Assembly: GCF_900111115.1 (NCBI RefSeq)
Contig: NZ_FOGD01000001.1
Location: 1-64,000, forward strand
Origin: Giesbergeria anulus
GTDB lineage: Bacteria; Pseudomonadota; Gammaproteobacteria; Burkholderiales; Burkholderiaceae_C
Direction: 5' to 3'
Length of the DNA stretch: 64,000 bases
The notes under the pieces were generated by a model. The model worked only from the letters and a program-made list of their open reading frames with translations, was not told where the DNA came from and did no database searches. Numbering within the stretch: position 1 is the first letter of the stretch; the number at the start of each line of letters is the position of its first letter. Shown here piece after piece: positions 1-64,000 of this stretch. Position numbers and translations under genes: made by a program.

Positions 1-24
1 GTGAAAGTAGGTCATCGTCAGGCT
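1..24 (+). rRNA. rrf: 5S ribosomal RNA, 3' end only
   Basis: The first bases (GTGAAAGTAGGTCATCGTCA and GGCT) match the conserved 3' terminus of proteobacterial 5S rRNA. The rest of the gene, and presumably a whole rRNA operon, lies left of the window. A strong terminator follows at once, which fits the end of an rrn operon. Confidence 0.85.
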
Positions 25-37
25 AATATTAAAGCAT

Positions 38-75
38 CCCCCTCTGATCCTATCGGTCAGAGGGGGTTTCGCTTT
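38..75 (+). terminator. Rho-independent terminator of the rRNA operon
   Basis: A 10-bp perfect stem (CCCCCTCTGA, 38-47, with TCAGAGGGGG, 57-66) has a 9-nt loop and is followed by a T-rich tail. It sits 14 nt past the 5S rRNA end. Confidence 0.85.
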
Positions 76-189
76 GGGGAAACCTTATAAAATGCATGCT
101 TCATGCTGCCGTTCTACAATCACCATATCATCAGACTACCAATATTGGCGTGTTGGAAAGTCAATCTGCAACTGCAAGGGTGAGTATCA

Positions 190-360
190 GGAGCGACTGC
201 GCGCGTTAGCCCCACCAGAAGGGCGATGAACAGATCCAGCGTGCTGCCGAGTTCCAGTTCGGCGTTTGGCTGGGGCTGACACCTAAATAGAATTTGAATG
301 GAGTCCTGCTGAGCGCGTTCGTATCTGGGGCCGCACCAAGTGCAATGAGCCCAACTGTAG
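190..360 (+). pseudogene. Probable IS110-family transposase remnant
   Basis: No intact gene can be read here. In one frame the peptide EFQFGVWLGLTPK (about 249-287) resembles the conserved REFAxWLGLTPR block near the C-terminal domain of IS110-type transposases. After a stop and a frame change, a stretch reading ERVRIWGRTKCNEPNCR resembles the following GKxRLGRITKRGDxYLR block. Several lesions are needed to join them, and no N-terminal DEDD domain or element ends are visible. If right, it is an old fragment that landed between the rrn operon and the binding-protein gene downstream. Support is motif similarity only, so confidence is modest. Confidence 0.4.
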
Positions 361-420
361 ATAAGCGGTCTGTTCCTCGTTTCGAACCATCCGGTTTGTA
401 TCAACTGCCACGAAAATAGA

Positions 421-996
421 CTCAAAAAACTAGCTGGGGCAGGGCAAGCCGATGTCAAAGATACTTTGTGCCGCCTTAAGCGTTCTCGTGCCGATGTATT
501 GGTGCTGTGGCTACCGAGATTGAGCGGGCTTGTGGTTTAAACTCTAGCAGGGCAAGCCTCTACACTGCCGATCATCTGGGATTGGGGCATTAGCTCGGGC
601 AATCTTTGGGCAATCAACCGTGATGCTTTGGCTAAAGTCAATATGCGTTTCTTTCAGACGTTTACTTTTTTTGGCAATTCGCACCTACAAAGCCAGCAGT
701 TGGCTCAACAATGCCAGCAATGTTATGGACTGGCCTTGCTGTGCGAAGTGACTGCTCCACAGGTGTTGGCAAAAGCTTACGATTTAGTACATTGGTTTGC
801 GCGGACTATTGCACGGGCTGGTAGCTCAGAAGGGGCAGCGTTGCGCCAAGCGCTGGCGCAGTTGCCACCCATAGAGGGTGCAGTGCGCTGTTATGCCCCT
901 GCATTTACAGCTAAGCGCCATGATGCGCTGAGTGCAGAAGATTGCCATTTGGTGCGTTTTGCAGCAGATGGTGCCATTGTGGTGGTGTCACTTTGA
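421..996 (+). pseudogene. Broken LivK-type periplasmic binding protein (C-terminal part)
   Basis: One frame runs from about 421 to a TGA at 994-996 and reads like the C-terminal lobe of a type I (LivK/branched-chain-amino-acid) substrate-binding protein: LKRSRADVLVLWLP, then LPIIWDWGISSGNLWAIN, RFFQTFTFFGN, KAYDLVHWFARTIARAGS, and a tail with [14 protein letters not shown] and FAADGAIVV. An in-frame TAA at 538-540 interrupts it, and the signal peptide and N-terminal lobe are missing, with IS110-like debris in their place. Its stop codon overlaps the TTG start of the hybrid kinase downstream, so it probably once encoded the periplasmic ligand-binding partner of that kinase. The part after the stop could still be expressed from 628 as a 122-residue fragment, but a working receptor is unlikely. 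Confidence 0.7.
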
Positions 997-3900
997 TCGG
1001 GCAACGTAGCGCCGGAGTAGACCAACTGTTGGGTGTGCGCTGCAGTCTCAAGCGGCGCGTGATTTTGCAGGTTTGTGCTTTGGTGTCGGCCACTATGCTG
1101 CTTCTGACCGTGGCCGTGGCGCTGATGATGGATGCACAGCTAGGCCGCCAGATGCAAAACAGCTTGCATGATATGGCTCGCTCATCGCTGGTGTTGTTGG
1201 AGGCACGTATCACGGCACTGGTAGAGAACTCTGAGCGGTTGGCTGACAATCCGTTGGTAGTCAATGGCTTGATGGATCAGCAAGGGCAAGATACCTATCT
1301 GCCGCAGTTGGTGCGTAATTTTGCCCAAGGCCGTGAGGTGATGGCGTTTTCGCTGGTTGATTTTGATGGCCAGCCTGTGTATCAATGGCACACTGAGCGC
1401 ATTGAATACAACGCGTCATCAGAGCTGCGCAATACCCTGAGTATGGGACGTCGGGTATTGTTTGTACGCCCATCGAACAGGCGGCTAGTGGTGATAGTGC
1501 CGATCACTTTTTACAAGACGGTTCAAGGGGCGGTGGTGGTGGAGTTTGACCTACCTGCACTGACCATGAAACAGGTATCGGGCAACTCACAAGCCTACTA
1601 TCACCTGCTGATGGGTACTGAGCTTGTGCTGGTGCATAACCACCTTTCCCACGAGACCTATATCCATCAAATGCTAGGGCCAGAGGCTGCAACCATGCCT
1701 TTGCTCAAGGGGCTTGATTTGCGTATGGAAATTGGCTTGCCTGAATCGGTACACCGCCAAGCGGTTTGGGCTGTGGTAGGGGGATTTTTACTTATCAGCC
1801 TGTTTTTGCTGTTTGCCGCTCTGCTGCTTGCAGCGTGGATGGGCAACTCTATTACGGCCCCGATACTCACTTTGTATCAGCGCATCACCGGCAAGGATGT
1901 GGGCACGCCGCTTGATGCCCCGTTGGGCACCGATGATGAGCTGGAAGAACTGGCCCGTGGTTTTGCCCAGCGCACCGCCGAATTGCACGCTATTCAGAGT
2001 GAGCTGGAAGTGCGTGTGCAACACCGCACCGCTGAATTGAGCAACACAGCCGCCCAGTTGGTGGAGAGCCGTATCATGCTAGAGAGCGCTCAAGAGATGG
2101 CGCATTTAGGTAGTTGGGTGTGGGATTTGTGCGATGGCAGTCAGCGCTGGTCAGATGAGCTTTATCGCATTTTGGGTTATGTACCCGGAGAAATTACCAG
2201 CGCCACAGAGCAGTTTCTCCAAGCCGTGCATCCTGAAGACCAGGCCATGGTGAAGGAGTCCCTGCATTGCGCACAGCGGGCACCAGAGACAGGCTGGCAG
2301 ATGGAGTACCGCATTTTGCGTGCTACCACGGGGGAGGAGCGCTATGTGCAGCAGGTGGCCCAAGTGTTGTGTGATGCCGATGGCAAACCTTGGCGGATGC
2401 TGGGAGCCATGCTGGACATCACCTGTCGCAAACGCAGCGAGCAACAATTGCAGCAGGCACAAAGAGAGGCTGAGGCAGCCAACCGCGCTAAGTCCGATTT
2501 TCTCGCCAATATGAGCCACGAAATCCGTACGCCGCTCAATGTGATTACCGGCATGGTGCATTTGGCCTTAGAAACACCACTGTCTGAGCGCCAGCGCAAT
2601 TATTTGGTCAAGGTGCATCGCTCGGCCCAATCGCTGCTGGGGCTTATCAACGATATTTTGGATTTTTCTAAGATTGAAGCGCGCAAACTTACGCTGGAGC
2701 AGGTGTGTTTTAACTTGCAAGACGTGCTAGAGGACTTTTCTGGGGTGGTGGGCCTGCGTGCCGAAGAAAAAGGTCTCGAATTGCTGTTCGATATTCCACC
2801 CAATCTGCCGCGTGAGTTGACGGGCGACCCTTTGCGCTTGGGCCAAGTGCTGACCAACATCGGCTACAACGCTGTGAAATTTACCGAGCATGGCGAGGTG
2901 GTGTTGGGGGTTCGGGTCACGCCTATAGCGCAGGAGTCAGAGGATGGCCATACTGTGCTGGAGCTGCATTTCACTATCCGCGATACTGGCATTGGTATCA
3001 GCCAAGAGCAGCAGGAGCGGCTGTTTCATAACTTTACCCAAGCCGACAGCTCTACCACTCGCCGCTATGGTGGCACCGGGTTGGGGCTGGCTATTTCTAA
3101 AAATCTGGTGGAGATGATGGGCGGGCGCGTTTGGGTGGAGAGCACCTTGGGCCACGGCAGCACTTTCCATTTCACTTGGCCGACGGTTGATTGCGCACAG
3201 GGTATGCCAGAGCGCTTGCCACTAGCATCACCATTGCAAGGCCAGCGGGTGCTGGTGGTAGATGATAACGAAAGTGCCCGCGAAGTTCTGGCCCGTATGG
3301 TCACGGCGCTGCATTTTGAGGCCAGTGTGGCTGACAGTGGTGCCAAGGCTTTGGCCGATATCATCCATGCCCAAGACACTGGGCGGCCCTACGCCGTGGT
3401 GTTGATGGACTGGATGATGCCGGAGATGGATGGCTTAGAGTGCACCCGTTTGCTGCGCGGCCAAATGTCACCAGAGCAGTGGCCTAAGATGGTGATTGTG
3501 ACGGCCCGCGATCCAGAAGATTTGCCCGACCACACCGGTATTGAAGAGGTTTTGGCCAAGCCGGTAACGCCATCGACTCTGCTGGAAACTCTGCTGCGGG
3601 TACATGGTCATGCAGTGCCTGTACGCACCCACCGTACCTTGCGCAACGAGGAGTTGCGCGCGTTGATGGAAAGCCTGCGTGGCACCCATCTCTTGTTGGC
3701 AGAAGACAACGAACTCAATCAGGAGTTGGCAGTAGACCTGTTGGCCGAAGCGGACATTACGACACGCATTGCCAACAACGGGCAAGAGGCGCTAGATTGG
3801 TTGGGAAAAGAAGCGTTTGATGGCGTGCTGATGGATTTGCAAATGCCAGTGATGGATGGCTATGCCGCTACACAGGCTATTCGTACCTCCCAATGGGCCC

Positions 3901-4718
3901 ATCTGCCTGTGATTGCTATGACGGCCAATGTGATGGCGGGTGACCGTGAAAAGGCCATTGCTGCCGGCTTGAATGACCAGATTGGCAAGCCACTGGATGT
4001 GGCACAGATGTTTGCCACGATTGCCAAGTGGATTCATCCCAAGGTGCGCAAGCAAGCGTCTTTGGTTGCGCTGGTGCCCGCATCTGCCCCACCTGCCACA
4101 GGCAGCGGTGTAGATGCTTTGCTTGTTAGCTTGCCGGGGATTGACCTAGAGGCCGGGTTGCGACTGTCTAATGGTAACCGGGCTACCTATAGCAAGCTGC
4201 TGCGGCTCTTTTATCAGGCTCAACAGGGTTTTAGCACCGATTTTTGCAGCGCCCTGCGGGTGCAAGACTGGCCCACTGCCACACGCTTGGCTCATACACT
4301 CAAAAGTGTCTCTGGCACGGTGGGCGCTGGCGCTTTGTCTGAAGCCGCCAAGGAGCTAGAAAAGGCCTGCCGTGAGCAACAACCAGTGGTGCAGGTGGAA
4401 CAATTCTTGCGCGAAGTAGTGGCACGGTTAGAGCCTGTGCTGGAAGGGTTGGCTATCTTGGCAGCGCCGTTAGCCACAGTGGCTACGGCGCATATCGACT
4501 GCGAGCTGTTGCGCGCTATGTTGTTGCAATTGCGTGAATTGTTGTCCTCAGGCAATACCGAAGCACTCGATCTGATGGAAGAATTGCAAAAAAGCGTTGA
4601 TGTATCTGACCAGCACCTGGGCACCCTAGAAAAAAAAGTCAGGGTCTTTGATTTTCAAGGGGCCTGTGATGTGCTGGATGAATGGGTGGCCGATCTTGAG
4701 CTCACTCGGAAGTTATAA
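993..4718 (+). CDS. Hybrid sensor histidine kinase (PAS, HisKA, HATPase, two REC, HPt)
   Basis: Membrane-bound multistep phosphorelay kinase of about 1241 residues. Numbering from the TTG at 993: TM1 at about 12-32, a periplasmic sensor region to about 255, TM2 at about 255-282, HAMP, a PAS-3 fold starting at [10 protein letters not shown] (about 366), a HisKA phosphoacceptor in [11 protein letters not shown] (His509), and HATPase boxes with DTGIGIS and [10 protein letters not shown]. Two receiver domains follow (Asp806 in [11 protein letters not shown], Asp948 in [11 protein letters not shown]), then a C-terminal HPt domain (His1101 in AHTLKS). The start is uncertain: an ATG at 942 would overlap the upstream pseudogene by 55 nt, while TTG 993 overlaps its stop. 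The gene lies 22 nt before an HD-GYP regulator, its likely output partner. The kinase is intact although its probable binding-protein partner is not. Confidence 0.9.
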
Positions 4719-4740
4719 AACAACAAGAGGGAGTGCGCTC

Positions 4741-5823
4741 ATGCCAGAGAAAAGGCAAATCGTTCTGGTGGTGGATGACACCCCAGAAAACATTGAGGTT
4801 TTGCGTCAGCTATTGCGCGCGGACTACACCATTCATGCGGCCATCTCTGGAGAAAAGGGGCTAGAAATTGCCCGTAAGCTGCCCCAGCCAGATATCATTT
4901 TGCTCGACATCATGATGCCGGGCATTGATGGCTACGAAGTGTGTCGCCAACTTAAAAATGACCCCTTGACCGCACACATTCCTGTAGTGTTTATCAGCGC
5001 CCTCGATCAGGTGGGGCACGAAACCTTGGGGCTGGAATTGGGGGCTGTGGACTACATCCGCAAGCCGTTTGAGCCGGTGTTGGTCAAGGCCAGAGTGCGC
5101 AATCACTTGGTGTTGAAGCGCTACGAGCAAGAGCTGGAAGCGCTGGTGCGCGCCCGCACCGCCGAGTTGGCCCTGACGCAGCAAATCACCATTGAAGCCT
5201 TGGCCAATTTGGCCGAGTTTCGCGATAACGAAACGGGTGGGCACATCAAGCGCACGCAAAATTATGTGCGGGCGCTTACGCAGCACCTCAGCACTCAAGG
5301 CCCGTACCAGCATCTGCTCGATCCGGTCAGTGTCGAGATGCTCTACCGCTGTGCGCCATTGCACGATATTGGCAAGGTGGCTATTCGGGACATGGTCTTG
5401 CTCAAGCCGGGGCGACTAACGCCTGAAGAGTTTGAAGAAATGAAGCAACACGTCATTTATGGAGCCAAGGCACTGGAAGTGGCCGAAGGCAGCCAAGGCG
5501 AGAGCGTGTTTCTGCAATTTGCCCGCCAGATTATTTTGGGGCACCACGAACGCTGGGATGGCAAGGGTTACCCGCAAGGACTGAAAGGTACGGAGATTGC
5601 ACTGCCGGGCCGCATCATGGCGGTGGCCGATGTCTATGACGCGCTGATTAGCCGCCGGGTGTACAAACCAGCCTACTCCCACGCACGGGCCACAGAGATC
5701 ATTGTGGAAGGCAGTGGCAGCCATTTTGACCCCGTGGTGGTGGATGCCTTTATGGCGTTGGGTGATGAGTTTCGCACCATCGCACTCACCCATGCTGATG
5801 AGGGCATGGAAACTTGGATCTGA
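4741..5823 (+). CDS. Two-component response regulator with HD-GYP phosphodiesterase domain
   Basis: A 360-residue RpfG-like regulator. An N-terminal receiver domain has phospho-acceptor Asp56 in LLDIMMPGIDG. A short helical linker leads to an HD-GYP domain with the HD pair in LHDIGK (His208, Asp209), HHE at 268-270 and the diagnostic GYP at 276-278, so all signature residues for cyclic-di-GMP hydrolysis are present. It starts at ATG 4741 behind AACAAGAGGGAG, 22 nt after the hybrid kinase. The likely signal path is periplasmic cue, phosphorelay through the HPt domain, this receiver, then lowered c-di-GMP. The ligand is unknown. Confidence 0.93.
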   Translation: MPEKRQIVLVVDDTPENIEVLRQLLRADYTIHAAISGEKGLEIARKLPQPDIILLDIMMPGIDGYEVCRQLKNDPLTAHIPVVFISALDQVGHETLGLELGAVDYIRKPFEPVLVKARVRNHLVLKRYEQELEALVRARTAELALTQQITIEALANLAEFRDNETGGHIKRTQNYVRALTQHLSTQGPYQHLLDPVSVEMLYRCAPLHDIGKVAIRDMVLLKPGRLTPEEFEEMKQHVIYGAKALEVAEGSQGESVFLQFARQIILGHHERWDGKGYPQGLKGTEIALPGRIMAVADVYDALISRRVYKPAYSHARATEIIVEGSGSHFDPVVVDAFMALGDEFRTIALTHADEGMETWI

Positions 5824-6044
5824 TAGGCATGGAGTGCCTGTTGCTGGTGCAACAGCAAAGTAACAAAAAACATGTTAGTTTGCATTGGATGGGTGTTAGT
5901 TACCTATAAGTAAATGTGTTTTTGTTCATAAAAAAATAGAATATAGAATAAAAATTCTTATAAAACAAATAGTTAGGCGAAAGAAGAAAATCGCATAAGC
6001 ATTGCTGTTTTCCTAGCAAACAACTCTTTGTTTCATCTCCAGAA

Positions 6045-6089
6045 TACGGCCTGTAACGCAGCACCTTGCTGCTACTCATACAGGCCGTA
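6045..6089 (+). promoter_or_regulatory. Nested hairpin in the leader of the sulfur cluster
   Basis: The 310-nt gap 5824-6133 holds no gene. Its middle (about 5900-5990) is strikingly AT-rich and would suit a promoter and LysR-type (CysB/Cbl) binding, but no clear box could be assigned. Nearer the gene there is an 11-bp perfect stem (TACGGCCTGTA, 6045-6055, with TACAGGCCGTA, 6079-6089). Its loop contains a second stem, GCAGCA (6058-6063) with TGCTGC (6067-6072). No T-run follows, so it is not a standard terminator. It may be an mRNA structure or a protein-binding palindrome controlling the downstream operon. Confidence 0.5.
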
Positions 6090-6133
6090 AAGGTTGCGGC
6101 CTGCCCCTGCACTGGCTTCTGGAGAGAAAAAAG

Positions 6134-6715
6134 ATGGGTCAGATTTACAAAGTGGTTGCCGTTTCGGGCAGTGTGCAAAGCCCCTCGCGCACCTCGGCAT
6201 TGGTTGAGCAATTGGTCAACACTTTGGGCGATGCCGTGCCCATTGAAGTGCAACACATTGACCTGGGCACTTTGGCCCCGCTGATCGGCAGCGCCCTGTC
6301 ACGCGCACAACTGCCCGCTGCCGCAGAGGCCAGCATCCAAGCGATTGAATCGGCCGATGTGCTGATCGTGGCCAGCCCGGTCTATCGCGGCTCTTATACC
6401 GGCCTGTTTAAGCACCTGTTTGACTTTGTCCACCACGAGGCACTGATCGATGTGCCTGTGCTGCTGGCCGCTACTGGCGGCAGCGAGCGCCACGCGCTGG
6501 TGATTGACCACCAGCTGCGTCCACTGTTTAGCTTTTTCCAAGCGCGCACGCTACCCATTGGCGTTTATGCCACTGAGCAGGATTTTAGCCACTACGAAGT
6601 GACCAGCGCTCCATTGCTGGCGCGTATCCGTTTGGCGATTGAGCGCGCTGTGCCCTTGCTGGATCGCGCTCCGGCGCTCGAAGTGCAAGCCGCCTCAATC
6701 CCTCTTGCCGCGTGA
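6134..6715 (+). CDS. msuE: NAD(P)H-dependent FMN reductase, SsuE/MsuE type
   Basis: Flavodoxin-fold reductase of 193 residues that would supply FMNH2 to the two-component monooxygenases downstream. Visible features are the N-terminal VVAVSGSVQSPSRTS phosphate-binding loop, the ASPVYRGSYTGLFKHLFD segment typical of SsuE/MsuE, and the ATGGSERHALVIDHQLRPL flavin-contact block. Length fits the family (about 190). It starts at ATG 6134 after GGAGAG and is the first gene of the sulfur cluster. MsuE and SsuE cannot be told apart by eye; the longer C-terminal tail and the neighbouring SfnB/SfnR-like genes favour the MsuE/SfnE side. Confidence 0.88.
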   Translation: MGQIYKVVAVSGSVQSPSRTSALVEQLVNTLGDAVPIEVQHIDLGTLAPLIGSALSRAQLPAAAEASIQAIESADVLIVASPVYRGSYTGLFKHLFDFVHHEALIDVPVLLAATGGSERHALVIDHQLRPLFSFFQARTLPIGVYATEQDFSHYEVTSAPLLARIRLAIERAVPLLDRAPALEVQAASIPLAA

Positions 6716-6781
6716 TTCGCACTCATCCCTCGCACGGGCGATCAAGTTCTTGACTCCTCATCTTCCCCACAGGCTTTTCCC

Positions 6782-8206
6782 ATGACTACTTCCAAGAAAC
6801 GCATCATCCTCAACGCTTTTGACATGACCTGCGTCGGTCATCAGGCGGCTGGCACTTGGAGGCATCCTTCGAGTCAGGCCTCGCGCTACAACGATCTGGA
6901 GTATTGGACCAATCTGGCGATTGAGCTTGAGCGTGGTGCATTCGATGCGTTGTTCATCGCCGACGTGGTGGGTGTCTATGACGTGTACCGAGGCTCCGCA
7001 GAAGGTGCCTTGCAGGATGCCGCACAGGTTCCGGTCAATGACCCCTTTGGTGCTATCTCTGCCATGGCCGCTGTGACCCGCAACGTTGGCTTTGGCGTGA
7101 CGGCTGCGGTCACGTTTGAGCATCCGTACTTGCTGGCCCGCCGGCTGTCCACGTTGGATCACCTGACCAAGGGCCGGGTGGCTTGGAACGTGGTGTCGTC
7201 CTATCTGGATTCGGCAGCACGCAACATCGGCTTGGACAAACAGCTTCCCCATGATGAGCGCTATGACTTGGCCGAGGAGTACATGGAGGTCATCTACAAG
7301 CTCTGGGAAGGCAGTTGGGAAGAGGGAGCGGTGTTGCGCGACAAGGAGCGTGGCATCTTTACCGATCCGACCAAGGTACATCCGATTCAGCATGAAGGAA
7401 AGTACTTCAAGGTTCCGGGCTTTCACTTGACCGAGCCGTCGCCTCAGCGCACGCCCGTGATTTTTCAGGCCGGGGCTTCTGCGGCTGGTCGGGCATTCGC
7501 TGCCCGCCATGCTGAGGCCATGTTCATCCTAGCCACCAGCCCAGAGTCGGCCAGAGTGCTGACCGACAAGATTCGGGCCGAGGTGGCAGCCGCCGGACGC
7601 GAGCCCGATGCTCTCAAGATTTTCACGCTACTCACGGTGATTACTGGGCCGACTGACGAGGCGGCGCAGCGCAAGCACGAAGAGTACCTCTCCTATGCCA
7701 GCCCTACCGGAATGATGGCGCTTTATGGCGGCTGGACAGGGCTGGACTTTGCCTCACTCGACCCCGATACGCCACTGAAGGCGGTGGAAAACGATAGCCT
7801 GCGCACGACCCTCGAATCCTTGGCTGCTGACGGTAAAGAATGGACGGTGCGTGAGGTGATCCGTCAGCGCTCTATTGGGGGCCTAGGCCCTGTGTTGGTG
7901 GGTGGCCCGGAAAAGGTCGCGGACGAGTTGGAGCGCTGGGTGGATGAAGGCGGTGTGGACGGCTTCAACCTAGCCTACGCAGTCACCCCTGCATCGACTA
8001 CCGACTTTATTGATTTTGTCGTGCCGGAATTGCGCAAGCGAGGTCGTGCACAGACCAGCTATGCACCGGGCACGCTGCGCGAGAAGCTGTTGGGGGACAA
8101 AGACGGCAAGACGCGCGATTCCCACCCAGCCACGCATTGGCGCAATCACTACATCGGCAAAGAGAGTGTGGCTGACGCCAGCGGGCCTGCTGCGTCTTGG
8201 GCTTGA
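6782..8206 (+). CDS. LLM-class flavin-dependent monooxygenase, NtaA/SnaA/DszA family
   Basis: A 474-residue bacterial-luciferase-like TIM-barrel enzyme that would use FMNH2 and O2. The order is typical of NtaA/SnaA/DszA proteins: KKRIILNAFDMTCVGHQ at the start, TWRHPSSQASRYNDLEYW, then ALFIADVVGVYDVY, RVAWNVVSSYLDSAARN and TPVIFQAGASAAGRAFAA. Length matches DszA-type enzymes (about 450-480) and exceeds SsuD or SfnG. In this context the likely job is oxidative C-S cleavage of a sulfone or related compound, with the reductase at 6134 as electron donor. The true substrate cannot be read from sequence; nitrilotriacetate-type oxidation is a family alternative that the neighbours do not favour. Confidence 0.88.
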   Translation: MTTSKKRIILNAFDMTCVGHQAAGTWRHPSSQASRYNDLEYWTNLAIELERGAFDALFIADVVGVYDVYRGSAEGALQDAAQVPVNDPFGAISAMAAVTRNVGFGVTAAVTFEHPYLLARRLSTLDHLTKGRVAWNVVSSYLDSAARNIGLDKQLPHDERYDLAEEYMEVIYKLWEGSWEEGAVLRDKERGIFTDPTKVHPIQHEGKYFKVPGFHLTEPSPQRTPVIFQAGASAAGRAFAARHAEAMFILATSPESARVLTDKIRAEVAAAGREPDALKIFTLLTVITGPTDEAAQRKHEEYLSYASPTGMMALYGGWTGLDFASLDPDTPLKAVENDSLRTTLESLAADGKEWTVREVIRQRSIGGLGPVLVGGPEKVADELERWVDEGGVDGFNLAYAVTPASTTDFIDFVVPELRKRGRAQTSYAPGTLREKLLGDKDGKTRDSHPATHWRNHYIGKESVADASGPAASWA

Positions 8207-8227
8207 GTCAGTAAACAGAGGCACACC

Positions 8228-9121
8228 ATGTCCAGCACTTCCCTTGAACTCACCATGCCGCCCACGGCCACGTCGGGGCAGTGGCAGGCTGCACCACCAG
8301 CGGCACCGGTGCTTTCCGCTGCGCGTGTGGTGGCTCCAACTACGCAGGCGGTGTTGAGCCTCGAAGGCATTGATTTGTCGTTTGGTGGCATCCATGCGCT
8401 CAGTGGTGTGGATTTGAACATCCAGCCCGGACAGATCTATTCCATCATCGGCCCCAATGGCGCGGGCAAAAGCTCGCTGGTCAATGTGATCAGTGGGTTG
8501 TACCAGCCGGATCGGGGCACGGTCTGGCTGAATGGGCAAGCGTTCCAAAAGGTGCCCACGGCCCAACTGGCCCGTTTGGGCGTGGCGCGTACCTTTCAGA
8601 ACCTGGCGCTGTTCCGGGGGCTGACGGTGCGTGACAACATTGCGCTGGGGCGGGTAGAACACACCCGCTCCACTTTTGTTGAGCAGCTGCTGGGGCGTGG
8701 GCGGGCGCAACGTGAGTTGCTTGATGCCCGTGCGCGGGCCGCTGAAGTGATTGAGTTTTTGGGGCTGCGTGATGCACAAGACCGCTTGGCCGGTACGCTG
8801 CCCTATGGTCTGCAAAAGCGGGTCGAATTGGGCCGGGCGCTGATTGCCCAACCCCGTCTGCTGCTGCTCGATGAGCCGCTGGCCGGTATGACGATGACCG
8901 AAAAATCCCACATGGTGCAACTGGTGCGCGCTGCCCGTGACCAGTGGGGAGCCACGATTGTGCTGATTGAGCACGACATTGGCATTGTGCTCGGCCTATC
9001 CGACCGGGTAGCGGTGCTGGACTATGGCCGCAAGATTGCCGATGGCACTCCGGCAGAGGTGCGTGATGACCCGGTGGTGATTGATGCCTACCTCGGTGTG
9101 GCCCATGAGGAGGCCGCGTAA
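8228..9121 (+). CDS. ABC transporter ATP-binding protein, LivG type
   Basis: ATPase of 297 residues with an extra N-terminal segment of about 40 residues rich in Pro/Ala/Thr before the nucleotide-binding domain. Walker A is GPNGAGKSS, the signature region is the LivG-like variant YGLQKRVELGRAL, and Walker B is LLLLDEPLAGM. The LivG hallmark ARTFQNLALFRGLTVRDN is present. The stop overlaps the ATG of the LivH-type permease by one base. It should form a heterodimer with the second ATPase encoded at 13781. The transported compound is probably an organosulfur molecule rather than an amino acid, inferred only from gene context. Confidence 0.9.
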   Translation: MSSTSLELTMPPTATSGQWQAAPPAAPVLSAARVVAPTTQAVLSLEGIDLSFGGIHALSGVDLNIQPGQIYSIIGPNGAGKSSLVNVISGLYQPDRGTVWLNGQAFQKVPTAQLARLGVARTFQNLALFRGLTVRDNIALGRVEHTRSTFVEQLLGRGRAQRELLDARARAAEVIEFLGLRDAQDRLAGTLPYGLQKRVELGRALIAQPRLLLLDEPLAGMTMTEKSHMVQLVRAARDQWGATIVLIEHDIGIVLGLSDRVAVLDYGRKIADGTPAEVRDDPVVIDAYLGVAHEEAA

Positions 9122-10017
9122 TGGGTGGCTTTGATTTCGCCTTCTTTGCCGAAGTGCTGGTGGGTGGGTTGCTTTCGGGCGTGATGTATTCGCTGGTGGC
9201 GATTGGCTTTGTGCTGATCTACAAAACCTCTGGGGTACTCAATTTTGCCCAAGGCGCGCAACTGCTGTTGGCGGCGTTGACCTTTGTGAGTTTGGTTGAG
9301 CGTGGCGTGCCTTTTGTGCTGGCGCTGGCCATCACCTTTGCGCTGATGGTGCTGCTGGGGCTGCTGATTGAACGGGTGGTACTACGCCCACTGGTCAACC
9401 AGCCACCCATCACCTTGTTCATGGCGACGTTGGGGTTGTCGTATGTGATTGAGGGCGTGGCCCAGTTGGTTTGGGGTACGCAAGTGCATGAATTGGACTT
9501 GGGCATCTCGGACGCTCCGCTGGAGTTGGGCGGGGTCTTGATTTCTAGTTTTGATTTGTTTGCTGCGGGCATTGCTGCCGTGATGGTGGCGCTGCTGTCA
9601 GCATTTTTCCGCTACACCCATATTGGCCTGAGCTTTCGGGCGGCTGCCGACGATACCTTTGCCGCCTTGTCGGTAGGTTTGCGGCTGCCGCGCATTTGGG
9701 CCACGGTGTGGGCTACCGCTGGGATCATCGCTTTGGTAGCAGGGTTGCTTTGGGGAGCGCGTTTGGGCGTGCAGTTTTCGCTGTCGATGGTGGTGCTGAA
9801 AGCGCTGCCGGTGCTGGTGTTGGGCGGTTTTGATTCCATTTTGGGCGCGATTGTGGGCGGTCTCATCATTGGCGCGCTGGAGAAATTGGCCGAGGTTTAT
9901 CTAGGCGATTTGGTCGGCGGTGGCATTGAGAGCTGGATTGCTTATGTGGCGGCATTGGGTTTCTTGCTGGTCAAGCCTGGTGGTTTGTTTGGGCAACGTT
10001 TGGTGGAAAGGGCCTGA
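9121..10017 (+). CDS. Branched-chain amino acid-type ABC permease, LivH type
   Basis: Inner-membrane permease of 298 residues with about eight hydrophobic segments. Family-typical stretches include LLSGVMYSLVAIGFVLIYKT near the N-terminus, GVLNFAQGAQL, PLVNQPPITLFMATLGLSY, and the cytoplasmic coupling region FRAAADDTFAALSVGL. It overlaps the upstream ATPase by one nucleotide and ends 3 nt before the LivM-type gene, so the three should be co-translated. The substrate is inferred to be a sulfur compound. Confidence 0.9.
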   Translation: MGGFDFAFFAEVLVGGLLSGVMYSLVAIGFVLIYKTSGVLNFAQGAQLLLAALTFVSLVERGVPFVLALAITFALMVLLGLLIERVVLRPLVNQPPITLFMATLGLSYVIEGVAQLVWGTQVHELDLGISDAPLELGGVLISSFDLFAAGIAAVMVALLSAFFRYTHIGLSFRAAADDTFAALSVGLRLPRIWATVWATAGIIALVAGLLWGARLGVQFSLSMVVLKALPVLVLGGFDSILGAIVGGLIIGALEKLAEVYLGDLVGGGIESWIAYVAALGFLLVKPGGLFGQRLVERA

Positions 10018-10020
10018 GCC

Positions 10021-11076
10021 ATGTCTGTTTCTACTAAACCATTCTGGTTGACCCCTGCCGTGGTGCTGTTGCTGGCTTATGGCCTCGTGCCGCTGATTGC
10101 TACTGATTACTGGTTGGATGCCATTTTGTTGCCCTTTTTGGCGCTGTCATTGGCTGGCGTCGGCTTGAACCTGCTCACTGGCTATGCGGGTCAGCTCTCA
10201 CTGGGGTCTGCGGCTTTTATGGCGGTGGGTGCTTTTGCCGCCTACAACTTTCATCTGCGTGTGGAGGGCTTGCCGCTGCTGGGTAGCATGGTGCTGGCTG
10301 GGCTGGCGGCCACCGCCATTGGCGTGGTGTTTGGTCTTCCCAGTTTGCGCTTGCGGGGTTTTTATCTGGCGGTATCGACGCTGGCGGCACAGTTCTTTGT
10401 GCAATGGGCGCTGACCAAGTTTGGCTGGTTTAGCAACTACAACCCTTCCGGCGTCATTGATGCCCCGGCCATCCGTGTGGCGGGCCACACCTTTGACACC
10501 CCCACAGGCCGCTACCTGTTCGCTTTGAGCGTGGTCACGGTGTTGACTCTGCTTATCTGGCGTTTGGTGCATACCCCCACCGGCCACCACTTTATTGCCA
10601 TCCGCGATAACGAACTGGCTGCCCGCGTCACTGGTGTGCCGGTGTTGCGTACCAAGCTGCTGGCCTTTGCGATTTCGTCCTTTGTGATTGGCGTGGCCGG
10701 GGTGCTGTGGGGCTTTGTTTATCTGCGCACGGTGGAGCCTGCGGGCTTCAACCTCGACCGTTCGTTCCAGATTCTGTTCATCATCATTATTGGCGGCCTA
10801 GCCACCATTCGTGGGGCTTTCTTGGGCGCGGCGCTGATCGTGGTGTTTCCGCTGCTGCTGTCACGTCTGGGCTCCTTTGTGTTGGGGGACTGGTTTGACT
10901 CAGGCGTGCTCGATTTGAGCCAACGCATTGTGCTGGGCGTTTTGATCGTTGCCTTTTTGATTGTGGAGCCGCAAGGGCTGGCCGCACTGTGGCCCCGGCT
11001 GTTGCAACGCCTGCGGCAGTACCGCCAGCTCCGTTCTTCTCCCGCAGCCCCGGCAGCTTCTGCCTCTGGTGCCTGA
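10021..11076 (+). CDS. Branched-chain amino acid-type ABC permease, LivM type
   Basis: Second permease subunit, 351 residues. It shows the LivM landmarks LNLLTGYAGQLSLGSAAFM, LPSLRLRGFYLAVSTLA, FIAIRDNELAARVTGVPV (coupling helix) and IIIIGGLATIRGAFLGA. A short Ala/Pro-rich cytoplasmic tail ends the protein. Start ATG 10021 is 3 nt after the LivH-type stop. It pairs with the permease at 9121 and ATPases at 8228 and 13781. Confidence 0.9.
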   Translation: MSVSTKPFWLTPAVVLLLAYGLVPLIATDYWLDAILLPFLALSLAGVGLNLLTGYAGQLSLGSAAFMAVGAFAAYNFHLRVEGLPLLGSMVLAGLAATAIGVVFGLPSLRLRGFYLAVSTLAAQFFVQWALTKFGWFSNYNPSGVIDAPAIRVAGHTFDTPTGRYLFALSVVTVLTLLIWRLVHTPTGHHFIAIRDNELAARVTGVPVLRTKLLAFAISSFVIGVAGVLWGFVYLRTVEPAGFNLDRSFQILFIIIIGGLATIRGAFLGAALIVVFPLLLSRLGSFVLGDWFDSGVLDLSQRIVLGVLIVAFLIVEPQGLAALWPRLLQRLRQYRQLRSSPAAPAASASGA

Positions 11077-11125
11077 TTCCTGTTTATCCACCACCTACCT
11101 ACACCCTCAGAGGAGTCTTTTCGCC

Positions 11126-12454
11126 ATGTCTTTGTCCCACAAATTTAAAACGCTGCTGCTGGCCGGTGCCATGGCCCTTACTGGGATGCAAGGCAGTGCC
11201 TACGCCCAACAGGCGCAGGAACAGTTCTTTCCGCTGCAAAGTTACCGTGTTGGCCCTTATGCCGCTGGTGGCACCGGCTTTTTTGGTGGTTTTATCGACT
11301 ATCTGAACCTCGTCAATACCCGCGACGGCGGCGTCGGTGGCGTCAAGCTGACGTGGGAAGAGGGCGAGACACAATATGAAGTCGAGCGCGGCGTCGAGGT
11401 GTACGAGCGCTTGAAAAACAAGCCCGGCATTGCCACTTGGAACCCGCTGTCGGTGGGTATTGCCTATGCACTGCTCGATCGCGTGACGGCTGACAAGGTG
11501 CCCTTGCTGACCATCAACCACGGGCGCACCGATACCACCGATGGCCGCGTGTTCAAGTACATCTTCCCGTTGTTGGTCAACCCCTACAGCGAGACCTCGG
11601 GCATCGTCAATTACATCGGCACCAAGGTCGGTGGCAATGACAAGCTCAAGGGCAAAAAGATCGTGGTGCTGTACCACGGTTCGCCCTATGGCAAAGAAAC
11701 CATTCCAATTTATGAGCTGCTGGCTAAGCAATACGGCTTTACCGTACAGCAAATCGAGGTACCCCACCCCGGTAACGAACAGCAATCGCAATGGCTGACC
11801 ATCCGCCGCGCCAAGCCCGATTTTGTCGTGCTGCGGGGCTGGGGCGTGATGAACCCGGTAGCGCTGAAAACCGCGCAAAAAACGGGTTTCCCGGCTGACC
11901 GCATCATCGGCAATATCTGGTCTAACTCCGAAGAAGACGTGATCCCAGCGGGTGATGCCGCTAAGGGTTATGTCGCTATCACCTCGGTAGCCCCCGGTAG
12001 CCAGTTCCCGGTGCTGCAAGACATCACCAAAACCCTGTATGACGCCAACAAGGGCAACTTGCAGGACAAAAAGCGCATTGGTAGCGTTTACCACAACCTC
12101 GGTGTGCTCAACGGCATCTTGAATGTGGAGGCTATCCGCATCGCCCAAGCCAAGTTTGGCAAGCGCACCCTGACCGGCGATGAAATCCGCTGGGGCCTAG
12201 AAAACCTGAAGATTGACGAAGCCCGTGCCGCCGCACTGGGTGCCAAGGGCTTGTTCCACTCCATCAACGTGACATGGGACAACCACGAAGGCGATGGCCG
12301 CGTGGCCTTCCAGCAATGGGATGGCAAGAAGTGGAACGTGGTCTCGGACTGGATTGCCCCCGATTGGAAGCTGCTGCGTCCCATCATTGAAAAGTCTTCG
12401 CAGGCCTACGCCAAAGACAAGGGCGTGAAGGTACGCACCAGCATCAACGACTGA
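11126..12454 (+). CDS. Periplasmic substrate-binding protein, LivK-like, of the sulfur cluster
   Basis: Receptor of 442 residues for the ABC importer encoded around it. A cleavable signal peptide ends near GSAYA-QQ (residues 1-26). The mature part has a type I periplasmic fold: YAAGGTGFFGGFIDYLNLVN, GGVKLTWEEGETQYEVERG, GIATWNPLSVG and KGKKIVVLYHGSPYGKET are laid out as in amide- and amino-acid-binding LivK relatives. It is longer than E. coli LivK (about 370). The ATG at 11126 is placed by the AGAGGAG site at 11109-11115 and the signal peptide. The gap to the permease is 49 nt. Ligand unknown; a thioether, sulfone or sulfonate is the contextual guess. Confidence 0.9.
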   Translation: MSLSHKFKTLLLAGAMALTGMQGSAYAQQAQEQFFPLQSYRVGPYAAGGTGFFGGFIDYLNLVNTRDGGVGGVKLTWEEGETQYEVERGVEVYERLKNKPGIATWNPLSVGIAYALLDRVTADKVPLLTINHGRTDTTDGRVFKYIFPLLVNPYSETSGIVNYIGTKVGGNDKLKGKKIVVLYHGSPYGKETIPIYELLAKQYGFTVQQIEVPHPGNEQQSQWLTIRRAKPDFVVLRGWGVMNPVALKTAQKTGFPADRIIGNIWSNSEEDVIPAGDAAKGYVAITSVAPGSQFPVLQDITKTLYDANKGNLQDKKRIGSVYHNLGVLNGILNVEAIRIAQAKFGKRTLTGDEIRWGLENLKIDEARAAALGAKGLFHSINVTWDNHEGDGRVAFQQWDGKKWNVVSDWIAPDWKLLRPIIEKSSQAYAKDKGVKVRTSIND

Positions 12455-12498
12455 TGGCCTTGTTCTCTCCTGTAACCCTGATTTGATACGGACACACC

Positions 12499-13773
12499 AT
12501 GAGCGCAGTTACTTCGGATATTTCGATTCTCGGCCCGCAATACGAAACTATTGCCGCCAAATACCGCCCCATCTTCCAACGGATTGCCGATACGGCCTTA
12601 GAGCGTGAACGCGAACGCAAACTAGGCCGCGATGCTATCCAGTGGCTCAAAGAAGCCCGCTTTGGCGCGGTGCGCGTGCCGGTGGAGTATGGCGGCGATG
12701 GCGCTACCCTGCCCCAGTTGTTCCAACTGCTGATTGAATTGGCCGAGGCCGATTCCAACGTTGCGCAGGCGGTGCGCGGGCATTTTGCCTTTGTCGAAGA
12801 CCGGCTCAACGCCCCACGTGATGAGCAAACCATTGTTTGGCTGCGCCGCTTTGCGGCAGGCGATTTGGTCGGCAATGCTTGGACAGAAGTGAATGTCGCT
12901 ATTGGTGACGTGATTACCCGTGTCTCGCAAAAAGACGGGGGCTGGGTGGTCAATGGGCAGAAGTTTTACAGCACCGGCAGTATTTTTGCCGACTGGATTG
13001 ACCTGTTTGCCCGCCGCGATAGCGATGGTGTGGATGTGATTGCCGCCGTGAGCACCCATCAGCCCGGTATCACCCACCAAGACGACTGGGACGGCTTTGG
13101 CCAGCGCACCACCGGCAGTGGCACATCAACCTACCAAGATGCAGTGGTGGAGGAAGTGAATATCTTCCCGTTTGCTGGCCGCTTTAAGTACCAAACAGCG
13201 TTTTACCAATTGTTCCATCTGGTGGCGCTGGCCGGTATTGCCCGTGCCGTCACCCGTGATGTAGCGCAGCAAGTGCGTGAGCGCAAACGCATTTTTAGCA
13301 CCGGCAACGCCCCTGCCGTGGCGCAGGATGTGCAGATTCAGCAGGTAGTGGGCGAGATTTCTGCCCTGACCTATGCTGCTGAAGCCACCGCCATCCGCGC
13401 CAGCTTTGCTGCCCAGCGCGCCTACGATGCCCATTGGAGCGGCGATGCTGACCGCGAAAAACAGGCCAATATCGAGGCTGAACTGGAATCGGCGCAAGGC
13501 CAAGTGGTGGTCTCTGATCTGGTGCTGCGCGCCAGCTCGCAACTATTCAATGCGCTGGGGGCCTCGGCGGCCAGTTCTAGCAAGGCGCTGGATCGCCACT
13601 GGCGCAATGCGCGCACCGTGGCCTCGCACAATCCGTTGGTCTATAAGGCGCGGATTATTGGCGATTGGCACATCAATGGCACTGAGCCGCCCTACGTTTG
13701 GCAGATTGGTGCCGGTTCTGGGCAAGCTGCGCCGTCGGATAGCACCACGGCTGAAGCTGGGCAAGCCGCCTAA
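12499..13773 (+). CDS. Acyl-CoA-dehydrogenase-fold flavoprotein, SfnB/DszC-like (copy 1)
   Basis: A 424-residue member of the acyl-CoA dehydrogenase superfamily, on the branch used for sulfur acquisition rather than beta-oxidation. Visible blocks are FGAVRVPVEYGGDGATLP, GNAWTEVNVAIGD, GGWVVNGQKFYSTGSIFADW, and the C-terminal FNALGASAASSSKALDRHWRNARTVASHNPLVYK, where DRHWRNxRTxxxHxPxxYK is shared with DszC/SfnB. A basic catalytic Glu as in true dehydrogenases is not evident. These proteins usually act as FMNH2-dependent S-oxygenases. The gene lies between the binding protein and the second ATPase of the importer, tying uptake to oxidation. SfnB in Pseudomonas is linked to dimethylsulfone use; the role here is inferred. 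Confidence 0.85.
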   Translation: MSAVTSDISILGPQYETIAAKYRPIFQRIADTALERERERKLGRDAIQWLKEARFGAVRVPVEYGGDGATLPQLFQLLIELAEADSNVAQAVRGHFAFVEDRLNAPRDEQTIVWLRRFAAGDLVGNAWTEVNVAIGDVITRVSQKDGGWVVNGQKFYSTGSIFADWIDLFARRDSDGVDVIAAVSTHQPGITHQDDWDGFGQRTTGSGTSTYQDAVVEEVNIFPFAGRFKYQTAFYQLFHLVALAGIARAVTRDVAQQVRERKRIFSTGNAPAVAQDVQIQQVVGEISALTYAAEATAIRASFAAQRAYDAHWSGDADREKQANIEAELESAQGQVVVSDLVLRASSQLFNALGASAASSSKALDRHWRNARTVASHNPLVYKARIIGDWHINGTEPPYVWQIGAGSGQAAPSDSTTAEAGQAA

Positions 13774-13780
13774 GGAGCGC

Positions 13781-14566
13781 ATGATGGACGCTGCCAACGC
13801 CCTGCTGCACATCCAGTCGATTGAGGTCTGCTACCAGAATGCGGTGGTGGCCCTGCACGATGTCAACCTTACGGTTCGGCCCGGAGAAATCCACGCCGTG
13901 CTGGGGGCCAATGGCGCTGGCAAGTCCACTACGCTCAAGGCGGTGTCCAATCTGCTGCCCGCCGAGCGCGGGCAAGTGACGGGTGGGCGCATCACCTTTG
14001 ATGGCCACGATGTCACCCGCACTAACCCCGCCACCTTGGTGCGCCACGGGCTGGTGCAGGTGCTGGAAGGGCGGCACTGCTTTCCTAACCTGACGGTGGA
14101 AGAAAACCTCATCACCGGGGCTTTGGGGCGCGATGCTTCACGCGCCGAGATCGCCACCGATCTGGAAAAGGTCTATGCGATTTTTCCGCGTCTGCAAGCG
14201 CGCCGCCACAGCCGGGCCGGTTTGACTTCGGGCGGCGAACAGCAAATGGCCGCCATTGGCCGCGCCTTGATGTCGCGCCCGCGTTTGCTGGTGCTGGATG
14301 AACCCTCGATGGGCCTTGCGCCGCTGGTGGTGCAGGACATTTTTAGCCAGCTCCAGCGCCTGAATCGGGAGGATGGACTGTCCATTGTGGTGGCAGAGCA
14401 GAACTCTACCGTGGCCCTGCAATACGCCGACACCGCCACCGTGCTGGAAGCGGGGGTGACGGTGCTTTCGGGTACGGCGCAAGAGCTGCGCCAGCGCGAA
14501 GACATCCAGCATTTTTATTTTGGTCAGGGGCTGGCAGAAGACGCCCACGCCCCGGTGGCCGCCTGA
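13781..14566 (+). CDS. ABC transporter ATP-binding protein, LivF type
   Basis: Second ATPase of the importer, 261 residues. Walker A is GANGAGKSTT, the LivF-typical GLVQVLEGRHCFPNLTVEEN follows, the signature is SGGEQQMAAIGRAL, and Walker B is LLVLDEPSMGLAP. Start ATG 13781 has AAGGAG at 13772-13777, which overlaps the stop of the previous gene; a second ATG at 13784 is possible. It is separated from the LivGHMK genes by one flavoprotein gene, an unusual insertion for a liv-type operon. Confidence 0.9.
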   Translation: MMDAANALLHIQSIEVCYQNAVVALHDVNLTVRPGEIHAVLGANGAGKSTTLKAVSNLLPAERGQVTGGRITFDGHDVTRTNPATLVRHGLVQVLEGRHCFPNLTVEENLITGALGRDASRAEIATDLEKVYAIFPRLQARRHSRAGLTSGGEQQMAAIGRALMSRPRLLVLDEPSMGLAPLVVQDIFSQLQRLNREDGLSIVVAEQNSTVALQYADTATVLEAGVTVLSGTAQELRQREDIQHFYFGQGLAEDAHAPVAA

Positions 14567-14628
14567 GCACAACACACCGCCCATCACCTCTTGTTGATAC
14601 CACGACCCCATTGACGAAAGATTTCACC

Positions 14629-15864
14629 ATGACGACGACTGCAACGCATATTTCCCGCTGGGCCGAGCAAGCCACCCCCACCACAGTCGAAGGGTGGTTG
14701 GCACGGGCCGCTGAAGTGGCCGCCATTTTGGCCCAAGACCAAGTGGCCCGAGACCGTGCCCAAGCTGTGCCTTATGCCGAGGTGCAATTGCTCAAAGATT
14801 CGGGCCTGACGACCTTGCTAGGCCCAGTGCAGCATGGCGGCGGTGGTCAGCGCTGGGAAACGGCCTACCAAATTATTCGCAAGGTATCGAGTGGCGATGG
14901 CTCTATCGGCCAGTTGCTGGCCTACCATTATTTGTGGGCTTGGGCGGTGCGGTTGGTGGGCACCCCAGCGCAAATTGAGGCCATAGAGGCACTGTACACC
15001 TCACAAAATCTGTTCTTTGGCGGGGCGGTGAACCCACGCGATGGCGATGTAACCATCACCGAAGAAGTGGACGGAAAACTGCACTACAACGGGCGCAAGA
15101 GCTTTTGCACTGGCTCCAAAATTTCTGACCTCACGGTGCTGGAAGGCATTTTGGCGGGCACAGACAAGCATATCTTTGCCATCGTGCCCTCCAAGCAGCC
15201 TGGCATCATTTACCACGACGACTGGAACCACCTAGGCCACCGCCTGAGTGAGTCGGGCAGTGTGACGATTGAAGACGTGGTGATTGATTGGAGTGGCGCA
15301 GCAGGCTACGTGGACAAGGTGTACCAAGATCGCCCCTATGCCACTCTGAATTTGCCTGCGATTCAGCAGATTTTTACCGAAATCTACCTCGGCACCGCCC
15401 AAGGTGCGCTGGAAACCGCAGCCACTTACACCAAGAGCAAAACCCGCGCTTGGCCCTATGGCGGCGACAACAAGCAAAGTGCCACCGAAGAGTGGTACAT
15501 CCTAGAAGCCTATGGCACCCTGCAATCGCGCTTGTGGGCGGCGCAAGCCTTGGCCGATGCCACGGGCGCAGAAATCGCCCAACTGCTGCACGCCGAGCGC
15601 GACAGCGTGACTCCACAACAGCGGGGAGAGGTAGCGGTGCGTATTGCCGCCGCCAAGCAGGTGGCGGTGGATGTGGGGCTGGAAATTGGCACCCGCGTGT
15701 TTGAGGTCACGGGTGCCCGCGCCACTTCTAACGACGTCGGGCTGGATATTTACTGGCGCAATCTGCGCACCCACTCGCTGCACGACCCGATTGCCTACAA
15801 GCGCCGGGAGGTCGGAGCCTATGCCTTGCTGGGTGAAATCCCCGAAGCCACTTGGTACACCTGA
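14629..15864 (+). CDS. Acyl-CoA-dehydrogenase-fold flavoprotein, DszC/SfnB-like (copy 2)
   Basis: A 411-residue paralogue of the genes at 12499 and 15919. Shared family blocks are LLKDSGLTTLLGPVQHGGGG, SIGQLLAYHYLWAW (typical of DszC-like monooxygenases), GRKSFCTGSKISDLTVLEG, YHDDWNHLGHRLSESGSVT, and the C-terminal DIYWRNLRTHSLHDPIAYKR. The GRKSFCTG motif and short linker to the FMN site fit FMNH2-dependent S-monooxygenation more than dehydrogenation. A TTG at 14611 is also in frame; ATG 14629 is chosen as the canonical codon. Likely function is oxidation of a thioether or sulfoxide before C-S cleavage by the DszA-like enzyme. Confidence 0.85.
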   Translation: MTTTATHISRWAEQATPTTVEGWLARAAEVAAILAQDQVARDRAQAVPYAEVQLLKDSGLTTLLGPVQHGGGGQRWETAYQIIRKVSSGDGSIGQLLAYHYLWAWAVRLVGTPAQIEAIEALYTSQNLFFGGAVNPRDGDVTITEEVDGKLHYNGRKSFCTGSKISDLTVLEGILAGTDKHIFAIVPSKQPGIIYHDDWNHLGHRLSESGSVTIEDVVIDWSGAAGYVDKVYQDRPYATLNLPAIQQIFTEIYLGTAQGALETAATYTKSKTRAWPYGGDNKQSATEEWYILEAYGTLQSRLWAAQALADATGAEIAQLLHAERDSVTPQQRGEVAVRIAAAKQVAVDVGLEIGTRVFEVTGARATSNDVGLDIYWRNLRTHSLHDPIAYKRREVGAYALLGEIPEATWYT

Positions 15865-15918
15865 TCCGGGGTTTGTAGACCACCACGGCCCCTTATACCA
15901 ACCAACGCCTCTAGCACC

Positions 15919-17094
15919 ATGCCGGAAATCCCTCTCTTGCCTTACCAACAGATCACCGCCGCTTTGGCGCGTGAGTTTGCCGAAACCGCCGTGGAGCGCG
16001 ACATTAGCGGCGGCACTCCCAAGGCCGAGCGCGATGCGCTGCGCCGCAGCGGGTTGCTGTCTTTGTCTATCCCGCAACAATATGGCGGCCAAGGGCTGAA
16101 CTGGAGCCAAATTCTGGACACGGTGCGCACCTTTGCCAAAGTCGATAGCTCCATCGCCCATGTCTATGGCTTTCACCACCTGCTGTTGGCTACGGTGCGC
16201 CTGTTTTCGCGCCCAGACCAGTGGGAGCCTTGGTTAGAGCAGACGGCGCGCAAAAACTGGTTTTGGGGCAACGCCCTCAACCCGCTTGATACCCGCACCG
16301 TGGTGCGGAAACTCGACGGCTGGTATGAGTTTTCGGGCAAAAAAAGTTTTTGCTCTGGCTCGGCAGATTCTGAAATGCTGGTGGCCTCTGGTGTGGATGA
16401 GAGCAGTGGCAAATTATTGATTGCGGCGGTGCCTACCTCACGGGCTGGTATCACCCTCAACTACGATTGGAACAACATGGGCCAGCGCCAGACCGACAGC
16501 GGCAGCGCCCTGTTTGAAAAGGTGCGGGTGGAGGCCACTGAGCTGCTGCTCGACCCCGGCCCGCTGTCCACGCCGTTCTCGTCGCTGCGGCCCTTGCTGG
16601 CGCAGCTTATTTTTGTCCATCTGTTTCTGGGCTTGGGTGAAGGTGCTTTGGAGCAATCGCGCCACTACACCCTGAACGAGTCTCGCCCTTGGTTCCGTTC
16701 TGGGGCCGAACAGGCCAACCAAGACCCCTACACGCTGCTGCACTATGGTGAGTTTTTTGTCGGTTTGGAGAGCGTGCGCCTGCTGGCGCGCAACGCTGCC
16801 GAGCTGTTTGATGCTGCTTGGAGCCGGGGCGAAGCACTGGATGCGCAGCAGCGCGGCCAAGTAGCCGTGGCGATTGCAGCAGCCAAGGTGGCTTCCACCC
16901 GGGTCGGCTTGGATGTATCGAGCCGCTTTTTTGAGACCACCGGTGCCCGTGCCACCCATGGCGCATTGCGGCTGGATCGCTTCTGGCGCAATTTGCGCAC
17001 CCAAACCCTGCACGATCCAGTCGATTACAAGCTCAAAGAGCTGGGTGACTGGGCGCTCAATGGTGAGATTCCTTCGCCCTCGTTCTACTCTTGA
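15919..17094 (+). CDS. Acyl-CoA-dehydrogenase-fold flavoprotein, DszC/SfnB-like (copy 3)
   Basis: A 391-residue third paralogue, closest in layout to copy 2: LSIPQQYGGQGLNWSQIL, SSIAHVYGFHHLL, FWGNALNPLDTRTV, FSGKKSFCSGSADSEM, YDWNNMGQRQTDSGSA and the tail RFWRNLRTQTLHDPVDYKLK. It ends with a TGA at 17092-17094 that overlaps a TTG in the frame of the sigma-54 activator. Together with copies 1 and 2 it makes three related oxygenase-like proteins in one operon, suggesting sequential oxidation steps or different substrates. Confidence 0.85.
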   Translation: MPEIPLLPYQQITAALAREFAETAVERDISGGTPKAERDALRRSGLLSLSIPQQYGGQGLNWSQILDTVRTFAKVDSSIAHVYGFHHLLLATVRLFSRPDQWEPWLEQTARKNWFWGNALNPLDTRTVVRKLDGWYEFSGKKSFCSGSADSEMLVASGVDESSGKLLIAAVPTSRAGITLNYDWNNMGQRQTDSGSALFEKVRVEATELLLDPGPLSTPFSSLRPLLAQLIFVHLFLGLGEGALEQSRHYTLNESRPWFRSGAEQANQDPYTLLHYGEFFVGLESVRLLARNAAELFDAAWSRGEALDAQQRGQVAVAIAAAKVASTRVGLDVSSRFFETTGARATHGALRLDRFWRNLRTQTLHDPVDYKLKELGDWALNGEIPSPSFYS

Positions 17095-17105
17095 GCGATA
17101 CCTTG

Positions 17106-18302
17106 ATGGCCGCCACCCTTCCGATCTGGCCGCCACCGCCCGGCCAAGGCAGCAGCGCGTTGGACTGGATTTTTGAAGACCCGCGCTCCAAAACCCTGTT
17201 GGCCGAAGTCGAGCAGGTGGCCCCTAGCCATGCCAACATCCTCATTACGGGTGAGACTGGCACCGGCAAGGAGCTGATTGCCCGCCATTTGCATTACCGC
17301 AGTGCCCGGCGCAATGGCCCGTTTGTGGTGGTCAGTTGCGGGGCTTTTTCTGAATCGCTGGTGGATGCAGAACTGTTTGGGCACGAAAACGGCGCTTTTG
17401 CTGGTGCCTTTGGTACCCAGATCGGCTGGTTTGAGGCTGCACATGGCGGCACCATTTTTCTCGATGAAATCAATGATCTGCCGCTGACGGTGCAGAACAA
17501 ACTGCTGCGCGTGCTGCAAGAGCACGAAATTGTGCGCTTGGGTGGGCGCAAGCCCATTCCCATCGACGTGCGTATTGTGGCCGCTGCCACCGCCGATTTG
17601 GATGAGATGGTGCAGCAAAAGCGTTTTCGCAAAGACCTGTACTACCGGCTCAATGTGGTCAGGCTGCATGTGCTGACCCTGCGCGAGCGCCCCGGCGACA
17701 TTGTGCCGCTGGCGCGTTACTTTATGGAGTTGTACAGCCGCAAGCTGGGCTATGCCCGGCTGCGCTTGACGCCCCAAGCCGAGCAGTTGCTGATGCAGGC
17801 CCCGTGGCCGGGCAATGTGCGCGAGCTAGAAAACACCATCCATCGCAGCTTGTTGCTGTGTGATGGCGAGGTGCTTGATGCCAGTAGCCTGCGCCTGTTA
17901 CACCCTGCCAGCGCTACCGCCGCAGCACCTGCCCCATCAGCAGCGCATTTGCTGGCCCCAGAGCCAGAGACCACTACACCAGCGCAGCCGCCCAAGCCGC
18001 AAACATCCCTTGTTCAAGGTGACAGTGCGGCCCACGCGGCACTGCGCCACGCCATTCGCCAATTGTGCGATGCCAACGCGGCCCATCTCTACCAGAGCGT
18101 AGAAGACACCTTGCTGCGCGAAGTCTTCCGCTATTGCCACTACAGCCAGAGCGAAACCGCCCGCCTGCTGGGCGTGAGCCGCAACATTGTGCGCGCCCGC
18201 CTGATTCGGCTGGGCGAAGTGAGCGGTTCGCGCAAGCACCCTGCGGACGCAGACGACACCGATCTCCCCTATCCCACCACCTCCAACAAGGAAACACCAT
18301 GA
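17106..18302 (+). CDS. Sigma-54-dependent transcriptional activator, SfnR-like, without sensor domain
   Basis: An AAA+ enhancer-binding protein of 398 residues that would activate RpoN-dependent promoters of sulfur-scavenging genes. The AAA+ domain begins within about 40 residues of the start: Walker [21 protein letters not shown] in the place of the sigma-54-contacting GAFTGA loop (Thr to Ala), Walker [11 protein letters not shown], and the second-region [12 protein letters not shown] Pro/Ala-rich linker leads to a C-terminal Fis-type helix-turn-helix ([20 protein letters not shown]). There is no N-terminal receiver, GAF or PAS domain. Start choices are ATG 17106 or TTG 17091, the latter overlapping the previous stop. 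The stop overlaps the SsuD-like start (ATGA at 18299-18302). Confidence 0.88.
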
Positions 18303-19426
18303 GCCTCGATATTTTCTGGTTTCTCCCCACCTCTGGCGATACCCGCTATTTGGGCAAGTCTGATTTTGGCCGTGCGCCCAGCAATGCCTACCTGCGCCAA
18401 ATTGCCGTCACGGCAGAACATTTGGGCTACGATGGTTTGCTGATTCCCACTGGCAGCTCCTGCCTTGACCCGTGGGTGACGGCGGCCAGCTTGGTGCCAG
18501 TGACGCAGCGTATCAAGCTGCTGGTGGCGCTGCGTACCTCCTTGGGCAACCCGACGGCATCGGCACGGCAGGCAGCCACGCTAGACCAAGCCCTTAATGG
18601 CCGCTTGCTGCTCAATGTGGTGCCCGGCGGCGATGCGGTAGAACTGGCGGGCGATGGCATTTTTTACGATCACGATGCCCGCTACGCTGCGGGCGATGAG
18701 TTTTTGACCATCTGGCGCAAACTGCTCCAAGGCGAACGGGTGGATTTTGAGGGCGAGCACCTGCACGTAGAAGGGGCGCAAAACTTCTTCCCGCCGGTGA
18801 GCAAACCCTATCCACCGCTGTATTTTGGTGGCTCCTCACCCGCCGCGCACGAGTTGGCCGCCAAACACGTTGATGCTTACCTGTCTTGGGGTGAACCACC
18901 CGAGGCCGTGGCGCAGAAGATTGCCGATGTGCGCGAGCGTGCCGCCAAGTATGGCCGCACTGTGCGTTTTGGCATCCGCATCCATGTGATTGTGCGCGAA
19001 ACCAGTGCCGAGGCGTGGGCCGCTGCCGACCGCCTCATCAGCCACTTGAGTGACGAAGAGATTGAACGCGCACAACAAAACTATGCACGCATGGACTCCG
19101 AAGGCCAGCGCCGCATGGCCGCGCTGCACGGTGGCCGCCGCGACCAATTGGTGGTCGGCCCCAATTTGTGGGCGGGGGTGGGGCTGGTGCGTGGTGGAGC
19201 TGGCACCGCGTTGGTGGGCAACCCCGAAGAAGTGGCGGCCCGCTTGCAAGAGTACATCGACTTGGGCGTGGACAGCTTTGTGCTCTCCGGCTACCCGCAC
19301 CTTGAAGAATCCATCCGGTTTGCTGAGTTGGTGTTTCCGCTGCTGCCGGGCAAAAAGCCGGTGAACCTGCGTGACCAAACCTTGACTGGCGGTGCTTTTG
19401 ACGCCCGTGCCACCGAATCGCGCTAA
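18299..19426 (+). CDS. ssuD: FMNH2-dependent alkanesulfonate monooxygenase, SsuD-like
   Basis: A 375-residue luciferase-like enzyme that would cleave alkanesulfonates to aldehyde and sulfite. Typical SsuD blocks are [15 protein letters not shown] near the N-terminus, [75 protein letters not shown] and [20 protein letters not shown]. Length is close to E. coli SsuD (381). ATG 18299 overlaps the stop of the sigma-54 activator by four bases. The reductase partner is probably the MsuE-like protein at 6134. The close relative MsuD (methanesulfonate) cannot be excluded. Confidence 0.9.
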
Positions 19427-19454
19427 ATATCCAGCGCTGCCAACAATCTTACCT

Positions 19455-20348
19455 ATGACTACTACTTTGCAAGCCCCCCGCACTGCCAGCGGCCACCGTG
19501 TGATTGACATGCGTTGCCGCCCGGCCTATCTGCATGATTTTTTTGGCGCTACGCCTGATTCTCCGGGCGAAGGCGTTGCCCGCTGGCTGAACCGGCGCGT
19601 CGGTGCCCGTGGTGATGATTTGCACTTTGCCCGCTCGCGTACCCCGGAAGGGTTTTTGGCCGAAGTGCGCGACGCGGGCTTGTCCCACGCCGTGGTGGTG
19701 GGCCGCCACACCCCCGGCCAGCACTTGCCCAACGATACCATCCACCAGATTGTGCAAGGGCACCCCGAACTGATTGGTATTGGTGCTGTGGATCCGGCCT
19801 TGCAGGGCACCGAGGCCGCACTGGCCGAGGTAGAACGTGCTGTGCGTACCTTGGGGCTGGCTGGCATTGACCTAGAGCCGGGCTTTGGTGTCCCAGCGCG
19901 CCATCCAGATGATCCGGTGTATTTTCCAATCTACGATTTGGCCCAAGACTTGGGCATTCCGATCTTTTTGATGAGTGGCCCAACCACCCCTGATCTGCGC
20001 TACAACGACCCAGCGCCCTTGGCACAGGTGGCGCAGGCTTTTCCGCGCTTGCGCTTGGTGGCTTACCACGGCTATTGGCCCAATGTGCAGCAAGCGATTG
20101 GCGTGGCGTTTCGCTATGAGAATATCTCTTTGGTGCCCGATATGTACTTGTTCCAACCCGGAACACAGGCTTATGTGGAGGCCGCCAACAGCTTTTTGGG
20201 TGAGCAGTTCTTGTTTGGCTCGTCGTACCCGTTTCGGCCTATTGGGCAAACGATAGAAGACTTTTTGGCTCTGGGCTTTCGCGACGACGTGGTCGAGCAA
20301 CTGCTCTATGGCAATGCCGCGCGTTTGCTGGCGCTGCCAGCAGCGTAG
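19455..20348 (+). CDS. Amidohydrolase-2-family protein lacking usual metal ligands
   Basis: A 297-residue TIM-barrel protein of the amidohydrolase_2 type, recognised from LIGIGAVDPAL, GLAGIDLEPGFG, FPIYDLAQDLGIPIFLMSG, LRLVAYHGYWP, LVPDMYLFQPG and the C-terminal FLFGSSYPF then LYGNAARLL. The usual N-terminal HxH metal motif reads VIDMRCRPAY (His to Arg at both places, as seen), and the late GxDYPF aspartate position reads GSSYPF. The late-barrel His in YHGYW is kept. It may therefore not be a metal hydrolase of the classic type. It follows ssuD by 28 nt as the last plus-strand gene of the sulfur cluster. Function unknown. Confidence 0.75.
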   Translation: MTTTLQAPRTASGHRVIDMRCRPAYLHDFFGATPDSPGEGVARWLNRRVGARGDDLHFARSRTPEGFLAEVRDAGLSHAVVVGRHTPGQHLPNDTIHQIVQGHPELIGIGAVDPALQGTEAALAEVERAVRTLGLAGIDLEPGFGVPARHPDDPVYFPIYDLAQDLGIPIFLMSGPTTPDLRYNDPAPLAQVAQAFPRLRLVAYHGYWPNVQQAIGVAFRYENISLVPDMYLFQPGTQAYVEAANSFLGEQFLFGSSYPFRPIGQTIEDFLALGFRDDVVEQLLYGNAARLLALPAA

Positions 20349-20367
20349 TGTTGCCAAACCAGCGCGC

Positions 20368-21183
20368 TTACAGTGCGCTGTAGCCTTTCCAGAACATATA
20401 AGCGGCCAGCACCAGCAACAGGCTGGCAAATACGCGCCGTAGCTGGCGCACGGGCAAGCTGTGCGCGGCACGGGCACCCAGTGGGGCCGTGAGCACGCTG
20501 CAAGTGGCAATCACTGCCAAGGCAGGCAACCAGAGATAACCCAGCGAATAGGCGGGCAGGCCCAACACTGACGAGCCACCCAGTACATAGCCGGCGACGT
20601 TAAACACCGCAATCGGAAAGCCCAAGGCAGCGCTGGTAGCCACCGCATTGTGGATAGGCACATTGCACCACGTCATAAAGGGCACGCTGATAAAACCACC
20701 ACCGGCCCCGACCAATCCGGCCAAAAAACCAATGCCACTGCCTGCGGCCAACTGCCCCGCAGTGCCCGGCATTTGTCGCGTCGGAGCTGGTTTGCGGTCG
20801 CGGAACATTTGCAGGGCCGAAAAGCCCACAAAGACGCCAAAAAACAGGGCCAAATAAGAGCCTTTGAGCAAGGCAAACACGCCCAAACTGGCAGCAATGC
20901 CGCCCAAGGCAATACCGGGGGCTAGGCGCTGCACCAAGTCCCAGCGCACCGCGCCACGGCGGTGGTGGGCGCGCACACTGGAGATGGAGGTGAACAAAAT
21001 AGTGCCCATCGCCGTGGCAATAGCCATTTTGACGGCCAGATCAGGCGAGACGCCCCGCTGGGTTAGAAAATAGGTGAGAAAAGGCACCAGCATCATGCCA
21101 CCACCAATGCCCAGCAGGCCAGCAAAAAAACCAGCACACAAGCCCAGCAGGGCCAGTTCAATGATGAGCAGGAGGTCGAGCAT
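20368..21183 (-). CDS. TauE/SafE-family membrane transporter (putative sulfite exporter)
   Basis: A 271-residue protein with about eight membrane segments and two related halves, as in TauE/SafE (DUF81): CAGFFAGLLGIGGGMMLVP in the first half and GFLAGLVGAGGGFISVP in the second. It is convergent with the sulfur cluster, its 3' end lying 19 nt from the amidohydrolase stop. Export of excess sulfite or a C2 sulfonate is the family role; here it would relieve sulfite released by SsuD and the DszA-like enzyme. ATG 21183 is used because the hydrophobic N-terminus starts there; an in-frame ATG at 21222 lies inside the 6S RNA gene. Confidence 0.85.
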   Translation of the reverse strand: MLDLLLIIELALLGLCAGFFAGLLGIGGGMMLVPFLTYFLTQRGVSPDLAVKMAIATAMGTILFTSISSVRAHHRRGAVRWDLVQRLAPGIALGGIAASLGVFALLKGSYLALFFGVFVGFSALQMFRDRKPAPTRQMPGTAGQLAAGSGIGFLAGLVGAGGGFISVPFMTWCNVPIHNAVATSAALGFPIAVFNVAGYVLGGSSVLGLPAYSLGYLWLPALAVIATCSVLTAPLGARAAHSLPVRQLRRVFASLLLVLAAYMFWKGYSAL

Positions 21184-21189
21184 AAGAGA

Positions 21190-21372
21190 AGAAGGTGTCT
21201 GCCAGTGCCACCGAACCGGCATCCTGAACCGGGGGTTCAGGGGGGCGAGGGCAGCCAGGCGTTGGGTTCATCTGACGCGAGATGATCACGCTCACCGGGC
21301 AATGTACCAAGCCCAGGCTCAATGAGCATTGGTTCAAGGAAATATAAAGCCCAGCAGCACGGCAGACGGTGC
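21190..21372 (-). ncRNA. ssrS: 6S RNA
   Basis: It lies directly downstream of zapA on the same strand, the standard location in proteobacteria. Ends that could form the closing stem are visible on the minus strand: GTCTGCC (21367-21361) pairs perfectly with GGCAGAC (21203-21197), with GTGC and GCAC continuing inward. The interior has a C/T-rich bulge, a CTTGAACC segment, and a 3'-side hairpin CTGAACC/GGTTCAG (21240-21224). A -10 box TACAAT (21379-21374) sits just before the predicted 5' end. Length about 180 nt matches 6S RNA. It would bind the sigma-70 holoenzyme and adjust transcription in stationary phase. No covariance search was run, and the ends are approximate. Confidence 0.82.
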
Positions 21373-21416
21373 TATTGTAGCCCGGACGGTGCGCCAAGCA
21401 CCCACAAGAAATAAGC

Positions 21417-21812
21417 TCAAATTCGGGACGGATCGTCTTTTTCCAGCACTGAGTCGAGGCGCTCTAGCAGGGCTTGGCATTTGGTTTGTAGTTCTGGCCC
21501 AGAGACGCTGAGGGCCAAGGCGGTGGCTTCTTCGGCGTGGGCTTGGGCCTGGGCTGTGACGGCTTCGGCGTATTCGGCCCGCAGCAGGGCTTCTTTTTCT
21601 GCGGCAGTAGCTTTGACCATTTCAAAGGCCAAATTGATGGCCGCTTGCACGGCAATTTGTTCGCGCAGGCGCACTTTGCCATGATCGCGAATCTGCGTCA
21701 TGGCCTTGTCTACCCGTGCGGCGGCTTCACGTAGATAGCCCTCACCACCTTCTGGGCAGCTCAATTGCAGGTTTTGCTGCATGATCTGCACCTCGATTTT
21801 TTTCATCATCAT
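21417..21812 (-). CDS. zapA: Cell division protein ZapA
   Basis: FtsZ-ring-associated protein of 131 residues. The N-terminal globular part reads KKIEVQIMQQNLQLSCPEGG and continues to YLREAAARVDKAMTQIRD. The AVQAAINLAFEMVKA helix and a long C-terminal helix for dimer and tetramer coiled coils follow. It is somewhat longer than E. coli ZapA (109) through an Ala/Glu-rich stretch. ATG 21812 overlaps the TGA of the coiled-coil gene upstream (ATGA), and GAGAGAGGG is a good ribosome site. It is followed by 6S RNA. Confidence 0.92.
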   Translation of the reverse strand: MMMKKIEVQIMQQNLQLSCPEGGEGYLREAAARVDKAMTQIRDHGKVRLREQIAVQAAINLAFEMVKATAAEKEALLRAEYAEAVTAQAQAHAEEATALALSVSGPELQTKCQALLERLDSVLEKDDPSRI

Positions 21813-22516
21813 GCACCACCCTCTCTCTCGACAGGACTGGCGGGCAGGGTTTCCATCAGGGCATCCATGCGGGAGCGGGCTGTTTGTAGGCGCGACTTGA
21901 GTTGCTCATGCTCGTGGGTGAGAGTGGCAGCGCGCTCGGCTTGCTCGGTGCTGGTGTGCTGCAAGGCGTCGCGCTCTTGGGTCAGGGCCGTGATTTGTTC
22001 TAGCTGCGTTTGCGCCGTCTGTTGCAGGGCCTCGCACTCTTGGCGCAGGGTAGCTACCTGCGCCGCTTGCTCGGTGCTGGTGTGCTGCAAAGCGGTATGG
22101 GCTTGTTGCAAGCTGGCGTGTTCTTTGCACAGGACTGCCAGCTTTTCGGCTTGTGGCGCACTGTTGCGCAGCAACTCTTCATGCTGGCGCGTGAGGGTGA
22201 CGAGCTGCTCGGTTTGGGCGGCATGCACTTTTTGCAGGGCGTCGCGTTCTTGCTCTAGGTGCAAGGCCTTGGCCTCTTGGCGTAGCCCTTCTTCTTGTAG
22301 GGCGGTGTGTGCTTGTACTAGCAGCTCGTGTTCTTGCAACTGCCGGGCTATTTGTTCGGCTTGCTGCTCGCGGATTTGCTCCAGAGTCTGTCGCTCTCGG
22401 GTCAAATCAGCCAACTGCTGCGCCTGCTGTTGCTGGGTTTGCTGCGACTGGGCCAAGCGTTGGAGCAGATGTTCCACACGCACGGTGATGAGATCGAGGG
22501 TTTGCAAGGGGGCCAT
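21809..22516 (-). CDS. ZapB-like coiled-coil protein with internal duplication
   Basis: A 235-residue protein that is almost wholly heptad coiled coil, rich in Gln, Leu, Glu and Ala. The N-terminus (LDLITVRVEHLLQRLAQ) and C-terminus (HEQLKSRLQTARSRMDALME) resemble the short ZapB-like proteins (about 70-100 residues) encoded just before zapA in many betaproteobacteria. The middle is an expansion: the segment ALQHTSTEQA occurs twice, 42 residues apart. It is translationally coupled to zapA (ATGA). A TTG at 22546 would add ten residues; ATG 22516 is preferred. The likely role is as a partner of ZapA at the division ring, inferred from position and shape. Confidence 0.78.
   Translation of the reverse strand: MAPLQTLDLITVRVEHLLQRLAQSQQTQQQQAQQLADLTRERQTLEQIREQQAEQIARQLQEHELLVQAHTALQEEGLRQEAKALHLEQERDALQKVHAAQTEQLVTLTRQHEELLRNSAPQAEKLAVLCKEHASLQQAHTALQHTSTEQAAQVATLRQECEALQQTAQTQLEQITALTQERDALQHTSTEQAERAATLTHEHEQLKSRLQTARSRMDALMETLPASPVEREGGA
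21939..22090 (-). repeat. 26-nt exact direct repeat with 126-nt period inside the coiled-coil gene
   Basis: The sequence starting GCTTGCTCGGTGCTGGTGTG and ending CTGCAA occurs identically at 21939-21964 and 22065-22090. The offset of 126 nt is 42 codons, exactly six heptads, so duplication lengthened the rod without breaking its register. Confidence 0.85.
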
Positions 22517-22567
22517 GTCTGCAATTGTAGGGTTGCCTGTGGTCAAAGCGCCGTAGAATCGCCGCCG

Positions 22568-22790
22568 TTGGTGCTCGTGGTGTGGTTCACATGCCGCAGT
22601 TCAACGGGAAGCAGGGAGGAAAGCCGCCGTCAGGGTCGCTGCCGAGCCTGCGCTGCCCCCGCAACGGTCAGCGGACGAGTGTGCATACCACTCACTCTCT
22701 CTTTAGCCACCAGCCACTGGATGCCTTGAACAAGCACTGGGAAGGCGCTAGAGGGCGTTTCGCCAGCCCGGATACCGGCCAACACCGTGG
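22568..22790 (+). promoter_or_regulatory. Cobalamin (B12) riboswitch upstream of btuB
   Basis: All main conserved blocks of the cobalamin aptamer are readable in order: GGTGCT near the 5' end, AACGGGAAGCAGGG, AAAGCCGC, GCTGCCCCCGCAACGGTCAG, the B12-box core AGCCACTGGATGCC, AGCACTGGGAAGG, AGAGGGC, and GCCAGCCCGGATACCGGCC close to the 3' end. About 85 nt of leader remain before btuB. A GGGGAGG purine tract at 22838-22844 could be the ribosome site masked when cobalamin is bound, but no expression-platform pairing was proven. It should repress btuB, and by coupling the genes after it, when adenosylcobalamin is plentiful. Confidence 0.95.
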
Positions 22791-22875
22791 TTGCGCACAG
22801 CCTGTAGGCGAGTGCGGCTGTATCACCCAACGCTGGCGGGGAGGCCGGCACGGGTTGCTCTCTTTTTTGTTTCCC

Positions 22876-24801
22876 ATGAATTCTGTTTCTTTCCAAGCCC
22901 GTCCTAGTGCCTTGCTGGGTTTGCGTCCTGTGGTGGCAGCTTGCTGCTTGATGTTGTCCGCACTGTCGGCCCAAGCCGAAACCTCCACTCTAGAGCAGCC
23001 TTGGCTGTTGGCGCAAAATCTGCGCGCCCCTTCGCTGGACGACGTGGTGGTGACGGCCACGCGCACGCCGCAACCCTTGGCCGATTTGGTGGCCGATGTG
23101 TCGATTTTGGATCGCGAAACTCTAGAAGCCAGCGGTGCCACGGCCTTGCCCGATGTGCTGGCCCGGCTGCCGGGCGTAGAAATCTCGCGCAATGGTGGCC
23201 CCGGCAATGCCAGCAGCGTGTTTGTGCGCGGTGCTGAATCGCGCTTTACGGCAGTCTATATCGACGGCATCCGTGTGGATTCGCAATCGACCGGCGGCGC
23301 GCAATGGGAGCAAATTCCGCTGGCGCAAATCGAGCGCATTGAGGTGCTACGCGGCCCGGCTGCGGCGGTGTATGGCTCGGATGCCATTGCTGGGGTTATC
23401 CAACTGTTTACCCGCAAAGGCGAAGGCCCAGCCCAGCCGATGGTGGGTGTGGGCGTTGGCAGCCAAGGCATGCGCAAGATTGAGGCGGGCATCAGTGGCA
23501 GCGCTGGCACCGAGGGGGCGTTTGACTATGCTTTGGGCCTGAGCCGCACCATCAGCGATGGCTTTGATACCAAAACCAGCGGCAGCCACCACCTTGACCG
23601 CGATGGCTACCGCAGCACGTCGGGCAACGCTCGCTTGGGCTTGCGTATTAATGCACAACACCGTTTGGATGCCACGCTGCTGGCGCAGCGGCTGAACTCC
23701 GGTTACGACGATTTTAATTACGACGCCAAGGCCCCCGCTGATGACCGCAGTTTGCACCGCCTGCGCACAGCGGGCCTGACTTGGCAAGCGCAGTGGAACG
23801 ATGCCTACCGCACGCGCTTGTCCATCACCGAGGCCGCCAGCCATTACGAAACCACGCCATCGCCTTACCTGACCGAAACCACGCTGCGCGGCTACCTGTG
23901 GCAGCACGATTATCAATGGGGCGCGCACCACTTTAGCGCGGCCTTAGAGCGCCGTGAAGACCAGCTCTACAACCCGGCTTTCGATGCCAAGAGGGCGACA
24001 CTGGACAGCCAGCGTTCGCAAGATGCCTTAGCGCTGGGCTATGGCTACAGCGCGGGCGGTCATACGGTGCAAATCAATGCCCGCCATGACAACGACAGCG
24101 AATTTGGCGGCCACAACACCGGCAGCTTGGCCTATGGTTATGCCATCACGCCTTCACTGCGCGCCACGGCCTCGGTGGGCACGGCGTTTCGAGCACCCAC
24201 GCTCTACCATCGCTTTAGTGAGTATGGTGTTGCCACGCTGCAACCAGAAAAAAGCCGCAATGCCGAAATCGGTCTGCGCTGGGCTGAAAAGAGCAGCACT
24301 TTCTCCATCGTGGCCTACCGCAACCGGGTGCGCAACCTGATCTCTTTTGCTGGCGTGGGCGCTTGTGTTTCTGACTATGGCTGCTATGCCAACACGGCCC
24401 GTGCGCAATACGAAGGCGTGACTGTCTCTGGCTCTTACCGCATGGCGGGGGTGCAATGGCGCGGTGCAATGGATTGGCAAAACCCGCGCGATTTGGACAC
24501 TGGCAAACAACTGGCCCGCCGAGCCAAACGCCATGCCACACTCGGGGCAGAAACGGTGTTGGCAGGCTGGAATTGGGGCGCAGAAATGCAAGCCTCCGGC
24601 CAGCGTTTTGACACTGTTGCCAACACTACCCGGCTGGGCGGCTACGCGCTGTGGAATTTGTATGCTAGCACGCGCATGGCCCGTGACTTCACGCTGCTGG
24701 CGCGCATTGACAATCTGGCCGACAAAGACTACCAGTTGGCCCGCACCTATGCCACTGCCGGGCGCGCCCTGTATGTGGGCCTGAAATGGACACCCCAATG
24801 A
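22876..24801 (+). CDS. btuB: TonB-dependent cobalamin receptor BtuB
   Basis: Outer-membrane receptor of about 641 residues. It has a signal peptide (cleavage near LSAQA-ET), a TonB-box-like stretch LDDVVVTATRTPQ, a plug domain (LARLPGVEISRNGGPGN, VYIDGIRVDS, IERIEVLRGPAAAVYGSDAI), and a 22-strand-type barrel ending YVGLKWTPQ. Length is near E. coli BtuB (614). The riboswitch upstream supports the substrate. The ATG at 22876 has no ribosome site next to it; an in-frame TTG at 22855 lies 10 nt after GGGGAGG and may be the true start. The stop overlaps the cbiA start (ATGA). Confidence 0.95.
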   Translation: MNSVSFQARPSALLGLRPVVAACCLMLSALSAQAETSTLEQPWLLAQNLRAPSLDDVVVTATRTPQPLADLVADVSILDRETLEASGATALPDVLARLPGVEISRNGGPGNASSVFVRGAESRFTAVYIDGIRVDSQSTGGAQWEQIPLAQIERIEVLRGPAAAVYGSDAIAGVIQLFTRKGEGPAQPMVGVGVGSQGMRKIEAGISGSAGTEGAFDYALGLSRTISDGFDTKTSGSHHLDRDGYRSTSGNARLGLRINAQHRLDATLLAQRLNSGYDDFNYDAKAPADDRSLHRLRTAGLTWQAQWNDAYRTRLSITEAASHYETTPSPYLTETTLRGYLWQHDYQWGAHHFSAALERREDQLYNPAFDAKRATLDSQRSQDALALGYGYSAGGHTVQINARHDNDSEFGGHNTGSLAYGYAITPSLRATASVGTAFRAPTLYHRFSEYGVATLQPEKSRNAEIGLRWAEKSSTFSIVAYRNRVRNLISFAGVGACVSDYGCYANTARAQYEGVTVSGSYRMAGVQWRGAMDWQNPRDLDTGKQLARRAKRHATLGAETVLAGWNWGAEMQASGQRFDTVANTTRLGGYALWNLYASTRMARDFTLLARIDNLADKDYQLARTYATAGRALYVGLKWTPQ

Positions 24802-26147
24802 GCGCCCGTTGTCCTGCACTGCTGATTGCTGCCCCGGCTTCGGGGCAGGGCAAAACCACCCTCACTGCCGCCTTGGCGCGCTTGCACAGCCGCCAAGGGC
24901 GCACAGTGCGCGTGTTCAAGTGTGGGCCAGATTTTCTCGATCCGCACTGGCATGAGCTGGCTAGTGGTGCCCCGGTGCATTCGCTCGATGGTTGGATGAC
25001 TGGCCCCGAAGATGTGGCAGCCCGGCTCTACGCTGCCGCCCAAGAGGCTGATCTGATCCTGATTGAAGGCGTGATGGGCCTGTTTGATGGCAGCCCCAGC
25101 GCGGCGGAACTGGCGCAGCGGCTGGATATTCCGGTGCTGGCAGTGCTGGATGCCGGGGCCATGTCCACCACCTTTGGCGCGCTGGTCTATGGCTTGGTGC
25201 ATTACCAGCCGGGCTTGCGTTGGGCAGGGGTGCTGGCGAACCGGGTTGCTACCGAACACCATGCCGATTTGCTGCAAGCGGGGCTGCGCGACCCTGCACT
25301 GTGGCAAGGGGCTTTGCAAAAAGTCATCCCTGCCGGAGAAACTTCGCTGTTGCCCGAACGTCATCTGGGCTTGGTGGCTGCCCATGAACTGGGCGATGCC
25401 CTGCAACGGCTGGATGCGGTGGCCGATGCACTGGCGCAGACGCCGCTGGGCCAGCGCAGTTGGGAGCAATGGCAAGAATGGGCGGTAGATTTTGCAGCGC
25501 CAGCGGCCAAGCCAGCGCAAGAAGCCATCCAACCTTGGTTGCAAGGCCGCACGGTGGCCGTGGCGCGGGATGCGGCATTCAGCTTTATCTATCCGGCCAA
25601 TCTGGACTGTTTGCAGGCGATGGGGGCGCAACTGGTGTTTTTCTCGCCCTTGGCGGGGGATAGTTTGCCACCCTGCGATGCGGTGTGGCTGCCCGGTGGC
25701 TACCCCGAACTGCACGCCCCAGCCTTGATGGCCAATCAAGCCATACAAGAAGGCTTGCGCGCGCACTGGGCCGCAGGCAAGCCCATTTGGGCTGAATGCG
25801 GTGGCATGGTGGCCCTGTGTGAAGGCATTACCGGCCACGATGGGCAATTTGCGCCCCTGTGGGGCTTGCTGCCCGGTAAGGCGGTATTGCAAAAGCGTCT
25901 GGCGGGGTTGGGAATGCAGCAACTGGCCACCGACACCAGGGTGCTGCGTGGGCACACCTTCCACTATTCGCGGCTAGACAGCCCGGTACCAGTGCTCACG
26001 CGCAGCAGCCGCCCCGGCCAAGCCGTAGAGGAAGGCAAGGGCGAAGCCCTGTACCAGCACGGCAGCCTGCACGCCAGTTATTTTCATGCGTGGTTTGCCT
26101 CCAGCCCGCGCACGGTGGCCGGTTGGCTGGGCGGGGTGGGCGCATGA
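24798..26147 (+). CDS. cbiA: Cobyrinate a,c-diamide synthase
   Basis: ATP- and glutamine-dependent amidation of the corrin a and c side chains. Of 449 residues, the N-terminal part has the P-loop APASGQGKTTLTAAL and KCGPDFLDPHW, then LIEGVMGLFDG. The C-terminal class I glutamine amidotransferase domain shows VWLPGGYPELHA and the nucleophile Cys334 in AECGGMVALCEG, with FHYSR near the end. ATG 24798 overlaps the btuB stop. In aerobic-pathway nomenclature this is CobB, not the sirtuin of the same symbol. No corrin-ring genes are in the window. Confidence 0.93.
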   Translation: MSARCPALLIAAPASGQGKTTLTAALARLHSRQGRTVRVFKCGPDFLDPHWHELASGAPVHSLDGWMTGPEDVAARLYAAAQEADLILIEGVMGLFDGSPSAAELAQRLDIPVLAVLDAGAMSTTFGALVYGLVHYQPGLRWAGVLANRVATEHHADLLQAGLRDPALWQGALQKVIPAGETSLLPERHLGLVAAHELGDALQRLDAVADALAQTPLGQRSWEQWQEWAVDFAAPAAKPAQEAIQPWLQGRTVAVARDAAFSFIYPANLDCLQAMGAQLVFFSPLAGDSLPPCDAVWLPGGYPELHAPALMANQAIQEGLRAHWAAGKPIWAECGGMVALCEGITGHDGQFAPLWGLLPGKAVLQKRLAGLGMQQLATDTRVLRGHTFHYSRLDSPVPVLTRSSRPGQAVEEGKGEALYQHGSLHASYFHAWFASSPRTVAGWLGGVGA

Positions 26148-26746
26148 GCTTGTCCATCGCCCGCACTGAGCTGATTTTGGGGGGGCAAAAAAGCGGCAAA
26201 TCGCGCCGAGCCGAGCTATTGGCCCGTGACTGGCTGGCGCAATCGCCCCAGCACCGTGCCCTGATGCTGGCTACCGCCCAAGCGTGGGATGGCGAGATGC
26301 AAGAGCGCATCCAGCGCCACCAGCAAGACCGGGCGGTGCGCGTGCCGGGCATGAGCACACTGGAAGAGCCGCGCTACTTGGCGCAAGCTCTGCAAGCACA
26401 CAGCCGCCCCGATACGCTGATCGTGGTCGATTGCCTGACCTTGTGGCTCACCCACTGGCTGATGCCTGCCGATACAGCCCCAGAGGCTGCCCCGTTGGGG
26501 ACTTGGCAAGAACAGGCCACGGCTTTTTGCACGGCACTAACCCAAGCCCCCGGCCCGGTGGTGTTGGTGGGCAATGAAATCGGTTTGGGTGTGATTCCGC
26601 TGGGCCGCGAGGTACGGGCTTTTGTGGATGCGCTGGGCCTGCTCAACCAGCAAGTGGCCCAAGCGTGCCAGCGCGTCACGCTGATGGCCGCAGGCTTGCC
26701 ACTGACTTTAAAGGAGATGCCATGCCACGGCTCCAACGCAGTCTGA
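26144..26746 (+). CDS. cobU: Adenosylcobinamide kinase / guanylyltransferase
   Basis: Bifunctional enzyme of 200 residues that phosphorylates adenosylcobinamide and transfers GMP to give AdoCbi-GDP. It shows the P-loop LILGGQKSGKSRRAE, the GMP-accepting His region MQERIQRHQQDR, VVDCLTLWLTHWL, and the family block VGNEIGLGVIPLGREVRAF. Length fits CobU/CobP (about 180-200). The start overlaps the cbiA stop (ATGA at 26144). The 3' end overlaps btuF by 25 nt in another frame. Confidence 0.93.
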   Translation: MSLSIARTELILGGQKSGKSRRAELLARDWLAQSPQHRALMLATAQAWDGEMQERIQRHQQDRAVRVPGMSTLEEPRYLAQALQAHSRPDTLIVVDCLTLWLTHWLMPADTAPEAAPLGTWQEQATAFCTALTQAPGPVVLVGNEIGLGVIPLGREVRAFVDALGLLNQQVAQACQRVTLMAAGLPLTLKEMPCHGSNAV

Positions 26747-27609
26747 CCCGGCTGTGCGCTGCGCTGGCTTGGGGCGCAGCCACGCTCACAGTGCAAGCCC
26801 AAACCATCCAACTCACCGATGACCGGGGCCATGCCATGACGTTGGCGCGGCCAGCGCAGCGCATTGTCAGTTTGCTGCCCTCACTGACCGAAACCGTTTG
26901 CGCCTTAGAACAATGCCACCGGCTGGTGGGCGTAGATCGCTATTCCGACTGGCCCGCCAGCGTGCAAAAGCTGCCCAAACTGGGCGGCGGCCTCGACCCC
27001 AACATCGAGGCCATTGTGGCGCTGCGCCCGGATGTGGTGCTGATGGCGACTTCTTCGCGGGGTGCGGCACGGCTAGAGTCGCTGGGTGTGCCAGTGCTGG
27101 CACTAGAGCCTAAAAGCCATGCCGATGTGCAGCGTGTGCTGGGCAAAATCGGCCAAGTGCTGGCCGTGCCCGATGCCCAGCGCGTGTGGCGCGTGATTGA
27201 TGCTGGGGTGCAGGCAGCGGCGCAATCGGTGCCCGCTGCGGCCCGCAATACACGGGTTTATTTTGAAGTGAACCGGGGGCCGTATGGCGCCGGTATGCAA
27301 TCCTTTATTGGCGAAACCCTGACCCGTTTGGGCGCACGCAATATCTTGCCTGCCGCGCTGGGGCCATTTCCCAAGCTCAACCCAGAATATGTGGTGCGTG
27401 CCAATCCCGACCTGATCATGGTGGGCGCACGCAGCGTCGAGGGGCTGGCGCAGCGCCCCGGCTGGCAAGCGATGCAGGCGCTGCAACAGCAACGCCTGTG
27501 CGTTTTTACGCCGCCTGAGTTTGATATGCTGATTCGCCCCGGCCCACGCATGGCCGAAGGCGCTCGTCTGATGGCCCGCTGCCTGACGGACAAGGCCGCC
27601 GCCCGATGA
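26722..27609 (+). CDS. btuF: Periplasmic cobalamin-binding protein BtuF
   Basis: Helical-backbone receptor of 295 residues for the BtuCD importer. A signal peptide ends near LTVQA-QT. The mature protein has the BtuF/FhuD layout: PAQRIVSLLPSLTETVCALE, RLVGVDRYSDWP, KLGGGLDPNIEAIVALRPDVV and RPGWQAMQALQQQRLC. ATG 26722 has AAGGAG at 26711-26716, inside cobU. It is followed by btuC with a four-base overlap. Confidence 0.92.
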   Translation: MPRLQRSLTRLCAALAWGAATLTVQAQTIQLTDDRGHAMTLARPAQRIVSLLPSLTETVCALEQCHRLVGVDRYSDWPASVQKLPKLGGGLDPNIEAIVALRPDVVLMATSSRGAARLESLGVPVLALEPKSHADVQRVLGKIGQVLAVPDAQRVWRVIDAGVQAAAQSVPAAARNTRVYFEVNRGPYGAGMQSFIGETLTRLGARNILPAALGPFPKLNPEYVVRANPDLIMVGARSVEGLAQRPGWQAMQALQQQRLCVFTPPEFDMLIRPGPRMAEGARLMARCLTDKAAAR

Positions 27610-28679
27610 GCGCGCCTCCCGCGCGTGGGCGCTGGCTGGCGCTGGTGCTGCTCTGTTCTAGCCTGTTGTTGTTGCCCTTGGGTACTGCCGTGGGCAGTAC
27701 CGGGTTAGAAAATCTCTGGCCCGCGCTCTGGGGTGATGAATCCGAGGCTGCCAGCCGGGCGATGGCTTGGCAGATCATCTGGGATATCCGCCTGCCGCGC
27801 ACCCTTGGGGCGTGGTGTGCTGGGGCATTGCTGGGCTTGGCCGGTGCCGTAGCGCAGGGCTTGTTTCGTAACCCGTTGGCTGATCCTTACCTACTGGGCA
27901 GCGCCTCCGGGGCGTCGCTGGGGGTGGCTTTGGCGCTGGCCTTGATGGGCTCAGGCATCGGTTTGGCTGGGGGCGATAACGGCATGGGCAGCTATACCGT
28001 GTCGGTGTTTTCGGGGCACTGGCTGGTGCGTTTGGGCTTGACCGGGGCCGCCTTTGCGGGGGCTGTGCTGGCGGTGGTGCTCACATTGGTATTGGCACGC
28101 GGGGTGCAACATACCTTGCGCCTGTTGTTGGCTGGGGTGATTGTCGGTGTCGTGTTGGGGGCTTTGACCTCGCTGATTTTGCTGCTCTCGCCCGATTCGA
28201 TGCAGGCCATGCAAGCCTTTCTGTTGGGTTCTACTGGCTTTGTCGGCTGGACGGCTTGCCTGCTCATGGCGGGCACTTGGTTGCTGTGTCTGTTGGCGGC
28301 TTGGGCCTTGTCGCGGGTGCTGGATGGTCTGGCCTTGGGCGAATCTACCGCCCACAGCTTGGGCTTGCCGCTGGCACCACTGCGGGCCGCCTTGGTTGGT
28401 GTGCTGGCGCTGGCGACTGGCACCGCCGTCGCCCAAACCGGATTGATTGCCTTTGTCGGGCTGGCGGCACCGCATTTGGTGCGGGCCGTGGCCCCAGTGC
28501 CGCACAGCCGGTTAATGGTGCTGGCCAGTGCGATGGGTGCGGTGTTGTTGGCCGGTGCTGATTTGCTGGCGCGGGGGCTGATGGCCCCGCAAGAGCTGCC
28601 GGTGGGCGTACTCACGGCGGTATTGGGCGGGGTTTATTTGCTGTGGCTGATGCACCGGCGCACTGGGGGGCTGGCATGA
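27606..28679 (+). CDS. btuC: Cobalamin ABC transporter permease BtuC (FecCD family)
   Basis: Inner-membrane permease of 357 residues with about ten membrane segments. FecCD-family blocks are RLPRTLGAWCAGALLGLAGA, NPLADPYLLGSASGASLGVA, GSTGFVGW, GLIAFVGLAAPHLVRA and the C-terminal LPVGVLTAVLGGVYLLWLM. A longer central loop (about residues 110-135) precedes the fourth segment. It overlaps btuF and btuD by four bases each, so the three should be co-translated. Confidence 0.92.
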   Translation: MSAPPARGRWLALVLLCSSLLLLPLGTAVGSTGLENLWPALWGDESEAASRAMAWQIIWDIRLPRTLGAWCAGALLGLAGAVAQGLFRNPLADPYLLGSASGASLGVALALALMGSGIGLAGGDNGMGSYTVSVFSGHWLVRLGLTGAAFAGAVLAVVLTLVLARGVQHTLRLLLAGVIVGVVLGALTSLILLLSPDSMQAMQAFLLGSTGFVGWTACLLMAGTWLLCLLAAWALSRVLDGLALGESTAHSLGLPLAPLRAALVGVLALATGTAVAQTGLIAFVGLAAPHLVRAVAPVPHSRLMVLASAMGAVLLAGADLLARGLMAPQELPVGVLTAVLGGVYLLWLMHRRTGGLA

Positions 28680-29497
28680 GCGCACTCCCTCCCGCCGCTT
28701 TGCAAGCCCAAGCTGTGGGCGTGCAGATAGGCCAGCGTGCCATCTTGCATGGGCTGAGTCTGTCTTTGGCCGCCGGGCGCTGGACGAGCATTGTCGGCCC
28801 CAACGGCGCTGGCAAATCTACCCTGTTGCGGGCTTTGGCCGGGCTGCTGCCCTGCACCGGCCAAGTGCAACTGCTGGGCCGCCCACTGCACGACTGGCCC
28901 CGGCGCGAGCGCGCCCGCACCTTGTCTTGGCTAGGCCAGAACGAAGCGGCAGCAGACGACCTGAGCGTTTATGACGTGGCGATGCTGGGCCGCTTGCCAC
29001 ACCAAGCATGGCTGGCCGCCCCCAGTGCTGTTGACCATGCCGCTGTCGAGCAAGCCCTGCGCGCCACCCAAGCGTGGGACTGGCGTTGGCGCGCCTTAGG
29101 CCAACTCTCCGGCGGCGAGCGCCAACGGGTGCTGCTGGCTCGCGCTTTGGCGGTGCAGGCCCCGGTGCTGCTGATGGATGAGCCACTAGCCAACCTTGAT
29201 CCGCCACACCAAGCCGATTGGCTGTTGCTGGTGCGCGCACTGGTGGCCCAAGGCCATACCGTGGTCAGTGTGTTGCACGAGGTCTCGTTGGCGCTGCAAG
29301 CGGACAACATTGCCATTGTGGCCGATGGTCGCCTGCACCACCACGGCAGCGCCAGTGACAGCACCACCCACCGTGCTTTAGAGCAGGTCTTTGACCAGCG
29401 CATCCAGATTCAACAAGCAGCTGGTATGTGGTTGGCGTTGCCGTGCTTGGTGCCCAGCGTTTTGAAGGGCTCTGAAGCAGCCTCAAAGTGCGGCTAA
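28676..29497 (+). CDS. btuD: Cobalamin ABC transporter ATP-binding protein BtuD
   Basis: ATPase of 273 residues: Walker A GPNGAGKSTLLRAL, signature LSGGERQRVLLARAL, Walker B VLLMDEPLANLDP and the switch His in SVLHEVSLAL. It closes the btuB-cbiA-cobU-btuFCD unit. Its TAA shares bases with the TAG of the convergent porin gene (29494-29497), the exact junction with the AT-rich cassette. Confidence 0.92.
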   Translation: MSALPPAALQAQAVGVQIGQRAILHGLSLSLAAGRWTSIVGPNGAGKSTLLRALAGLLPCTGQVQLLGRPLHDWPRRERARTLSWLGQNEAAADDLSVYDVAMLGRLPHQAWLAAPSAVDHAAVEQALRATQAWDWRWRALGQLSGGERQRVLLARALAVQAPVLLMDEPLANLDPPHQADWLLLVRALVAQGHTVVSVLHEVSLALQADNIAIVADGRLHHHGSASDSTTHRALEQVFDQRIQIQQAAGMWLALPCLVPSVLKGSEAASKCG

Positions 29498-30840
29498 AAA
29501 TCGTAACGCAAAGACATGGCAATGAACTTATTGTTATACCGTGCATTGCCTGAATTTCTGGCTTCTATAGCCATTCGTGTGGACAGCTGTGGGGTAAATT
29601 TTGCTTTGTATATCAAGCTATTGATAGTTATGTCGCTGCCAGCAAGAATAGACTCGTCCAGATTGATGCGCGTATGACCAAAAATAAAATTTTTATCTTT
29701 AAATCCGTAAGGGCCAAGATCAAGGGATATTGTAAATTTTGTTAAATGGCTGCGGGCGATTCCTGAGATGCCTTGATTTTCTGGATACACATAGGGCATG
29801 CCAACAAATTCAGGATATCCGCCCCAGTTTCCATTGGTCGTGACGGTGTGCTGGTTGCCAGTAAATTGATTGTAAGCAAATGCAGCGCCCCACCCGCTGG
29901 GTGAATGGTTGAGTATGGTTTTGACGCCAGAAAGCCAATAATCAGCATTTAGGTTATGCTGTGCCAAGTACCGCTTTGTTTTGCCTACGGCAGATACGTG
30001 GTAGGCTTGAAAATCAAATCCTGCCAATAAATTCTGGTTGATTTTGTATTTGAATTTTCCGTCAAAATAGAATGTATTGAGCGTATTGATGCCGTAATAA
30101 TTCCAAAATTGAAGAGCATGTTCTTTTTTGTACGAAAATCCAGCGAGGATCACCCCGTGGTTCCCGGCAATTTTTGATAAATCAGCGGTCTCGCCATTTT
30201 TTGCATCGACCGCTCCGCTGGGTGTTAGCATCAACGAGGTGTAAGCCTGTTGTGACATGCTGCGAAAGTCAGAAAATGAGACCAATCCATCCAAGCCGGA
30301 CATTTTGCTGATATATGCTGTCGTTAGGGTAGTGTTGTCAAAATCCTTGTTTGTTAAAGTCAATCCTTGAAATAAATTTGGAATGATACGGTATTCGTAA
30401 CTGTCGATGAGAGGAGAAGATATTTCTTGGCGTCCCAGTATCGCTGTGTTTTTTCCGAAATTCAACTGAATTTGAGATTCGCCAATAACAGAATAAGGCT
30501 TTTTATTCAAATTGAACATATAGGCATCGATTTTCTTTGGATTCGTGCTATTGCGTCCAAAATCTTGGGTGGTGTACCAAGCTCCCTTGAAGCTCAGGCC
30601 ATAGTAACTCCCGGTTTCGATGCCTATTTTTCCACCAAATCCTAAGGTGCTTTGGTTTAAGCGGCCTCCTTTTTTGTCGTCACCCACATACATTGCTTTG
30701 GTATAACCAAAGATATGGCTAGATTCTAGTGCAGTAGAGATGTTATCATTTCTAATGATATTAGTGTCAGCATGGGCATCAATGGTTAATCCTATGAGCA
30801 GTGTGGATAGTAGTGCGATATTTTTATGCCGTATAGTCAT
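29494..30840 (-). CDS. OprD-like outer membrane porin
   Basis: A 448-residue protein with a signal peptide (cleaved after TIDAHA) and beta-barrel character throughout: alternating aromatic strands such as GYTKAMYVGD, SYYGLSFKGAWYT and ALQFWNYYGIN, with terminal Phe in SLRYDF, the usual C-terminal strand of outer-membrane proteins. The blocks GRQEISSPLIDSYEYRIIPN and GLTLTNKDFDNTTL point to the OprD family of substrate-selective porins. Codon and base usage is clearly AT-richer than neighbours (many AAA, AAT, ATT codons). It starts inside the stop of the cyclase gene (ATGA on the minus strand), so the two are coupled. Substrate unknown; transfer from a lower-GC lineage is likely. Confidence 0.82.
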   Translation of the reverse strand: MTIRHKNIALLSTLLIGLTIDAHADTNIIRNDNISTALESSHIFGYTKAMYVGDDKKGGRLNQSTLGFGGKIGIETGSYYGLSFKGAWYTTQDFGRNSTNPKKIDAYMFNLNKKPYSVIGESQIQLNFGKNTAILGRQEISSPLIDSYEYRIIPNLFQGLTLTNKDFDNTTLTTAYISKMSGLDGLVSFSDFRSMSQQAYTSLMLTPSGAVDAKNGETADLSKIAGNHGVILAGFSYKKEHALQFWNYYGINTLNTFYFDGKFKYKINQNLLAGFDFQAYHVSAVGKTKRYLAQHNLNADYWLSGVKTILNHSPSGWGAAFAYNQFTGNQHTVTTNGNWGGYPEFVGMPYVYPENQGISGIARSHLTKFTISLDLGPYGFKDKNFIFGHTRINLDESILAGSDITINSLIYKAKFTPQLSTRMAIEARNSGNARYNNKFIAMSLRYDF

Positions 30841-32246
30841 TGAAATTCAACGCAGTTACGTCCTTTGTTTTTTGCCAAATAAAGTGCGGTATCAGCACGA
30901 CCCACAATGTCCTTCGATTGATCTTCCTTCTGGTAGGTGGCAACGCCAAAACTTGCGGTTTGTGATTTTGTGATTGGAAATTCGTGTGCTTGTAAAAGTC
31001 TGCGTAAACTTTCAGCCAAAGATATAGCTTGTTTGGAGTTGGTGTTGGGGCAAATAATGATGAACTCTTCGCCTCCCCAGCGCCCTACAATATCTGTCTT
31101 GCGTGTGTTGTTTTGCAAAATATGGGCAACTTCAGTAAGAACTATATCGCCAGTTTGATGGCCGTAAGTGTCATTGACGCTTTTGAAGTGATCTATATCT
31201 AACAATATGACGCTAAAAAATTTCCTGGATCGCTGTGAGTGTGCTATTTGCTCTTGAAAGGTGGAGTCTATTTTTATTCTATTAAAAAGGCCCGTGAGCC
31301 TGTCTGTTATAGAGAGTAGTTCTAATTTTTTATTTAATGTGCTTAATTTTCGATTCCAATAAAATACAAGACCCAACAATAGAGAGCCGCCCATCAAGGC
31401 TTTGAGTGCCAATGAGTAATTAATTCCTTGTTGAATGTTGATGGAAACATTTTTGTTGGAAATTGCTTCGCGCTCTTGCGGTGTAATTGTCTTTACCCCT
31501 TTGTCAAGAATATTCCGCAATATCGTTTCCTCTTTGAGGATGCCTATGCGCAACTGATTGGTATATTCTGGAATTTGCCCAGAAATTTTCAGATTAAAAA
31601 GCCCCTCTTTTTTAATGGAGTAGGCTGCAATAATCAAAGAACGGATGGTCAGACTGGCTTTTTTCTCAGAAACAAGAGCAATCGCCTCAGACTCAGATTT
31701 TGTTAAAATGACCTTCAAGTTTGGGTAATCCCTGCGGATACGTTCTTCAACCATGGTTCCGCGTGGTAGAGCAACGCTTTCATTTTTAAGACCTTTGAGG
31801 TCTCCTATGAATGAGTGTTCTTCGCGTGTAATGATGATATTGGGATCAAAAAACACAGGGTCGGTAAAAATAAGCCATTGATCGCGTGCTGGAGTTTGAT
31901 TCAAAAAACTCATGATTTGGCACTGCTTGCTTTTGGATGCAGATAAACTTTCTTCCCAAGTCTTGACGGGGTAGAGTTCTATTTTTAAACCCACCCGTTG
32001 GGCCACCAGTTGTATCAAATCTGCAGCAATGCCTTCGTGCTCACCTTTGTTGTTAATGATTTCAAAAGGAGTCCAATCTGGGTCAATACACATTTTGATG
32101 CTGCTGGTTTTCTCGATGTAGGAGCGCTCTTCTGGGGTAAAATCAATTGTTGATAACGCAGGGTTGTTGCCATATACTGGCGTGGTAAGTGTGGATTCTA
32201 TGAAAAAAACCACAAAAAACCACAAAAAAACGATGATTGATTTCAT
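30837..32246 (-). CDS. Diguanylate cyclase with periplasmic SBP_bac_3 sensor domain
   Basis: A 469-residue membrane sensor. After a signal-anchor (about residues 1-25) comes a solute-binding-protein family 3 domain: IKMCIDPDWTPFEIINNKGE, GIAADLIQLVAQRVGLKIEL and IITREEHSFIGDLKGLKNES. A TM helix follows near residues 285-303 (ALMGGSLLLGLVFYWN), then a GGDEF domain with the active-site motif GGEEF at about 391 and an RxxD inhibitory site (RKTD) five residues before it, so activity and product inhibition are both expected. ATG 32246 is preferred over TTG 32252. It shares the AT-rich composition of the porin gene it precedes. A small nutrient probably tunes c-di-GMP. Confidence 0.9.
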   Translation of the reverse strand: MKSIIVFLWFFVVFFIESTLTTPVYGNNPALSTIDFTPEERSYIEKTSSIKMCIDPDWTPFEIINNKGEHEGIAADLIQLVAQRVGLKIELYPVKTWEESLSASKSKQCQIMSFLNQTPARDQWLIFTDPVFFDPNIIITREEHSFIGDLKGLKNESVALPRGTMVEERIRRDYPNLKVILTKSESEAIALVSEKKASLTIRSLIIAAYSIKKEGLFNLKISGQIPEYTNQLRIGILKEETILRNILDKGVKTITPQEREAISNKNVSINIQQGINYSLALKALMGGSLLLGLVFYWNRKLSTLNKKLELLSITDRLTGLFNRIKIDSTFQEQIAHSQRSRKFFSVILLDIDHFKSVNDTYGHQTGDIVLTEVAHILQNNTRKTDIVGRWGGEEFIIICPNTNSKQAISLAESLRRLLQAHEFPITKSQTASFGVATYQKEDQSKDIVGRADTALYLAKNKGRNCVEFQ

Positions 32247-32389
32247 TTGCAATTGCTTGAATTAACCCTGACGGTAGGGGGCCTTGAAAACCATCTTCTT
32301 ACTTGCCCTCGAGTCAGCTTGGTAAAATAGCAGCATCCTGATGTTCATTTCAGTTCACGCCTATAAGACGGCCCCGTGCCATCATCGCC

Positions 32390-32959
32390 ATGCAAATTGA
32401 AGCTCCTCCTACCGAAAAAGGCTACCACAAACCCACCGGCGAGCGCCGGGGCCTGACCATCGTCCACACCGGCGATGGCAAGGGTAAAAGCACGGCAGCC
32501 TTTGGCCTTGCGCTGCGCGCACATGGCCGGGGCAAGGCCGTCAAAATTTTTCAGTTTATGAAGGTGCCCAGCGCCCGTTTTGGCGAGCACCGCATGTTTG
32601 AACAAATCGGTTTGCCCATTGAGGGGCTGGGCGACGGTTTTAGCTGGAAAAGCCAAGACTTAGAGCATTCGGCCCAACTGGCCCGCGATGGCTGGGAAAA
32701 AGCCCGCGTTGCCATCCTTTCAGGTGACTATTTCATGGTGGTACTCGATGAAATCACCTATCCACTGATCTACGGCTGGCTGCCACTGGAAGGCGTGCTC
32801 GACACCCTGCGCCAACGCCCCCAACACGTCCATGTTGTACTCACGGGCCGCCGCTGCCCGCCAGAAATCATTGAGCTGGCTGACACCGTCACCGAAATGA
32901 AGCTCATCAAGCACGCCTTTCAGGCCGGTATTCCTGCCCAGCGCGGTATTGAGGACTAA
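32390..32959 (+). CDS. cobO: Cob(I)yrinic acid a,c-diamide adenosyltransferase
   Basis: CobA/CobO-type adenosyltransferase of 189 residues. It has the P-loop THTGDGKGKSTAAFGLALRA-like segment (read as HTGDGKGKST), KIFQFMKVP, the conserved VVLDEITYPLIYGWL, and VVLTGRRCPPEIIELADTVTEMK near the C-terminus. It attaches the 5'-deoxyadenosyl group to cobalt. It restarts the B12 gene series after the AT-rich insertion and is followed by bluB after 4 nt. The 143-nt gap upstream (32247-32389), shared with the divergent cyclase gene, shows no riboswitch. Confidence 0.93.
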   Translation: MQIEAPPTEKGYHKPTGERRGLTIVHTGDGKGKSTAAFGLALRAHGRGKAVKIFQFMKVPSARFGEHRMFEQIGLPIEGLGDGFSWKSQDLEHSAQLARDGWEKARVAILSGDYFMVVLDEITYPLIYGWLPLEGVLDTLRQRPQHVHVVLTGRRCPPEIIELADTVTEMKLIKHAFQAGIPAQRGIED

Positions 32960-32963
32960 AGCT

Positions 32964-33677
32964 ATGCCGCAGCTCACCACGCAAGCCATCTCCAGCGCAC
33001 AAGCCTTTACTCAAGCCGAACGGCTGGCGGTGTACCGTGCCATCCATGAGCGGCGCGATATGCGCCACTTTGGTGGCGGCAGCGTGGCCCCTGAGGTGTT
33101 GCGGCGTATGTTGCAAGCAGCACACCATGCCCCCAGCGTGGGCTTTATGCAGCCGTGGCGTTTTATCCGTATCACCCAACCTGCACTGCGCCAGCCATTG
33201 CACGCCTTGGTAGAGCAAGAGCGCATCTTGACCGCCCAAGCCCTAGGGCAGCGCCAAGAAGAATTTATGCGCCTGAAGGTGCAGGGCATTTTGGATGCTG
33301 CTGAGCTGCTGGTAGTGGCGCTGGCAGATGGCCGTGAGCAGCATGTTTTTGGCCGCCGCACCATGCCACAGATGGACTTGGCCTCGGCCAGTTGTGCCAT
33401 CCAAAACCTGTGGCTGGCCGCACGAGCCGAAGGGCTGGGCATGGGCTGGGTCTCTATTTTTGACCCCGTGGCCTTGGGCCAGCTGCTGGGTTTCCCCGTC
33501 GGGGCCGAACCGATTGCCCTGCTGTGTCTGGGGCCAGTGCAGGAGTTTTACCACGAGCCCATGCTGCAACAAGAGCGCTGGGCGCAACGTGCGCCGCTGG
33601 CCTCACTGGTGTTTGATGACCAGTGGAATACGCCGTCTGCGCTGTTTTCCTCCGGCACAGAAGGCACCAATGCCTGA
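32964..33677 (+). CDS. bluB: 5,6-dimethylbenzimidazole synthase
   Basis: Flavin-destroying BluB of 237 residues, which fragments FMNH2 with O2 to the lower ligand of B12. It has the nitroreductase-like fold with ERRDMRHFGGGSVAPEVL, AAHHAPSVGFMQPWRFI, LASASCAIQNLWLAARAEGLG and GWVSIFDPVALGQLLGFP. ATG 32964 is 4 nt after the cobO stop; its own stop overlaps cbiB by 8 nt. Its presence indicates oxygen-dependent synthesis of the lower ligand. Confidence 0.93.
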   Translation: MPQLTTQAISSAQAFTQAERLAVYRAIHERRDMRHFGGGSVAPEVLRRMLQAAHHAPSVGFMQPWRFIRITQPALRQPLHALVEQERILTAQALGQRQEEFMRLKVQGILDAAELLVVALADGREQHVFGRRTMPQMDLASASCAIQNLWLAARAEGLGMGWVSIFDPVALGQLLGFPVGAEPIALLCLGPVQEFYHEPMLQQERWAQRAPLASLVFDDQWNTPSALFSSGTEGTNA

Positions 33678-34689
33678 AGTGGATGGGCTGTGGGGGCCGT
33701 TATGGGCCAGCGGTAGCGGTGGCAGCCAAATCGCCTTACTGGCGCTGCTGGTGGCTTTGGCGGTAGATCATTGCTGGGGCGAGCCTCCAGTGCGTTGGCA
33801 CCCAGTGGTTTGGATGGGGAACGCCTTAGGCTGGGCCAGCCGACGCTGGGCACCCACTGCCGCCACTGTGGGGCCAGACTGGCACTCCTTTTGGTGGTTT
33901 GCATTGGTATGGTGTGTGTTGGTTGCCATTGTGAGTGGCAGTTATGTCTTGTTGCAAGGGGCTACGCTGCATCTGCTGCGCGATAGCCCCGCCCCTACTT
34001 TGCTGGCAGGCGCGCTGCTGGGTTTGTGGCTCAAGCCCTTGCTGTCGTGGCGGATGCTGCGCCACGAAGTACAGGCCGTCGAAGCGGCTTTGGGCCAGTC
34101 GCTGGACGCAGGTCGTGCCCGATTGGCTTGGCTGGTCAGCCGCGATGTAACCACCTTAGACGCCGTACAGGTGCGTGAATCAGCCATCGAATCCTTGGCC
34201 GAAAACCTCAGCGACTCGGTGATCGCGCCGCTGTTTTGGTTTGCCGTAGCGGGCTTGCCGGGGGCGGCGCTATACCGGCTGGCCAACACCGCTGATGCCA
34301 TGTGGGGCTACCCCGGCCTGCGCGGTAGTGGCCCCTCGGCCCGTTATTGGCAATGGGCAGGTAAATGGGCCGCCCGCGCCGATGATGTGCTCTCTTGGTT
34401 GCCCGCTCGCCTGACGGCAGCCCTGCTAGCTGTGGCCGCCGGTGGCTTGCCCTTGCGTATGTTGGCACGCGAAGCGCAGCAAACCCCCTCCCCCAACAGC
34501 GGCTGGCCTATGGCTGCGATGGCGCTGGCACTGCGCATCCGGCTGGGCAAACCTGGTGTTTATCAACTTCATGCCACAGGCCAAGCTTCCAGCATGACTG
34601 ACACGGCTCGTGCCTGTGCGCTAGCTTCTAGGGCCGTCACCATTCCCTGCCTGCTGGCGCTGCTGGCTTGGGGTGTGTTGGCTCTTTAA
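33670..34689 (+). CDS. cbiB: Adenosylcobinamide-phosphate synthase (CobD/CbiB)
   Basis: Integral membrane protein of 339 residues that attaches the aminopropanol arm. Family blocks are VDHCWGEPPVRWHPVVWMG near the N-terminus, LSWRMLRHEVQAVEAALG, VSRDVTTLDAVQVRESAIES, LAENLSDSVIAPLFWF and RLANTADAMWGY. Length fits CbiB (about 310-330). It overlaps bluB by 8 nt and precedes the aminotransferase-like gene that makes its substrate, so the pair is functionally linked. Confidence 0.92.
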   Translation: MPEVDGLWGPLWASGSGGSQIALLALLVALAVDHCWGEPPVRWHPVVWMGNALGWASRRWAPTAATVGPDWHSFWWFALVWCVLVAIVSGSYVLLQGATLHLLRDSPAPTLLAGALLGLWLKPLLSWRMLRHEVQAVEAALGQSLDAGRARLAWLVSRDVTTLDAVQVRESAIESLAENLSDSVIAPLFWFAVAGLPGAALYRLANTADAMWGYPGLRGSGPSARYWQWAGKWAARADDVLSWLPARLTAALLAVAAGGLPLRMLAREAQQTPSPNSGWPMAAMALALRIRLGKPGVYQLHATGQASSMTDTARACALASRAVTIPCLLALLAWGVLAL

Positions 34690-34705
34690 ATTTTGCATTT
34701 TTCCT

Positions 34706-35773
34706 GTGAACGTTTCTGTGCCTGCTTCTTTTCTAGCCGAGCCATCGCTACACGGCGGCCCCGATGCCCATGGCCCGGCGCGCTGGGATTTTTCTACCAA
34801 CAGCAATGCCTGTGGCCCTTGCCCTGAAGTCTTGGCTGCGGTGCAACAGGCCGATGCCAGCCGCTACCCTGACCCCAGCTATGCCACCCTGCGCACGGCG
34901 CTGGCCGAGTTTCATGGTGTCGAGCCGCAGCGCATCGTGTTGGCGGCCAGTGCCAGTGAATTTATCTGGCGCATCACCACCTTGGCCGCCCGGTGCGGTG
35001 CTCAAACGGTCTCGCTACCCCCACACAGCTATGGCGATTACGCCCAAGCGGCACGGGTTTGGGGCTTCGCCATCCATCGCCGCCCGGCAGACGATGGCCC
35101 GTTGTGCCACGACATCCAAACCGACACGCCAGCATTAGCCGATTTGCACTGGGCCTGTGAGCCTTCTAGCCCGCAGGGGCTACCCGATCTGGCCTTGTCC
35201 ACAGCGTCACCAGAAATGGCCCGCTGGCAGGTGCTCGACTGTGCCTATCGCCCGCTGCAATTGCACCAGCCAGCGCACCACCGTGCCATCCCGGCCCATT
35301 TTTGGCAACTGTGGACACCCAATAAAGCCTTGGGCCTGACCGGCGTGCGCGCCGCTTATGCCATCGCGCCAGCGCACAGCGCCCAAGAAGACGTGGCTGC
35401 GCTCATCGCGCTGGCCCCTTCTTGGCCGGTAGGGGCGCATGGTGTCGCGTTGCTACACAGTTGGGCGCAGCCCAGTACCCAAAGTTGGCTCACGCAGAGT
35501 CTGCATACCCTGCGCCACTGGAAGGCCGCGCAACAAGCCTTGTGCGTGCAGATGGGCTGGCAAGTGCAGCAAGGCAGCATGGCCAACTATTTCACAGCCC
35601 GCCCTCCCGTGGCCGATGTAGCCGCCCTGTTGGCACCACTGCGCGAGCAGGGCGTCCAGTTGCGCGACTGCACCTCGTTTGGGCTGCCGGGTTGGGTGCG
35701 TCTGGGCGTGCTGGCCCCAGACGCACAGCAAGCCCTGCAAGCGGCTTGGGTTATGGCGATTAGATACGACTAG
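34706..35773 (+). CDS. cobC: Threonine-phosphate decarboxylase-like PLP enzyme
   Basis: A fold-type I PLP enzyme of 355 residues, CobC/CobD family, expected to form (R)-1-amino-2-propanol phosphate from threonine phosphate. Visible are DFSTNSNACGPCPEVLAAV, ASRYPDPSYATLRTALAEF, the PLP lysine (about Lys207) in WTPNKALGLTGVRAAYA, and RDCTSFGLPGWVRLGV at the end. The N-terminal part is shorter than a histidinol-phosphate aminotransferase. The preferred start is GTG 34706, since an earlier GTG at 34673 would overlap cbiB. It is the last gene of the B12 block. Confidence 0.88.
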   Translation: MNVSVPASFLAEPSLHGGPDAHGPARWDFSTNSNACGPCPEVLAAVQQADASRYPDPSYATLRTALAEFHGVEPQRIVLAASASEFIWRITTLAARCGAQTVSLPPHSYGDYAQAARVWGFAIHRRPADDGPLCHDIQTDTPALADLHWACEPSSPQGLPDLALSTASPEMARWQVLDCAYRPLQLHQPAHHRAIPAHFWQLWTPNKALGLTGVRAAYAIAPAHSAQEDVAALIALAPSWPVGAHGVALLHSWAQPSTQSWLTQSLHTLRHWKAAQQALCVQMGWQVQQGSMANYFTARPPVADVAALLAPLREQGVQLRDCTSFGLPGWVRLGVLAPDAQQALQAAWVMAIRYD

Positions 35774-35827
35774 AATCGCCAGCGGCAGCACCCAGCCTTC
35801 AAACCACGCTGCTCCAAGAGGCCCTTT

Positions 35828-36100
35828 GTGAACAAAACCGAACTGATCGCCCACATTGCCAAGCACGCCGACATCTCCAAAGCCGCTGCTGCCCGCGCTT
35901 TGGATGGCACCATAGATGCTGTAAAAACTACTTTGCGCAAGGGTGGCACGGTGTCACTGGTGGGTTTTGGTACGTTTGCCGTGGGGCAACGGGCTTCGCG
36001 CACAGGCCGCAATCCGCGCACCGGCACCCCTATCAAAATCCAAGCCACAAAAATTCCTAAGTTTCGTCCTGGCAAAGGGCTCAAAGATGCTGTAAACTAG
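35828..36100 (+). CDS. hupB: DNA-binding protein HU
   Basis: Histone-like nucleoid protein of 90 residues with a GTG start: [20 protein letters not shown], the [23 protein letters not shown]-binding arm, and the end [16 protein letters not shown]. Full family length. A tRNA-Val gene begins 11 nt after its stop, so the two are probably one transcript. Confidence 0.96.
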
Positions 36101-36111
36101 CGACTTCGGTG

Positions 36112-36187
36112 GGGTGCTTAGCTCAGTTGGTAGAGCGGCGCCCTTACAAGGCGTAGGTCAGCGGTTCGACCCCGTTAGCACCCACCA
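36112..36187 (+). tRNA. tRNA-Val (anticodon TAC)
   Basis: A 76-nt cloverleaf with encoded CCA. The acceptor stem is GGGTGCT with AGCACCC; D-arm TAGCTCAGTTGG; anticodon loop CTTACAA between GCGCC and GGCGT; T-arm GGTTCGACCCC. It lies between hupB and ppiD. Confidence 0.97.
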
Positions 36188-36201
36188 CCACCGACACAAA
36201 G

Positions 36202-36226
36202 GCGAACATTAGTTCGCTTTTTTTTT
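36202..36226 (+). terminator. Rho-independent terminator after tRNA-Val
   Basis: Stem GCGAAC (36202-36207) with GTTCGC (36212-36217), loop ATTA, then nine T. It ends the hupB-tRNA-Val unit 16 nt before the ppiD start, so ppiD may depend on read-through. Confidence 0.8.
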
Positions 36227-36242
36227 ATCTGAAAGATCGACC

Positions 36243-38162
36243 ATGTTTGAATCCATCCGCAAGCACTCCAAGCTTGCGATGATCTTGCTGTTCTTGCTGA
36301 TCATTCCGTCCTTCATTTTGGTAGGCATTGATTCGACGTATTTTTCCGGCAGCAGTCCGGCGGTAGCGGTGGTTGATGGCCACGAAATCACCCAAACCGA
36401 TTGGGACAATGCCCACCGCCAAGAGTCAGAGCGCTTGCGCGCCCAGCAGCCTAACATCAACGCTGCCTTGCTCGATACCCCTGAGGCCCGTTATGCCACC
36501 CTAGAGCGTTTGGTGCGTGAGCGGGTGTTGCAAGCGGCGACCCATAAATCCCATCTGGTGGCCAGTGATGCCCAATTGGCGCGCCACCTCAGTGACATCC
36601 CGCAAATTGCGGCCCTGCGTCAACCAGACGGCAAGCTCAATATCGAGGGTTACAAAGCCTTGGTGGCCACACAGGGCCTGACCCCTGAAGGTTTTGAAGC
36701 CGCCATGCGCCAAGAACTGGCGGTCAACCAAGTGTTGGGCGGGGTCAGTGATACCGTCTTTAGTACCCCAGCACAAACCAAAGTAACACTCGATGCCCTG
36801 CTGCAACGCCGCGAAGTGCAGCTGGTAGAGTTCAAGCCTGCCAGCTTTGCTGCCAAAGTCGAGCAAAGCCCAGAGTTGCTAGAAGCGTATTACAAAGCCA
36901 ATGTTGCTCAATTTCAGCAACCTGAGCAGGCCAGCATGGAATACGTGGTGCTTGATCTGGCCAGTGTTGCTGCAGGCTTGACCCTCAATGAAGCCGATCT
37001 GCGCACTTACTACCAAGAAAATCTGGCCCGTCTGGCTGGCAAAGAAGAGCGTCGCGCTCGCCATATTCTGATCAACGCTGCCAAAGACACCCCAGCCCCA
37101 GAGCGCGACAAGGCCAAGGCCCGCGCTGAAGAACTGCTGGCGCAACTGCGCAAAGCCCCAGCCAGCTTTGCAGAACTGGCCAAAAAATCATCGCAAGACA
37201 CTGGATCAGCCATCCAAGGCGGCGATTTGGGGTTTTTTGCCCGTGGCGCGATGGTCAAGCCGTTTGAAGATGCCGCCTTTGCGCTGAAAAAAGACGAAAT
37301 CAGCGAACTGGTCGAGAGCGAATTTGGCTACCACATCATCCAGTTGACGGACATCAAAACGCCCCGTCAGCCGAGTTTTGACGAGTTGCGTCCACGCCTA
37401 GAAGCCGAAATGCGCCAGCAACAGGCACAACGCAAGTTTGCTGAGGTCGCTGAGACCTTCAGCAATACCGTCTATGAACAGGCCGAAAGCCTGCAACCAG
37501 TGGCCGATAAACTGGGTCTGAAGGTGCAAACGGCCAACAAGGTGCAACGTAAACCAGTACCCGGCGCTACCGGCGTACTGGCCAATGAGAAATTTTTGGC
37601 AGCGCTGTTCTCTGAAGACTCTATCAGCCACAAACGCAATACGGAGGCGTTGGAGCTGGGTAGCAACCAACTGGTAGCAGGTCGTATCACCGCCCACCAA
37701 GCCGCTTCTACCTTGGCCTTCGATGCGGTGCGCCCACAAGTGCAAAAACTCTATGTGGCTGAAAAATCGGCTGAATTGGCACGCAAAGAAGGTGAAGCTC
37801 GATTGGCTGCTTGGCAGGTGAAGCCCGAAACCGCTACCGGCCTCAGTGCTCCACTGGTGTTGTCGCGTGACCAGCGGCAAAATCAAGCGCCAGTGCTGCT
37901 TGATGCTGTGCTGTCTGCCAAAACCGATAAGCTACCCGCTTGGGTGGGTGTCGATGTGGGCAGCAGTGGCTACACGCTGGCACGCATCAACCGTGTGCTG
38001 CCACGTGAGGCTTCTGAGGCCACCATCGAAGCACAACGCCAACAACAATACATGCAATGGCTGACGATGGCAGAAACCCAAGCCTACTATGACTTCCTGA
38101 AAACCAGGTTTAAGGTGCAGATGAAGGCACCACGTCCGGCAGCAACGACAGAAAAAAATTGA
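36243..38162 (+). CDS. ppiD: Periplasmic peptidyl-prolyl isomerase/chaperone PpiD
   Basis: A 639-residue inner-membrane-anchored folding factor near the Sec translocon. It shows one N-terminal TM helix ([19 protein letters not shown], about residues 11-29), a SurA-like N-terminal chaperone region, a parvulin domain at about 255-375 ([10 protein letters not shown], then [19 protein letters not shown] and [12 protein letters not shown]), and a long C-terminal region. Length fits the PpiD family (about 620-640). It starts with ATG 36243. No operon partner follows except a tRNA gene. Confidence 0.93.
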
Positions 38163-38187
38163 TTTCGGCTTTTTTCGCATTTTTTGC

Positions 38188-38196
38188 TGTTATAAT
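38188..38196 (+). promoter_or_regulatory. Extended -10 promoter of tRNA-His
   Basis: TGTTATAAT, a consensus -10 hexamer (TATAAT, 38191-38196) with an extended TGn, lies 11 nt before the tRNA-His 5' end. No good -35 is seen at the right distance, which fits an extended -10 promoter. Confidence 0.6.
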
Positions 38197-38206
38197 TCAA
38201 ATCTAC

Positions 38207-38283
38207 GGTGGCTGTAGCTCAGTTGGTAGAGTCCAGGATTGTGATTCCTGTTGTCGTGGGTTCGAGCCCCATCAGCCACCCCA
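38207..38283 (+). tRNA. tRNA-His (anticodon GTG)
   Basis: Cloverleaf with the family-typical G-1: GGTGGCTG at the 5' end pairs with CAGCCACC before CCA. Anticodon loop TTGTGAT lies in the stem CAGGA/TCCTG; T-arm GGGTTCGAGCCCC. The sequence is close to E. coli tRNA-His. Confidence 0.97.
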
Positions 38284-38295
38284 AGTAAATCAGCA

Positions 38296-38328
38296 AAAAG
38301 CCGCTCCTAACCGGGAGCGGCTTTTTTG
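38296..38328 (+). terminator. Rho-independent terminator after tRNA-His
   Basis: Stem GCCGCTCC (38300-38307) with GGAGCGGC (38314-38321), loop TAACCG, A-run before and six T after. The A-run makes it usable on the minus strand too, where it could end transcription of the cytidylyltransferase/LicD pair. Confidence 0.85.
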
Positions 38329-38379
38329 TTGGGTGCAACCTATAGGCAAGTTGCAAAAATTTGGTTCTTTGTGGGTCTG

Positions 38380-38580
38380 CATTCGCCCTTCCGTTGCCAG
38401 TTGCCTGATGTTTTGTGTGCCTTTGCCTAGGTGATCGAATTCGCTGGCATCGGGGCTAAAGTCAGGCGCATTGGGGCAAGCTAAGATGCGATGGCCAAAT
38501 GTGCAATTGGCGTTGCAGCAGACGTATTCTCTTGGAACTCGGAGCTCGGTGGTACTGAAACAGGGGGCCGCCGAGTGTGT
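38380..38580 (-). pseudogene. Possible remnant of an Ogr/Delta-like phage zinc-finger regulator
   Basis: The 305 nt from 38284 to 38588 contain no intact gene apart from the terminator. On the minus strand one frame reads LRVPREYVCCNANCTFGHRI then LACPNAPDFSPDASE. This resembles the second half of Ogr/Delta-type zinc-ribbon activators of P2-like phages (RExYVQCxNxxCGHT, then a Ser/Pro-rich stretch). The first Cys pair is not found and the frame continues without homology on both sides. It is only a hint of an old prophage fragment beside a tRNA gene. It could be chance. Confidence 0.25.
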
Positions 38581-38588
38581 TGCTACAG

Positions 38589-39083
38589 CTATTGGCCCCC
38601 TTGGGCCATTTTCTGGCGTAAGGCGGTGCTCGAAATACCCTGTGTATAGGGCAGCGCTTGGCAGGCGATGCCGCTGTTTGCTAGCAAGGGCGCTAGGCGC
38701 TGCCAGCGTGAGGTATCGATCCAGTCGCTGCTTACGAACACGGTGTTCACGCCCCAGTCGATCAGCCAACGGGCGGCAGCATCGGTTTGGTCTAGCCCCA
38801 CATCAAAAATGCAGGCGTCGTCCACACAGCGCAGGCCCAGCACAATTTCCATGCGGTGTGTCTCGCTGCAAACGGGTACACGTCCTTTGCTCAGCGGCAG
38901 CAGTCGGTCAGAGCCTATGCCCACTTTCAGGTGGCTACAGTGTTGGCGTGCAGCCGTCAAAAAACGCAGGTGCCCCACATGGAACAAGTCGAATGCGCCA
39001 ATCGTGCCACCCACCACTCTAGCGGTGTGTGAGCTGTAGTGTGGGTCGTTTCGCAGGTCGGTTTGGGCTAGTGGGCTCAGCAT
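38589..39083 (-). CDS. Cytidylyltransferase-like nucleotidyltransferase (TagD/RfaE fold)
   Basis: A 164-residue nucleotidyltransferase. It has the HxGH-type signature GAFDLFHVGHLRFLTAARQH, then GSDRLLPLSKGRVPVCSETHRMEIVLGL with the RxxxV-type block, and IDWGVNTVFVSSDWIDTSRW near the end. This is the layout of glycerol-3-phosphate, ethanolamine-phosphate or choline-phosphate cytidylyltransferases. Its start overlaps the end of the LicD-like gene upstream by 7 nt, implying that the two make and use an activated alcohol-phosphate. The alcohol cannot be told from sequence. Confidence 0.82.
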   Translation of the reverse strand: MLSPLAQTDLRNDPHYSSHTARVVGGTIGAFDLFHVGHLRFLTAARQHCSHLKVGIGSDRLLPLSKGRVPVCSETHRMEIVLGLRCVDDACIFDVGLDQTDAAARWLIDWGVNTVFVSSDWIDTSRWQRLAPLLANSGIACQALPYTQGISSTALRQKMAQGGQ

Positions 39084-40051
39084 GGCAATGGGTGGGCGTG
39101 AGGGGATGCAAAGGCGTGTACCACGGGGTCGGTACCATCCAGCCGGGCCAAGGTGTGCAAGCGCCGAGCCACTAGGTTGGCTTGCCCCTGTATCCAGGCT
39201 TCGAACAGGCGTAATGCGCCCCAGGTGCGGGTGTAGTCGTTGTAGGCCAACAGGGCTGGGGTTTCTATGGTGCTGTCAAATTCGGCATTGGGCGTGCGCC
39301 AGTGGGGGCCGTAAAGCTCTGCCAGCAGACTTTCGGGGTGGTGTACGTCCCAATGCGTGCCCCAGGGGTGGTTGTTTAGCACCAGTTCAATGGGCTTGAA
39401 TTTGAGCAGGCGGCCCTGTTCACGCGGCAGCCCAACGGGCCACCAGCCACCCCAGACACATGCGTTGACGGCGTCAAACTCGTAGCCAAACAGATCGAGC
39501 GTGATGGCATGTTCGCTATGCACAAAGCTGCGAAAGTTAACAGCCTTGACCACCGTCCATGCCGGTTTCCAACCCCAAGCGGGCATGGCATCGACAGCAG
39601 CTTGCAGCTGCTGCATGGGCACCACCACGTCCAGATCTTTGTCGTTGGGCAGCAGTTGATTATTGCGCACCAGACCCAGCAGTGCGCCTGCCGTGGCAAA
39701 GGCTGTTAAGCCCTGTGCTGCCAAGCCTGCCAGCGTCTGGCGCAACAGGGCCAGCCCGGCTTTGGTGTCGATGGTGATAGGGGGCTGATCCGATGGTCTA
39801 GGCATGGGCTGTTGGGCCGCCCGGTGCAACGCTGTGCGTAATACCGCCAAGCTGGCCGTTATCTGGCTACCTGAAAACAGTGCCAGGCCGTAACACAACT
39901 CCAGCCGGATGCGGTGCAGTGGCGAGTCGGTCAATTCTTCCTGAGGCAATAAGGCCAACGCCTTGGCAAAAATGGCTACGGCATTGGGCTGGGTGAGGAT
40001 GGGATTGGCCGCCTGCCAAACGGCATCAGGGTTTGAAAGGTCGATGCGCAT
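39077..40051 (-). CDS. LicD/fukutin-like nucleotidyltransferase-fold phosphotransferase
   Basis: A 324-residue protein. The central part holds the LicD/fukutin signature FATAGALLGLVRNNQLLPNDKD with DLDVVV next (Asp-x-Asp metal site), then ITLDLFGYEFDAV and a Trp-rich region with LFKFKPIELVLNN-like sequence (seen as LKFKPIELVLNN), and SLLAELYGPHWRTP. LicD relatives transfer phosphocholine or another alcohol-phosphate from a CDP donor to glycans. The first 110 residues are helical and unassigned. The overlapping downstream cytidylyltransferase would provide the donor. The acceptor is unknown; no glycosyltransferases are nearby. Confidence 0.8.
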   Translation of the reverse strand: MRIDLSNPDAVWQAANPILTQPNAVAIFAKALALLPQEELTDSPLHRIRLELCYGLALFSGSQITASLAVLRTALHRAAQQPMPRPSDQPPITIDTKAGLALLRQTLAGLAAQGLTAFATAGALLGLVRNNQLLPNDKDLDVVVPMQQLQAAVDAMPAWGWKPAWTVVKAVNFRSFVHSEHAITLDLFGYEFDAVNACVWGGWWPVGLPREQGRLLKFKPIELVLNNHPWGTHWDVHHPESLLAELYGPHWRTPNAEFDSTIETPALLAYNDYTRTWGALRLFEAWIQGQANLVARRLHTLARLDGTDPVVHAFASPHAHPLPC

Positions 40052-40141
40052 AGGTGTTTGGCTACGTTAGCAGCCAGCGTTTTGCGGTCATGCTCGTAGC
40101 ACATACTGCCAATTAACGAACTTTGTTTGAACAGCCAAATT

Positions 40142-40236
40142 TTAGGAGTTACGCAAAACCAGCGATCTCAACTTTCCATCCCATGAGTTCAATGTGCGTA
40201 AATTAAAGATTCGAGGCGCTTTTGCGTCACTCCTAA
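40142..40236 (+). mobile_element. MITE-like element with 17-bp terminal inverted repeats
   Basis: Ends TTAGGAGTTACGCAAAA (40142-40158) and TTTTGCGTCACTCCTAA (40220-40236) are inverted repeats with one mismatch in 17. The 95-bp unit has no coding capacity and sits in the 245-nt gap between the LicD-like gene and the TauE-like gene. No clear target-site duplication was seen. It could be a miniature element mobilised by an IS with similar ends, or the collapsed remains of one. The rest of the gap shows nothing recognisable. Confidence 0.55.
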
Positions 40237-40296
40237 GTCAAATGCAATTGCCCTGAGGGCCGATATAAGCCATTATTTAGCCCCCAAGGCCGGGGG

Positions 40297-41013
40297 CTAG
40301 CTGCACCACAGTTCCGGCCCGTGGGTAGCATCCAGCCACAACGCCCATAATGCCACACCACACAGTAACACGCCTGCCAGCCGTGTGCCACGGTCGCCAT
40401 GCACCTTCAGGCGCTGGCGCAGCCGCAACCACAGCCACGGCCCGGCCAGCAGCCACAAGCCACTGCCCAAGGCAAACAGTGCCATCGTCACGGCCCCCGA
40501 CAGAGCGCTACCGCTCAGTGATGCCACTAGCAAGGCTGAATAAAGCAAACCACAAGGCATCAGTGCCCACAGAAAGCCGGTGGCAAACACGCCGCCCGGT
40601 TTAGCCACTACTGGACGCACCCGTTGCCAAAGCCCGCGCCCGGCTTGCTCTACCCAAGCGGGCTGGCGTGCCAGCACCACCATCATCAGGCCCCAAGCCA
40701 AAATGCCCACATGCAGCATTGTCCATGCTGGGCGCAAGGCGGCGCTTTGCACCGTGACCCACGCCAGACTTTGCATGGCTACCGCTGCCAGCGCCCCCAC
40801 GCTGGCATAGCCCAGCAGTCGGCCCACATGGTATGCCCAGAGTCGCAGCCGCTGCGGGCTACTGGTTGGCCCTTGCACCGGCTGCGTGGTAGTCGTCTCA
40901 GAGTTACCCGCCCCCACCACGGCACCGCAAGGGGCTGCGCACATGGCTAAACAATGCGGCCCCCCCACCAGCCCCATCACCAAGGCCGTCCAGGCCACTG
41001 AAAAAAGCATCAT
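40297..41013 (-). CDS. TauE/SafE-like membrane protein of the cytochrome-oxidase/hemN neighbourhood
   Basis: A membrane protein of about 238 residues with some six helices. The N-terminal motif VGGPHCLAMCAAPCGA places it with the COG2836 proteins (heavy-metal transport or cytochrome oxidase biogenesis), which are often found with ccoNOP, hemN and fnr, rather than with sulfite exporters proper. A second Cys site is LMPCGLLYSALL. Start is ATG 41013 or 41010; a TTG at 41019 overlaps the hemN stop. It should be co-transcribed with hemN and hence FNR-controlled. Copper or heme-copper enzyme assembly is the inferred role. Confidence 0.82.
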   Translation of the reverse strand: MMLFSVAWTALVMGLVGGPHCLAMCAAPCGAVVGAGNSETTTTQPVQGPTSSPQRLRLWAYHVGRLLGYASVGALAAVAMQSLAWVTVQSAALRPAWTMLHVGILAWGLMMVVLARQPAWVEQAGRGLWQRVRPVVAKPGGVFATGFLWALMPCGLLYSALLVASLSGSALSGAVTMALFALGSGLWLLAGPWLWLRLRQRLKVHGDRGTRLAGVLLCGVALWALWLDATHGPELWCS

Positions 41014-41015
41014 CC

Positions 41016-42398
41016 TCAAATGATGCGGGAAAATCGGGTTCGGTTCCGGTCGGCCTGTAAATACCGGTCAAACGTCATGGCAATGCCGCGCACAAAGTAC
41101 CAGCCCATCTCCGTGACTTGCACGCCATCGGCGTTGAAGCTGACCAAGCCTTGGCCGGCCATTTCTTGCAGCACGTCCAACTCGGCAGCAAAATACTGTC
41201 GAAAATCAATCAGCCAAGCGGCTTCTAATGGCTCAAACAGCAGTTCGCCTTGGCACATCAAGGCCATGATGACGGCGCGGCGCACCAAATCGTCGCGCGT
41301 CAGGGCCAAACCGCGCACAATGGGCAGACGGTTTTGGTTCAGGTGGTCGTAGTATTCGTCCAGTGTTTTGGCATTTTGGCTGTAGGTGGCACCCACGCGT
41401 CCAATGGCCGATACCCCCAGCGCAATCAAATCGCAGTCGGGCTGGGTGCTGTAGCCCTGAAAATTGCGGTGCAGGCGTCCTTGGCGTTTAGCCACGGCCA
41501 GTGCATCGTCGGGCAGGGCAAAATGGTCCATCCCTACATAGACATAGCCCGCTGCATTAAAGGCCTCTAGCGAGCGCGCCAGCATCCCCACTTTGGCCGA
41601 GGCCATTGGCAAGTCGGCCCACACAATGCGCCGCTGTGGCTTAAAGCGCTCAGGCAGATGGGCGTAGGCATACAGGGCGATGCGGTCGGGGCGCAGCTGT
41701 GCCACTTGGGCCAACGTGCGCTCAAACGAGGCTGGTGTTTGGCGGGGCAGGCCGTAAATCAAGTCAATGTTGATTGAGGCAAAACCCAGCGTTCGTGCGG
41801 CCTCTACCAGTGCAAATACCTGCTCGGCAGGCTGGATGCGGTGGACAGCTTTTTGCACTTCGGGGTCAAAATCTTGCACGCCAAAGCTCAGGCGGTTAAA
41901 ACCCAGTTCGGCCAGCACGGCCAGCCGCCCAGCATCTACCGTGCGTGGGTCGATCTCGATGGAGTACTCGCCATCGGGGGCCAGCGTAAAGTGGCTGCGC
42001 AGCATGGCCATCAACTCGCGCAAGCCCTCATCGGACAAAAACGTGGGCGAGCCGCCGCCCAGATGCAGCTGGCTGACTACTTGGCCTTTGCCGCAGTGGG
42101 CGGTGTGCAGTTCTACCTCGCGGCTGAGGTAGCGCAGATAAACCTCGGCCCGGTCTTGGTGCCGGGTGATAATTTTGTTGCAGGCGCAGTAGTAGCACAG
42201 CGATTCACAAAATGGAATATGCACATACAGCGACAACGGCAGCGCTTTGGCCGAGGTTCCCACGCTACGCTGTTGCAGGGCCAGCACATAATCGGCCTCG
42301 CCAAACGCCTCCACAAAGCGGTCTGCCGTTGGGTAGGAGGTGTAACGCGGCCCGGGCACGTCAAACTGGGTCAGCAATTCAGGGGAAACAACGGTCAT
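41016..42398 (-). CDS. hemN: Oxygen-independent coproporphyrinogen III oxidase
   Basis: Radical-SAM enzyme of 460 residues that makes protoporphyrinogen IX without oxygen. It has the 4Fe-4S/SAM motif VHIPFCESLCYYCACNK (CxxxCxxC), QLHLGGGSPTFL, EIDPRTVDAGRL, FNRLSFGVQDFDPEVQKAV and INIDLIYGLPRQT, plus the HemN C-terminal domain. Length matches true HemN (about 457), not the shorter HemW. An FNR-type box lies 54 nt before its start. Confidence 0.95.
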   Translation of the reverse strand: MTVVSPELLTQFDVPGPRYTSYPTADRFVEAFGEADYVLALQQRSVGTSAKALPLSLYVHIPFCESLCYYCACNKIITRHQDRAEVYLRYLSREVELHTAHCGKGQVVSQLHLGGGSPTFLSDEGLRELMAMLRSHFTLAPDGEYSIEIDPRTVDAGRLAVLAELGFNRLSFGVQDFDPEVQKAVHRIQPAEQVFALVEAARTLGFASINIDLIYGLPRQTPASFERTLAQVAQLRPDRIALYAYAHLPERFKPQRRIVWADLPMASAKVGMLARSLEAFNAAGYVYVGMDHFALPDDALAVAKRQGRLHRNFQGYSTQPDCDLIALGVSAIGRVGATYSQNAKTLDEYYDHLNQNRLPIVRGLALTRDDLVRRAVIMALMCQGELLFEPLEAAWLIDFRQYFAAELDVLQEMAGQGLVSFNADGVQVTEMGWYFVRGIAMTFDRYLQADRNRTRFSRII

Positions 42399-42451
42399 CA
42401 GAAACTTCCTTAAGTGCCCATGTACTGTGCCGTAAATGGGCTGGGTGGGCG

Positions 42452-42465
42452 TTGACGTCTATCAA
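42452..42465. promoter_or_regulatory. FNR/Anr box between hemN and fnr
   Basis: TTGACGTCTATCAA matches the FNR consensus TTGATNNNNATCAA with one mismatch. It is 54 nt upstream of hemN (minus strand) and 101 nt upstream of fnr (plus strand), so it may serve anaerobic activation of hemN and autoregulation of fnr. Confidence 0.75.
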
Positions 42466-42565
42466 GGGCAGGCGGCAAAAGACAGCGCTGTGGGGCGCTG
42501 TGGGTGATGGGCGATAATTTGAACATGCCGACCGTCGGCTGCTTGCCGGAAATGCCTTACTTGCC

Positions 42566-43288
42566 ATGAATCCACACACCATCAAAGTCGCCTGCTCCAA
42601 CTGCAATCTGCGCGAGCTTTGTATGCCGCTGGGCCTGACCGAAGCACAAATCCAGCGCATTGACGACATGGTAGCCACCCGGCGCAAAATCAAGCGCGGT
42701 GGCACACTGTTTCACAACGGCGAGGCGTTTACCTCCTTGTATGCCATCCGAACCGGGTTTTTTAAGACCTGTGTGGCTACCGAGGACGGGCGCGATCAGG
42801 TCACAGGCTTTCAGATGGCGGGTGAGGTGATTGGCTTGGATGGCATTGTCAATGACCGGCACACCTGCGATGCCATCGCCTTGGAAGATGCCGAGGTTTG
42901 CGTGATGCCCTTTGATCGCATCGAAGAGCTGTCTCGCGAGGTGACGGCGCTGCAAAGCCATGTGCACAAGATCATGAGCCGCGAAATTGTGCGCGAACAT
43001 GGCGTCATGCTGCTGCTGGGCAGCATGCGCGCCGAAGAGCGCTTGGCCGCCTTTTTACTCAATTTGGTACAACGGTTACACACGCGGGGTTTTTCGCAAT
43101 CAGAATTGGTACTGCGCATGACCCGCGAGGAGATCGGCAGCTACTTGGGCCTCAAGCTAGAGACCGTCAGCCGCACCTTTTCTAAATTTGTCGATGATGG
43201 CATTGTCGAGGTGCGCCAGCGCCATGTGCGTATCCTCAATACCGATGCCCTCAAACGCATTGTCAACAACCAGCAGGCTTGTCACTGA
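42566..43288 (+). CDS. fnr: FNR-family anaerobic transcriptional regulator
   Basis: A 240-residue CRP/FNR regulator. Cysteines for an oxygen-sensing 4Fe-4S cluster are present: VACSNCNLRELC near the N-terminus and a fourth Cys in DRHTCDAI. The effector domain contains GEVIGLDGI; the C-terminal helix-turn-helix has MTREEIGSYLGLKLETVSRT with the E-SR recognition residues of FNR. Divergent to hemN, with an FNR box between. It should control respiration and heme genes at low oxygen. Confidence 0.95.
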   Translation: MNPHTIKVACSNCNLRELCMPLGLTEAQIQRIDDMVATRRKIKRGGTLFHNGEAFTSLYAIRTGFFKTCVATEDGRDQVTGFQMAGEVIGLDGIVNDRHTCDAIALEDAEVCVMPFDRIEELSREVTALQSHVHKIMSREIVREHGVMLLLGSMRAEERLAAFLLNLVQRLHTRGFSQSELVLRMTREEIGSYLGLKLETVSRTFSKFVDDGIVEVRQRHVRILNTDALKRIVNNQQACH

Positions 43289-43471
43289 GAGTGAAAGTCT
43301 GTGAAAGACCGGCTGTAAAGCGCCTATGGGCGCTATTTCTGTCATAGTTTGTGGCAAAAAAAGTACCCCACCTCTTGGAAAGCTCTTTTTTTCCCAGTAG
43401 CATCCCTCTAGCCAGTGGAGAAGCAGGTTTTCGCTGGTTCACACTGCTCGTTATTCATAAGGAAACCCAAC

Positions 43472-43852
43472 ATGGCAACTACCAAAAAAGCTCCGGCTAA
43501 GGCCGCCCCCGCTGCTGCCGCTGCCAAACCCGAAAAGGTTGCAAAGGTCAGCAAGGCTGCTGCTGCCCCCGCTGCTGAAGCTGCTGCCCCTGCTGCTAAA
43601 AAGCGCACCCCCAACGCGGCTTTCATGAAGCCCCTGACACCGAGTGATGAACTGGCCGCTGTGGTGGGCAAGGCTCCCCTGCCACGCACGGAAATCATCA
43701 GCAAGCTGTGGGCTTACATCAAAGAGCACAAGCTGCAAGACGAAGCCAACAAGCGCAACATCAATGCTGATGCCAAGCTGAAGAAGGTGTTTGGCAAGCC
43801 CCAAGTCTCGATGTTCGAGATGGCTGGCCTGATTGGTAAGCACGTGAAATAA
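43472..43852 (+). CDS. SWIB/MDM2-domain protein with histone H1-like tail
   Basis: A 126-residue protein in two parts. Residues 1-45 are a Lys/Ala/Pro tail (KKAPAKAAPAAAAAKP) like bacterial histone H1 homologues. Residues about 48-126 are a SWIB domain: FMKPLTPSDELAAVVGKAPL, EIISKLWAYIKEHKLQD, ADAKLKKVFGKPQVSMFEM and AGLIGKHVK. Such proteins are common in Burkholderiales and Chlamydia and are presumed nucleoid-associated. ATG 43472 follows AAGGAAA. A strong terminator comes 20 nt later, so it is monocistronic. Confidence 0.92.
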   Translation: MATTKKAPAKAAPAAAAAKPEKVAKVSKAAAAPAAEAAAPAAKKRTPNAAFMKPLTPSDELAAVVGKAPLPRTEIISKLWAYIKEHKLQDEANKRNINADAKLKKVFGKPQVSMFEMAGLIGKHVK

Positions 43853-43872
43853 GCGTTCGCGCCCTTCACACG

Positions 43873-43899
43873 AGGCCGGCTTTGCCGGCCTTTTTTTTT
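43873..43899 (+). terminator. Rho-independent terminator after the SWIB gene
   Basis: Stem AGGCCGGC (43873-43880) with GCCGGCCT (43884-43891), loop TTT, followed by a run of T to 43899. Confidence 0.9.
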
Positions 43900-43915
43900 C
43901 TTCACTTTGCTTTTG

Positions 43916-43934
43916 AATGAGAATAGTTGTTATT
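43916..43934 (+). promoter_or_regulatory. Fur box candidate upstream of the siderophore receptor
   Basis: AATGAGAATAGTTGTTATT fits the 19-bp Fur pattern; the left half equals that of the near-perfect box at 48189. It is 113 nt before the receptor start, consistent with iron repression. Confidence 0.6.
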
Positions 43935-44047
43935 TGATTTAAGATTGGCGTCTTTGCGATGCACAGCCAGTTTCCCAGCCACTGCTTCGTACCTGTGCCG
44001 GCACCGATGGTGGTGTCGGTGGCAATGTCATACCTACGGAGGCCCAA

Positions 44048-46291
44048 TTGGCAAAGAAACCCGCACCGCATTTGCAAAACTCTACACCCGCGCCCCAGTG
44101 GCAGACCACCGCTGTATCCAGCCGCACTACAACAGGCCTAGATAAGCCCTTGTTGCCATTGGGCGCTTTGATGCTGGCTACCTCGATGGGGAGCTGGGCG
44201 CAGACCAGCGAGCCACCCAGTGCTACCTTGCCTGCCGTCACGGTGCGTGAGGCGGTGCAGATCCAAAGCAAAGACACTTTGCAGGTTAAAAAAACCACCA
44301 TCGGCAAAGGCCAGCAAGAACTGCGCGACATTCCACAAAGCGTTACGGTGTTTACCGAGCGCCTGATGGACGACCGTAATCAAGACGACTTTCGTGAGGT
44401 ACTGCGCACCACGTCAGGCGTGACTTTTCAGGCGGGCGAGACCGGCGAAGAAGATGTGCGCCTGCGCGGCTTTTCCTTGGGCCAAGCTGGAGATATCTAC
44501 ATTGATGGCATGAAAGATGCCCCGTTGTATGAGCGCGACACCTTTAACAACGACCGGGTAGAAGTGCTCAAAGGCTCGGCCTCGATGTTGTTTGGTAAAG
44601 GCTCGACCGGCGGCGTGGTCAACCAAGTGAACAAAGCGCCACTGTTGATGGATCAGCACGAAGCCACTTATACCTTTGGCACTGGCAACGAGCACCGCGT
44701 CACGGGTGACTTTAACTTTAAGACCGGCGAAGATGCGGCTTTGCGCGTCAATGCGATGGTACACAACGCCGATAACCACGGTGCCACGCAGAAAAAGCGC
44801 GGCATTGCACCCACCTTCAGTTGGGGCATTGGCACCCGTGATGAGTTCTCGGTGGGTTTGTACTATTTGGACATCCAAGGGCGACCCTCTTACAACCACC
44901 CTTGGTTTTTGGACAATGGCGTGATCGTGCCATCGTTGCCCGCTAAGAATTACTACGGCCTGAGCAGTGATTATTTGAACACTTCGGCCAAGTACGTCAC
45001 GCTGTCGCATATCCACCGTTTTGACAATAATGGCGAGCTGACCACCCGCTTGCGCCACGGCACTTACGAGCGCGATTTGTGGGCCAGCGTGATCCGCTTT
45101 GGTACCGGCACCACGCTAGCAAACATCAATAACAGTACGGTAGTAACACGCTCCCCCAAGGGCCGTGTCGGTAGTAGCGATCTGACGCAACTGCAAAGCG
45201 ATTACACCAACACTTTTGATTGGCTGGGCAAGAAGCACGCGCTGATTGCTGGACTGGACATCTACCATGATGATGCCGAGCGCAACCAAAATTTTGCAGG
45301 CCCCGCCAGCGGCTTAAACACCACGGTGGGCACCCCAAACGATGGTGCTTGGCGTGCAGACACCCGTGGCAATCCGGCTTACAACAGTTTCACGGCGCGC
45401 AATGTCAGCTTGTACGCACAGGACACTATGAGCCTGACACCAGAGTTCAAACTGGTGGCGGGGTTGCGTTATGACCGTTTTAAGGCGTCGTACCACACCA
45501 GTGCCGATCTGAGCCATGCGCGCTCGGATGATCTGTGGAGCCCCCGTATTGGGGCTTTGTACCAGCCTAGCGATCTGGCTTCGTACTATGTATCGTATGG
45601 CACTTCGTACAACACTTCGGGCGATACCTACCAGTTTGGTAACCCCAATGCCGCGACTGAAAAAACGGCCAATACTCCGGCAGAGAAGAGCCGAAACTTT
45701 GAAATTGGCGGCAAATTTGAACTGTTTGACAAGCGCGCTAGCCTTGGAGTGGCCGCCTTCTACAGCGAAAAATACAACGAGCGCAATACCGACCCTGACA
45801 CCGCATCTACCCAGCAGTTGCTCTCGGGCAAGCGCCATGCCACCGGGATGGAGTTCAACTTGGCCGGGCGCGTCACGCCGCGTTGGGAAGTGTTTTATAA
45901 CCACACTTGGATTCCCAGTGCCAAAATCGACAAAAGCAATGTGGCCTTGGCCGCTAATGGTGGTGGTGCCCAAGTCAAGGGCGACCGCCCCGGCCTGACG
46001 CCCAAGCACAGCGGCAGCTTTTGGACGACCTACGCTGTCACGCCGCAGTGGCGTGTGGGTGCCGGTTTGAACTACCGGGGTCAGCAAAACCCCGAAGGCG
46101 CTCGCAACGTGCTGGCCGACAGTTTTGTTACGGCAGATGCGATGGTGGAATACAGCTTGAACGAAAAAACCTCGGTCAAGCTCAACGTCACCAACCTGAG
46201 CGATGAGCTGTATGCCGATAGCCTGTACCGTGGTTTCTATGCCCCCGGTGCTGCCCGTGCGGTGCAACTGACGCTCAAGACCCGTTTCTAA
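44048..46291 (+). CDS. fiu: TonB-dependent catecholate siderophore receptor, Fiu-like
   Basis: Outer-membrane receptor of 747 residues. It has a long N-terminal signal region (hydrophobic LLPLGALMLATSMGSWA, cleaved near SWA-QT), a plug domain with LRDIPQSVTVFTERLMDDR, LRGFSLGQAGDIYIDGMKD and VEVLKGSASMLFGKGSTGG, and a barrel ending in RAVQLTLKTRF with terminal Phe. The plug resembles Fiu and related catecholate receptors. The start is the TTG at 44048, placed by CGGAGG six bases earlier; no ATG fits as well. It is followed by a PiuC-type dioxygenase, the usual Fiu partner. Upstream Fur box predicts iron repression. Confidence 0.9.
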   Translation: MAKKPAPHLQNSTPAPQWQTTAVSSRTTTGLDKPLLPLGALMLATSMGSWAQTSEPPSATLPAVTVREAVQIQSKDTLQVKKTTIGKGQQELRDIPQSVTVFTERLMDDRNQDDFREVLRTTSGVTFQAGETGEEDVRLRGFSLGQAGDIYIDGMKDAPLYERDTFNNDRVEVLKGSASMLFGKGSTGGVVNQVNKAPLLMDQHEATYTFGTGNEHRVTGDFNFKTGEDAALRVNAMVHNADNHGATQKKRGIAPTFSWGIGTRDEFSVGLYYLDIQGRPSYNHPWFLDNGVIVPSLPAKNYYGLSSDYLNTSAKYVTLSHIHRFDNNGELTTRLRHGTYERDLWASVIRFGTGTTLANINNSTVVTRSPKGRVGSSDLTQLQSDYTNTFDWLGKKHALIAGLDIYHDDAERNQNFAGPASGLNTTVGTPNDGAWRADTRGNPAYNSFTARNVSLYAQDTMSLTPEFKLVAGLRYDRFKASYHTSADLSHARSDDLWSPRIGALYQPSDLASYYVSYGTSYNTSGDTYQFGNPNAATEKTANTPAEKSRNFEIGGKFELFDKRASLGVAAFYSEKYNERNTDPDTASTQQLLSGKRHATGMEFNLAGRVTPRWEVFYNHTWIPSAKIDKSNVALAANGGGAQVKGDRPGLTPKHSGSFWTTYAVTPQWRVGAGLNYRGQQNPEGARNVLADSFVTADAMVEYSLNEKTSVKLNVTNLSDELYADSLYRGFYAPGAARAVQLTLKTRF

Positions 46292-46330
46292 GCGGCCCAC
46301 CACCCTACTACCACGCACTGCTTGCCCCGT

Positions 46331-47020
46331 ATGTTTTTGCATCTGAAAAATATCCTCACCGCGCAAGAGGTTGAAACTGCCCGTGTTTTGCTAGGTGATG
46401 ATGCCCCTTGGATTGACGGGCGCAGCAGTGCCGGTGGGCAGGCGCTGGCACACAAGCGCAATGAGCAATTGGCCCAAGACAGCCCCCAAGCGCAGCAATT
46501 GCGTGCCTTGGTGCTGGCGGCCTTGCAGCGCGATGCCTTGTTCTTTTCAGCGGCCTTGCCCAAAAGGATTTTTAATCCGCTGTTTAACCGCTACAGCGGC
46601 GACAGCAACTTTTATGGCAACCATGTCGATGGTGCCGTGCTGCGCTCACGCTACCCAGAGCAGTGGGTGCGCAGCGATTTGTCTTGCACCATTTTTCTGG
46701 CCCAGCCAGAGGAGTACGACGGTGGCCAATTGCTGATCCGCGAAGCGCAAGGGGAGCGAGCCATCAAATTGCCTGCGGGCGATATGGTGCTCTATCCCAG
46801 CTCTACCGTGCACCAAGTGGCCCCGGTGACGCGGGGGGCGCGCATTGCCAGCTTCTTTTGGATAGAAAGCATGGTGCGCTCGCTAGAACAGCGCCAATTG
46901 CTGTTCGATATGGACATGGACTTGCTGCGCCTGCGCAGTGCCGTGGGCGAAACTGCCCCCGCCGTGGTGGGGCTGACGGGCACTTACCATAACCTGCTGC
47001 GTATGTGGGCCGATGTCTGA
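46331..47020 (+). CDS. piuC: Fe(II)/2-oxoglutarate-dependent dioxygenase PiuC/YbiX
   Basis: PKHD-type hydroxylase of 229 residues, typically encoded beside iron-regulated receptors such as Fiu or PiuA. The iron facial triad is visible as HVDGAV (HxD) in FYGNHVDGAVLRSR and the distal His in SSTVHQVAPVTRGARIASFF, whose Arg binds 2-oxoglutarate. DLSCTIFLAQPEEYDGGQL is family-typical. An in-frame TTG at 46322 exists; ATG 46331 matches the usual N-terminus. It overlaps the next gene by 8 nt. Its substrate is not established. Confidence 0.92.
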   Translation: MFLHLKNILTAQEVETARVLLGDDAPWIDGRSSAGGQALAHKRNEQLAQDSPQAQQLRALVLAALQRDALFFSAALPKRIFNPLFNRYSGDSNFYGNHVDGAVLRSRYPEQWVRSDLSCTIFLAQPEEYDGGQLLIREAQGERAIKLPAGDMVLYPSSTVHQVAPVTRGARIASFFWIESMVRSLEQRQLLFDMDMDLLRLRSAVGETAPAVVGLTGTYHNLLRMWADV

Positions 47021-48149
47021 GCGGATGATGCACAGATTACAACGCCAGACGGTGCCCGCCAGCATCGTCAATTTGGCTGACCACGAGCAGCAGGCTAGGC
47101 AACACCTCGACGATAACGCTTGGGCCTACTTTGGCGGTGGTGCCGGTGATGAAATCACCTTGCGCGCCAACCGCACGGCTTGGGATGCCTTGCGCCTGCA
47201 ACCGCGTGTGTTGCAGCGCTTGGCGGGCGGCCATACCCGCACTACCTTGCTGGGCCGTACCTTGGCGCACCCCATGATGTTGGCTCCGGTGGCGTTTCAA
47301 AGGCTAGCCCATATCGATGGTGAATTAGCCAGCGCCTATGCCGCCGCCGCTTTGGGCACGGGCATGGTGTTAAGCACCCAAGCCAGTACCCCGCTAGAGA
47401 CGGTGGCGCAAGCCTTTTTGGCCGATGTAGGCAGTGGCCCGCTGTGGTTTCAGTTGTATTTACAGCATGACCGGGGTTTTACCCGCACTTTGGTGCAGCG
47501 CGCCGAGGCCGCTGGATATGAAGCCTTGGTGCTGACAGTGGATGCTCCAGTGAGCGGCATCCGCGACCGCGAGCGCCGAGTGGGGTTCCATTTGCCCCCT
47601 GGTATCCGTGCGGTTAATTTGGATGGCTTGTCACCGCGCCCGTCCCGGCCTTTGCAGGCGGGGCGCAGTGCCCTGTTCGATGATTTACTGCACGATGCGC
47701 CCACTTGGGACGATGTGCAATGGCTGCAATCGATTACCCACTTGCCAGTGCTGCTCAAGGGCGTGCTGCACCCCGACGACGCCCGACAGGCCGCTGCCAT
47801 CGGTGTGGCCGGGTTGATTGTGTCTAACCACGGTGGGCGTACCTTAGATACCGCATTGACGACCGCCCAAGCGCTGCCTGCGATAGTACAGGCCGTACAG
47901 GGGCGCTTGCCGGTGCTAGTGGATGGCGGTATTCGCCGGGGCACCGATGTGTTCAAGGCGCTGGCGCTGGGGGCCAGTGCCGTATTACTGGGGCGGCCCG
48001 CCATTCATGGATTGGCTAACGCCGGGGCGGTGGGCGTAGCCCATGTGCTGCGTCTGTTGCGCGATGAGCTGGAGGCCACGATGGCCCTGATGGGTTGCGC
48101 CACACTGGCCGATGTGGCAGCGGCCAATCTGCTGGGCAACCCAGCCTAG
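47013..48149 (+). CDS. FMN-dependent alpha-hydroxy-acid oxidizing protein (LldD/glycolate oxidase family)
   Basis: A 378-residue TIM-barrel flavoenzyme oxidising an L-2-hydroxy acid, perhaps lactate. Family blocks are AWAYFGGGAGDEITLRAN, HPMMLAPVAFQRLAHIDGE, FQLYLQHDRGFTRTLVQRAE, LTVDAPVSGIRDRERR, and the active-site region LIVSNHGGRTLDTA with VLVDGGIRRGTDVFKALALG for FMN. The start overlaps piuC by 8 nt, so it belongs to the iron-regulated transcript. Its role in iron nutrition is unclear. Confidence 0.9.
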   Translation: MSERMMHRLQRQTVPASIVNLADHEQQARQHLDDNAWAYFGGGAGDEITLRANRTAWDALRLQPRVLQRLAGGHTRTTLLGRTLAHPMMLAPVAFQRLAHIDGELASAYAAAALGTGMVLSTQASTPLETVAQAFLADVGSGPLWFQLYLQHDRGFTRTLVQRAEAAGYEALVLTVDAPVSGIRDRERRVGFHLPPGIRAVNLDGLSPRPSRPLQAGRSALFDDLLHDAPTWDDVQWLQSITHLPVLLKGVLHPDDARQAAAIGVAGLIVSNHGGRTLDTALTTAQALPAIVQAVQGRLPVLVDGGIRRGTDVFKALALGASAVLLGRPAIHGLANAGAVGVAHVLRLLRDELEATMALMGCATLADVAAANLLGNPA

Positions 48150-48185
48150 CGTCGGGCGTAATCCCATCTTGGCAGCATAGATTTA

Positions 48186-48213
48186 TTGAATGAGAAGAAT
48201 TCTCATTTATAAT
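48186..48213 (+). promoter_or_regulatory. Promoter with embedded near-perfect Fur box
   Basis: TTGAAT (48186-48191), a 16-nt spacer and TATAAT (48208-48213) form a good sigma-70 promoter. The spacer carries AATGAGAA-GAA-TTCTCATT (48189-48207), an inverted repeat with perfect 8-bp arms of Fur-box type. Fur binding would block RNA polymerase directly. It drives bfd and probably tonB-exbB-exbD-hemP. Confidence 0.85.
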
Positions 48214-48256
48214 TCAGACAGTTCTTCCAACGGTTTTATTTGCTGGAGTGTCTGTC

Positions 48257-48481
48257 ATGATTGTGTGTGTTTGCCGCCGGGTCTCTGACCGTGACATTGC
48301 CCGCCATGCCCACGCTGGCATGGGGTTTGACGATATTCAGTTTGAGCTGGGTGTGGCCACCCAATGTGGCCGCTGCGAGGGCTGCGCCCGCGATGTGGTG
48401 GCCCAGTGCCATGCCAGTCGGCCTGTGGCGGCTTTGCACAATATGTTGGTAGCGCCCCATGCCCACGGGGCTGGGGTCTAG
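48257..48481 (+). CDS. bfd: Bacterioferritin-associated ferredoxin (Bfd-like 2Fe-2S protein)
   Basis: A 74-residue BFD-domain protein that would deliver electrons to release iron from bacterioferritin. The cluster ligands are visible as CVC near the N-terminus and CGRCEGC in the middle. ATG 48257 is 8 nt after CTGGAG; a GTG at 48248 is less likely. It lies under the Fur-controlled promoter at 48186. Confidence 0.92.
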   Translation: MIVCVCRRVSDRDIARHAHAGMGFDDIQFELGVATQCGRCEGCARDVVAQCHASRPVAALHNMLVAPHAHGAGV

Positions 48482-48487
48482 TTCGCC

Positions 48488-48559
48488 ATGATGCTGTCCA
48501 TCTTTGCAGGCAGTGCCTTGTTGGTAGTGGTTTCGGCTTGGTGGATTTTTCACCGTTGA
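48488..48559 (+). CDS. Very small single-helix membrane peptide (23 residues)
   Basis: ATG 48488 to TGA 48559 encodes MMLSIFAGSALLVVVSAWWI followed by FHR. It is almost entirely one hydrophobic helix with a basic end, like CcoS-type or other single-span peptides. It starts 6 nt after the bfd stop, in the bfd-tonB gap of 140 nt. The ribosome site is weak. No family can be named; it may be chance, but its composition and position between bfd and tonB are suggestive. Confidence 0.4.
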   Translation: MMLSIFAGSALLVVVSAWWIFHR

Positions 48560-48621
48560 GCAGGCCCCACCGGGTGTAAGTTTTATATTGGCTTGGGGTG
48601 CTGGCCGTTATTGATGGTTCT

Positions 48622-49335
48622 ATGTCTTCTTTTGATCGTGTTGCTTTTCCTGTTGTTTCTACCCGCCATGCGCTGATTGCTTCTGGCGTGGTGCTGGCCC
48701 ATGCCGTCGGGCTGTGGACTTTGCAGGCAGGGTTGTTGCGCAAGGCCGCTCCACAAGAAGTTGTGGTACCTGCCCAAGTGTTGGCCGAGTTCTTGGTGGC
48801 GGCTCCACCCCCAGCGCCCCCACCTCCGGCACCGCCTGCACCCAAGACGCCGCCCGTGCCGCGTCCGGCGGTGGTTAAAACCCCGATGCCACGGCCTGCC
48901 CCTGTGCCGCTGCCAGTTGCCCATGCACCGGCCACCCCCAATGCCCCCGTAGTGCAGGCCAGTGAGGCGGCTCCGGCCCCTGTGTCTGCACCAGTAGCGC
49001 CGCCCTCTCCCCCGGCACCACCTGCTCCTCCAGCACCCCCGGCCCCGCCACGGATTGAGTTGCCTTCCAGCCATGCCGCTTATCTGCAAAACCCAGCACC
49101 AGCGTACCCTGCTATCAGCAAGCGCATGGGCGAGCAAGGCAAGGTCGTGCTGCGCGTGCTGATTGGTGCTGATGGGTTGCCGCAGCAGGTGCAATTACAG
49201 CAATCGAGCGGCTATGACCGGTTAGACCGCCAAGCCCAAGAGGCCGTGATGCGTTGGCGCTTTGTGCCCGGCAAGCGCAACGGTGTACCTGAGACCATGT
49301 GGAATCTGGTGCCGATCAATTTTGTTCTCGAATAA
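48622..49335 (+). CDS. tonB: Energy transducer TonB
   Basis: A 237-residue TonB. One N-terminal TM helix (HALIASGVVLAHAVGLWTL) is followed by a long Pro/Ala-rich periplasm-spanning region (about residues 50-150) and a C-terminal TonB domain with NPAPAYPAISKRMGEQGKVV, LRVLIGADGLPQQVQLQQSS and AVMRWRFVPGKRNG. ATG 48622 precedes the TM helix. It is 24 nt from exbB. It would energise the Fiu-like receptor and, plausibly, BtuB. Confidence 0.93.
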   Translation: MSSFDRVAFPVVSTRHALIASGVVLAHAVGLWTLQAGLLRKAAPQEVVVPAQVLAEFLVAAPPPAPPPPAPPAPKTPPVPRPAVVKTPMPRPAPVPLPVAHAPATPNAPVVQASEAAPAPVSAPVAPPSPPAPPAPPAPPAPPRIELPSSHAAYLQNPAPAYPAISKRMGEQGKVVLRVLIGADGLPQQVQLQQSSGYDRLDRQAQEAVMRWRFVPGKRNGVPETMWNLVPINFVLE

Positions 49336-49359
49336 TTAAATCCATCGTCAGGAGTTTTC

Positions 49360-50079
49360 ATGGAATCGCAATTTGGCTTGGCCCACGTCTGGATGCAGGG
49401 TGATTTTGTCACCCGTCTGGTAGCAGTGCTGCTGCTGGGCATGTCGCTGGCGTCGTGGATCGTCATCATCATCAAGGCGCTGGATATCATCAAATTCAAG
49501 CAACACGCACGGGCGGCCTTGGGGTTTTGGCACAGCGAAGATTTTGCGGCTGGCTTAGAAAAGCTCGGTGCTGATCCGGCCAATCCTTTTCGCCAGTTGG
49601 CTATTGAGGGGCGCGAAGCCACCGCCCACCACCGCCAAACCAAAAGCCAATTGCACGATAGCTTGGACGTGAGCGATTGGGTCACGGGTTGTCTGCGCAA
49701 CAACATTGATGAGTTCACCGCCCGTTTGCAATCGGGGCTGGCTATTTTGGCCTCGGTGGGTTCTACAGCTCCTTTTATTGGCCTGTTTGGCACCGTTTGG
49801 GGCATCTACCATGCCTTGATTGCCATCGGTACGTCGGGCCAATCGACGATTGACAAAGTGGCTGGCCCCATTGGCGAGGCCCTCATCATGACGGCACTGG
49901 GGCTGGCCGTGGCTATTCCGGCGGTGCTGGGTTACAACGCGCTGGTGCGGGGCAACAAGTCCATCCTGAACCGTCTGAACAGTTTTGCCCATGACTTGCA
50001 CGCTTATTGCGTGACTGGTGCCCGTGTCTCTGTTGGTGTCGAAGTAGGCAAGGTTCATCCCTTGAAGAAAGGGGTTTGA
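49360..50079 (+). CDS. exbB: TonB-system proton channel ExbB
   Basis: A 239-residue MotA/TolQ/ExbB-family protein with three TM segments: VAVLLLGMSLASWIVIII, a pair around GLAILASVGSTAPFIGLFGT with VWGIYHAL, and ALIMTALGLAVAIPAVLGYN. It forms the proton channel with ExbD. A GGAG ribosome site precedes ATG 49360. Confidence 0.94.
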   Translation: MESQFGLAHVWMQGDFVTRLVAVLLLGMSLASWIVIIIKALDIIKFKQHARAALGFWHSEDFAAGLEKLGADPANPFRQLAIEGREATAHHRQTKSQLHDSLDVSDWVTGCLRNNIDEFTARLQSGLAILASVGSTAPFIGLFGTVWGIYHALIAIGTSGQSTIDKVAGPIGEALIMTALGLAVAIPAVLGYNALVRGNKSILNRLNSFAHDLHAYCVTGARVSVGVEVGKVHPLKKGV

Positions 50080-50081
50080 GC

Positions 50082-50489
50082 ATGGCCTTTGGAACCCAAG
50101 ACGATACCGATGAGGTGATGAACGAAATCAACATGACACCACTGGTGGATGTCATGCTGGTGCTACTCATCATCTTCATTATTACCGTGCCGGTAATGAA
50201 GCACTCGGTCAATGTGGATTTGCCCCGTGCCAGCAATCAGCCTGAACTGATTAAACCTGAGACGGTGCGCCTGAGCGTGGCTGCCGATGGGGCCTACTTT
50301 CTCAATGGCGCACCCATAGAGGAGGAGCAACTGGAGGCCCTGCTGAAAACTGAAGCTGCCAAAGAGCCACAACCCGATTTGCATATCCGGGGCGACAAGG
50401 CGGTGCGCTATGAGCGTGTGGCCCAAGCAATGGCTACCGCCCAGCGTGCCGGTGTACGCAAAATCGGTTTTGTCACCGACCCCCAATAA
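50082..50489 (+). CDS. exbD: TonB-system accessory protein ExbD
   Basis: A 135-residue ExbD/TolR-family protein: INMTPLVDVMLVLLIIFIIT with the conserved proton-carrying Asp, then PVMKHSVNVDLPRAS and a periplasmic domain ending AGVRKIGFVTDPQ. Start ATG 50082 is 2 nt after exbB. Confidence 0.94.
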   Translation: MAFGTQDDTDEVMNEINMTPLVDVMLVLLIIFIITVPVMKHSVNVDLPRASNQPELIKPETVRLSVAADGAYFLNGAPIEEEQLEALLKTEAAKEPQPDLHIRGDKAVRYERVAQAMATAQRAGVRKIGFVTDPQ

Positions 50490-50513
50490 TTTTTGCCTTG
50501 GAGTATGGACACC

Positions 50514-50750
50514 ATGTACGCCAGTTTGACCGGTTCTTCGCTCTCTCTTGCTGCTGCGGCCTTGGGGGGCGCTGCCCCCCAAGAGCCGTCTGCCTCTGCC
50601 GCCTTAGAGGTGCATGGCAGCACACCAGCGCTAGACGCTTTAGACAGCCAAGATTTGTTGCAAGGCCGCAAGACGGTGGCCATTGCACACAATGGCAACG
50701 TGTACCGCTTGCAGGCCACCCGCTTGGGTAAATTGATTTTGACGAAATAG
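50514..50750 (+). CDS. hemP: Hemin uptake protein HemP
   Basis: A small protein (78 residues) with a variable Ala/Ser-rich N-terminus and a C-terminal HemP domain: LLQGRKTVAIAHNGNVYRLQ then ATRLGKLILTK, a nearly invariant ending. Two close ATGs exist; GGAG at 50500-50503 is spaced better for 50514 than for 50505. In Burkholderiales HemP (HmuP) is reported as a regulator of heme receptor genes. It lies at the end of the Fur-controlled tonB-exbBD unit. Confidence 0.9.
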   Translation: MYASLTGSSLSLAAAALGGAAPQEPSASAALEVHGSTPALDALDSQDLLQGRKTVAIAHNGNVYRLQATRLGKLILTK

Positions 50751-50782
50751 GTTTCATCGTGGGGCGACTCCCGGGTTTGTTG

Positions 50783-50804
50783 CGAGCCCGTTCGGGTCGT
50801 TTTT
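50783..50804 (+). terminator. Terminator candidate after hemP
   Basis: CGAGCCC and GGGTCG around a GTTC loop form a bulged stem (50783-50799) followed by five T. It is 33 nt past the hemP stop. Confidence 0.5.
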
Positions 50805-50910
50805 GCCAGCCAACGGTTTTTTGCCGCGTAGCCAGGCTTTTTTTGCGTCAGGAACTTTTTCGGATGGGGTAGCTCTAAACTGTTGATTCTTCCCATGATT
50901 TGTGGGGGTA

Positions 50911-50937
50911 TTGATTCCTATAGGAAAGCCCCCATCT
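50911..50937 (+). promoter_or_regulatory. Heat-shock (sigma-32-type) promoter candidate for the yccA-like gene
   Basis: TTGATT (50911-50916), 13 nt, then CCCCATCT (50930-50937) fits the sigma-32 pattern CTTGAA-N13-CCCCATnT. It is 46 nt before the start codon. A sigma-70 -10 (TAAAAT, 50937-50942) overlaps but has a poor spacer. Confidence 0.5.
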
Positions 50938-50982
50938 AAAATTCAGACGCCTGCGCTGTGCAGGTCACTCAGGAGCACATTT

Positions 50983-51684
50983 ATGAACGACCGTCTAACG
51001 GCCCTCCACTCCTCTGCGGACTATGGCTACGGCATCTCGCAGGATCAGCGCCAAAAGGTGCTGCGCAATACTTACTGGCTGCTGGCCTTGAGCTTGGTGC
51101 CTACAGTGCTGGGCGCTTGGATTGGCGTAGCTACCGGCATCACTTCCATGCTCAGTGGTGGCGTGGGCATGATCGTGTTTATGGCCGGTGCCTTTGGCTT
51201 TATGTTTGCCATCGAGAAAACCAAGCATTCGGCCATGGGTGTGCCGGTGCTGTTGGCCTTTACCTTCTTTATGGGCTTGATGCTGTCGCGCATGATTGGC
51301 TCGGTGCTCGGCTTCAAAAACGGCTCTGAACTCATCATGACTGCCTTTGCCGGTACCGCTGGTGTGTTTGTCGTCATGGCTAGCTTGGCTAGCGTCATCA
51401 AGCGCGATTTGTCGGGCATGGGCAAGTGGCTGATGGTGGGCGCTTTGGTGCTGATGGTCGGTGCTGTCATCAATGTGTTTGTGGGCTCTAGCGCGGGCAT
51501 GATGGCTATTTCGGTGGCTGCCATTGGTATTTTTAGCGCCTACATGCTGTATGACCTCAAGCAGATCATTGACGGCGGCGAGACCAACTACATCAGCGCC
51601 ACTTTGGCCCTGTATATGGACATCTTTAACGTCTTCCAGAGCCTGTTGGCCCTGCTGGGCATTTTTGGTGGCGAGCGCGAATAA
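50983..51684 (+). CDS. yccA: Bax inhibitor-1/YccA-family membrane protein
   Basis: A 233-residue inner-membrane protein with seven hydrophobic segments; YccA in E. coli modulates the FtsH protease. Family features are LRNTYWLLALSLVPTVLGAW near the N-terminus, FTFFMGLMLSRMIGSVLGF, and the C-terminal IFSAYMLYDLKQIIDGGETN with conserved acidic residues, followed by ATLALYMDIFNVFQSLL. AGGAG at 50971-50975 sets the start. A terminator follows closely. Confidence 0.92.
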   Translation: MNDRLTALHSSADYGYGISQDQRQKVLRNTYWLLALSLVPTVLGAWIGVATGITSMLSGGVGMIVFMAGAFGFMFAIEKTKHSAMGVPVLLAFTFFMGLMLSRMIGSVLGFKNGSELIMTAFAGTAGVFVVMASLASVIKRDLSGMGKWLMVGALVLMVGAVINVFVGSSAGMMAISVAAIGIFSAYMLYDLKQIIDGGETNYISATLALYMDIFNVFQSLLALLGIFGGERE

Positions 51685-51709
51685 GCATCTACGCTTTTCT
51701 TGCCCCTTC

Positions 51710-51731
51710 AAGCCCCGCAAGGGGCTTTTTT
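51710..51731 (+). terminator. Rho-independent terminator after the yccA-like gene
   Basis: Stem AAGCCCC (51710-51716) with GGGGCTT (51721-51727), GCAA tetraloop, T-run to 51731. Confidence 0.88.
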
Positions 51732-51824
51732 CATGGCCGCTGCCCAGAGTAATCTGGGGTGGAGGGCTTCATTCTGCCCCGACCTGTGCCGATAATGGGA
51801 AACATGTTCCAGAAAGTGCCCCCC

Positions 51825-52169
51825 ATGCTGCTACGCTTTACCCCCCTTTTTGCCTTGCTGCTCCTGACCGGCTGCGAGATTCCGGGCCTGATTCCTAACC
51901 CGGCAACAGTGCAAAAAGAGGCCGAGGCCAAGGCCATCGGCAGTGCTTGTCGCCATGCCCTGCGTGGCCTAGAAGATTGCTACATCCTTAACCCCAAGGC
52001 CCCTAAGGCGTCGGTGTTTGCGGGCTGGAAGGATATGGATGGCTACATGCGCGACAACAAAATTGACGGCACGCCCTCGGTGCTGGGCAAGGCCGAAAAA
52101 GCAGCCAAGCCCCCCACCGAAGAAATTATTCAGCCCTCGCGTGGGGCTACCAGCGAGCGGCGCAGTTAA
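51825..52169 (+). CDS. Putative small lipoprotein of unknown function
   Basis: A 114-residue protein with a lipoprotein signal: a hydrophobic LFALLLL and lipobox LLTGC (acylated Cys about residue 17). The mature part contains EAEAKAIGSACRHALRGLED with a second Cys, CYILNPKAPKASVFAGWKDM, and a Pro-rich end. Two further ATGs upstream (51795, 51804) are possible. I recognise no domain. The mature protein should be anchored in the outer or inner membrane. Confidence 0.7.
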   Translation: MLLRFTPLFALLLLTGCEIPGLIPNPATVQKEAEAKAIGSACRHALRGLEDCYILNPKAPKASVFAGWKDMDGYMRDNKIDGTPSVLGKAEKAAKPPTEEIIQPSRGATSERRS

Positions 52170-52191
52170 GCAGGCGTTTGTTCACGCGTGC

Positions 52192-53616
52192 TCAAATACG
52201 CTCAAACACGGCCATGCTCTCGACGTGGGCGGTGTGCGGAAACATATTCACCATGCCCGCAGCCACGCAACGGTAACCGGCCCGGTGTACCAGCAGACCG
52301 GCATCACGCGCTAGCGTGGCTGGGTTGCAACTGACATACACAATGCGTTGTGGCGGCGTCCAGCCCGTTGCCTGTGGTGGCAATTCTGGAGCATCTTCGG
52401 CTCCCAAACGGGCCTGTTCGATATTCGCTAAGGCCGTCGCTAAGGCAAAAGCACCTTCGCGGGGTGGGTCGATCAGCCATTTTTCGGCTACGCCATCGGC
52501 CACCAGCATCTCCGGCGTCATCTCAAACAGGTTGCGCGCCACAAACTGCGTTGGGGCCAGCGGTTGCCCGGCTTGGGCTTGGTTCAACGCGTAGTTATCG
52601 CGCGAGCGCGCCACCAAGGCCTCGCTGCCTTCAATGCCTAGCACTTCGCGCCCTTGGGTGGCCAGCGGCAGGGTAAAGTTGCCCAAACCACAAAACCAGT
52701 CAATCACCCGCTCGTGCTTTTGCACATCCAGCAGGCGCAGCGCACGCGACACCAGTACCCGGTTGATATGCGGGTTCACTTGCGTGAAATCGGTGGGTTT
52801 GAACGGCATGGTGATGCCAAATTCGGGCAGCGCGTACGACAGTTGAGGGCTATCGGCATCGAGCAGGCGCACGGTGTCTGGGCCTTTTGATTGCAGCCAC
52901 CATTGCACTTGGTGCTCGGTAGCAAAGGCGCGCAGTTTGTCGATATCGCCCGCCGAGAGCGGCTCCAAATGGCGCAGCACCAAGGCTGTTACTTCATCGC
53001 CACAGGCCAGTTCAATTTGTGGGCAGGTGTCGCGGGCCTCTAGCGATGCAATCAAAGCCCGCAGGGGCATCAGCATGGCACTGACATGGGGCGGCAAAAT
53101 GGGGCAAACTTCCATATCGGCCACATAGCGGCTTTTGCGTTCATGAAAGCCCACCAGCACCGTCCCTTTTTTGATCACGTTGCGCACCGACAGGCGGGCG
53201 CGGTAGCGGTAGCCCCAAGCCGGGCCTTCAATTGGGCGCAGCAGGGTTTCGGGCTTGACCTTGCCCAAATGCCAAAGGTTGTCTTCTAGCACGCGCTGCT
53301 TGACGGCTACTTGGGCACCTGCGTGCAAATGCTGCATTTTGCAGCCGCCACAGGCCCCGGAGTGCAGGCCAAAATGGGGGCATCCGGGGCGTACGCGCTG
53401 CGCCGATTCTTTGTGAATGGCCGTCAGACTGGCCTGCTCCCAGTTGTTTTTCTTGCGGTGGGTGTTGGCCGTGACCCATTCAAAGGGCAAGGCACCATCA
53501 ATAAAGACCACTTTGCCATCAGGCTTACGGGCGACGCCTTGGGCGTCTAAATCCATGGAATGCACCTCCAGCCAGTCGGCGGGGTACGCGGGTGGGGTTT
53601 CGTTCAAATCGCTCAT
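52192..53616 (-). CDS. rlmD: 23S rRNA (uracil-C5)-methyltransferase, RlmD type
   Basis: A 474-residue TrmA/RlmD-family enzyme using SAM. It has an N-terminal TRAM-like part, a 4Fe-4S motif [19 protein letters not shown], a Rossmann methyltransferase domain ([46 protein letters not shown]), and the catalytic Cys in [14 protein letters not shown]. Length and Fe-S motif fit RlmD (U1939) rather than TrmA. It ends convergently to the lipoprotein gene. Confidence 0.9.
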
Positions 53617-53661
53617 GGCGGCGATTGTCTCAGGCCCGCCCGTGCAGACCAAGGCCAGAAG

Positions 53662-54291
53662 ATGCAAAATCCTCTTCCTATGACCAGCCCTGTTCCTGTT
53701 ATTGCGCCGACATTGGCGCAACCCTCTCCCCTTGCCACACGACCTGCGCCGCGCAACTTAGCGGAGGTATTTTGGTCTTTTACTTGGTTGGCTTTGCAGG
53801 GCTTTGGTGGTGTCGTTGTCGTGGTGCAGCGCGAGCTGGTGGAGAAAAAACGCTGGCTGACCCGAGAGGAATTTATTGAAGAGTGGGCGGTGGCCCAAGT
53901 CATGCCCGGCCCCAATGTGGTCAATTTGTCCATCATGATTGGGGATCGTTATTTTGGCCTGCGCGGTGCGCTGGCGGCCGTGGCCGGGATACTGGCGCTG
54001 CCCTTGGTGCTCGTGTTGTTGGCTGCTTTGGCCTATGCCCACTGGGCCACCCATCCCGCTGTGGCGGGTGCTTTGCGCGGTATGGGTGTGGTGGCAGCGG
54101 GCATGATTGGCGGCATGGGGCTCAAGCTGATGCCTGCCTTGCGCCAGCACCCTTTGGGGCCGGTGTGGAGTGGCCTGATGGCACTGGCTGCTTTTGTGGC
54201 GGTGGCGTGGTGGCGTATTCCCTTGCCTTGGGTGCTGCTGGTGTTGGGCTTGCTGGCCTGTGGCCTGACGTGGCGCAAGGTGGCCCCATGA
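53662..54291 (+). CDS. Chromate transporter, N-half protein (short ChrA)
   Basis: A 209-residue CHR-domain protein: [40 protein letters not shown] then [19 protein letters not shown] with the PGP motif, and about five membrane helices. Its stop overlaps the start of the second half by four bases, the typical paired short-chain chromate transporter. Start is ATG 53662 or 53680. Chromate/sulfate exchange is the family role; the real substrate is not certain. Confidence 0.9.
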
Positions 54292-54884
54292 TCGCCTTGA
54301 GCTTGCAGGCCTCCGACTGGCTGGAGTTGCTGCTGTATTTTCTGTCTATGTCTTTGCTGGCGGTAGGTGGGGCTATTTCTTTGGCCCCAGATATGCACCG
54401 TTTTTTGGTCGATCAGCAAGGTTGGCTCACGGATTTGCAATTCAATGCCAGCGTTGCCATCGCACAGGCTGCGCCGGGGCCTAATTTACTGTTCATTGCC
54501 CTGTTGGGCTGGAATGTGGGCCTCAATGCGGCTGGCGCTGGTGCAGGTAGTGTTGGGTGGGCGCTGGGCTTGTTGGGAGCTGGATTGACCATGTTGGGTA
54601 TTTTGTTGCCCAGTGCTACCCTGACTTGGCTGGCTAACCGTTGGGCGCAACGTAACCGCGAGCGGCGCAGCGTGCGTGCCTTCAAGCAGGGCATGGCACC
54701 TATCGTGATTGGTTTCATGATGGCCACGGCTTGGGTGCTGGGCCGGGGTCAGGGGCAAGTCCAAGCCGATCTGGGTTTGTGGCTGCTGGGCTTGGTTTGT
54801 GCTTTGCTGGTATGGCGCACCCGCCTGCATTTGCTGTGGTTGCTGGGGGCGGGTGCTGCGCTAGGTGCGCTGGGTTGGGTGTAG
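54288..54884 (+). CDS. Chromate transporter, C-half protein (short ChrA)
   Basis: A 198-residue partner of the upstream CHR protein, with its own motif set: LSMSLLAVGGAISLAPDMHR, QGWLTDLQFNASVAIAQAAP followed by GPNLLFIALLGW, and about five helices. The pair is expected to form a heterodimer of opposite topology. The start overlaps the previous stop (ATGA at 54288). Confidence 0.88.
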   Translation: MIALSLQASDWLELLLYFLSMSLLAVGGAISLAPDMHRFLVDQQGWLTDLQFNASVAIAQAAPGPNLLFIALLGWNVGLNAAGAGAGSVGWALGLLGAGLTMLGILLPSATLTWLANRWAQRNRERRSVRAFKQGMAPIVIGFMMATAWVLGRGQGQVQADLGLWLLGLVCALLVWRTRLHLLWLLGAGAALGALGWV

Positions 54885-54897
54885 AGCAGTAGAGCCG

Positions 54898-55635
54898 TCA
54901 GAGCGCCAGCAGCGCGGGCAGTACTTGCGCTGCGCCACCGTGCAAAACGGCGTGGGCCACACCATCGAGCTCGCTGGCTGCGGTGTTGACCACCACCACC
55001 CGGGCACCAGCGGCGCGTGCGCTGTGCGCCAGCCCTGCCGCCGGGTACACCACCCCAGCCGTGCCCACCACCAGCATTAAATTGCAGGCGCGGGCAGCCT
55101 GCTGCGCGGCATCAAACACCGCCAGAGGCAGTGCTTCGCCAAACCAGACCACGCCCGGGCGCAGTAGGTTGCCGCAGCGCGGGCAATGCGGTGGGGTGCC
55201 CGCCTCGACGGTGTCGGGATGGCAGCAGGGACGCGGCAGATCCAAAAAGCGGTCTTCCATCAGATCGCCGTGCAGGCACAGCACCCCATGGCTGCCTGCG
55301 CGCTGGTGCAGGCCGTCGACGTTTTGGGTGATGAGCGTCAGGCGTCCGGGGTGGCGTTGTGCAAACTCGGCCAGCGCCGTATGCCCCGCATTGGGCTGCA
55401 CCCCCACCATTAACTGGCGACGGTGCATATACCAGCCCCAGACGCGCTCAGGGTGGGCGCGAAAGCCTTCTTCGGTTGCCATATCTTCGGCCCGGAACTG
55501 CGCCCAGTAGCCGGTCTGGGCATCGCGGAAGGTAGGCACGCCCGATTCCGCGCTGATACCCGCCCCGGTGAGCACCGCGACCTGACTGGCTTCGCGCAGC
55601 CAGCCACGCACGGTTTGCAACAAGACGCTGTTCAT
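54898..55635 (-). CDS. NAD-dependent protein deacylase, Sir2 family
   Basis: A 245-residue sirtuin. It shows VLTGAGISAESGVPTFRDAQ at the NAD site, LITQNVDGLHQRAGS, the catalytic His in LCLHGDLMED, two zinc Cys pairs (PRPCC and HCPRCGN) and RPGVVWFGEALP. It removes acyl groups from lysine using NAD+. It lies 8 nt after rlmB on the same strand, likely one transcript. It should not be confused with the B12 enzyme at 24798, also called CobB. Confidence 0.93.
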   Translation of the reverse strand: MNSVLLQTVRGWLREASQVAVLTGAGISAESGVPTFRDAQTGYWAQFRAEDMATEEGFRAHPERVWGWYMHRRQLMVGVQPNAGHTALAEFAQRHPGRLTLITQNVDGLHQRAGSHGVLCLHGDLMEDRFLDLPRPCCHPDTVEAGTPPHCPRCGNLLRPGVVWFGEALPLAVFDAAQQAARACNLMLVVGTAGVVYPAAGLAHSARAAGARVVVVNTAASELDGVAHAVLHGGAAQVLPALLAL

Positions 55636-55643
55636 CGCTCTAC

Positions 55644-56396
55644 TCAGATGGTGCTGCGCTGGCGCAGGGCTTCGTACAGACAAATGCCGCTGGCTACCGA
55701 GACGTTCAGGCTCTCTACTGCGCCTTTCATGGGGATGCTGACCAGCGCGTCGCAGGTTTTGCGCGTCAGTTGGCGGATACCGTCGCCTTCTGCCCCCAGC
55801 ACCAAGGCCACGGGGCCTTTTAAATCGGCTTGGTAGATGTTCTGCGGGGCGTCACCGCTGGTGCCGATGATCCAGATATTGCGCTCTTTGAGCTCGTTGA
55901 GAGTGCGCGCCAAATTGGTCACCATAAAGTAAGGCACAGTCTCAGCCGCGCCGCTGGCTACTTTAGCTACGGTGGCATTGATGCCCGAAGCGTGGTCTTT
56001 GGGCGCAATCACCGCATGGGCACCAGCGCCATCGGCCACGCGCAAGCAGGCTCCTAGGTTGTGTGGATCGGTCACGCCATCGAGCACCAGCAGCAAGGGC
56101 GAAGTGACGCCGCTTTCTTCCAGATTTTCGAGCAGCTCGTCCAGAGAGGTGATTTGCGCCACTGGCTCTACCCGTGCCGCTACGCCTTGGTGGCCGTGGC
56201 TACCCGCCAGTTTGGCTAGGCGCAGGCTATCGGCCTCGATCAGGCGGGCACCGGCCTCACGGGCGCGATCCAAAAACTGGCGCATCCGTGCGTCGCGCCG
56301 GGTGGCCTCGTAGTAAATTTCAATAATGGATTTTGGTGCGGTTTTGAGGCGCACGCCGACGGCATGAAAGCCGAACAGAACTTTGGGGGAAGACAT
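55644..56396 (-). CDS. rlmB: 23S rRNA (guanosine-2'-O)-methyltransferase RlmB
   Basis: A 250-residue SpoU/TrmH-family enzyme. An N-terminal substrate-binding domain (KVLFGFHAVGVRLKTAPKSI) is followed by the knotted SPOUT domain: LLVLDGVTDPHNLGACLRVA (motif 1 with Asn), LVLGAEGDGIRQLTRKTCDA (motif 2) and IPMKGAVESLNVSVASGICL (motif 3). These are the full motif set for 2'-O methylation. Confidence 0.93.
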   Translation of the reverse strand: MSSPKVLFGFHAVGVRLKTAPKSIIEIYYEATRRDARMRQFLDRAREAGARLIEADSLRLAKLAGSHGHQGVAARVEPVAQITSLDELLENLEESGVTSPLLLVLDGVTDPHNLGACLRVADGAGAHAVIAPKDHASGINATVAKVASGAAETVPYFMVTNLARTLNELKERNIWIIGTSGDAPQNIYQADLKGPVALVLGAEGDGIRQLTRKTCDALVSIPMKGAVESLNVSVASGICLYEALRQRSTI

Positions 56397-56404
56397 AGGC
56401 GCAA

Positions 56405-57112
56405 TTATCCGCGTTCGCTTATGTGGGCGATGCGGCCTGCTTCCATGGTGATGCAGCGTTCGCACCGGGCTGCTAACTCTCGGTCGTGGGTGACTAAGAC
56501 CAATGTGGTGCCCTGCTCACGGTTCAAGTCCAACATCAACTGCATGATGGTCTCGCCGGTAGCAAAGTCTAGGCTGCCAGTGGGCTCGTCGGCCAGCAGT
56601 ACGGCGGGCTGCACCACAAAGGCCCGTGCCAGCGCTACGCGCTGCTGCTCGCCACCACTGAGCACTTTGGGGTAGTGCTGTAAGCGTTGGCCTAAACCGA
56701 CGTGGTGCAGCATCTGCGTAGCGCGTTGGCGGGCGTCGCGCTGCCCAGCCAGTTCTAGCGGCAGCATCACGTTTTCTAGCGCCGTCAGGTTGCCCATGAG
56801 CTGAAAGCTCTGAAAGACAAAGCCCATCTTTTGCGCCCGCAAGGCAGCGCGGGCATCCTCGTTCAAGGCAAAAATATCTTGGCCTTCCAATAACACCGTG
56901 CCGCTGCTGGGGGTATCCAAGCCCGCCAGAATCGACAGCAAGGTGCTTTTGCCGGAGCCAGAAGCACCGACAATGGCCACCGTTTCTTTGGCGCGTAGCT
57001 GAAAATCAATATCGCGCAAAATCTGCAAGCTGCCGCTGGCATCCGTGACGGATTTGCTCAGTTGCTTAACGGTCATCAGGGGGGCGGCAGAAGCGATGGC
57101 AGAGTCGGACAT
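56405..57112 (-). CDS. ybbA: ABC transporter ATP-binding protein, YbbA/LolD type
   Basis: A 235-residue ATPase: Walker A GASGSGKSTLLSILAG, the MacB/LolD-group FVFQSFQLMGNLTALENVML, signature LSGGEQQRVALARA, Walker B VLLADEPTGSLD and LVTHDRELAARC. It is divergent from the tesA-like esterase with a 17-nt gap, the conserved ybbA/tesA arrangement. The FtsX-like permease usually downstream of ybbA is not here; rlmB follows instead. Confidence 0.88.
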   Translation of the reverse strand: MSDSAIASAAPLMTVKQLSKSVTDASGSLQILRDIDFQLRAKETVAIVGASGSGKSTLLSILAGLDTPSSGTVLLEGQDIFALNEDARAALRAQKMGFVFQSFQLMGNLTALENVMLPLELAGQRDARQRATQMLHHVGLGQRLQHYPKVLSGGEQQRVALARAFVVQPAVLLADEPTGSLDFATGETIMQLMLDLNREQGTTLVLVTHDRELAARCERCITMEAGRIAHISERG

Positions 57113-57129
57113 GAAAGGATGGATCCTAG

Positions 57130-57783
57130 GTGAAGCAAACAGTGTATCGACGCCACTTTATCTGGTGCAGCATGGCCGTGTTGTCGGGCGGGCTGTTGTG
57201 GGGGGGGCAGGCACAAGCCAAGCCATCGACCATTTTGGTCTTGGGTGATTCTTTGAGTGCCGAATATGGCTTGCCCCGTGGCACGGGCTGGGTGGCTTTG
57301 CTAGAGCAGCGCCTGCAAGCCGAAAAACTGGCGTTTACGGTGGTCAATGCCAGCGTCAGTGGCGACACGACCGCCGGGGGCCGCTCGCGCCTGCCTGCGT
57401 TGTTGGCGCAGCACCGGCCAGCGGTAGTGGTGATTGAACTGGGGGGCAATGATGCCCTGCGTGGCCTGCCTCTGCCAAGCACCCGAGACCATTTGCAAAC
57501 CATGACACGCGCCGCCCGTGCTGCGGGCGCCAAGGTGTTGCTGGCCGGGATGCAGGTGCCGCCCAATTATGGCCGCGACTATGGGCAGCAATTTGCCGCG
57601 CTGTTTGCCACGGTGGCGCAAGAAAATCAGGCCGCATTGGTACCTTTTTTGCTCAAGGGCATTGCCGACGGCCCCGATCCTTTGGCTTTGTTCCAATCAG
57701 ATCGGATTCACCCACGGGCCGAGGCCCATCCCCGCATCCTCGATAACGTCTGGCCCGCATTGCGCAAGCTACTGCGTTCGTAG
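57130..57783 (+). CDS. tesA: SGNH-hydrolase esterase / lysophospholipase, TesA-like
   Basis: A 217-residue periplasmic esterase with a GTG start and a signal peptide (hydrophobic core to residue 31, GGQAQA-KP). The catalytic set is visible: ILVLGDSLSAEYG (Ser), VIELGGNDALRG (Gly-Asn), and SDRIHPRAEAH (Asp and His). It corresponds to E. coli TesA (thioesterase I/protease I/lysophospholipase L1). Divergent from ybbA. Confidence 0.92.
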   Translation: MKQTVYRRHFIWCSMAVLSGGLLWGGQAQAKPSTILVLGDSLSAEYGLPRGTGWVALLEQRLQAEKLAFTVVNASVSGDTTAGGRSRLPALLAQHRPAVVVIELGGNDALRGLPLPSTRDHLQTMTRAARAAGAKVLLAGMQVPPNYGRDYGQQFAALFATVAQENQAALVPFLLKGIADGPDPLALFQSDRIHPRAEAHPRILDNVWPALRKLLRS

Positions 57784-57801
57784 GGGCGGGGTGGTGCTAG
57801 A

Positions 57802-58002
57802 TTAACCCGCTTGCGTGCTGTTATCGGAAGAAGGGAGCGCAGCGCTGCCTGTGGGGGCTGCGGTGGCATCATCCGGGGCTACATAGCCGCCGCTGTGGTG
57901 CGCCACCGAACCACTGGCCTTGGAGCGCAGTTTTTCTTCTTTTTTCTTTTTCTTGGCCAGCTCGCGCTGGCGTTTTTCGTATCCGTAGTTGGGGGTTGCC
58001 AA
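57802..58002 (-). CDS. Small Lys-rich protein of unknown function
   Basis: A 66-residue protein: MATPNYGYEKRQRELAKKKK, then a Lys/Glu helix, then a Ser/Ala-rich disordered tail. The N-terminal block looks like that of a small protein conserved in Burkholderiales (from memory, unchecked). The basic helix could bind RNA or ribosomes. It sits between tesA and the metC-like gene with its own short gaps. No function can be given. Confidence 0.65.
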   Translation of the reverse strand: MATPNYGYEKRQRELAKKKKKEEKLRSKASGSVAHHSGGYVAPDDATAAPTGSAALPSSDNSTQAG

Positions 58003-58081
58003 GGTGCTGGTGCTTTCTATAAAGTGAAAATTTGAAAGCCCACTGTAACAGTTCCACCTTGAACGGGTAGCGTGTTGGGCG

Positions 58082-59311
58082 TTACAACGCTGGTAAAGCC
58101 TGCTCTAACGCCTGTTGCAGGTCTTGTTGCAAGTCTTGCGTTGCCTCCAGTCCGATAGAAAAACGCACTAGTCTGCCGGGGCGCAGGTGCGGTGTGGGCA
58201 GGCTGCGCATGGTCGATAGCTCGTAGGGCATGACCAAGCTGATTGGGCCGCCCCAGCTATAGCCAATTTTGAAATGGCGCAGGCCATCGCAGAAGGCATC
58301 CACTTGCTGCTGGCTATAGCGCTCATCCAAAATAACACTGAACAAGCCCGCTGCCGCGCCATCACCGCCGTGGGCTGAGCCGCACAAGGCTTGCCAATGG
58401 GCATGGCCCGGAGTATCGGGCAACGCCGGATGCAGCACCTGCACCACGGCAGCTTGCTGTTGCAGCCAGCGTGCCAGATGGCGCGCCGTTAAGTCGTGGG
58501 CGCGGTAGCGCAAGGCGATGCTGGGCAAGGAGCGCAACAGTAGCTCGGCATCATTGCCGCCAATACCCAAACCCAAGTGCATGTGCAGCAGTTTGATTTT
58601 GAGGTGCAATGCCGGGTTGCGGGTGATGATGCTGCCCATGAGCACATCGCCGCCGCCGCTGGGGTATTTGGTCAGGGCGTGGGCTGAAATATCTACCGCC
58701 AGCGTGCCGTCGCCTGTCAAATCAAATGGGGCAAAAGCTAACCCAGCGCCCCAAGTGTTGTCTAACGCTGTGGTTACGCCTTGGGCTTGGCACAGTCGTA
58801 CCAGTGCGGGCAGGTCAGGAAACTCCATCGTTACCGAGCCGGGCGCTTCTAACCAGACCAGCCGGGTGGCGGGCGTGATTTTGGCTGCCAGATCTGCCGG
58901 GTTGAGCGGGTCGTACAGCGCATGGGCAATGCCAAACTGTGCCAACGTGGCCGCTGCCATCGAGGCATTGGGGCCGTAGGCGTTGTCTGGAATCAGTACC
59001 TGCTGGCCGCTGCGCAGCAAAGCCAGCGACACGGTGGCAATGGCGGCCAGCCCGCTGGGCACCAGTACGCATTGCAGGCCACCTTCGAGCGCGCACAGCC
59101 GCTCCTCTAGCGTGAAAGTGGTGGGTGTGCCATGCAGGCCATAGGTGTAGCTGCTCTTGTCTTTCCACTCGCGGCTGCGCATCGCAGCCACGTTGGGGAA
59201 AATCACCGTAGAGGCTTTATGTACCGCCGGTGCTGGGGCAAAAAACCCCTCAGGCGGTGTGTAGCCGTGGTGGATAAGGCGGGTGGACAGGTCGATGGCG
59301 GTGTCTTGCAT
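58082..59311 (-). CDS. metC: PLP-dependent trans-sulfuration enzyme, cystathionine beta-lyase-like
   Basis: A 409-residue Cys/Met-metabolism enzyme of fold type I. Features are SSYTYGLHGTPTTFTLEERL near the N-terminus, VLVPSGLAAIATVSLALLR (PLP phosphate loop), TALDNTWGAGLAF with the PLP Asp, and the Schiff-base lysine in ISAHALTKYPSGGGDVLMGS. SIGLEATQDLQQDL at the C-terminus is typical. It would split cystathionine to homocysteine; a related gamma-synthase or cysteine desulfhydrase activity is possible. Confidence 0.85.
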   Translation of the reverse strand: MQDTAIDLSTRLIHHGYTPPEGFFAPAPAVHKASTVIFPNVAAMRSREWKDKSSYTYGLHGTPTTFTLEERLCALEGGLQCVLVPSGLAAIATVSLALLRSGQQVLIPDNAYGPNASMAAATLAQFGIAHALYDPLNPADLAAKITPATRLVWLEAPGSVTMEFPDLPALVRLCQAQGVTTALDNTWGAGLAFAPFDLTGDGTLAVDISAHALTKYPSGGGDVLMGSIITRNPALHLKIKLLHMHLGLGIGGNDAELLLRSLPSIALRYRAHDLTARHLARWLQQQAAVVQVLHPALPDTPGHAHWQALCGSAHGGDGAAAGLFSVILDERYSQQQVDAFCDGLRHFKIGYSWGGPISLVMPYELSTMRSLPTPHLRPGRLVRFSIGLEATQDLQQDLQQALEQALPAL

Positions 59312-59408
59312 GATGGGGCAATGGTATAGCGCGGTGGTGGCTCTGAAAATGGCCCAGCCCGCGTCCGCAGGCGTGAGGGGTTATTTTTCTGTATATAATG
59401 CGGGTCTT

Positions 59409-59484
59409 TCCTCAATAGCTCAGTTGGTAGAGCGCCGGACTGTTAATCCGTAGGTCCCTGGTTCGAGCCCAGGTTGAGGAGCCA
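59409..59484 (+). tRNA. tRNA-Asn (anticodon GTT), copy 1
   Basis: A 76-nt cloverleaf with encoded CCA: acceptor TCCTCAA with TTGAGGA, anticodon loop CTGTTAA between GCGGA-type stems (CCGGA/TCCGT), T-arm TGGTTCGAGCCCA. Identical to the copy 47 nt downstream. Confidence 0.97.
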
Positions 59485-59531
59485 GATTTTATCGCCCTGC
59501 CCTGTAGCAGGGTTTGTTGAGTACCCATTAT

Positions 59532-59607
59532 TCCTCAATAGCTCAGTTGGTAGAGCGCCGGACTGTTAATCCGTAGGTCCCTGGTTCGAGCCCAGGTTGA
59601 GGAGCCA
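59532..59607 (+). tRNA. tRNA-Asn (anticodon GTT), copy 2
   Basis: Same 76-nt sequence as copy 1 with encoded CCA. The 47-nt spacer holds a small hairpin (CCCTGC and GCAGGG around CCTGTA). The pair is probably one transcript, ended by the terminator at 59617. Confidence 0.97.
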
Positions 59608-59616
59608 AAATCAAGT

Positions 59617-59646
59617 AAGGGAACCTGCTTAGCAGGTTCCCTTTTT
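59617..59646 (+). terminator. Rho-independent terminator after the tRNA-Asn pair
   Basis: Stem AAGGGAACCTGC with GCAGGTTCCCTT (59617-59643), three-base loop, T-run to 59646. Confidence 0.92.
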
Positions 59647-59706
59647 CGTTTGGGGTTGATGCAATGGCGCTAACATCAAGGCCCGCCGCTCATTTTGCCG
59701 CTTGCC

Positions 59707-60540
59707 ATGTTTGTTGCCCTTGCTCCTGCCACTCCTCCTACGGGCCGGATGCCCACTTGGTTCATCCCACACGGCGGTGGCCCCTGCTTCTTTATGGACT
59801 GGAACCCGCCCGGCGTTTGGGATCAGATGGAGCAGTACCTGCGCACGGCAGCTAGCACGTTGCCGCAACGCCCGAAAGCCATCGTCATGGTGTCGGCGCA
59901 TTGGTTGGCACCAGCATTGAGCGTTACCAGCGGTGCGCAACCCGCGTTGATTTACGACTATTACGGTTTTCCGCCCCACACCTACAGCTTGCAATATCCG
60001 GCACGGGGTGAACCGGCGTTGGCTCATCGCATCGTCGATCTGTTGGGGCAGGCCCACTTGCCCGCACAAACCGACGCCCAACGCGGTTTTGACCACGGCA
60101 TGTTTATCCCGCTGATGTTGTTGTTTCCTCAGGCGGATATTCCGGTGGTGCAACTCTCGCTGGGCCAGAGCCTCGACCCAGAGTTGCACCTGCAAGTGGG
60201 TGCAGCGCTGGCACCACTACGCGACGAGGGCGTGCTAATTATTGGCAGCGGTATGAGTTTTCATAATCTGCGCATCTGGGGCGACCCGCAGTATGAATCC
60301 GCCTCCGTGCAGTTTGACCACTGGCTGACCAACGCCCTCCAAGCGGATGTCCCTAGCCGCCGCCAAGCGCTGTTGGATTGGGAGCAGGCACCCTTTGCGC
60401 GGCTGTGCCACCCACCCCACGGCGAGGAGCACCTATTGCCGCTGATGGTGGCGGTGGGAGCCGCAGGCCAAGACCTTGGGCGGCGCGTTTACAGCGACCG
60501 GGTGATGAACCGGGCGCTGTCGGCGTTTAGCTTTGGTTGA
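59707..60540 (+). CDS. Class III extradiol ring-cleavage dioxygenase, DODA/YgiD-like
   Basis: A 277-residue LigB-superfamily enzyme. Candidate iron or zinc ligands are in FIPHGGGPCFF, MVSAHWLAP, FDHGMFIPLMLLFP and GEEHLLPLMVAVGAAG, matching the His/Glu layout of DODA-type 4,5-DOPA dioxygenases. VLIIGSGMSFHNLR is family-typical. ATG 59707 is chosen over an in-frame TTG at 59695. Likely acts on a catechol; the substrate is not certain. Confidence 0.87.
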   Translation: MFVALAPATPPTGRMPTWFIPHGGGPCFFMDWNPPGVWDQMEQYLRTAASTLPQRPKAIVMVSAHWLAPALSVTSGAQPALIYDYYGFPPHTYSLQYPARGEPALAHRIVDLLGQAHLPAQTDAQRGFDHGMFIPLMLLFPQADIPVVQLSLGQSLDPELHLQVGAALAPLRDEGVLIIGSGMSFHNLRIWGDPQYESASVQFDHWLTNALQADVPSRRQALLDWEQAPFARLCHPPHGEEHLLPLMVAVGAAGQDLGRRVYSDRVMNRALSAFSFG

Positions 60541-60570
60541 TCTGAGTCGCCAGCCGACCCAGACTCGTTG

Positions 60571-61554
60571 TTATTCGAGTTTGGCACCCGAAGCCTCGAC
60601 AATGCCTTTCCACTGGGTGTATTCGCGCTGCAATTGCTCGGCCAACTGGGCTGGGGTCATGGCTTGGGGTTCGGCCCCTTGGGCTTGGATGGCGGCCTTG
60701 ATGTCGGGCTTGGCCAGCAGTTTGTTCACTTCCGTGTTCAGGGTGGTGACTACGGTAGCCGGCGTGCCTGCTGGGGCAAACAGACCATACCAAGTGCTGA
60801 CGTCAAAACCCTTGTAGCCCGATTCGGCAATCGTCGGCACTTCGGGCAGCGAGCTGCTGCGCTGGGCCGAGGTCACGGCCAGCGGGCGCAGTTTGCCCGC
60901 TTTGATTTGGCCCATGGCCGATGGCACCGAGGACACCAGAAGATCCACATTGCCTGCCAGTGCATCGAGCAGTGCAGGGTTGGAGCCTTTGTAGGGAATA
61001 TGGCTTAATTGGATGCCAGCAGCCTTGGCAAATAGATCGGCAGCCAAATGGATAGAAGTGCCATTGCCCGGCGAGCCATAGCTGATGGTGTGCGGTGCCT
61101 TGCGCGCTGCTTGCACCACATCGGCCAAAGTCTTAAAACGAGAGCTGGCGCTGGTGGCTATGAGCACTGGGGTGTAGGCGATGTGGGCCACCGCTACCAA
61201 GTCTTTGGTGGGGTTCCAAGGTAGATTTTTGTACAACCAAGGGGCAATCACCAGATTGTCTTTTTGCCCTATGACGATGTCATAGCCGGTAGGCGCTGCC
61301 TTGATGGTTTCGGCAATGCCAATGGTGCCGCCCGCTCCGGCTTTGTTCTCGGCCACGAGGCTCCATTGGGTTTGCTCTGCCAGTTTGGTGGCTACGAGGC
61401 GGGCCAAAATATCAGTCCCGCCACCGGGTGGGAATGGCACCACCATACGGATGGGTTTGCTCGGATAGGGTGCTGCTGGAGCCGCAGTTTGGGCATGGGC
61501 GCTGGCACCCCACAGCAGAGCCAGAGTGGTGCAGAAAAAAGAACGGCGCAACAT
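60571..61554 (-). CDS. Bug-family tripartite tricarboxylate transporter receptor
   Basis: A 327-residue periplasmic binding protein of the family greatly expanded in Burkholderiales. It has a signal peptide (cleaved near SAHA-QT), then YPSKPIRMVVPFPPGGGTDI, the ligand loop ENKAGAGGTIGIAE, DNLVIAPWLYKNLPWNPTKD, PHTISYGSPGNGTSIHLAAD and STWYGLFAPAGTPATVV. No TctA/TctB membrane genes adjoin, the usual orphan state of Bug proteins. Ligand unknown, probably a carboxylate. Confidence 0.93.
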   Translation of the reverse strand: MLRRSFFCTTLALLWGASAHAQTAAPAAPYPSKPIRMVVPFPPGGGTDILARLVATKLAEQTQWSLVAENKAGAGGTIGIAETIKAAPTGYDIVIGQKDNLVIAPWLYKNLPWNPTKDLVAVAHIAYTPVLIATSASSRFKTLADVVQAARKAPHTISYGSPGNGTSIHLAADLFAKAAGIQLSHIPYKGSNPALLDALAGNVDLLVSSVPSAMGQIKAGKLRPLAVTSAQRSSSLPEVPTIAESGYKGFDVSTWYGLFAPAGTPATVVTTLNTEVNKLLAKPDIKAAIQAQGAEPQAMTPAQLAEQLQREYTQWKGIVEASGAKLE

Positions 61555-61611
61555 AAGAGATTTTTTGTTTTGGGTAAAAAAAAGAAGCTGGGCAGTGGGT
61601 GCGGCCCACGC

Positions 61612-62370
61612 TCAATCGAGCCGCACATCGGCCACCGGCAGGTGGCCAAAATCGGGGCGCTGCAACCAAGCTAGCAAGCGCGCTGCTGCTTCTTGCGGGG
61701 AGGTGAGCATTCCGGCCGCTTGCAGTGCGGCAAAACTGGCGGCATCTGGGAACGCATCGGGGTCTGTGCTGCGCAGTTGTACCTGCATATCGGTGTCAAT
61801 CACGCCCGGTGCCAGCGAGCACAGCTTGGCACCGTGGGGCTTGAGGGCCTCGTCCAGTGCGGCGCAGCGGGTAAAGTGGTCCATGCCTGCTTTGGCAGCA
61901 CAGTAGGCAGACTGCGATGCCATCGCCCGCCGCCCCAAGCCAGAAGAAATGTTCAATACCTTGCGCGGCACTTGCCAGTCTTCGGTGGCTCCCAGAAAAG
62001 CCGCCGTCAGCAGCATCGGAGCTTCTAGCCCGACGCGCAGGGCTTGCGTTAGCGCAGCCGGATTGCTGGCCGACAGCGGTGCAATCGGTGGTATCACCCC
62101 GGCATTGTTGATGAGAGTGGCCGTGGCAAAGGTCCCCGCTGGTTGCGTTTGTAGCCATTGGCGCAGCCGGGCCGCTGCGCTGGTGCCATCGGCCAAATCG
62201 TGTTGCCACTGCTCTAACGCTGTGCCTTGGGCCTGTGCTTGCTGGGTCAGCCCATCGTGGCAGTGGCGAGACAGGCAAATCAGTGTGCCGCCACGGTGGA
62301 GCAATTGCTGGGCCATTGCCAAGCCCATGCCCCGCGATGCGCCGGTCAGAATGGTTAAAGGTGCGCTCAT
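61612..62370 (-). CDS. Short-chain dehydrogenase/reductase
   Basis: A 252-residue classical SDR: cofactor loop ILTGASRGMGLAMAQQLL, ATLINNAGVIPP (NNAG), catalytic Ser in NISSGLGRRA and YxxxK in SQSAYCAAKAGMDH. The closest look is to sepiapterin-reductase or YueD-like members. It lies 57 nt downstream of nothing obvious, between the Bug receptor and a pseudouridine synthase on the same strand. Substrate unknown. Confidence 0.88.
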   Translation of the reverse strand: MSAPLTILTGASRGMGLAMAQQLLHRGGTLICLSRHCHDGLTQQAQAQGTALEQWQHDLADGTSAAARLRQWLQTQPAGTFATATLINNAGVIPPIAPLSASNPAALTQALRVGLEAPMLLTAAFLGATEDWQVPRKVLNISSGLGRRAMASQSAYCAAKAGMDHFTRCAALDEALKPHGAKLCSLAPGVIDTDMQVQLRSTDPDAFPDAASFAALQAAGMLTSPQEAAARLLAWLQRPDFGHLPVADVRLD

Positions 62371-62392
62371 GGCCTGTGTTCCTTGCTAGATG

Positions 62393-63073
62393 CTAAAAAT
62401 CAGCGGCGCAAGTGTAGTGCAGCCACTGGCCGGTGCTGGGGTGGGCCAAGCCTAGCGCCGTGGCGTGCAGTAGCAGCCGGGGCGAACGGGCTATGGTGGC
62501 CGCATCGGCATAAAGGGCATCGCCCAAAATGGGGTGACCGCAAGCGGCCAGATGTACGCGCAATTGGTGCGTGCGGCCTGTGAGCGGCTCTAACTCTACG
62601 CGGGTGGTTTGTGCCACGGCATCGGTGGTGAGCACGCGCCAGCGCGTTTGGCTCGGCTTGCCTTGCACCGGGTCAATGATGCGCAAGGGGCGGCGCTCCC
62701 AATCGGCGGCAATGGGCAGGTCAATCAGTTGCCATGCGCTGCCAGAGTCGGGCGGCAGCCAAATCCCCTGCACCACAGCTTGGTAGGATTTGTGCATGCG
62801 GCGCTCTGCAAAGGCGGTGCTCAAGGCGCGTTGCGCTGCCAGATGGCGCGCCATCAGCACCAAACCCGAAGTGGCCTGATCCAAGCGATGCACGATCAAG
62901 GCCTCGGGCCAGCAGCGCTGCACACGGGCGCTCAGGCAGTCTTGTTTGTCTGGGCCACGGCCCGGCACGCACAACAAGCCAGAGGGCTTGACTAGCACGA
63001 GCAAATCCGCATCGGCATACAGGCAAGGCACGCCTTCTGGGCTGGGGCCTGTGTAGATAGTGGGCGTGGTCAC
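62393..63073 (-). CDS. RluA-family pseudouridine synthase
   Basis: A 226-residue enzyme with a GTG start. It has ADADLLVLVKPSGLLCVPGR near the N-terminus, the catalytic Asp motif IVHRLDQATSGLVLMAR, RRMHKSYQAVVQG, and ELEPLTGRTHQLRVHLAACG. It lacks an S4 domain. Length fits RluA (23S U746 and tRNA U32) more than RluC or RluD. Its start overlaps the stop of the kinase gene upstream (GTGA). Confidence 0.9.
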   Translation of the reverse strand: MTTPTIYTGPSPEGVPCLYADADLLVLVKPSGLLCVPGRGPDKQDCLSARVQRCWPEALIVHRLDQATSGLVLMARHLAAQRALSTAFAERRMHKSYQAVVQGIWLPPDSGSAWQLIDLPIAADWERRPLRIIDPVQGKPSQTRWRVLTTDAVAQTTRVELEPLTGRTHQLRVHLAACGHPILGDALYADAATIARSPRLLLHATALGLAHPSTGQWLHYTCAADF

Positions 63074-64000
63074 AGTTCACCCAGCAGGAGCTTTTGCACG
63101 GTGGCGCACATCTCTTCGACATCGTTGGGTTTGTGGATGAGCGCACGCGCACCTTCGGCCCGCGCAGCTTGTTCGATCTCAGCGGTGATGTAGCCCGAAG
63201 CCAGTGCCACCGGTAGGTCGGCACGGATACTGAGTGCCTCGCGCACCAGATCCACACCGCAATAGCCGGGCATGTTGTAGTCAGTCACCAGCAGATCATA
63301 GGTTTGTGGGTTGGCGCGCAGTGCCGCAGCGGCCTCGCGGGGGTCGGTAAAACCGCTGATGATGTAACCCCGGCGCTTGAGCAGGCGCTGCACCAAAAAC
63401 ACCAGCGCTTTGTCATCATCCACATACATCACATGGTGCTGGCGGCTGGGCTGCGCTGGCGCTGCCACTGCTGTGGCCGTGGTTTCTGGCACCAGCTCTG
63501 GAGCCTCGCTGGCCGTGGTTGCGGATACGGCGGGAAAATACAGCGTAAAGCGGCTGCCTTGGCTGGGCGCACTTTGTACATCCACCGCGCCGCCGTGGGT
63601 ACGCATCACGCCATGCACTACCGACAGCCCCAGCCCCGTGCCTTGCCCCACCGGCTTGGTGGTAAAAAAAGGCTCAAAAATGCGCTGCAAGATGCTGGCG
63701 TCAATACCGGGGCCGCTATCGGATACGCTCAGGCTCACATAGTCGCCCGGTATAAGCCCAAGGCGTTCACACTGGCGCTGGTCGGGGCGCACGGTGTGCA
63801 ACTCTACCTGTACGCTGCCGCGCCCTTCACCAATGGCATGGATGGCATTGGTACACAAGTTGAGCACGGCTTGTTCGACTTGGGTCGGGTCGGCCAGCAC
63901 TGGGGGCAGTGCGCTGGCCGCGTGCAAGCGCAGGTCAATGGCCGGGGGCAGCGTGACGCGTAGCAGGCGTTCGGTGTCGGCCAGCACTTCGGCCAAGGCC
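63070..64000 (-). CDS. Hybrid histidine kinase, C-terminal part (cut by window end)
   Basis: The gene runs off the right edge; about 309 residues are visible. They contain a HATPase domain (VLNLCTNAIHAIGEG N-box, VSVSDSGPGID-like G1 read as SVSDSGPGID, FEPFFTTKPVGQGTGLGLSV), then a short linker and a receiver domain with acceptor Asp in DLLVTDYNMPGYCGVDLV and Lys in LIHKPNDVEEMC. The HisKA domain and any sensor lie beyond 64000. The output partner is unknown. Its stop overlaps the pseudouridine synthase start. Confidence 0.9.
   Translation of the reverse strand, partial: ALAEVLADTERLLRVTLPPAIDLRLHAASALPPVLADPTQVEQAVLNLCTNAIHAIGEGRGSVQVELHTVRPDQRQCERLGLIPGDYVSLSVSDSGPGIDASILQRIFEPFFTTKPVGQGTGLGLSVVHGVMRTHGGAVDVQSAPSQGSRFTLYFPAVSATTASEAPELVPETTATAVAAPAQPSRQHHVMYVDDDKALVFLVQRLLKRRGYIISGFTDPREAAAALRANPQTYDLLVTDYNMPGYCGVDLVREALSIRADLPVALASGYITAEIEQAARAEGARALIHKPNDVEEMCATVQKLLLGEL

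Follow-up and report, generated by a model that had tools for sequence, protein, structure and literature searches.

A Liv-type importer linked to sulfur oxygenases in Giesbergeria anulus: a candidate dimethyl sulfone uptake system

A run of thirteen genes combines a Liv-type importer with organosulfur oxygenases

The window (the whole 64,000-nucleotide stretch of G. anulus DNA that was analyzed) carries thirteen colinear and contiguous plus-strand genes between positions 6134 and 20348, separated by intergenic gaps of at most 66 bp, where twelve or thirteen genes had been predicted. The starts of livF (13781, preceded by AAGGAG), ACAD2 (14629), the SsuD-type gene (18299), and the amidohydrolase gene (19455) were refined by reading the sequence. 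The thirteen genes, and an exporter gene convergent with them, are as follows.

6134..6715, +, MsuE-type NADH:FMN reductase (TIGR03566, 257.5 bits, above the cut-off of 212.5)
6782..8206, +, DmoA-like FMNH2-dependent monooxygenase (PDB 6ak1, 831 bits; TIGR03860, over cut-off)
8228..9121, +, livG-type ATPase (top NCBIfam model LivG, 249 bits, below the cut-off of 362)
9121..10017, +, livH-type permease (UrtB/LivH models, under their cut-offs)
10021..11076, +, livM-type permease (LivM/UrtC models, under their cut-offs)
11126..12454, +, LivK-type periplasmic binding protein, assigned to an SfnG-linked clade (PF13458; tree; switch positions)
12499..13773, +, ACAD1, an SfnB-like flavin monooxygenase of the acyl-CoA-dehydrogenase fold (TIGR04022, 253 bits, below the cut-off of 431)
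13781..14566, +, livF-type ATPase (top NCBIfam model LivF, 216 bits, below the cut-off of 441)
14629..15864, +, ACAD2, a monooxygenase of the DszC/SfnB/MsuC kind (models under cut-offs; PDB 6u76, 244 bits)
15919..17094, +, MsuC-like methanesulfinate monooxygenase (PDB 6u76, 624 bits)
17091..18302, +, SfnR-like sigma54-dependent activator (PF00158, PF25601)
18299..19426, +, SsuD/MsuD-type alkanesulfonate monooxygenase (TIGR03565, 588.5 bits, above the cut-off of 518.2)
19455..20348, +, Amidohydro_2 protein (PF04909)
20368..21222, −, TauE/SafE-type sulfite exporter (PF01925)

Most parts named in the original prediction were recovered, namely, the FMN reductase, two luciferase-like monooxygenases (the second, SsuD-like one matching PDB 7jv3, 1nqk, and 1m41 with 539, 508, and 505 bits), the sigma54 activator, and a full Liv-type importer with LivGHMKF-type genes. 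The first oxygenase had been taken for a DszA-like enzyme, an identity that we reject because it scored 831 bits against DmoA and 270 against DszA; DszA of the Dsz 4S desulfurization pathway is therefore not its nearest relative. Three acyl-CoA-dehydrogenase-fold genes are present where three DszC/SfnB-like flavoproteins had been claimed, but the third is MsuC-like (624 bits versus 331 to 341 for DszC entries). The PDB scores of ACAD2 were 244 bits for 6u76, 243 for 8cda, and 228 to 232 for DszC entries. The Amidohydro_2 gene adjoined the SsuD-type gene in all six relatives showing both (L010, L013, L025, L030, L163, and L165). Judged by gene content, the predicted role in organosulfur import and oxidation is supported.

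Several known systems share parts of this operon. According to excerpts of PMC8234197 and PMC13352529, the dimethyl sulfone (sfn/msu) pathway of Pseudomonas and the pathway for DMS in Acinetobacter baylyi ADP1 have MsuE, MsuC, SsuD/MsuD, DszC-fold S-oxidizing enzymes, and an SfnR-type activator in common with it; the G. anulus operon adds a Liv-type importer and has a DmoA-lineage enzyme in place of SfnG. The ssu alkanesulfonate system shares the SsuD-type enzyme and the FMN reductase, but no SsuABC-type importer was found among the 14 genes scanned here. HAAT importers (LivFGHMK and the urea system UrtABCDE, with AmiC as an amide receptor) have the same component set, complete here with two ATPases, two permeases, and a type I receptor, and the same receptor fold. 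The receptor described here differs from theirs in forming its own clade, in its cleft signature, and in its linkage to sulfur oxygenases, and none of the Liv subunits reaches the cut-off of its LivFGHM model.

The importer clade is linked to sulfur oxygenase genes in other genomes

Comparison of neighborhoods of the binding protein, suggested earlier as a check, showed that sulfur genes are linked to it across 80 loci, so the grouping is no accident, and that the cluster is not unique to G. anulus. In these loci, which are the best 80 of 445 binding-protein relatives and several of which end at contig ends, liv genes adjoined the binding protein in every case; 79 loci had livF and 69 a reductase, and SfnG or DmoA and a DszC/SfnB-type gene each occurred in 75. 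SfnG was found in 71 loci and DmoA instead in 4, and of the 5 with neither, 3 are cut by contig ends and 2 are from A. vitis. Acyl-CoA ligase genes were found in none of the same 80 loci, and one or two of them flanked the gene for a more distant LivK protein in 19 of 20 cases picked. The core of the cluster is common in Burkholderiales and Rhizobiales records and also occurs in one Verrucomicrobiota MAG. A LivK paralogue of G. anulus (C7, 45% identity) was considered as a second sulfur importer and rejected, as it adjoins acyl-CoA ligases.

A survey of 399 genomes of the order gave 14 LivK matches of at least 66% identity (from 12 genomes, G. anulus excluded), and every one lay within 4.4 kb of an SfnG gene. 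Among 398 genomes of the phylum, SfnG was found in 20 overall and in all 8 other genomes with a LivK protein of at least 64% identity, within 5 kb in 6 of them and away from the importer in 2 (G451 and G743), an association with a Fisher p value of 8e-11 for identity thresholds chosen after the hits had been seen and with kinship uncorrected. The importer clade was missing from 12 of the 20 SfnG genomes in this sample, implying that DMSO2 use does not require the importer. The placement of ACAD genes varied among relatives (between livK and livF, 3' of livF, or elsewhere), so that finding one between livK and livF in G. anulus, as was correctly predicted, is not telling in itself.

Seven receptor positions separate the sulfur-linked from the ligase-linked proteins

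On sequence grounds, the LivK-type receptors linked to SfnG or DmoA make up a distinct, widespread clade. At positions 110, 131, 132, 153, 264, 267, and 325, all 48 SfnG/DmoA-linked rows have V, N, H, P, I/V, N, and L/M, where all 21 ligase-linked rows have T, G, Y/F, Y, W, G/A, and R. Structure comparison showed that the fold is shared with urea and amide receptors, the nearest solved structure being 4ru0, named as a putative branched-chain amino acid receptor. In the predicted model (pLDDT 90.2), the seven positions would lie at cleft-facing loops or helix starts. We infer the cleft placement of position 325, which falls in a helix of the model (321 to 344) and beyond the better of two LivJ alignments, the weaker one setting LivJ F276 at 321.

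The residues of LivJ that contact the amino acid include S79, T102, and E226. In a remote alignment that included four LivJ-like rows found by tblastn (97% probability, eight contact positions mapped), positions 110, 131, 132, and 264 align with LivJ S79, A100, A101, and E226, and the three contacts are replaced by Val, Gly, and Ile, such that the amino-acid contacts are not kept. With two E. coli rows alone, the probability was 19% and S79 fell on position 102.

A DmoA-like enzyme occupies the slot of SfnG

The DmoA-like protein is identical to DmoA of Hyphomicrobium sulfonivorans S1 at 361 of 471 aligned residues (77%) and, with that enzyme as the reference, keeps 19 of the 20 binding residues listed in an excerpt of PMC9259527. 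The 19 kb of H. sulfonivorans DNA that was taken holds no liv genes, and the neighbors of dmoA there read, by names given without a family scan, as riboflavin-synthesis and flavin-reductase genes. In most relatives examined, the slot of the G. anulus gene is filled by SfnG, and the three SfnG proteins scanned from related loci all pass the dimethyl sulfone monooxygenase model. No match to SfnG at E ≤ 1e-50 was found in the G. anulus genome, and SfnG over cut-off was absent from all five genomes with a DmoA-type operon, G. anulus included. This exchange suggests that the DmoA-like enzyme carries out the same step as SfnG.

A single DmoA clade was rejected (AU p = 0.018). Among the DmoA operons compared, amino acid identity is 95 to 96% even though fourfold sites are saturated, which, at the level of sequence, shows strong constraint on the DmoA-type protein. 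Recent transfer of dmoA was rejected as the cause, since its fourfold divergence was 0.53 to 0.55, against 0.47 to 0.64 in neighbor genes, in three comparisons.

A possible route from dimethyl sulfone to sulfite

Dimethyl sulfone is a product of environmental DMS oxidation, and the intracellular route from the sulfone to sulfite is already known. The MsuE, MsuC, SsuD/MsuD-type, and DmoA-like identities fit a C1 route toward sulfite. On balance, and by a small measure, we favor reading the operon as a sulfur-scavenging system that joins an exchangeable C-S-cleaving oxygenase to a high-affinity importer, whose cargo would be dimethyl sulfone or a methylated sulfur compound of like kind, small and uncharged. 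The LivK-type receptor would catch such a compound in the periplasm, dimethyl sulfone being the likeliest and dimethyl sulfoxide the next, and uptake would proceed through LivHMGF. With FMNH2 supplied by MsuE, ACAD1 and ACAD2, which have the DszC/SfnB fold, may convert DMS and DMSO to the sulfone, and the first methyl group would be removed by whichever enzyme fills the C-S-cleaving slot, which is SfnG in most relatives examined and the DmoA-lineage enzyme here. MsuC would then yield methanesulfonate and the SsuD/MsuD-type enzyme would release sulfite for cysteine, any surplus perhaps being exported by TauE. A matching enzyme route has been published for A. baylyi, as an excerpt of PMC13352529 describes it. 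Of the bulkier or uncharged substrate predicted earlier, the uncharged part is supported, linkage and receptor residues pointing away from a branched-chain amino acid, but bulk is not, as the genes that accompany the importer suggest a small sulfur compound with one-carbon groups, of the dimethyl sulfone family.

That the Liv genes encode an ordinary importer of aromatic acids or branched-chain amino acids, placed among sulfur genes by chance, seems to us highly improbable: family-level annotation, the name given to 4ru0, and the ligase-linked paralogue in the same genome speak for it, but it is largely contradicted by linkage in 80 loci and two genome samples, as well as by the complete residue switch and the subunit scores below the LivFGHM cut-offs. 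The cargo might instead be another small organosulfur compound (a methylsulfonyl carboxylate, methionine sulfone, or a DMSP-like molecule) that is then degraded by the luciferase-like and ACAD-fold enzymes. In several relatives, SfnG and livG are separated by a short gene for an AMP-binding, ligase-like protein, a hint that a carboxylate figures in the ancestry or the substrate; more distant importer relatives are ligase linked, and NtaA-family oxygenases lie near the importer in some relatives (L034 and L010). We nevertheless consider such a cargo unlikely, given that the Arg that never varies in ligase-linked rows is replaced by Leu or Met in all 48 sulfur-linked rows and Thr110 by Val, that the 80 closer loci have no ligase, and that the scanned SfnG proteins pass the sulfone model.

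MsuC and the SsuD-type enzyme require methanesulfinate, not methanethiol, and DmoA is reported to act on DMS, forming methanethiol and formaldehyde. This bears on a further reading, in which the DmoA-like enzyme keeps DMS activity, so that DMS is processed directly by the operon, and DMSO or DMSO2 is brought in by the importer for a second branch. Its closeness to DmoA in sequence and binding residues and the strong constraint on the protein make this a serious possibility, though we would put it somewhat short of even; it can be true together with a dimethyl sulfone importer. Against it stand the slot exchange with SfnG, the supply of methanesulfinate that MsuC and the SsuD-type enzyme would lack, and the absence from the G. 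anulus genome of an SBP56-family methanethiol oxidase, a family likewise missing from 13 of 14 controls. The DmoA reaction is called C-S cleavage in an excerpt of PMC8234197 and is given as DMS to DMSO in a figure legend of PMC13352529. Counting against the dimethyl sulfone importer itself are the lack of SfnG in G. anulus, the 12 SfnG genomes of the phylum sample without the importer clade, the 2 importer genomes there in which SfnG lies elsewhere, the short ligase-like gene of several relatives, and the volatility of DMS, the reported DmoA substrate, which should need no importer.

DMSO2 transporters are described as yet to be characterized in an excerpt of a 2021 paper (PMC8234197), and no title or abstract in the open-licence PMC literature was found to mention a Liv-type importer in connection with SfnG or DMSO2. 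One testable clade, which is common among records from rhizobia and Burkholderiales and whose type is usually given an amino acid transport annotation, can now be named as a candidate for the missing dimethyl sulfone transporter. It offers specific cleft residues of the receptor as mutation targets, and the DmoA/SfnG exchange allows the ability of DmoA-lineage enzymes to act on sulfones to be tested cleanly. More tentatively, this may be the first dimethyl sulfone importer to be identified, its clade derived from acyl-CoA-ligase-linked acid importers by loss of acid-binding residues and its slot accepting SfnG or, on two or more occasions, an enzyme of the DmoA lineage, which here would be a sulfone monooxygenase.

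Sigma54 control of the operon family

The AAA+ domain of the activator starts near residue 28, and a receiver domain was not found in the protein; none of the 25 NCBIfam matches listed, out of 30, reached its cut-off, the name SfnR being given by context. The best −24/−12 match upstream of the G. anulus operon has three mismatches, and this want of a good sigma54 site counts against the reading that we favor. Across the operon family, a one-mismatch sigma54 site was found in 12 of 68 upstream regions, against 0.3 expected, and sigma54 control of the SfnR kind probably operates in part of the family. Sigma54-like sites were not enriched across the window as a whole (84 seen versus 76.6 expected). 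A sigma70 scan gave 3 sites where 4.9 were expected, and terminator-like sites numbered 26, compared with an expected 17.5 (standard deviation, 4.2).

Enzyme content of the operon

The run of colinear genes in the original prediction proved to be 13 contiguous genes on the + strand at 6134-20348, with overlaps between some of them and no gap larger than 66 bp. Families were assigned by using NCBIfam, Pfam, and the PDB sequence set. The features discussed here are as follows.

6134-6715, + strand, reductase
6782-8206, + strand, first luciferase-like enzyme (DmoA-like)
11126-12454, + strand, LivK, the predicted binding protein
12499-13773, + strand, ACAD1, acyl-CoA-dehydrogenase-fold flavoprotein
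14629-15864, + strand, ACAD2, acyl-CoA-dehydrogenase-fold flavoprotein
from 15919, + strand, methanesulfinate monooxygenase-like gene
from 18299, + strand, alkanesulfonate monooxygenase-like enzyme
20368-21222, TauE/SafE gene, directly after the operon and convergent with it

The reductase scored above the NCBIfam cutoff for MsuE. The first luciferase-like enzyme had been described as DszA-like, an identity we rejected because it scored 270 bits against DszA versus 831 bits against its closest PDB entry, dimethyl sulfide (DMS) monooxygenase (DmoA; 6ak1). Aligned with DmoA as read from the gene of Hyphomicrobium sulfonivorans S1 (L132), it shows 361 identities over 471 positions, and 19 of the 20 binding residues listed in PMC9259527 are retained. 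For the product of the gene starting at 15919, the closest PDB entry is 6u76, a methanesulfinate monooxygenase, at 624 bits. As predicted for an SsuD-like monooxygenase, the enzyme at 18299 scored above the NCBIfam alkanesulfonate monooxygenase cutoff; it gave 539 bits to 7jv3, which we take to be MsuD, and 505 to 508 bits to SsuD entries 1m41 and 1nqk. ACAD1 and ACAD2 are SfnB/DszC-like, with scores under the NCBIfam cutoffs.

In Acinetobacter baylyi, as described in PMC13352529, acyl-CoA-dehydrogenase-fold enzymes of this kind take DMS to DMSO and dimethyl sulfone (DMSO2), an SfnG homologue and then MsuC and SsuD carry out the later steps, and the reductase is MsuE. The window holds a candidate for each step of that route except the DMSO2 monooxygenase SfnG; no SfnG above the cutoff was found in the G. 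anulus genome (99.6% complete).

Linkage of the importer to SfnG

Of 445 LivK relatives found, we kept the best 80 (78 to 99% identity), which came mostly from Burkholderiales and Rhizobiales, with one from H. sulfonivorans. Scored as at least 60% identity to the SfnG of rhizobial locus L039, SfnG was present at 71 of these best 80 loci. DmoA was present at four (L006, L010, L025, and L030); it follows the reductase in the gene order, the L006 contig being cut at that point. Five had neither: at L011, L067, and L076 the contig ends within the locus, and the genomes of L034 and L040 (A. vitis) encode SfnG at another site. Across the same 80 loci, livF occurred at 79, a DszC/SfnB-type gene at 75, and the reductase at 69, and none matched two probe acyl-CoA ligases. 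All three SfnG genes scanned (L007, L012, and L039) scored above the SfnG cutoff, as did the L039 ACAD downstream of livF against the SfnB cutoff, giving the rhizobial operon order msuE-sfnG-livGHMKF-sfnB.

Genome samples chosen without regard to LivK agree with this linkage. Among 399 genomes of the order, SfnG scored above the cutoff in 16, 12 of which carry LivK of at least 66% identity; these LivK genes number 14, and none is more than 4.4 kb from an SfnG. No LivK of at least 66% identity was found in SfnG genomes G006, G105, G285, and G393; a short G393 contig (L169) carries SfnG, then livG, livH, and livM, and then ends. In a phylum sample of 398 genomes, overlapping the first, LivK of at least 64% identity occurred in 8 genomes beyond our own, and SfnG was present in 8/8 versus 20/398 overall; Fisher values on this linkage ignore kinship, and the identity thresholds were chosen after the hits were seen. 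SfnG lay within 5 kb of LivK in six of the eight and was not beside the importer in G451 and G743. The remaining 12 of the 20 SfnG genomes lacked this LivK clade, so the importer would be an accessory to DMSO2 use rather than a requirement.

Origin and cleft of LivK

Among 20 loci hand-picked across the 43 to 61% LivK identity range, a FadD-like and/or PaaK-like acyl-CoA ligase adjoins 19, L148 being the sole locus with neither; the LivK paralogue on contig C7 of the G. anulus genome is of this ligase-linked kind. A 72-row LivK tree (midpoint root, quick search) was built from 33 of the 80 loci, L135 to L166, and L117. One 51-row branch (SH-aLRT, 99) contains every one of the 48 SfnG/DmoA-type rows plus three paralogues on long branches, from L010 and L023; the 21 ligase-group rows fell outside it. 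The L010 locus has a long-branched paralogue beside an NtaA-family oxygenase. In several members of the SfnG clade (L157 to L159, L161 to L166, L169, and L175), the interval from SfnG, or from the upstream side, to livG contains a weak FadD-like match. In L159, L162, and L166, this gene encodes 382 to 392 amino acids with an AMP-binding match, shorter than the 655-amino-acid ligase of the paralogous cluster. It looks like a reduced ligase, which suggests that the importer descended from ligase-linked importers.

When the 48 SfnG/DmoA-type rows were compared with the 21 ligase-group rows, leaving out the three L010/L023 paralogues, seven positions switched completely (110, V/T; 131, N/G; 132, H/Y or F; 153, P/Y; 264, I or V/W; 267, N/G or A; 325, L or M/R) and position 263 nearly so; the three paralogues carry neither signature. 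A remote profile alignment to Escherichia coli LivJ placed 110, 131, 132, and 264 at S79, A100, A101, and E226. The letters of the residues that we take to be LivJ ligand contacts match the LivJ sequence, and 3 of the 22 columns passing a 95%/10% rule on 46 plus 21 rows hit the eight presumed contact columns (hypergeometric P = 0.006). In an AlphaFold model of LivK (pLDDT, 90.2), the seven positions are predicted to sit in loops at strand ends or at, or close to, the start of a helix, which is where receptors of this fold bind their ligands. Among the Foldseek neighbors are receptors for urea, acetamide, aromatic acids, and fatty acids. An uncharged polar ligand fits these changes, in which an invariant Arg and Thr are lost and Asn and His are gained. 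Another receptor, diverged in sequence, lies 60 to 78 bp from a second SfnG at L158 and L160 and has the SfnG/DmoA-type cleft signature except for W154 and M325.

Proposed exchange of SfnG for DmoA

We read these loci as cases in which a DmoA-lineage enzyme replaced SfnG at the same step. No SfnG above the cutoff was found in the four other genomes with a DmoA-type operon (three metagenome-assembled genomes and the isolate Curvibacter gracilis), and SfnG was found in 8/8 other genomes of the same comparison. In the LivK tree, the window's row fell with those of Comamonas and Acidovorax (98) and the Curvibacter row with those of Ralstonia (94), and forcing the four tested DmoA rows together was rejected (AU P = 0.018; quick tree, L006 absent). 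Among the operon proteins compared, DmoA shows the highest conservation (95 to 96%), as a recent arrival of dmoA would predict, but its fourfold sites have diverged as much as those of the other genes, which argues for strong constraint and led us to reject recent arrival. The DmoA-like step is a candidate for cleavage of either DMS or DMSO2. Given the downstream MsuC and SsuD-type enzyme, we favor methanesulfinate as its product; an SBP56-family methanethiol oxidase was not found in the genome, and the family occurred in 1 of 14 control genomes.

In H. sulfonivorans (L132:4782-10615), a few genes separate dmoA from another SfnG-type gene, the second in that genome, which scores above the cutoff. 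In a same-family genome (G377:C1:1149284-1150335, in L135), SfnG is split over two frames, either by sequencing error or as a pseudogene.

The pathway enzymes are already known. Our literature search found no paper linking a Liv-type importer to SfnG or DMSO2, and a figure legend of PMC8234197 describes DMSO2 transporters as yet uncharacterized. Within the literature searched, both the putative assignment of the importer and the proposed replacement of SfnG by DmoA appear to be new.

Upstream region and a second organosulfur cluster

A sigma54 −24/−12 site with one mismatch occurred in 12 of 68 regions upstream of the reductase (0.3 expected from shuffled pairs), 8 of the 12 being from Variovorax and hence not independent. 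The best match upstream of the window's operon has three mismatches. At 5945-5961 lies an AT-rich sequence with a short inverted repeat, absent from eight other upstream regions checked.

A second organosulfur cluster lies on C7 at 147.3-153.4 kb (L116:7327-13374). It comprises an SfnB-like ACAD (326 bits, under the cutoff), another ACAD, an NtaA/DmoA-family oxygenase 51% identical to the window's DmoA-like enzyme, and a MetN-type ABC ATPase, so its importer type probably differs from that of the window.
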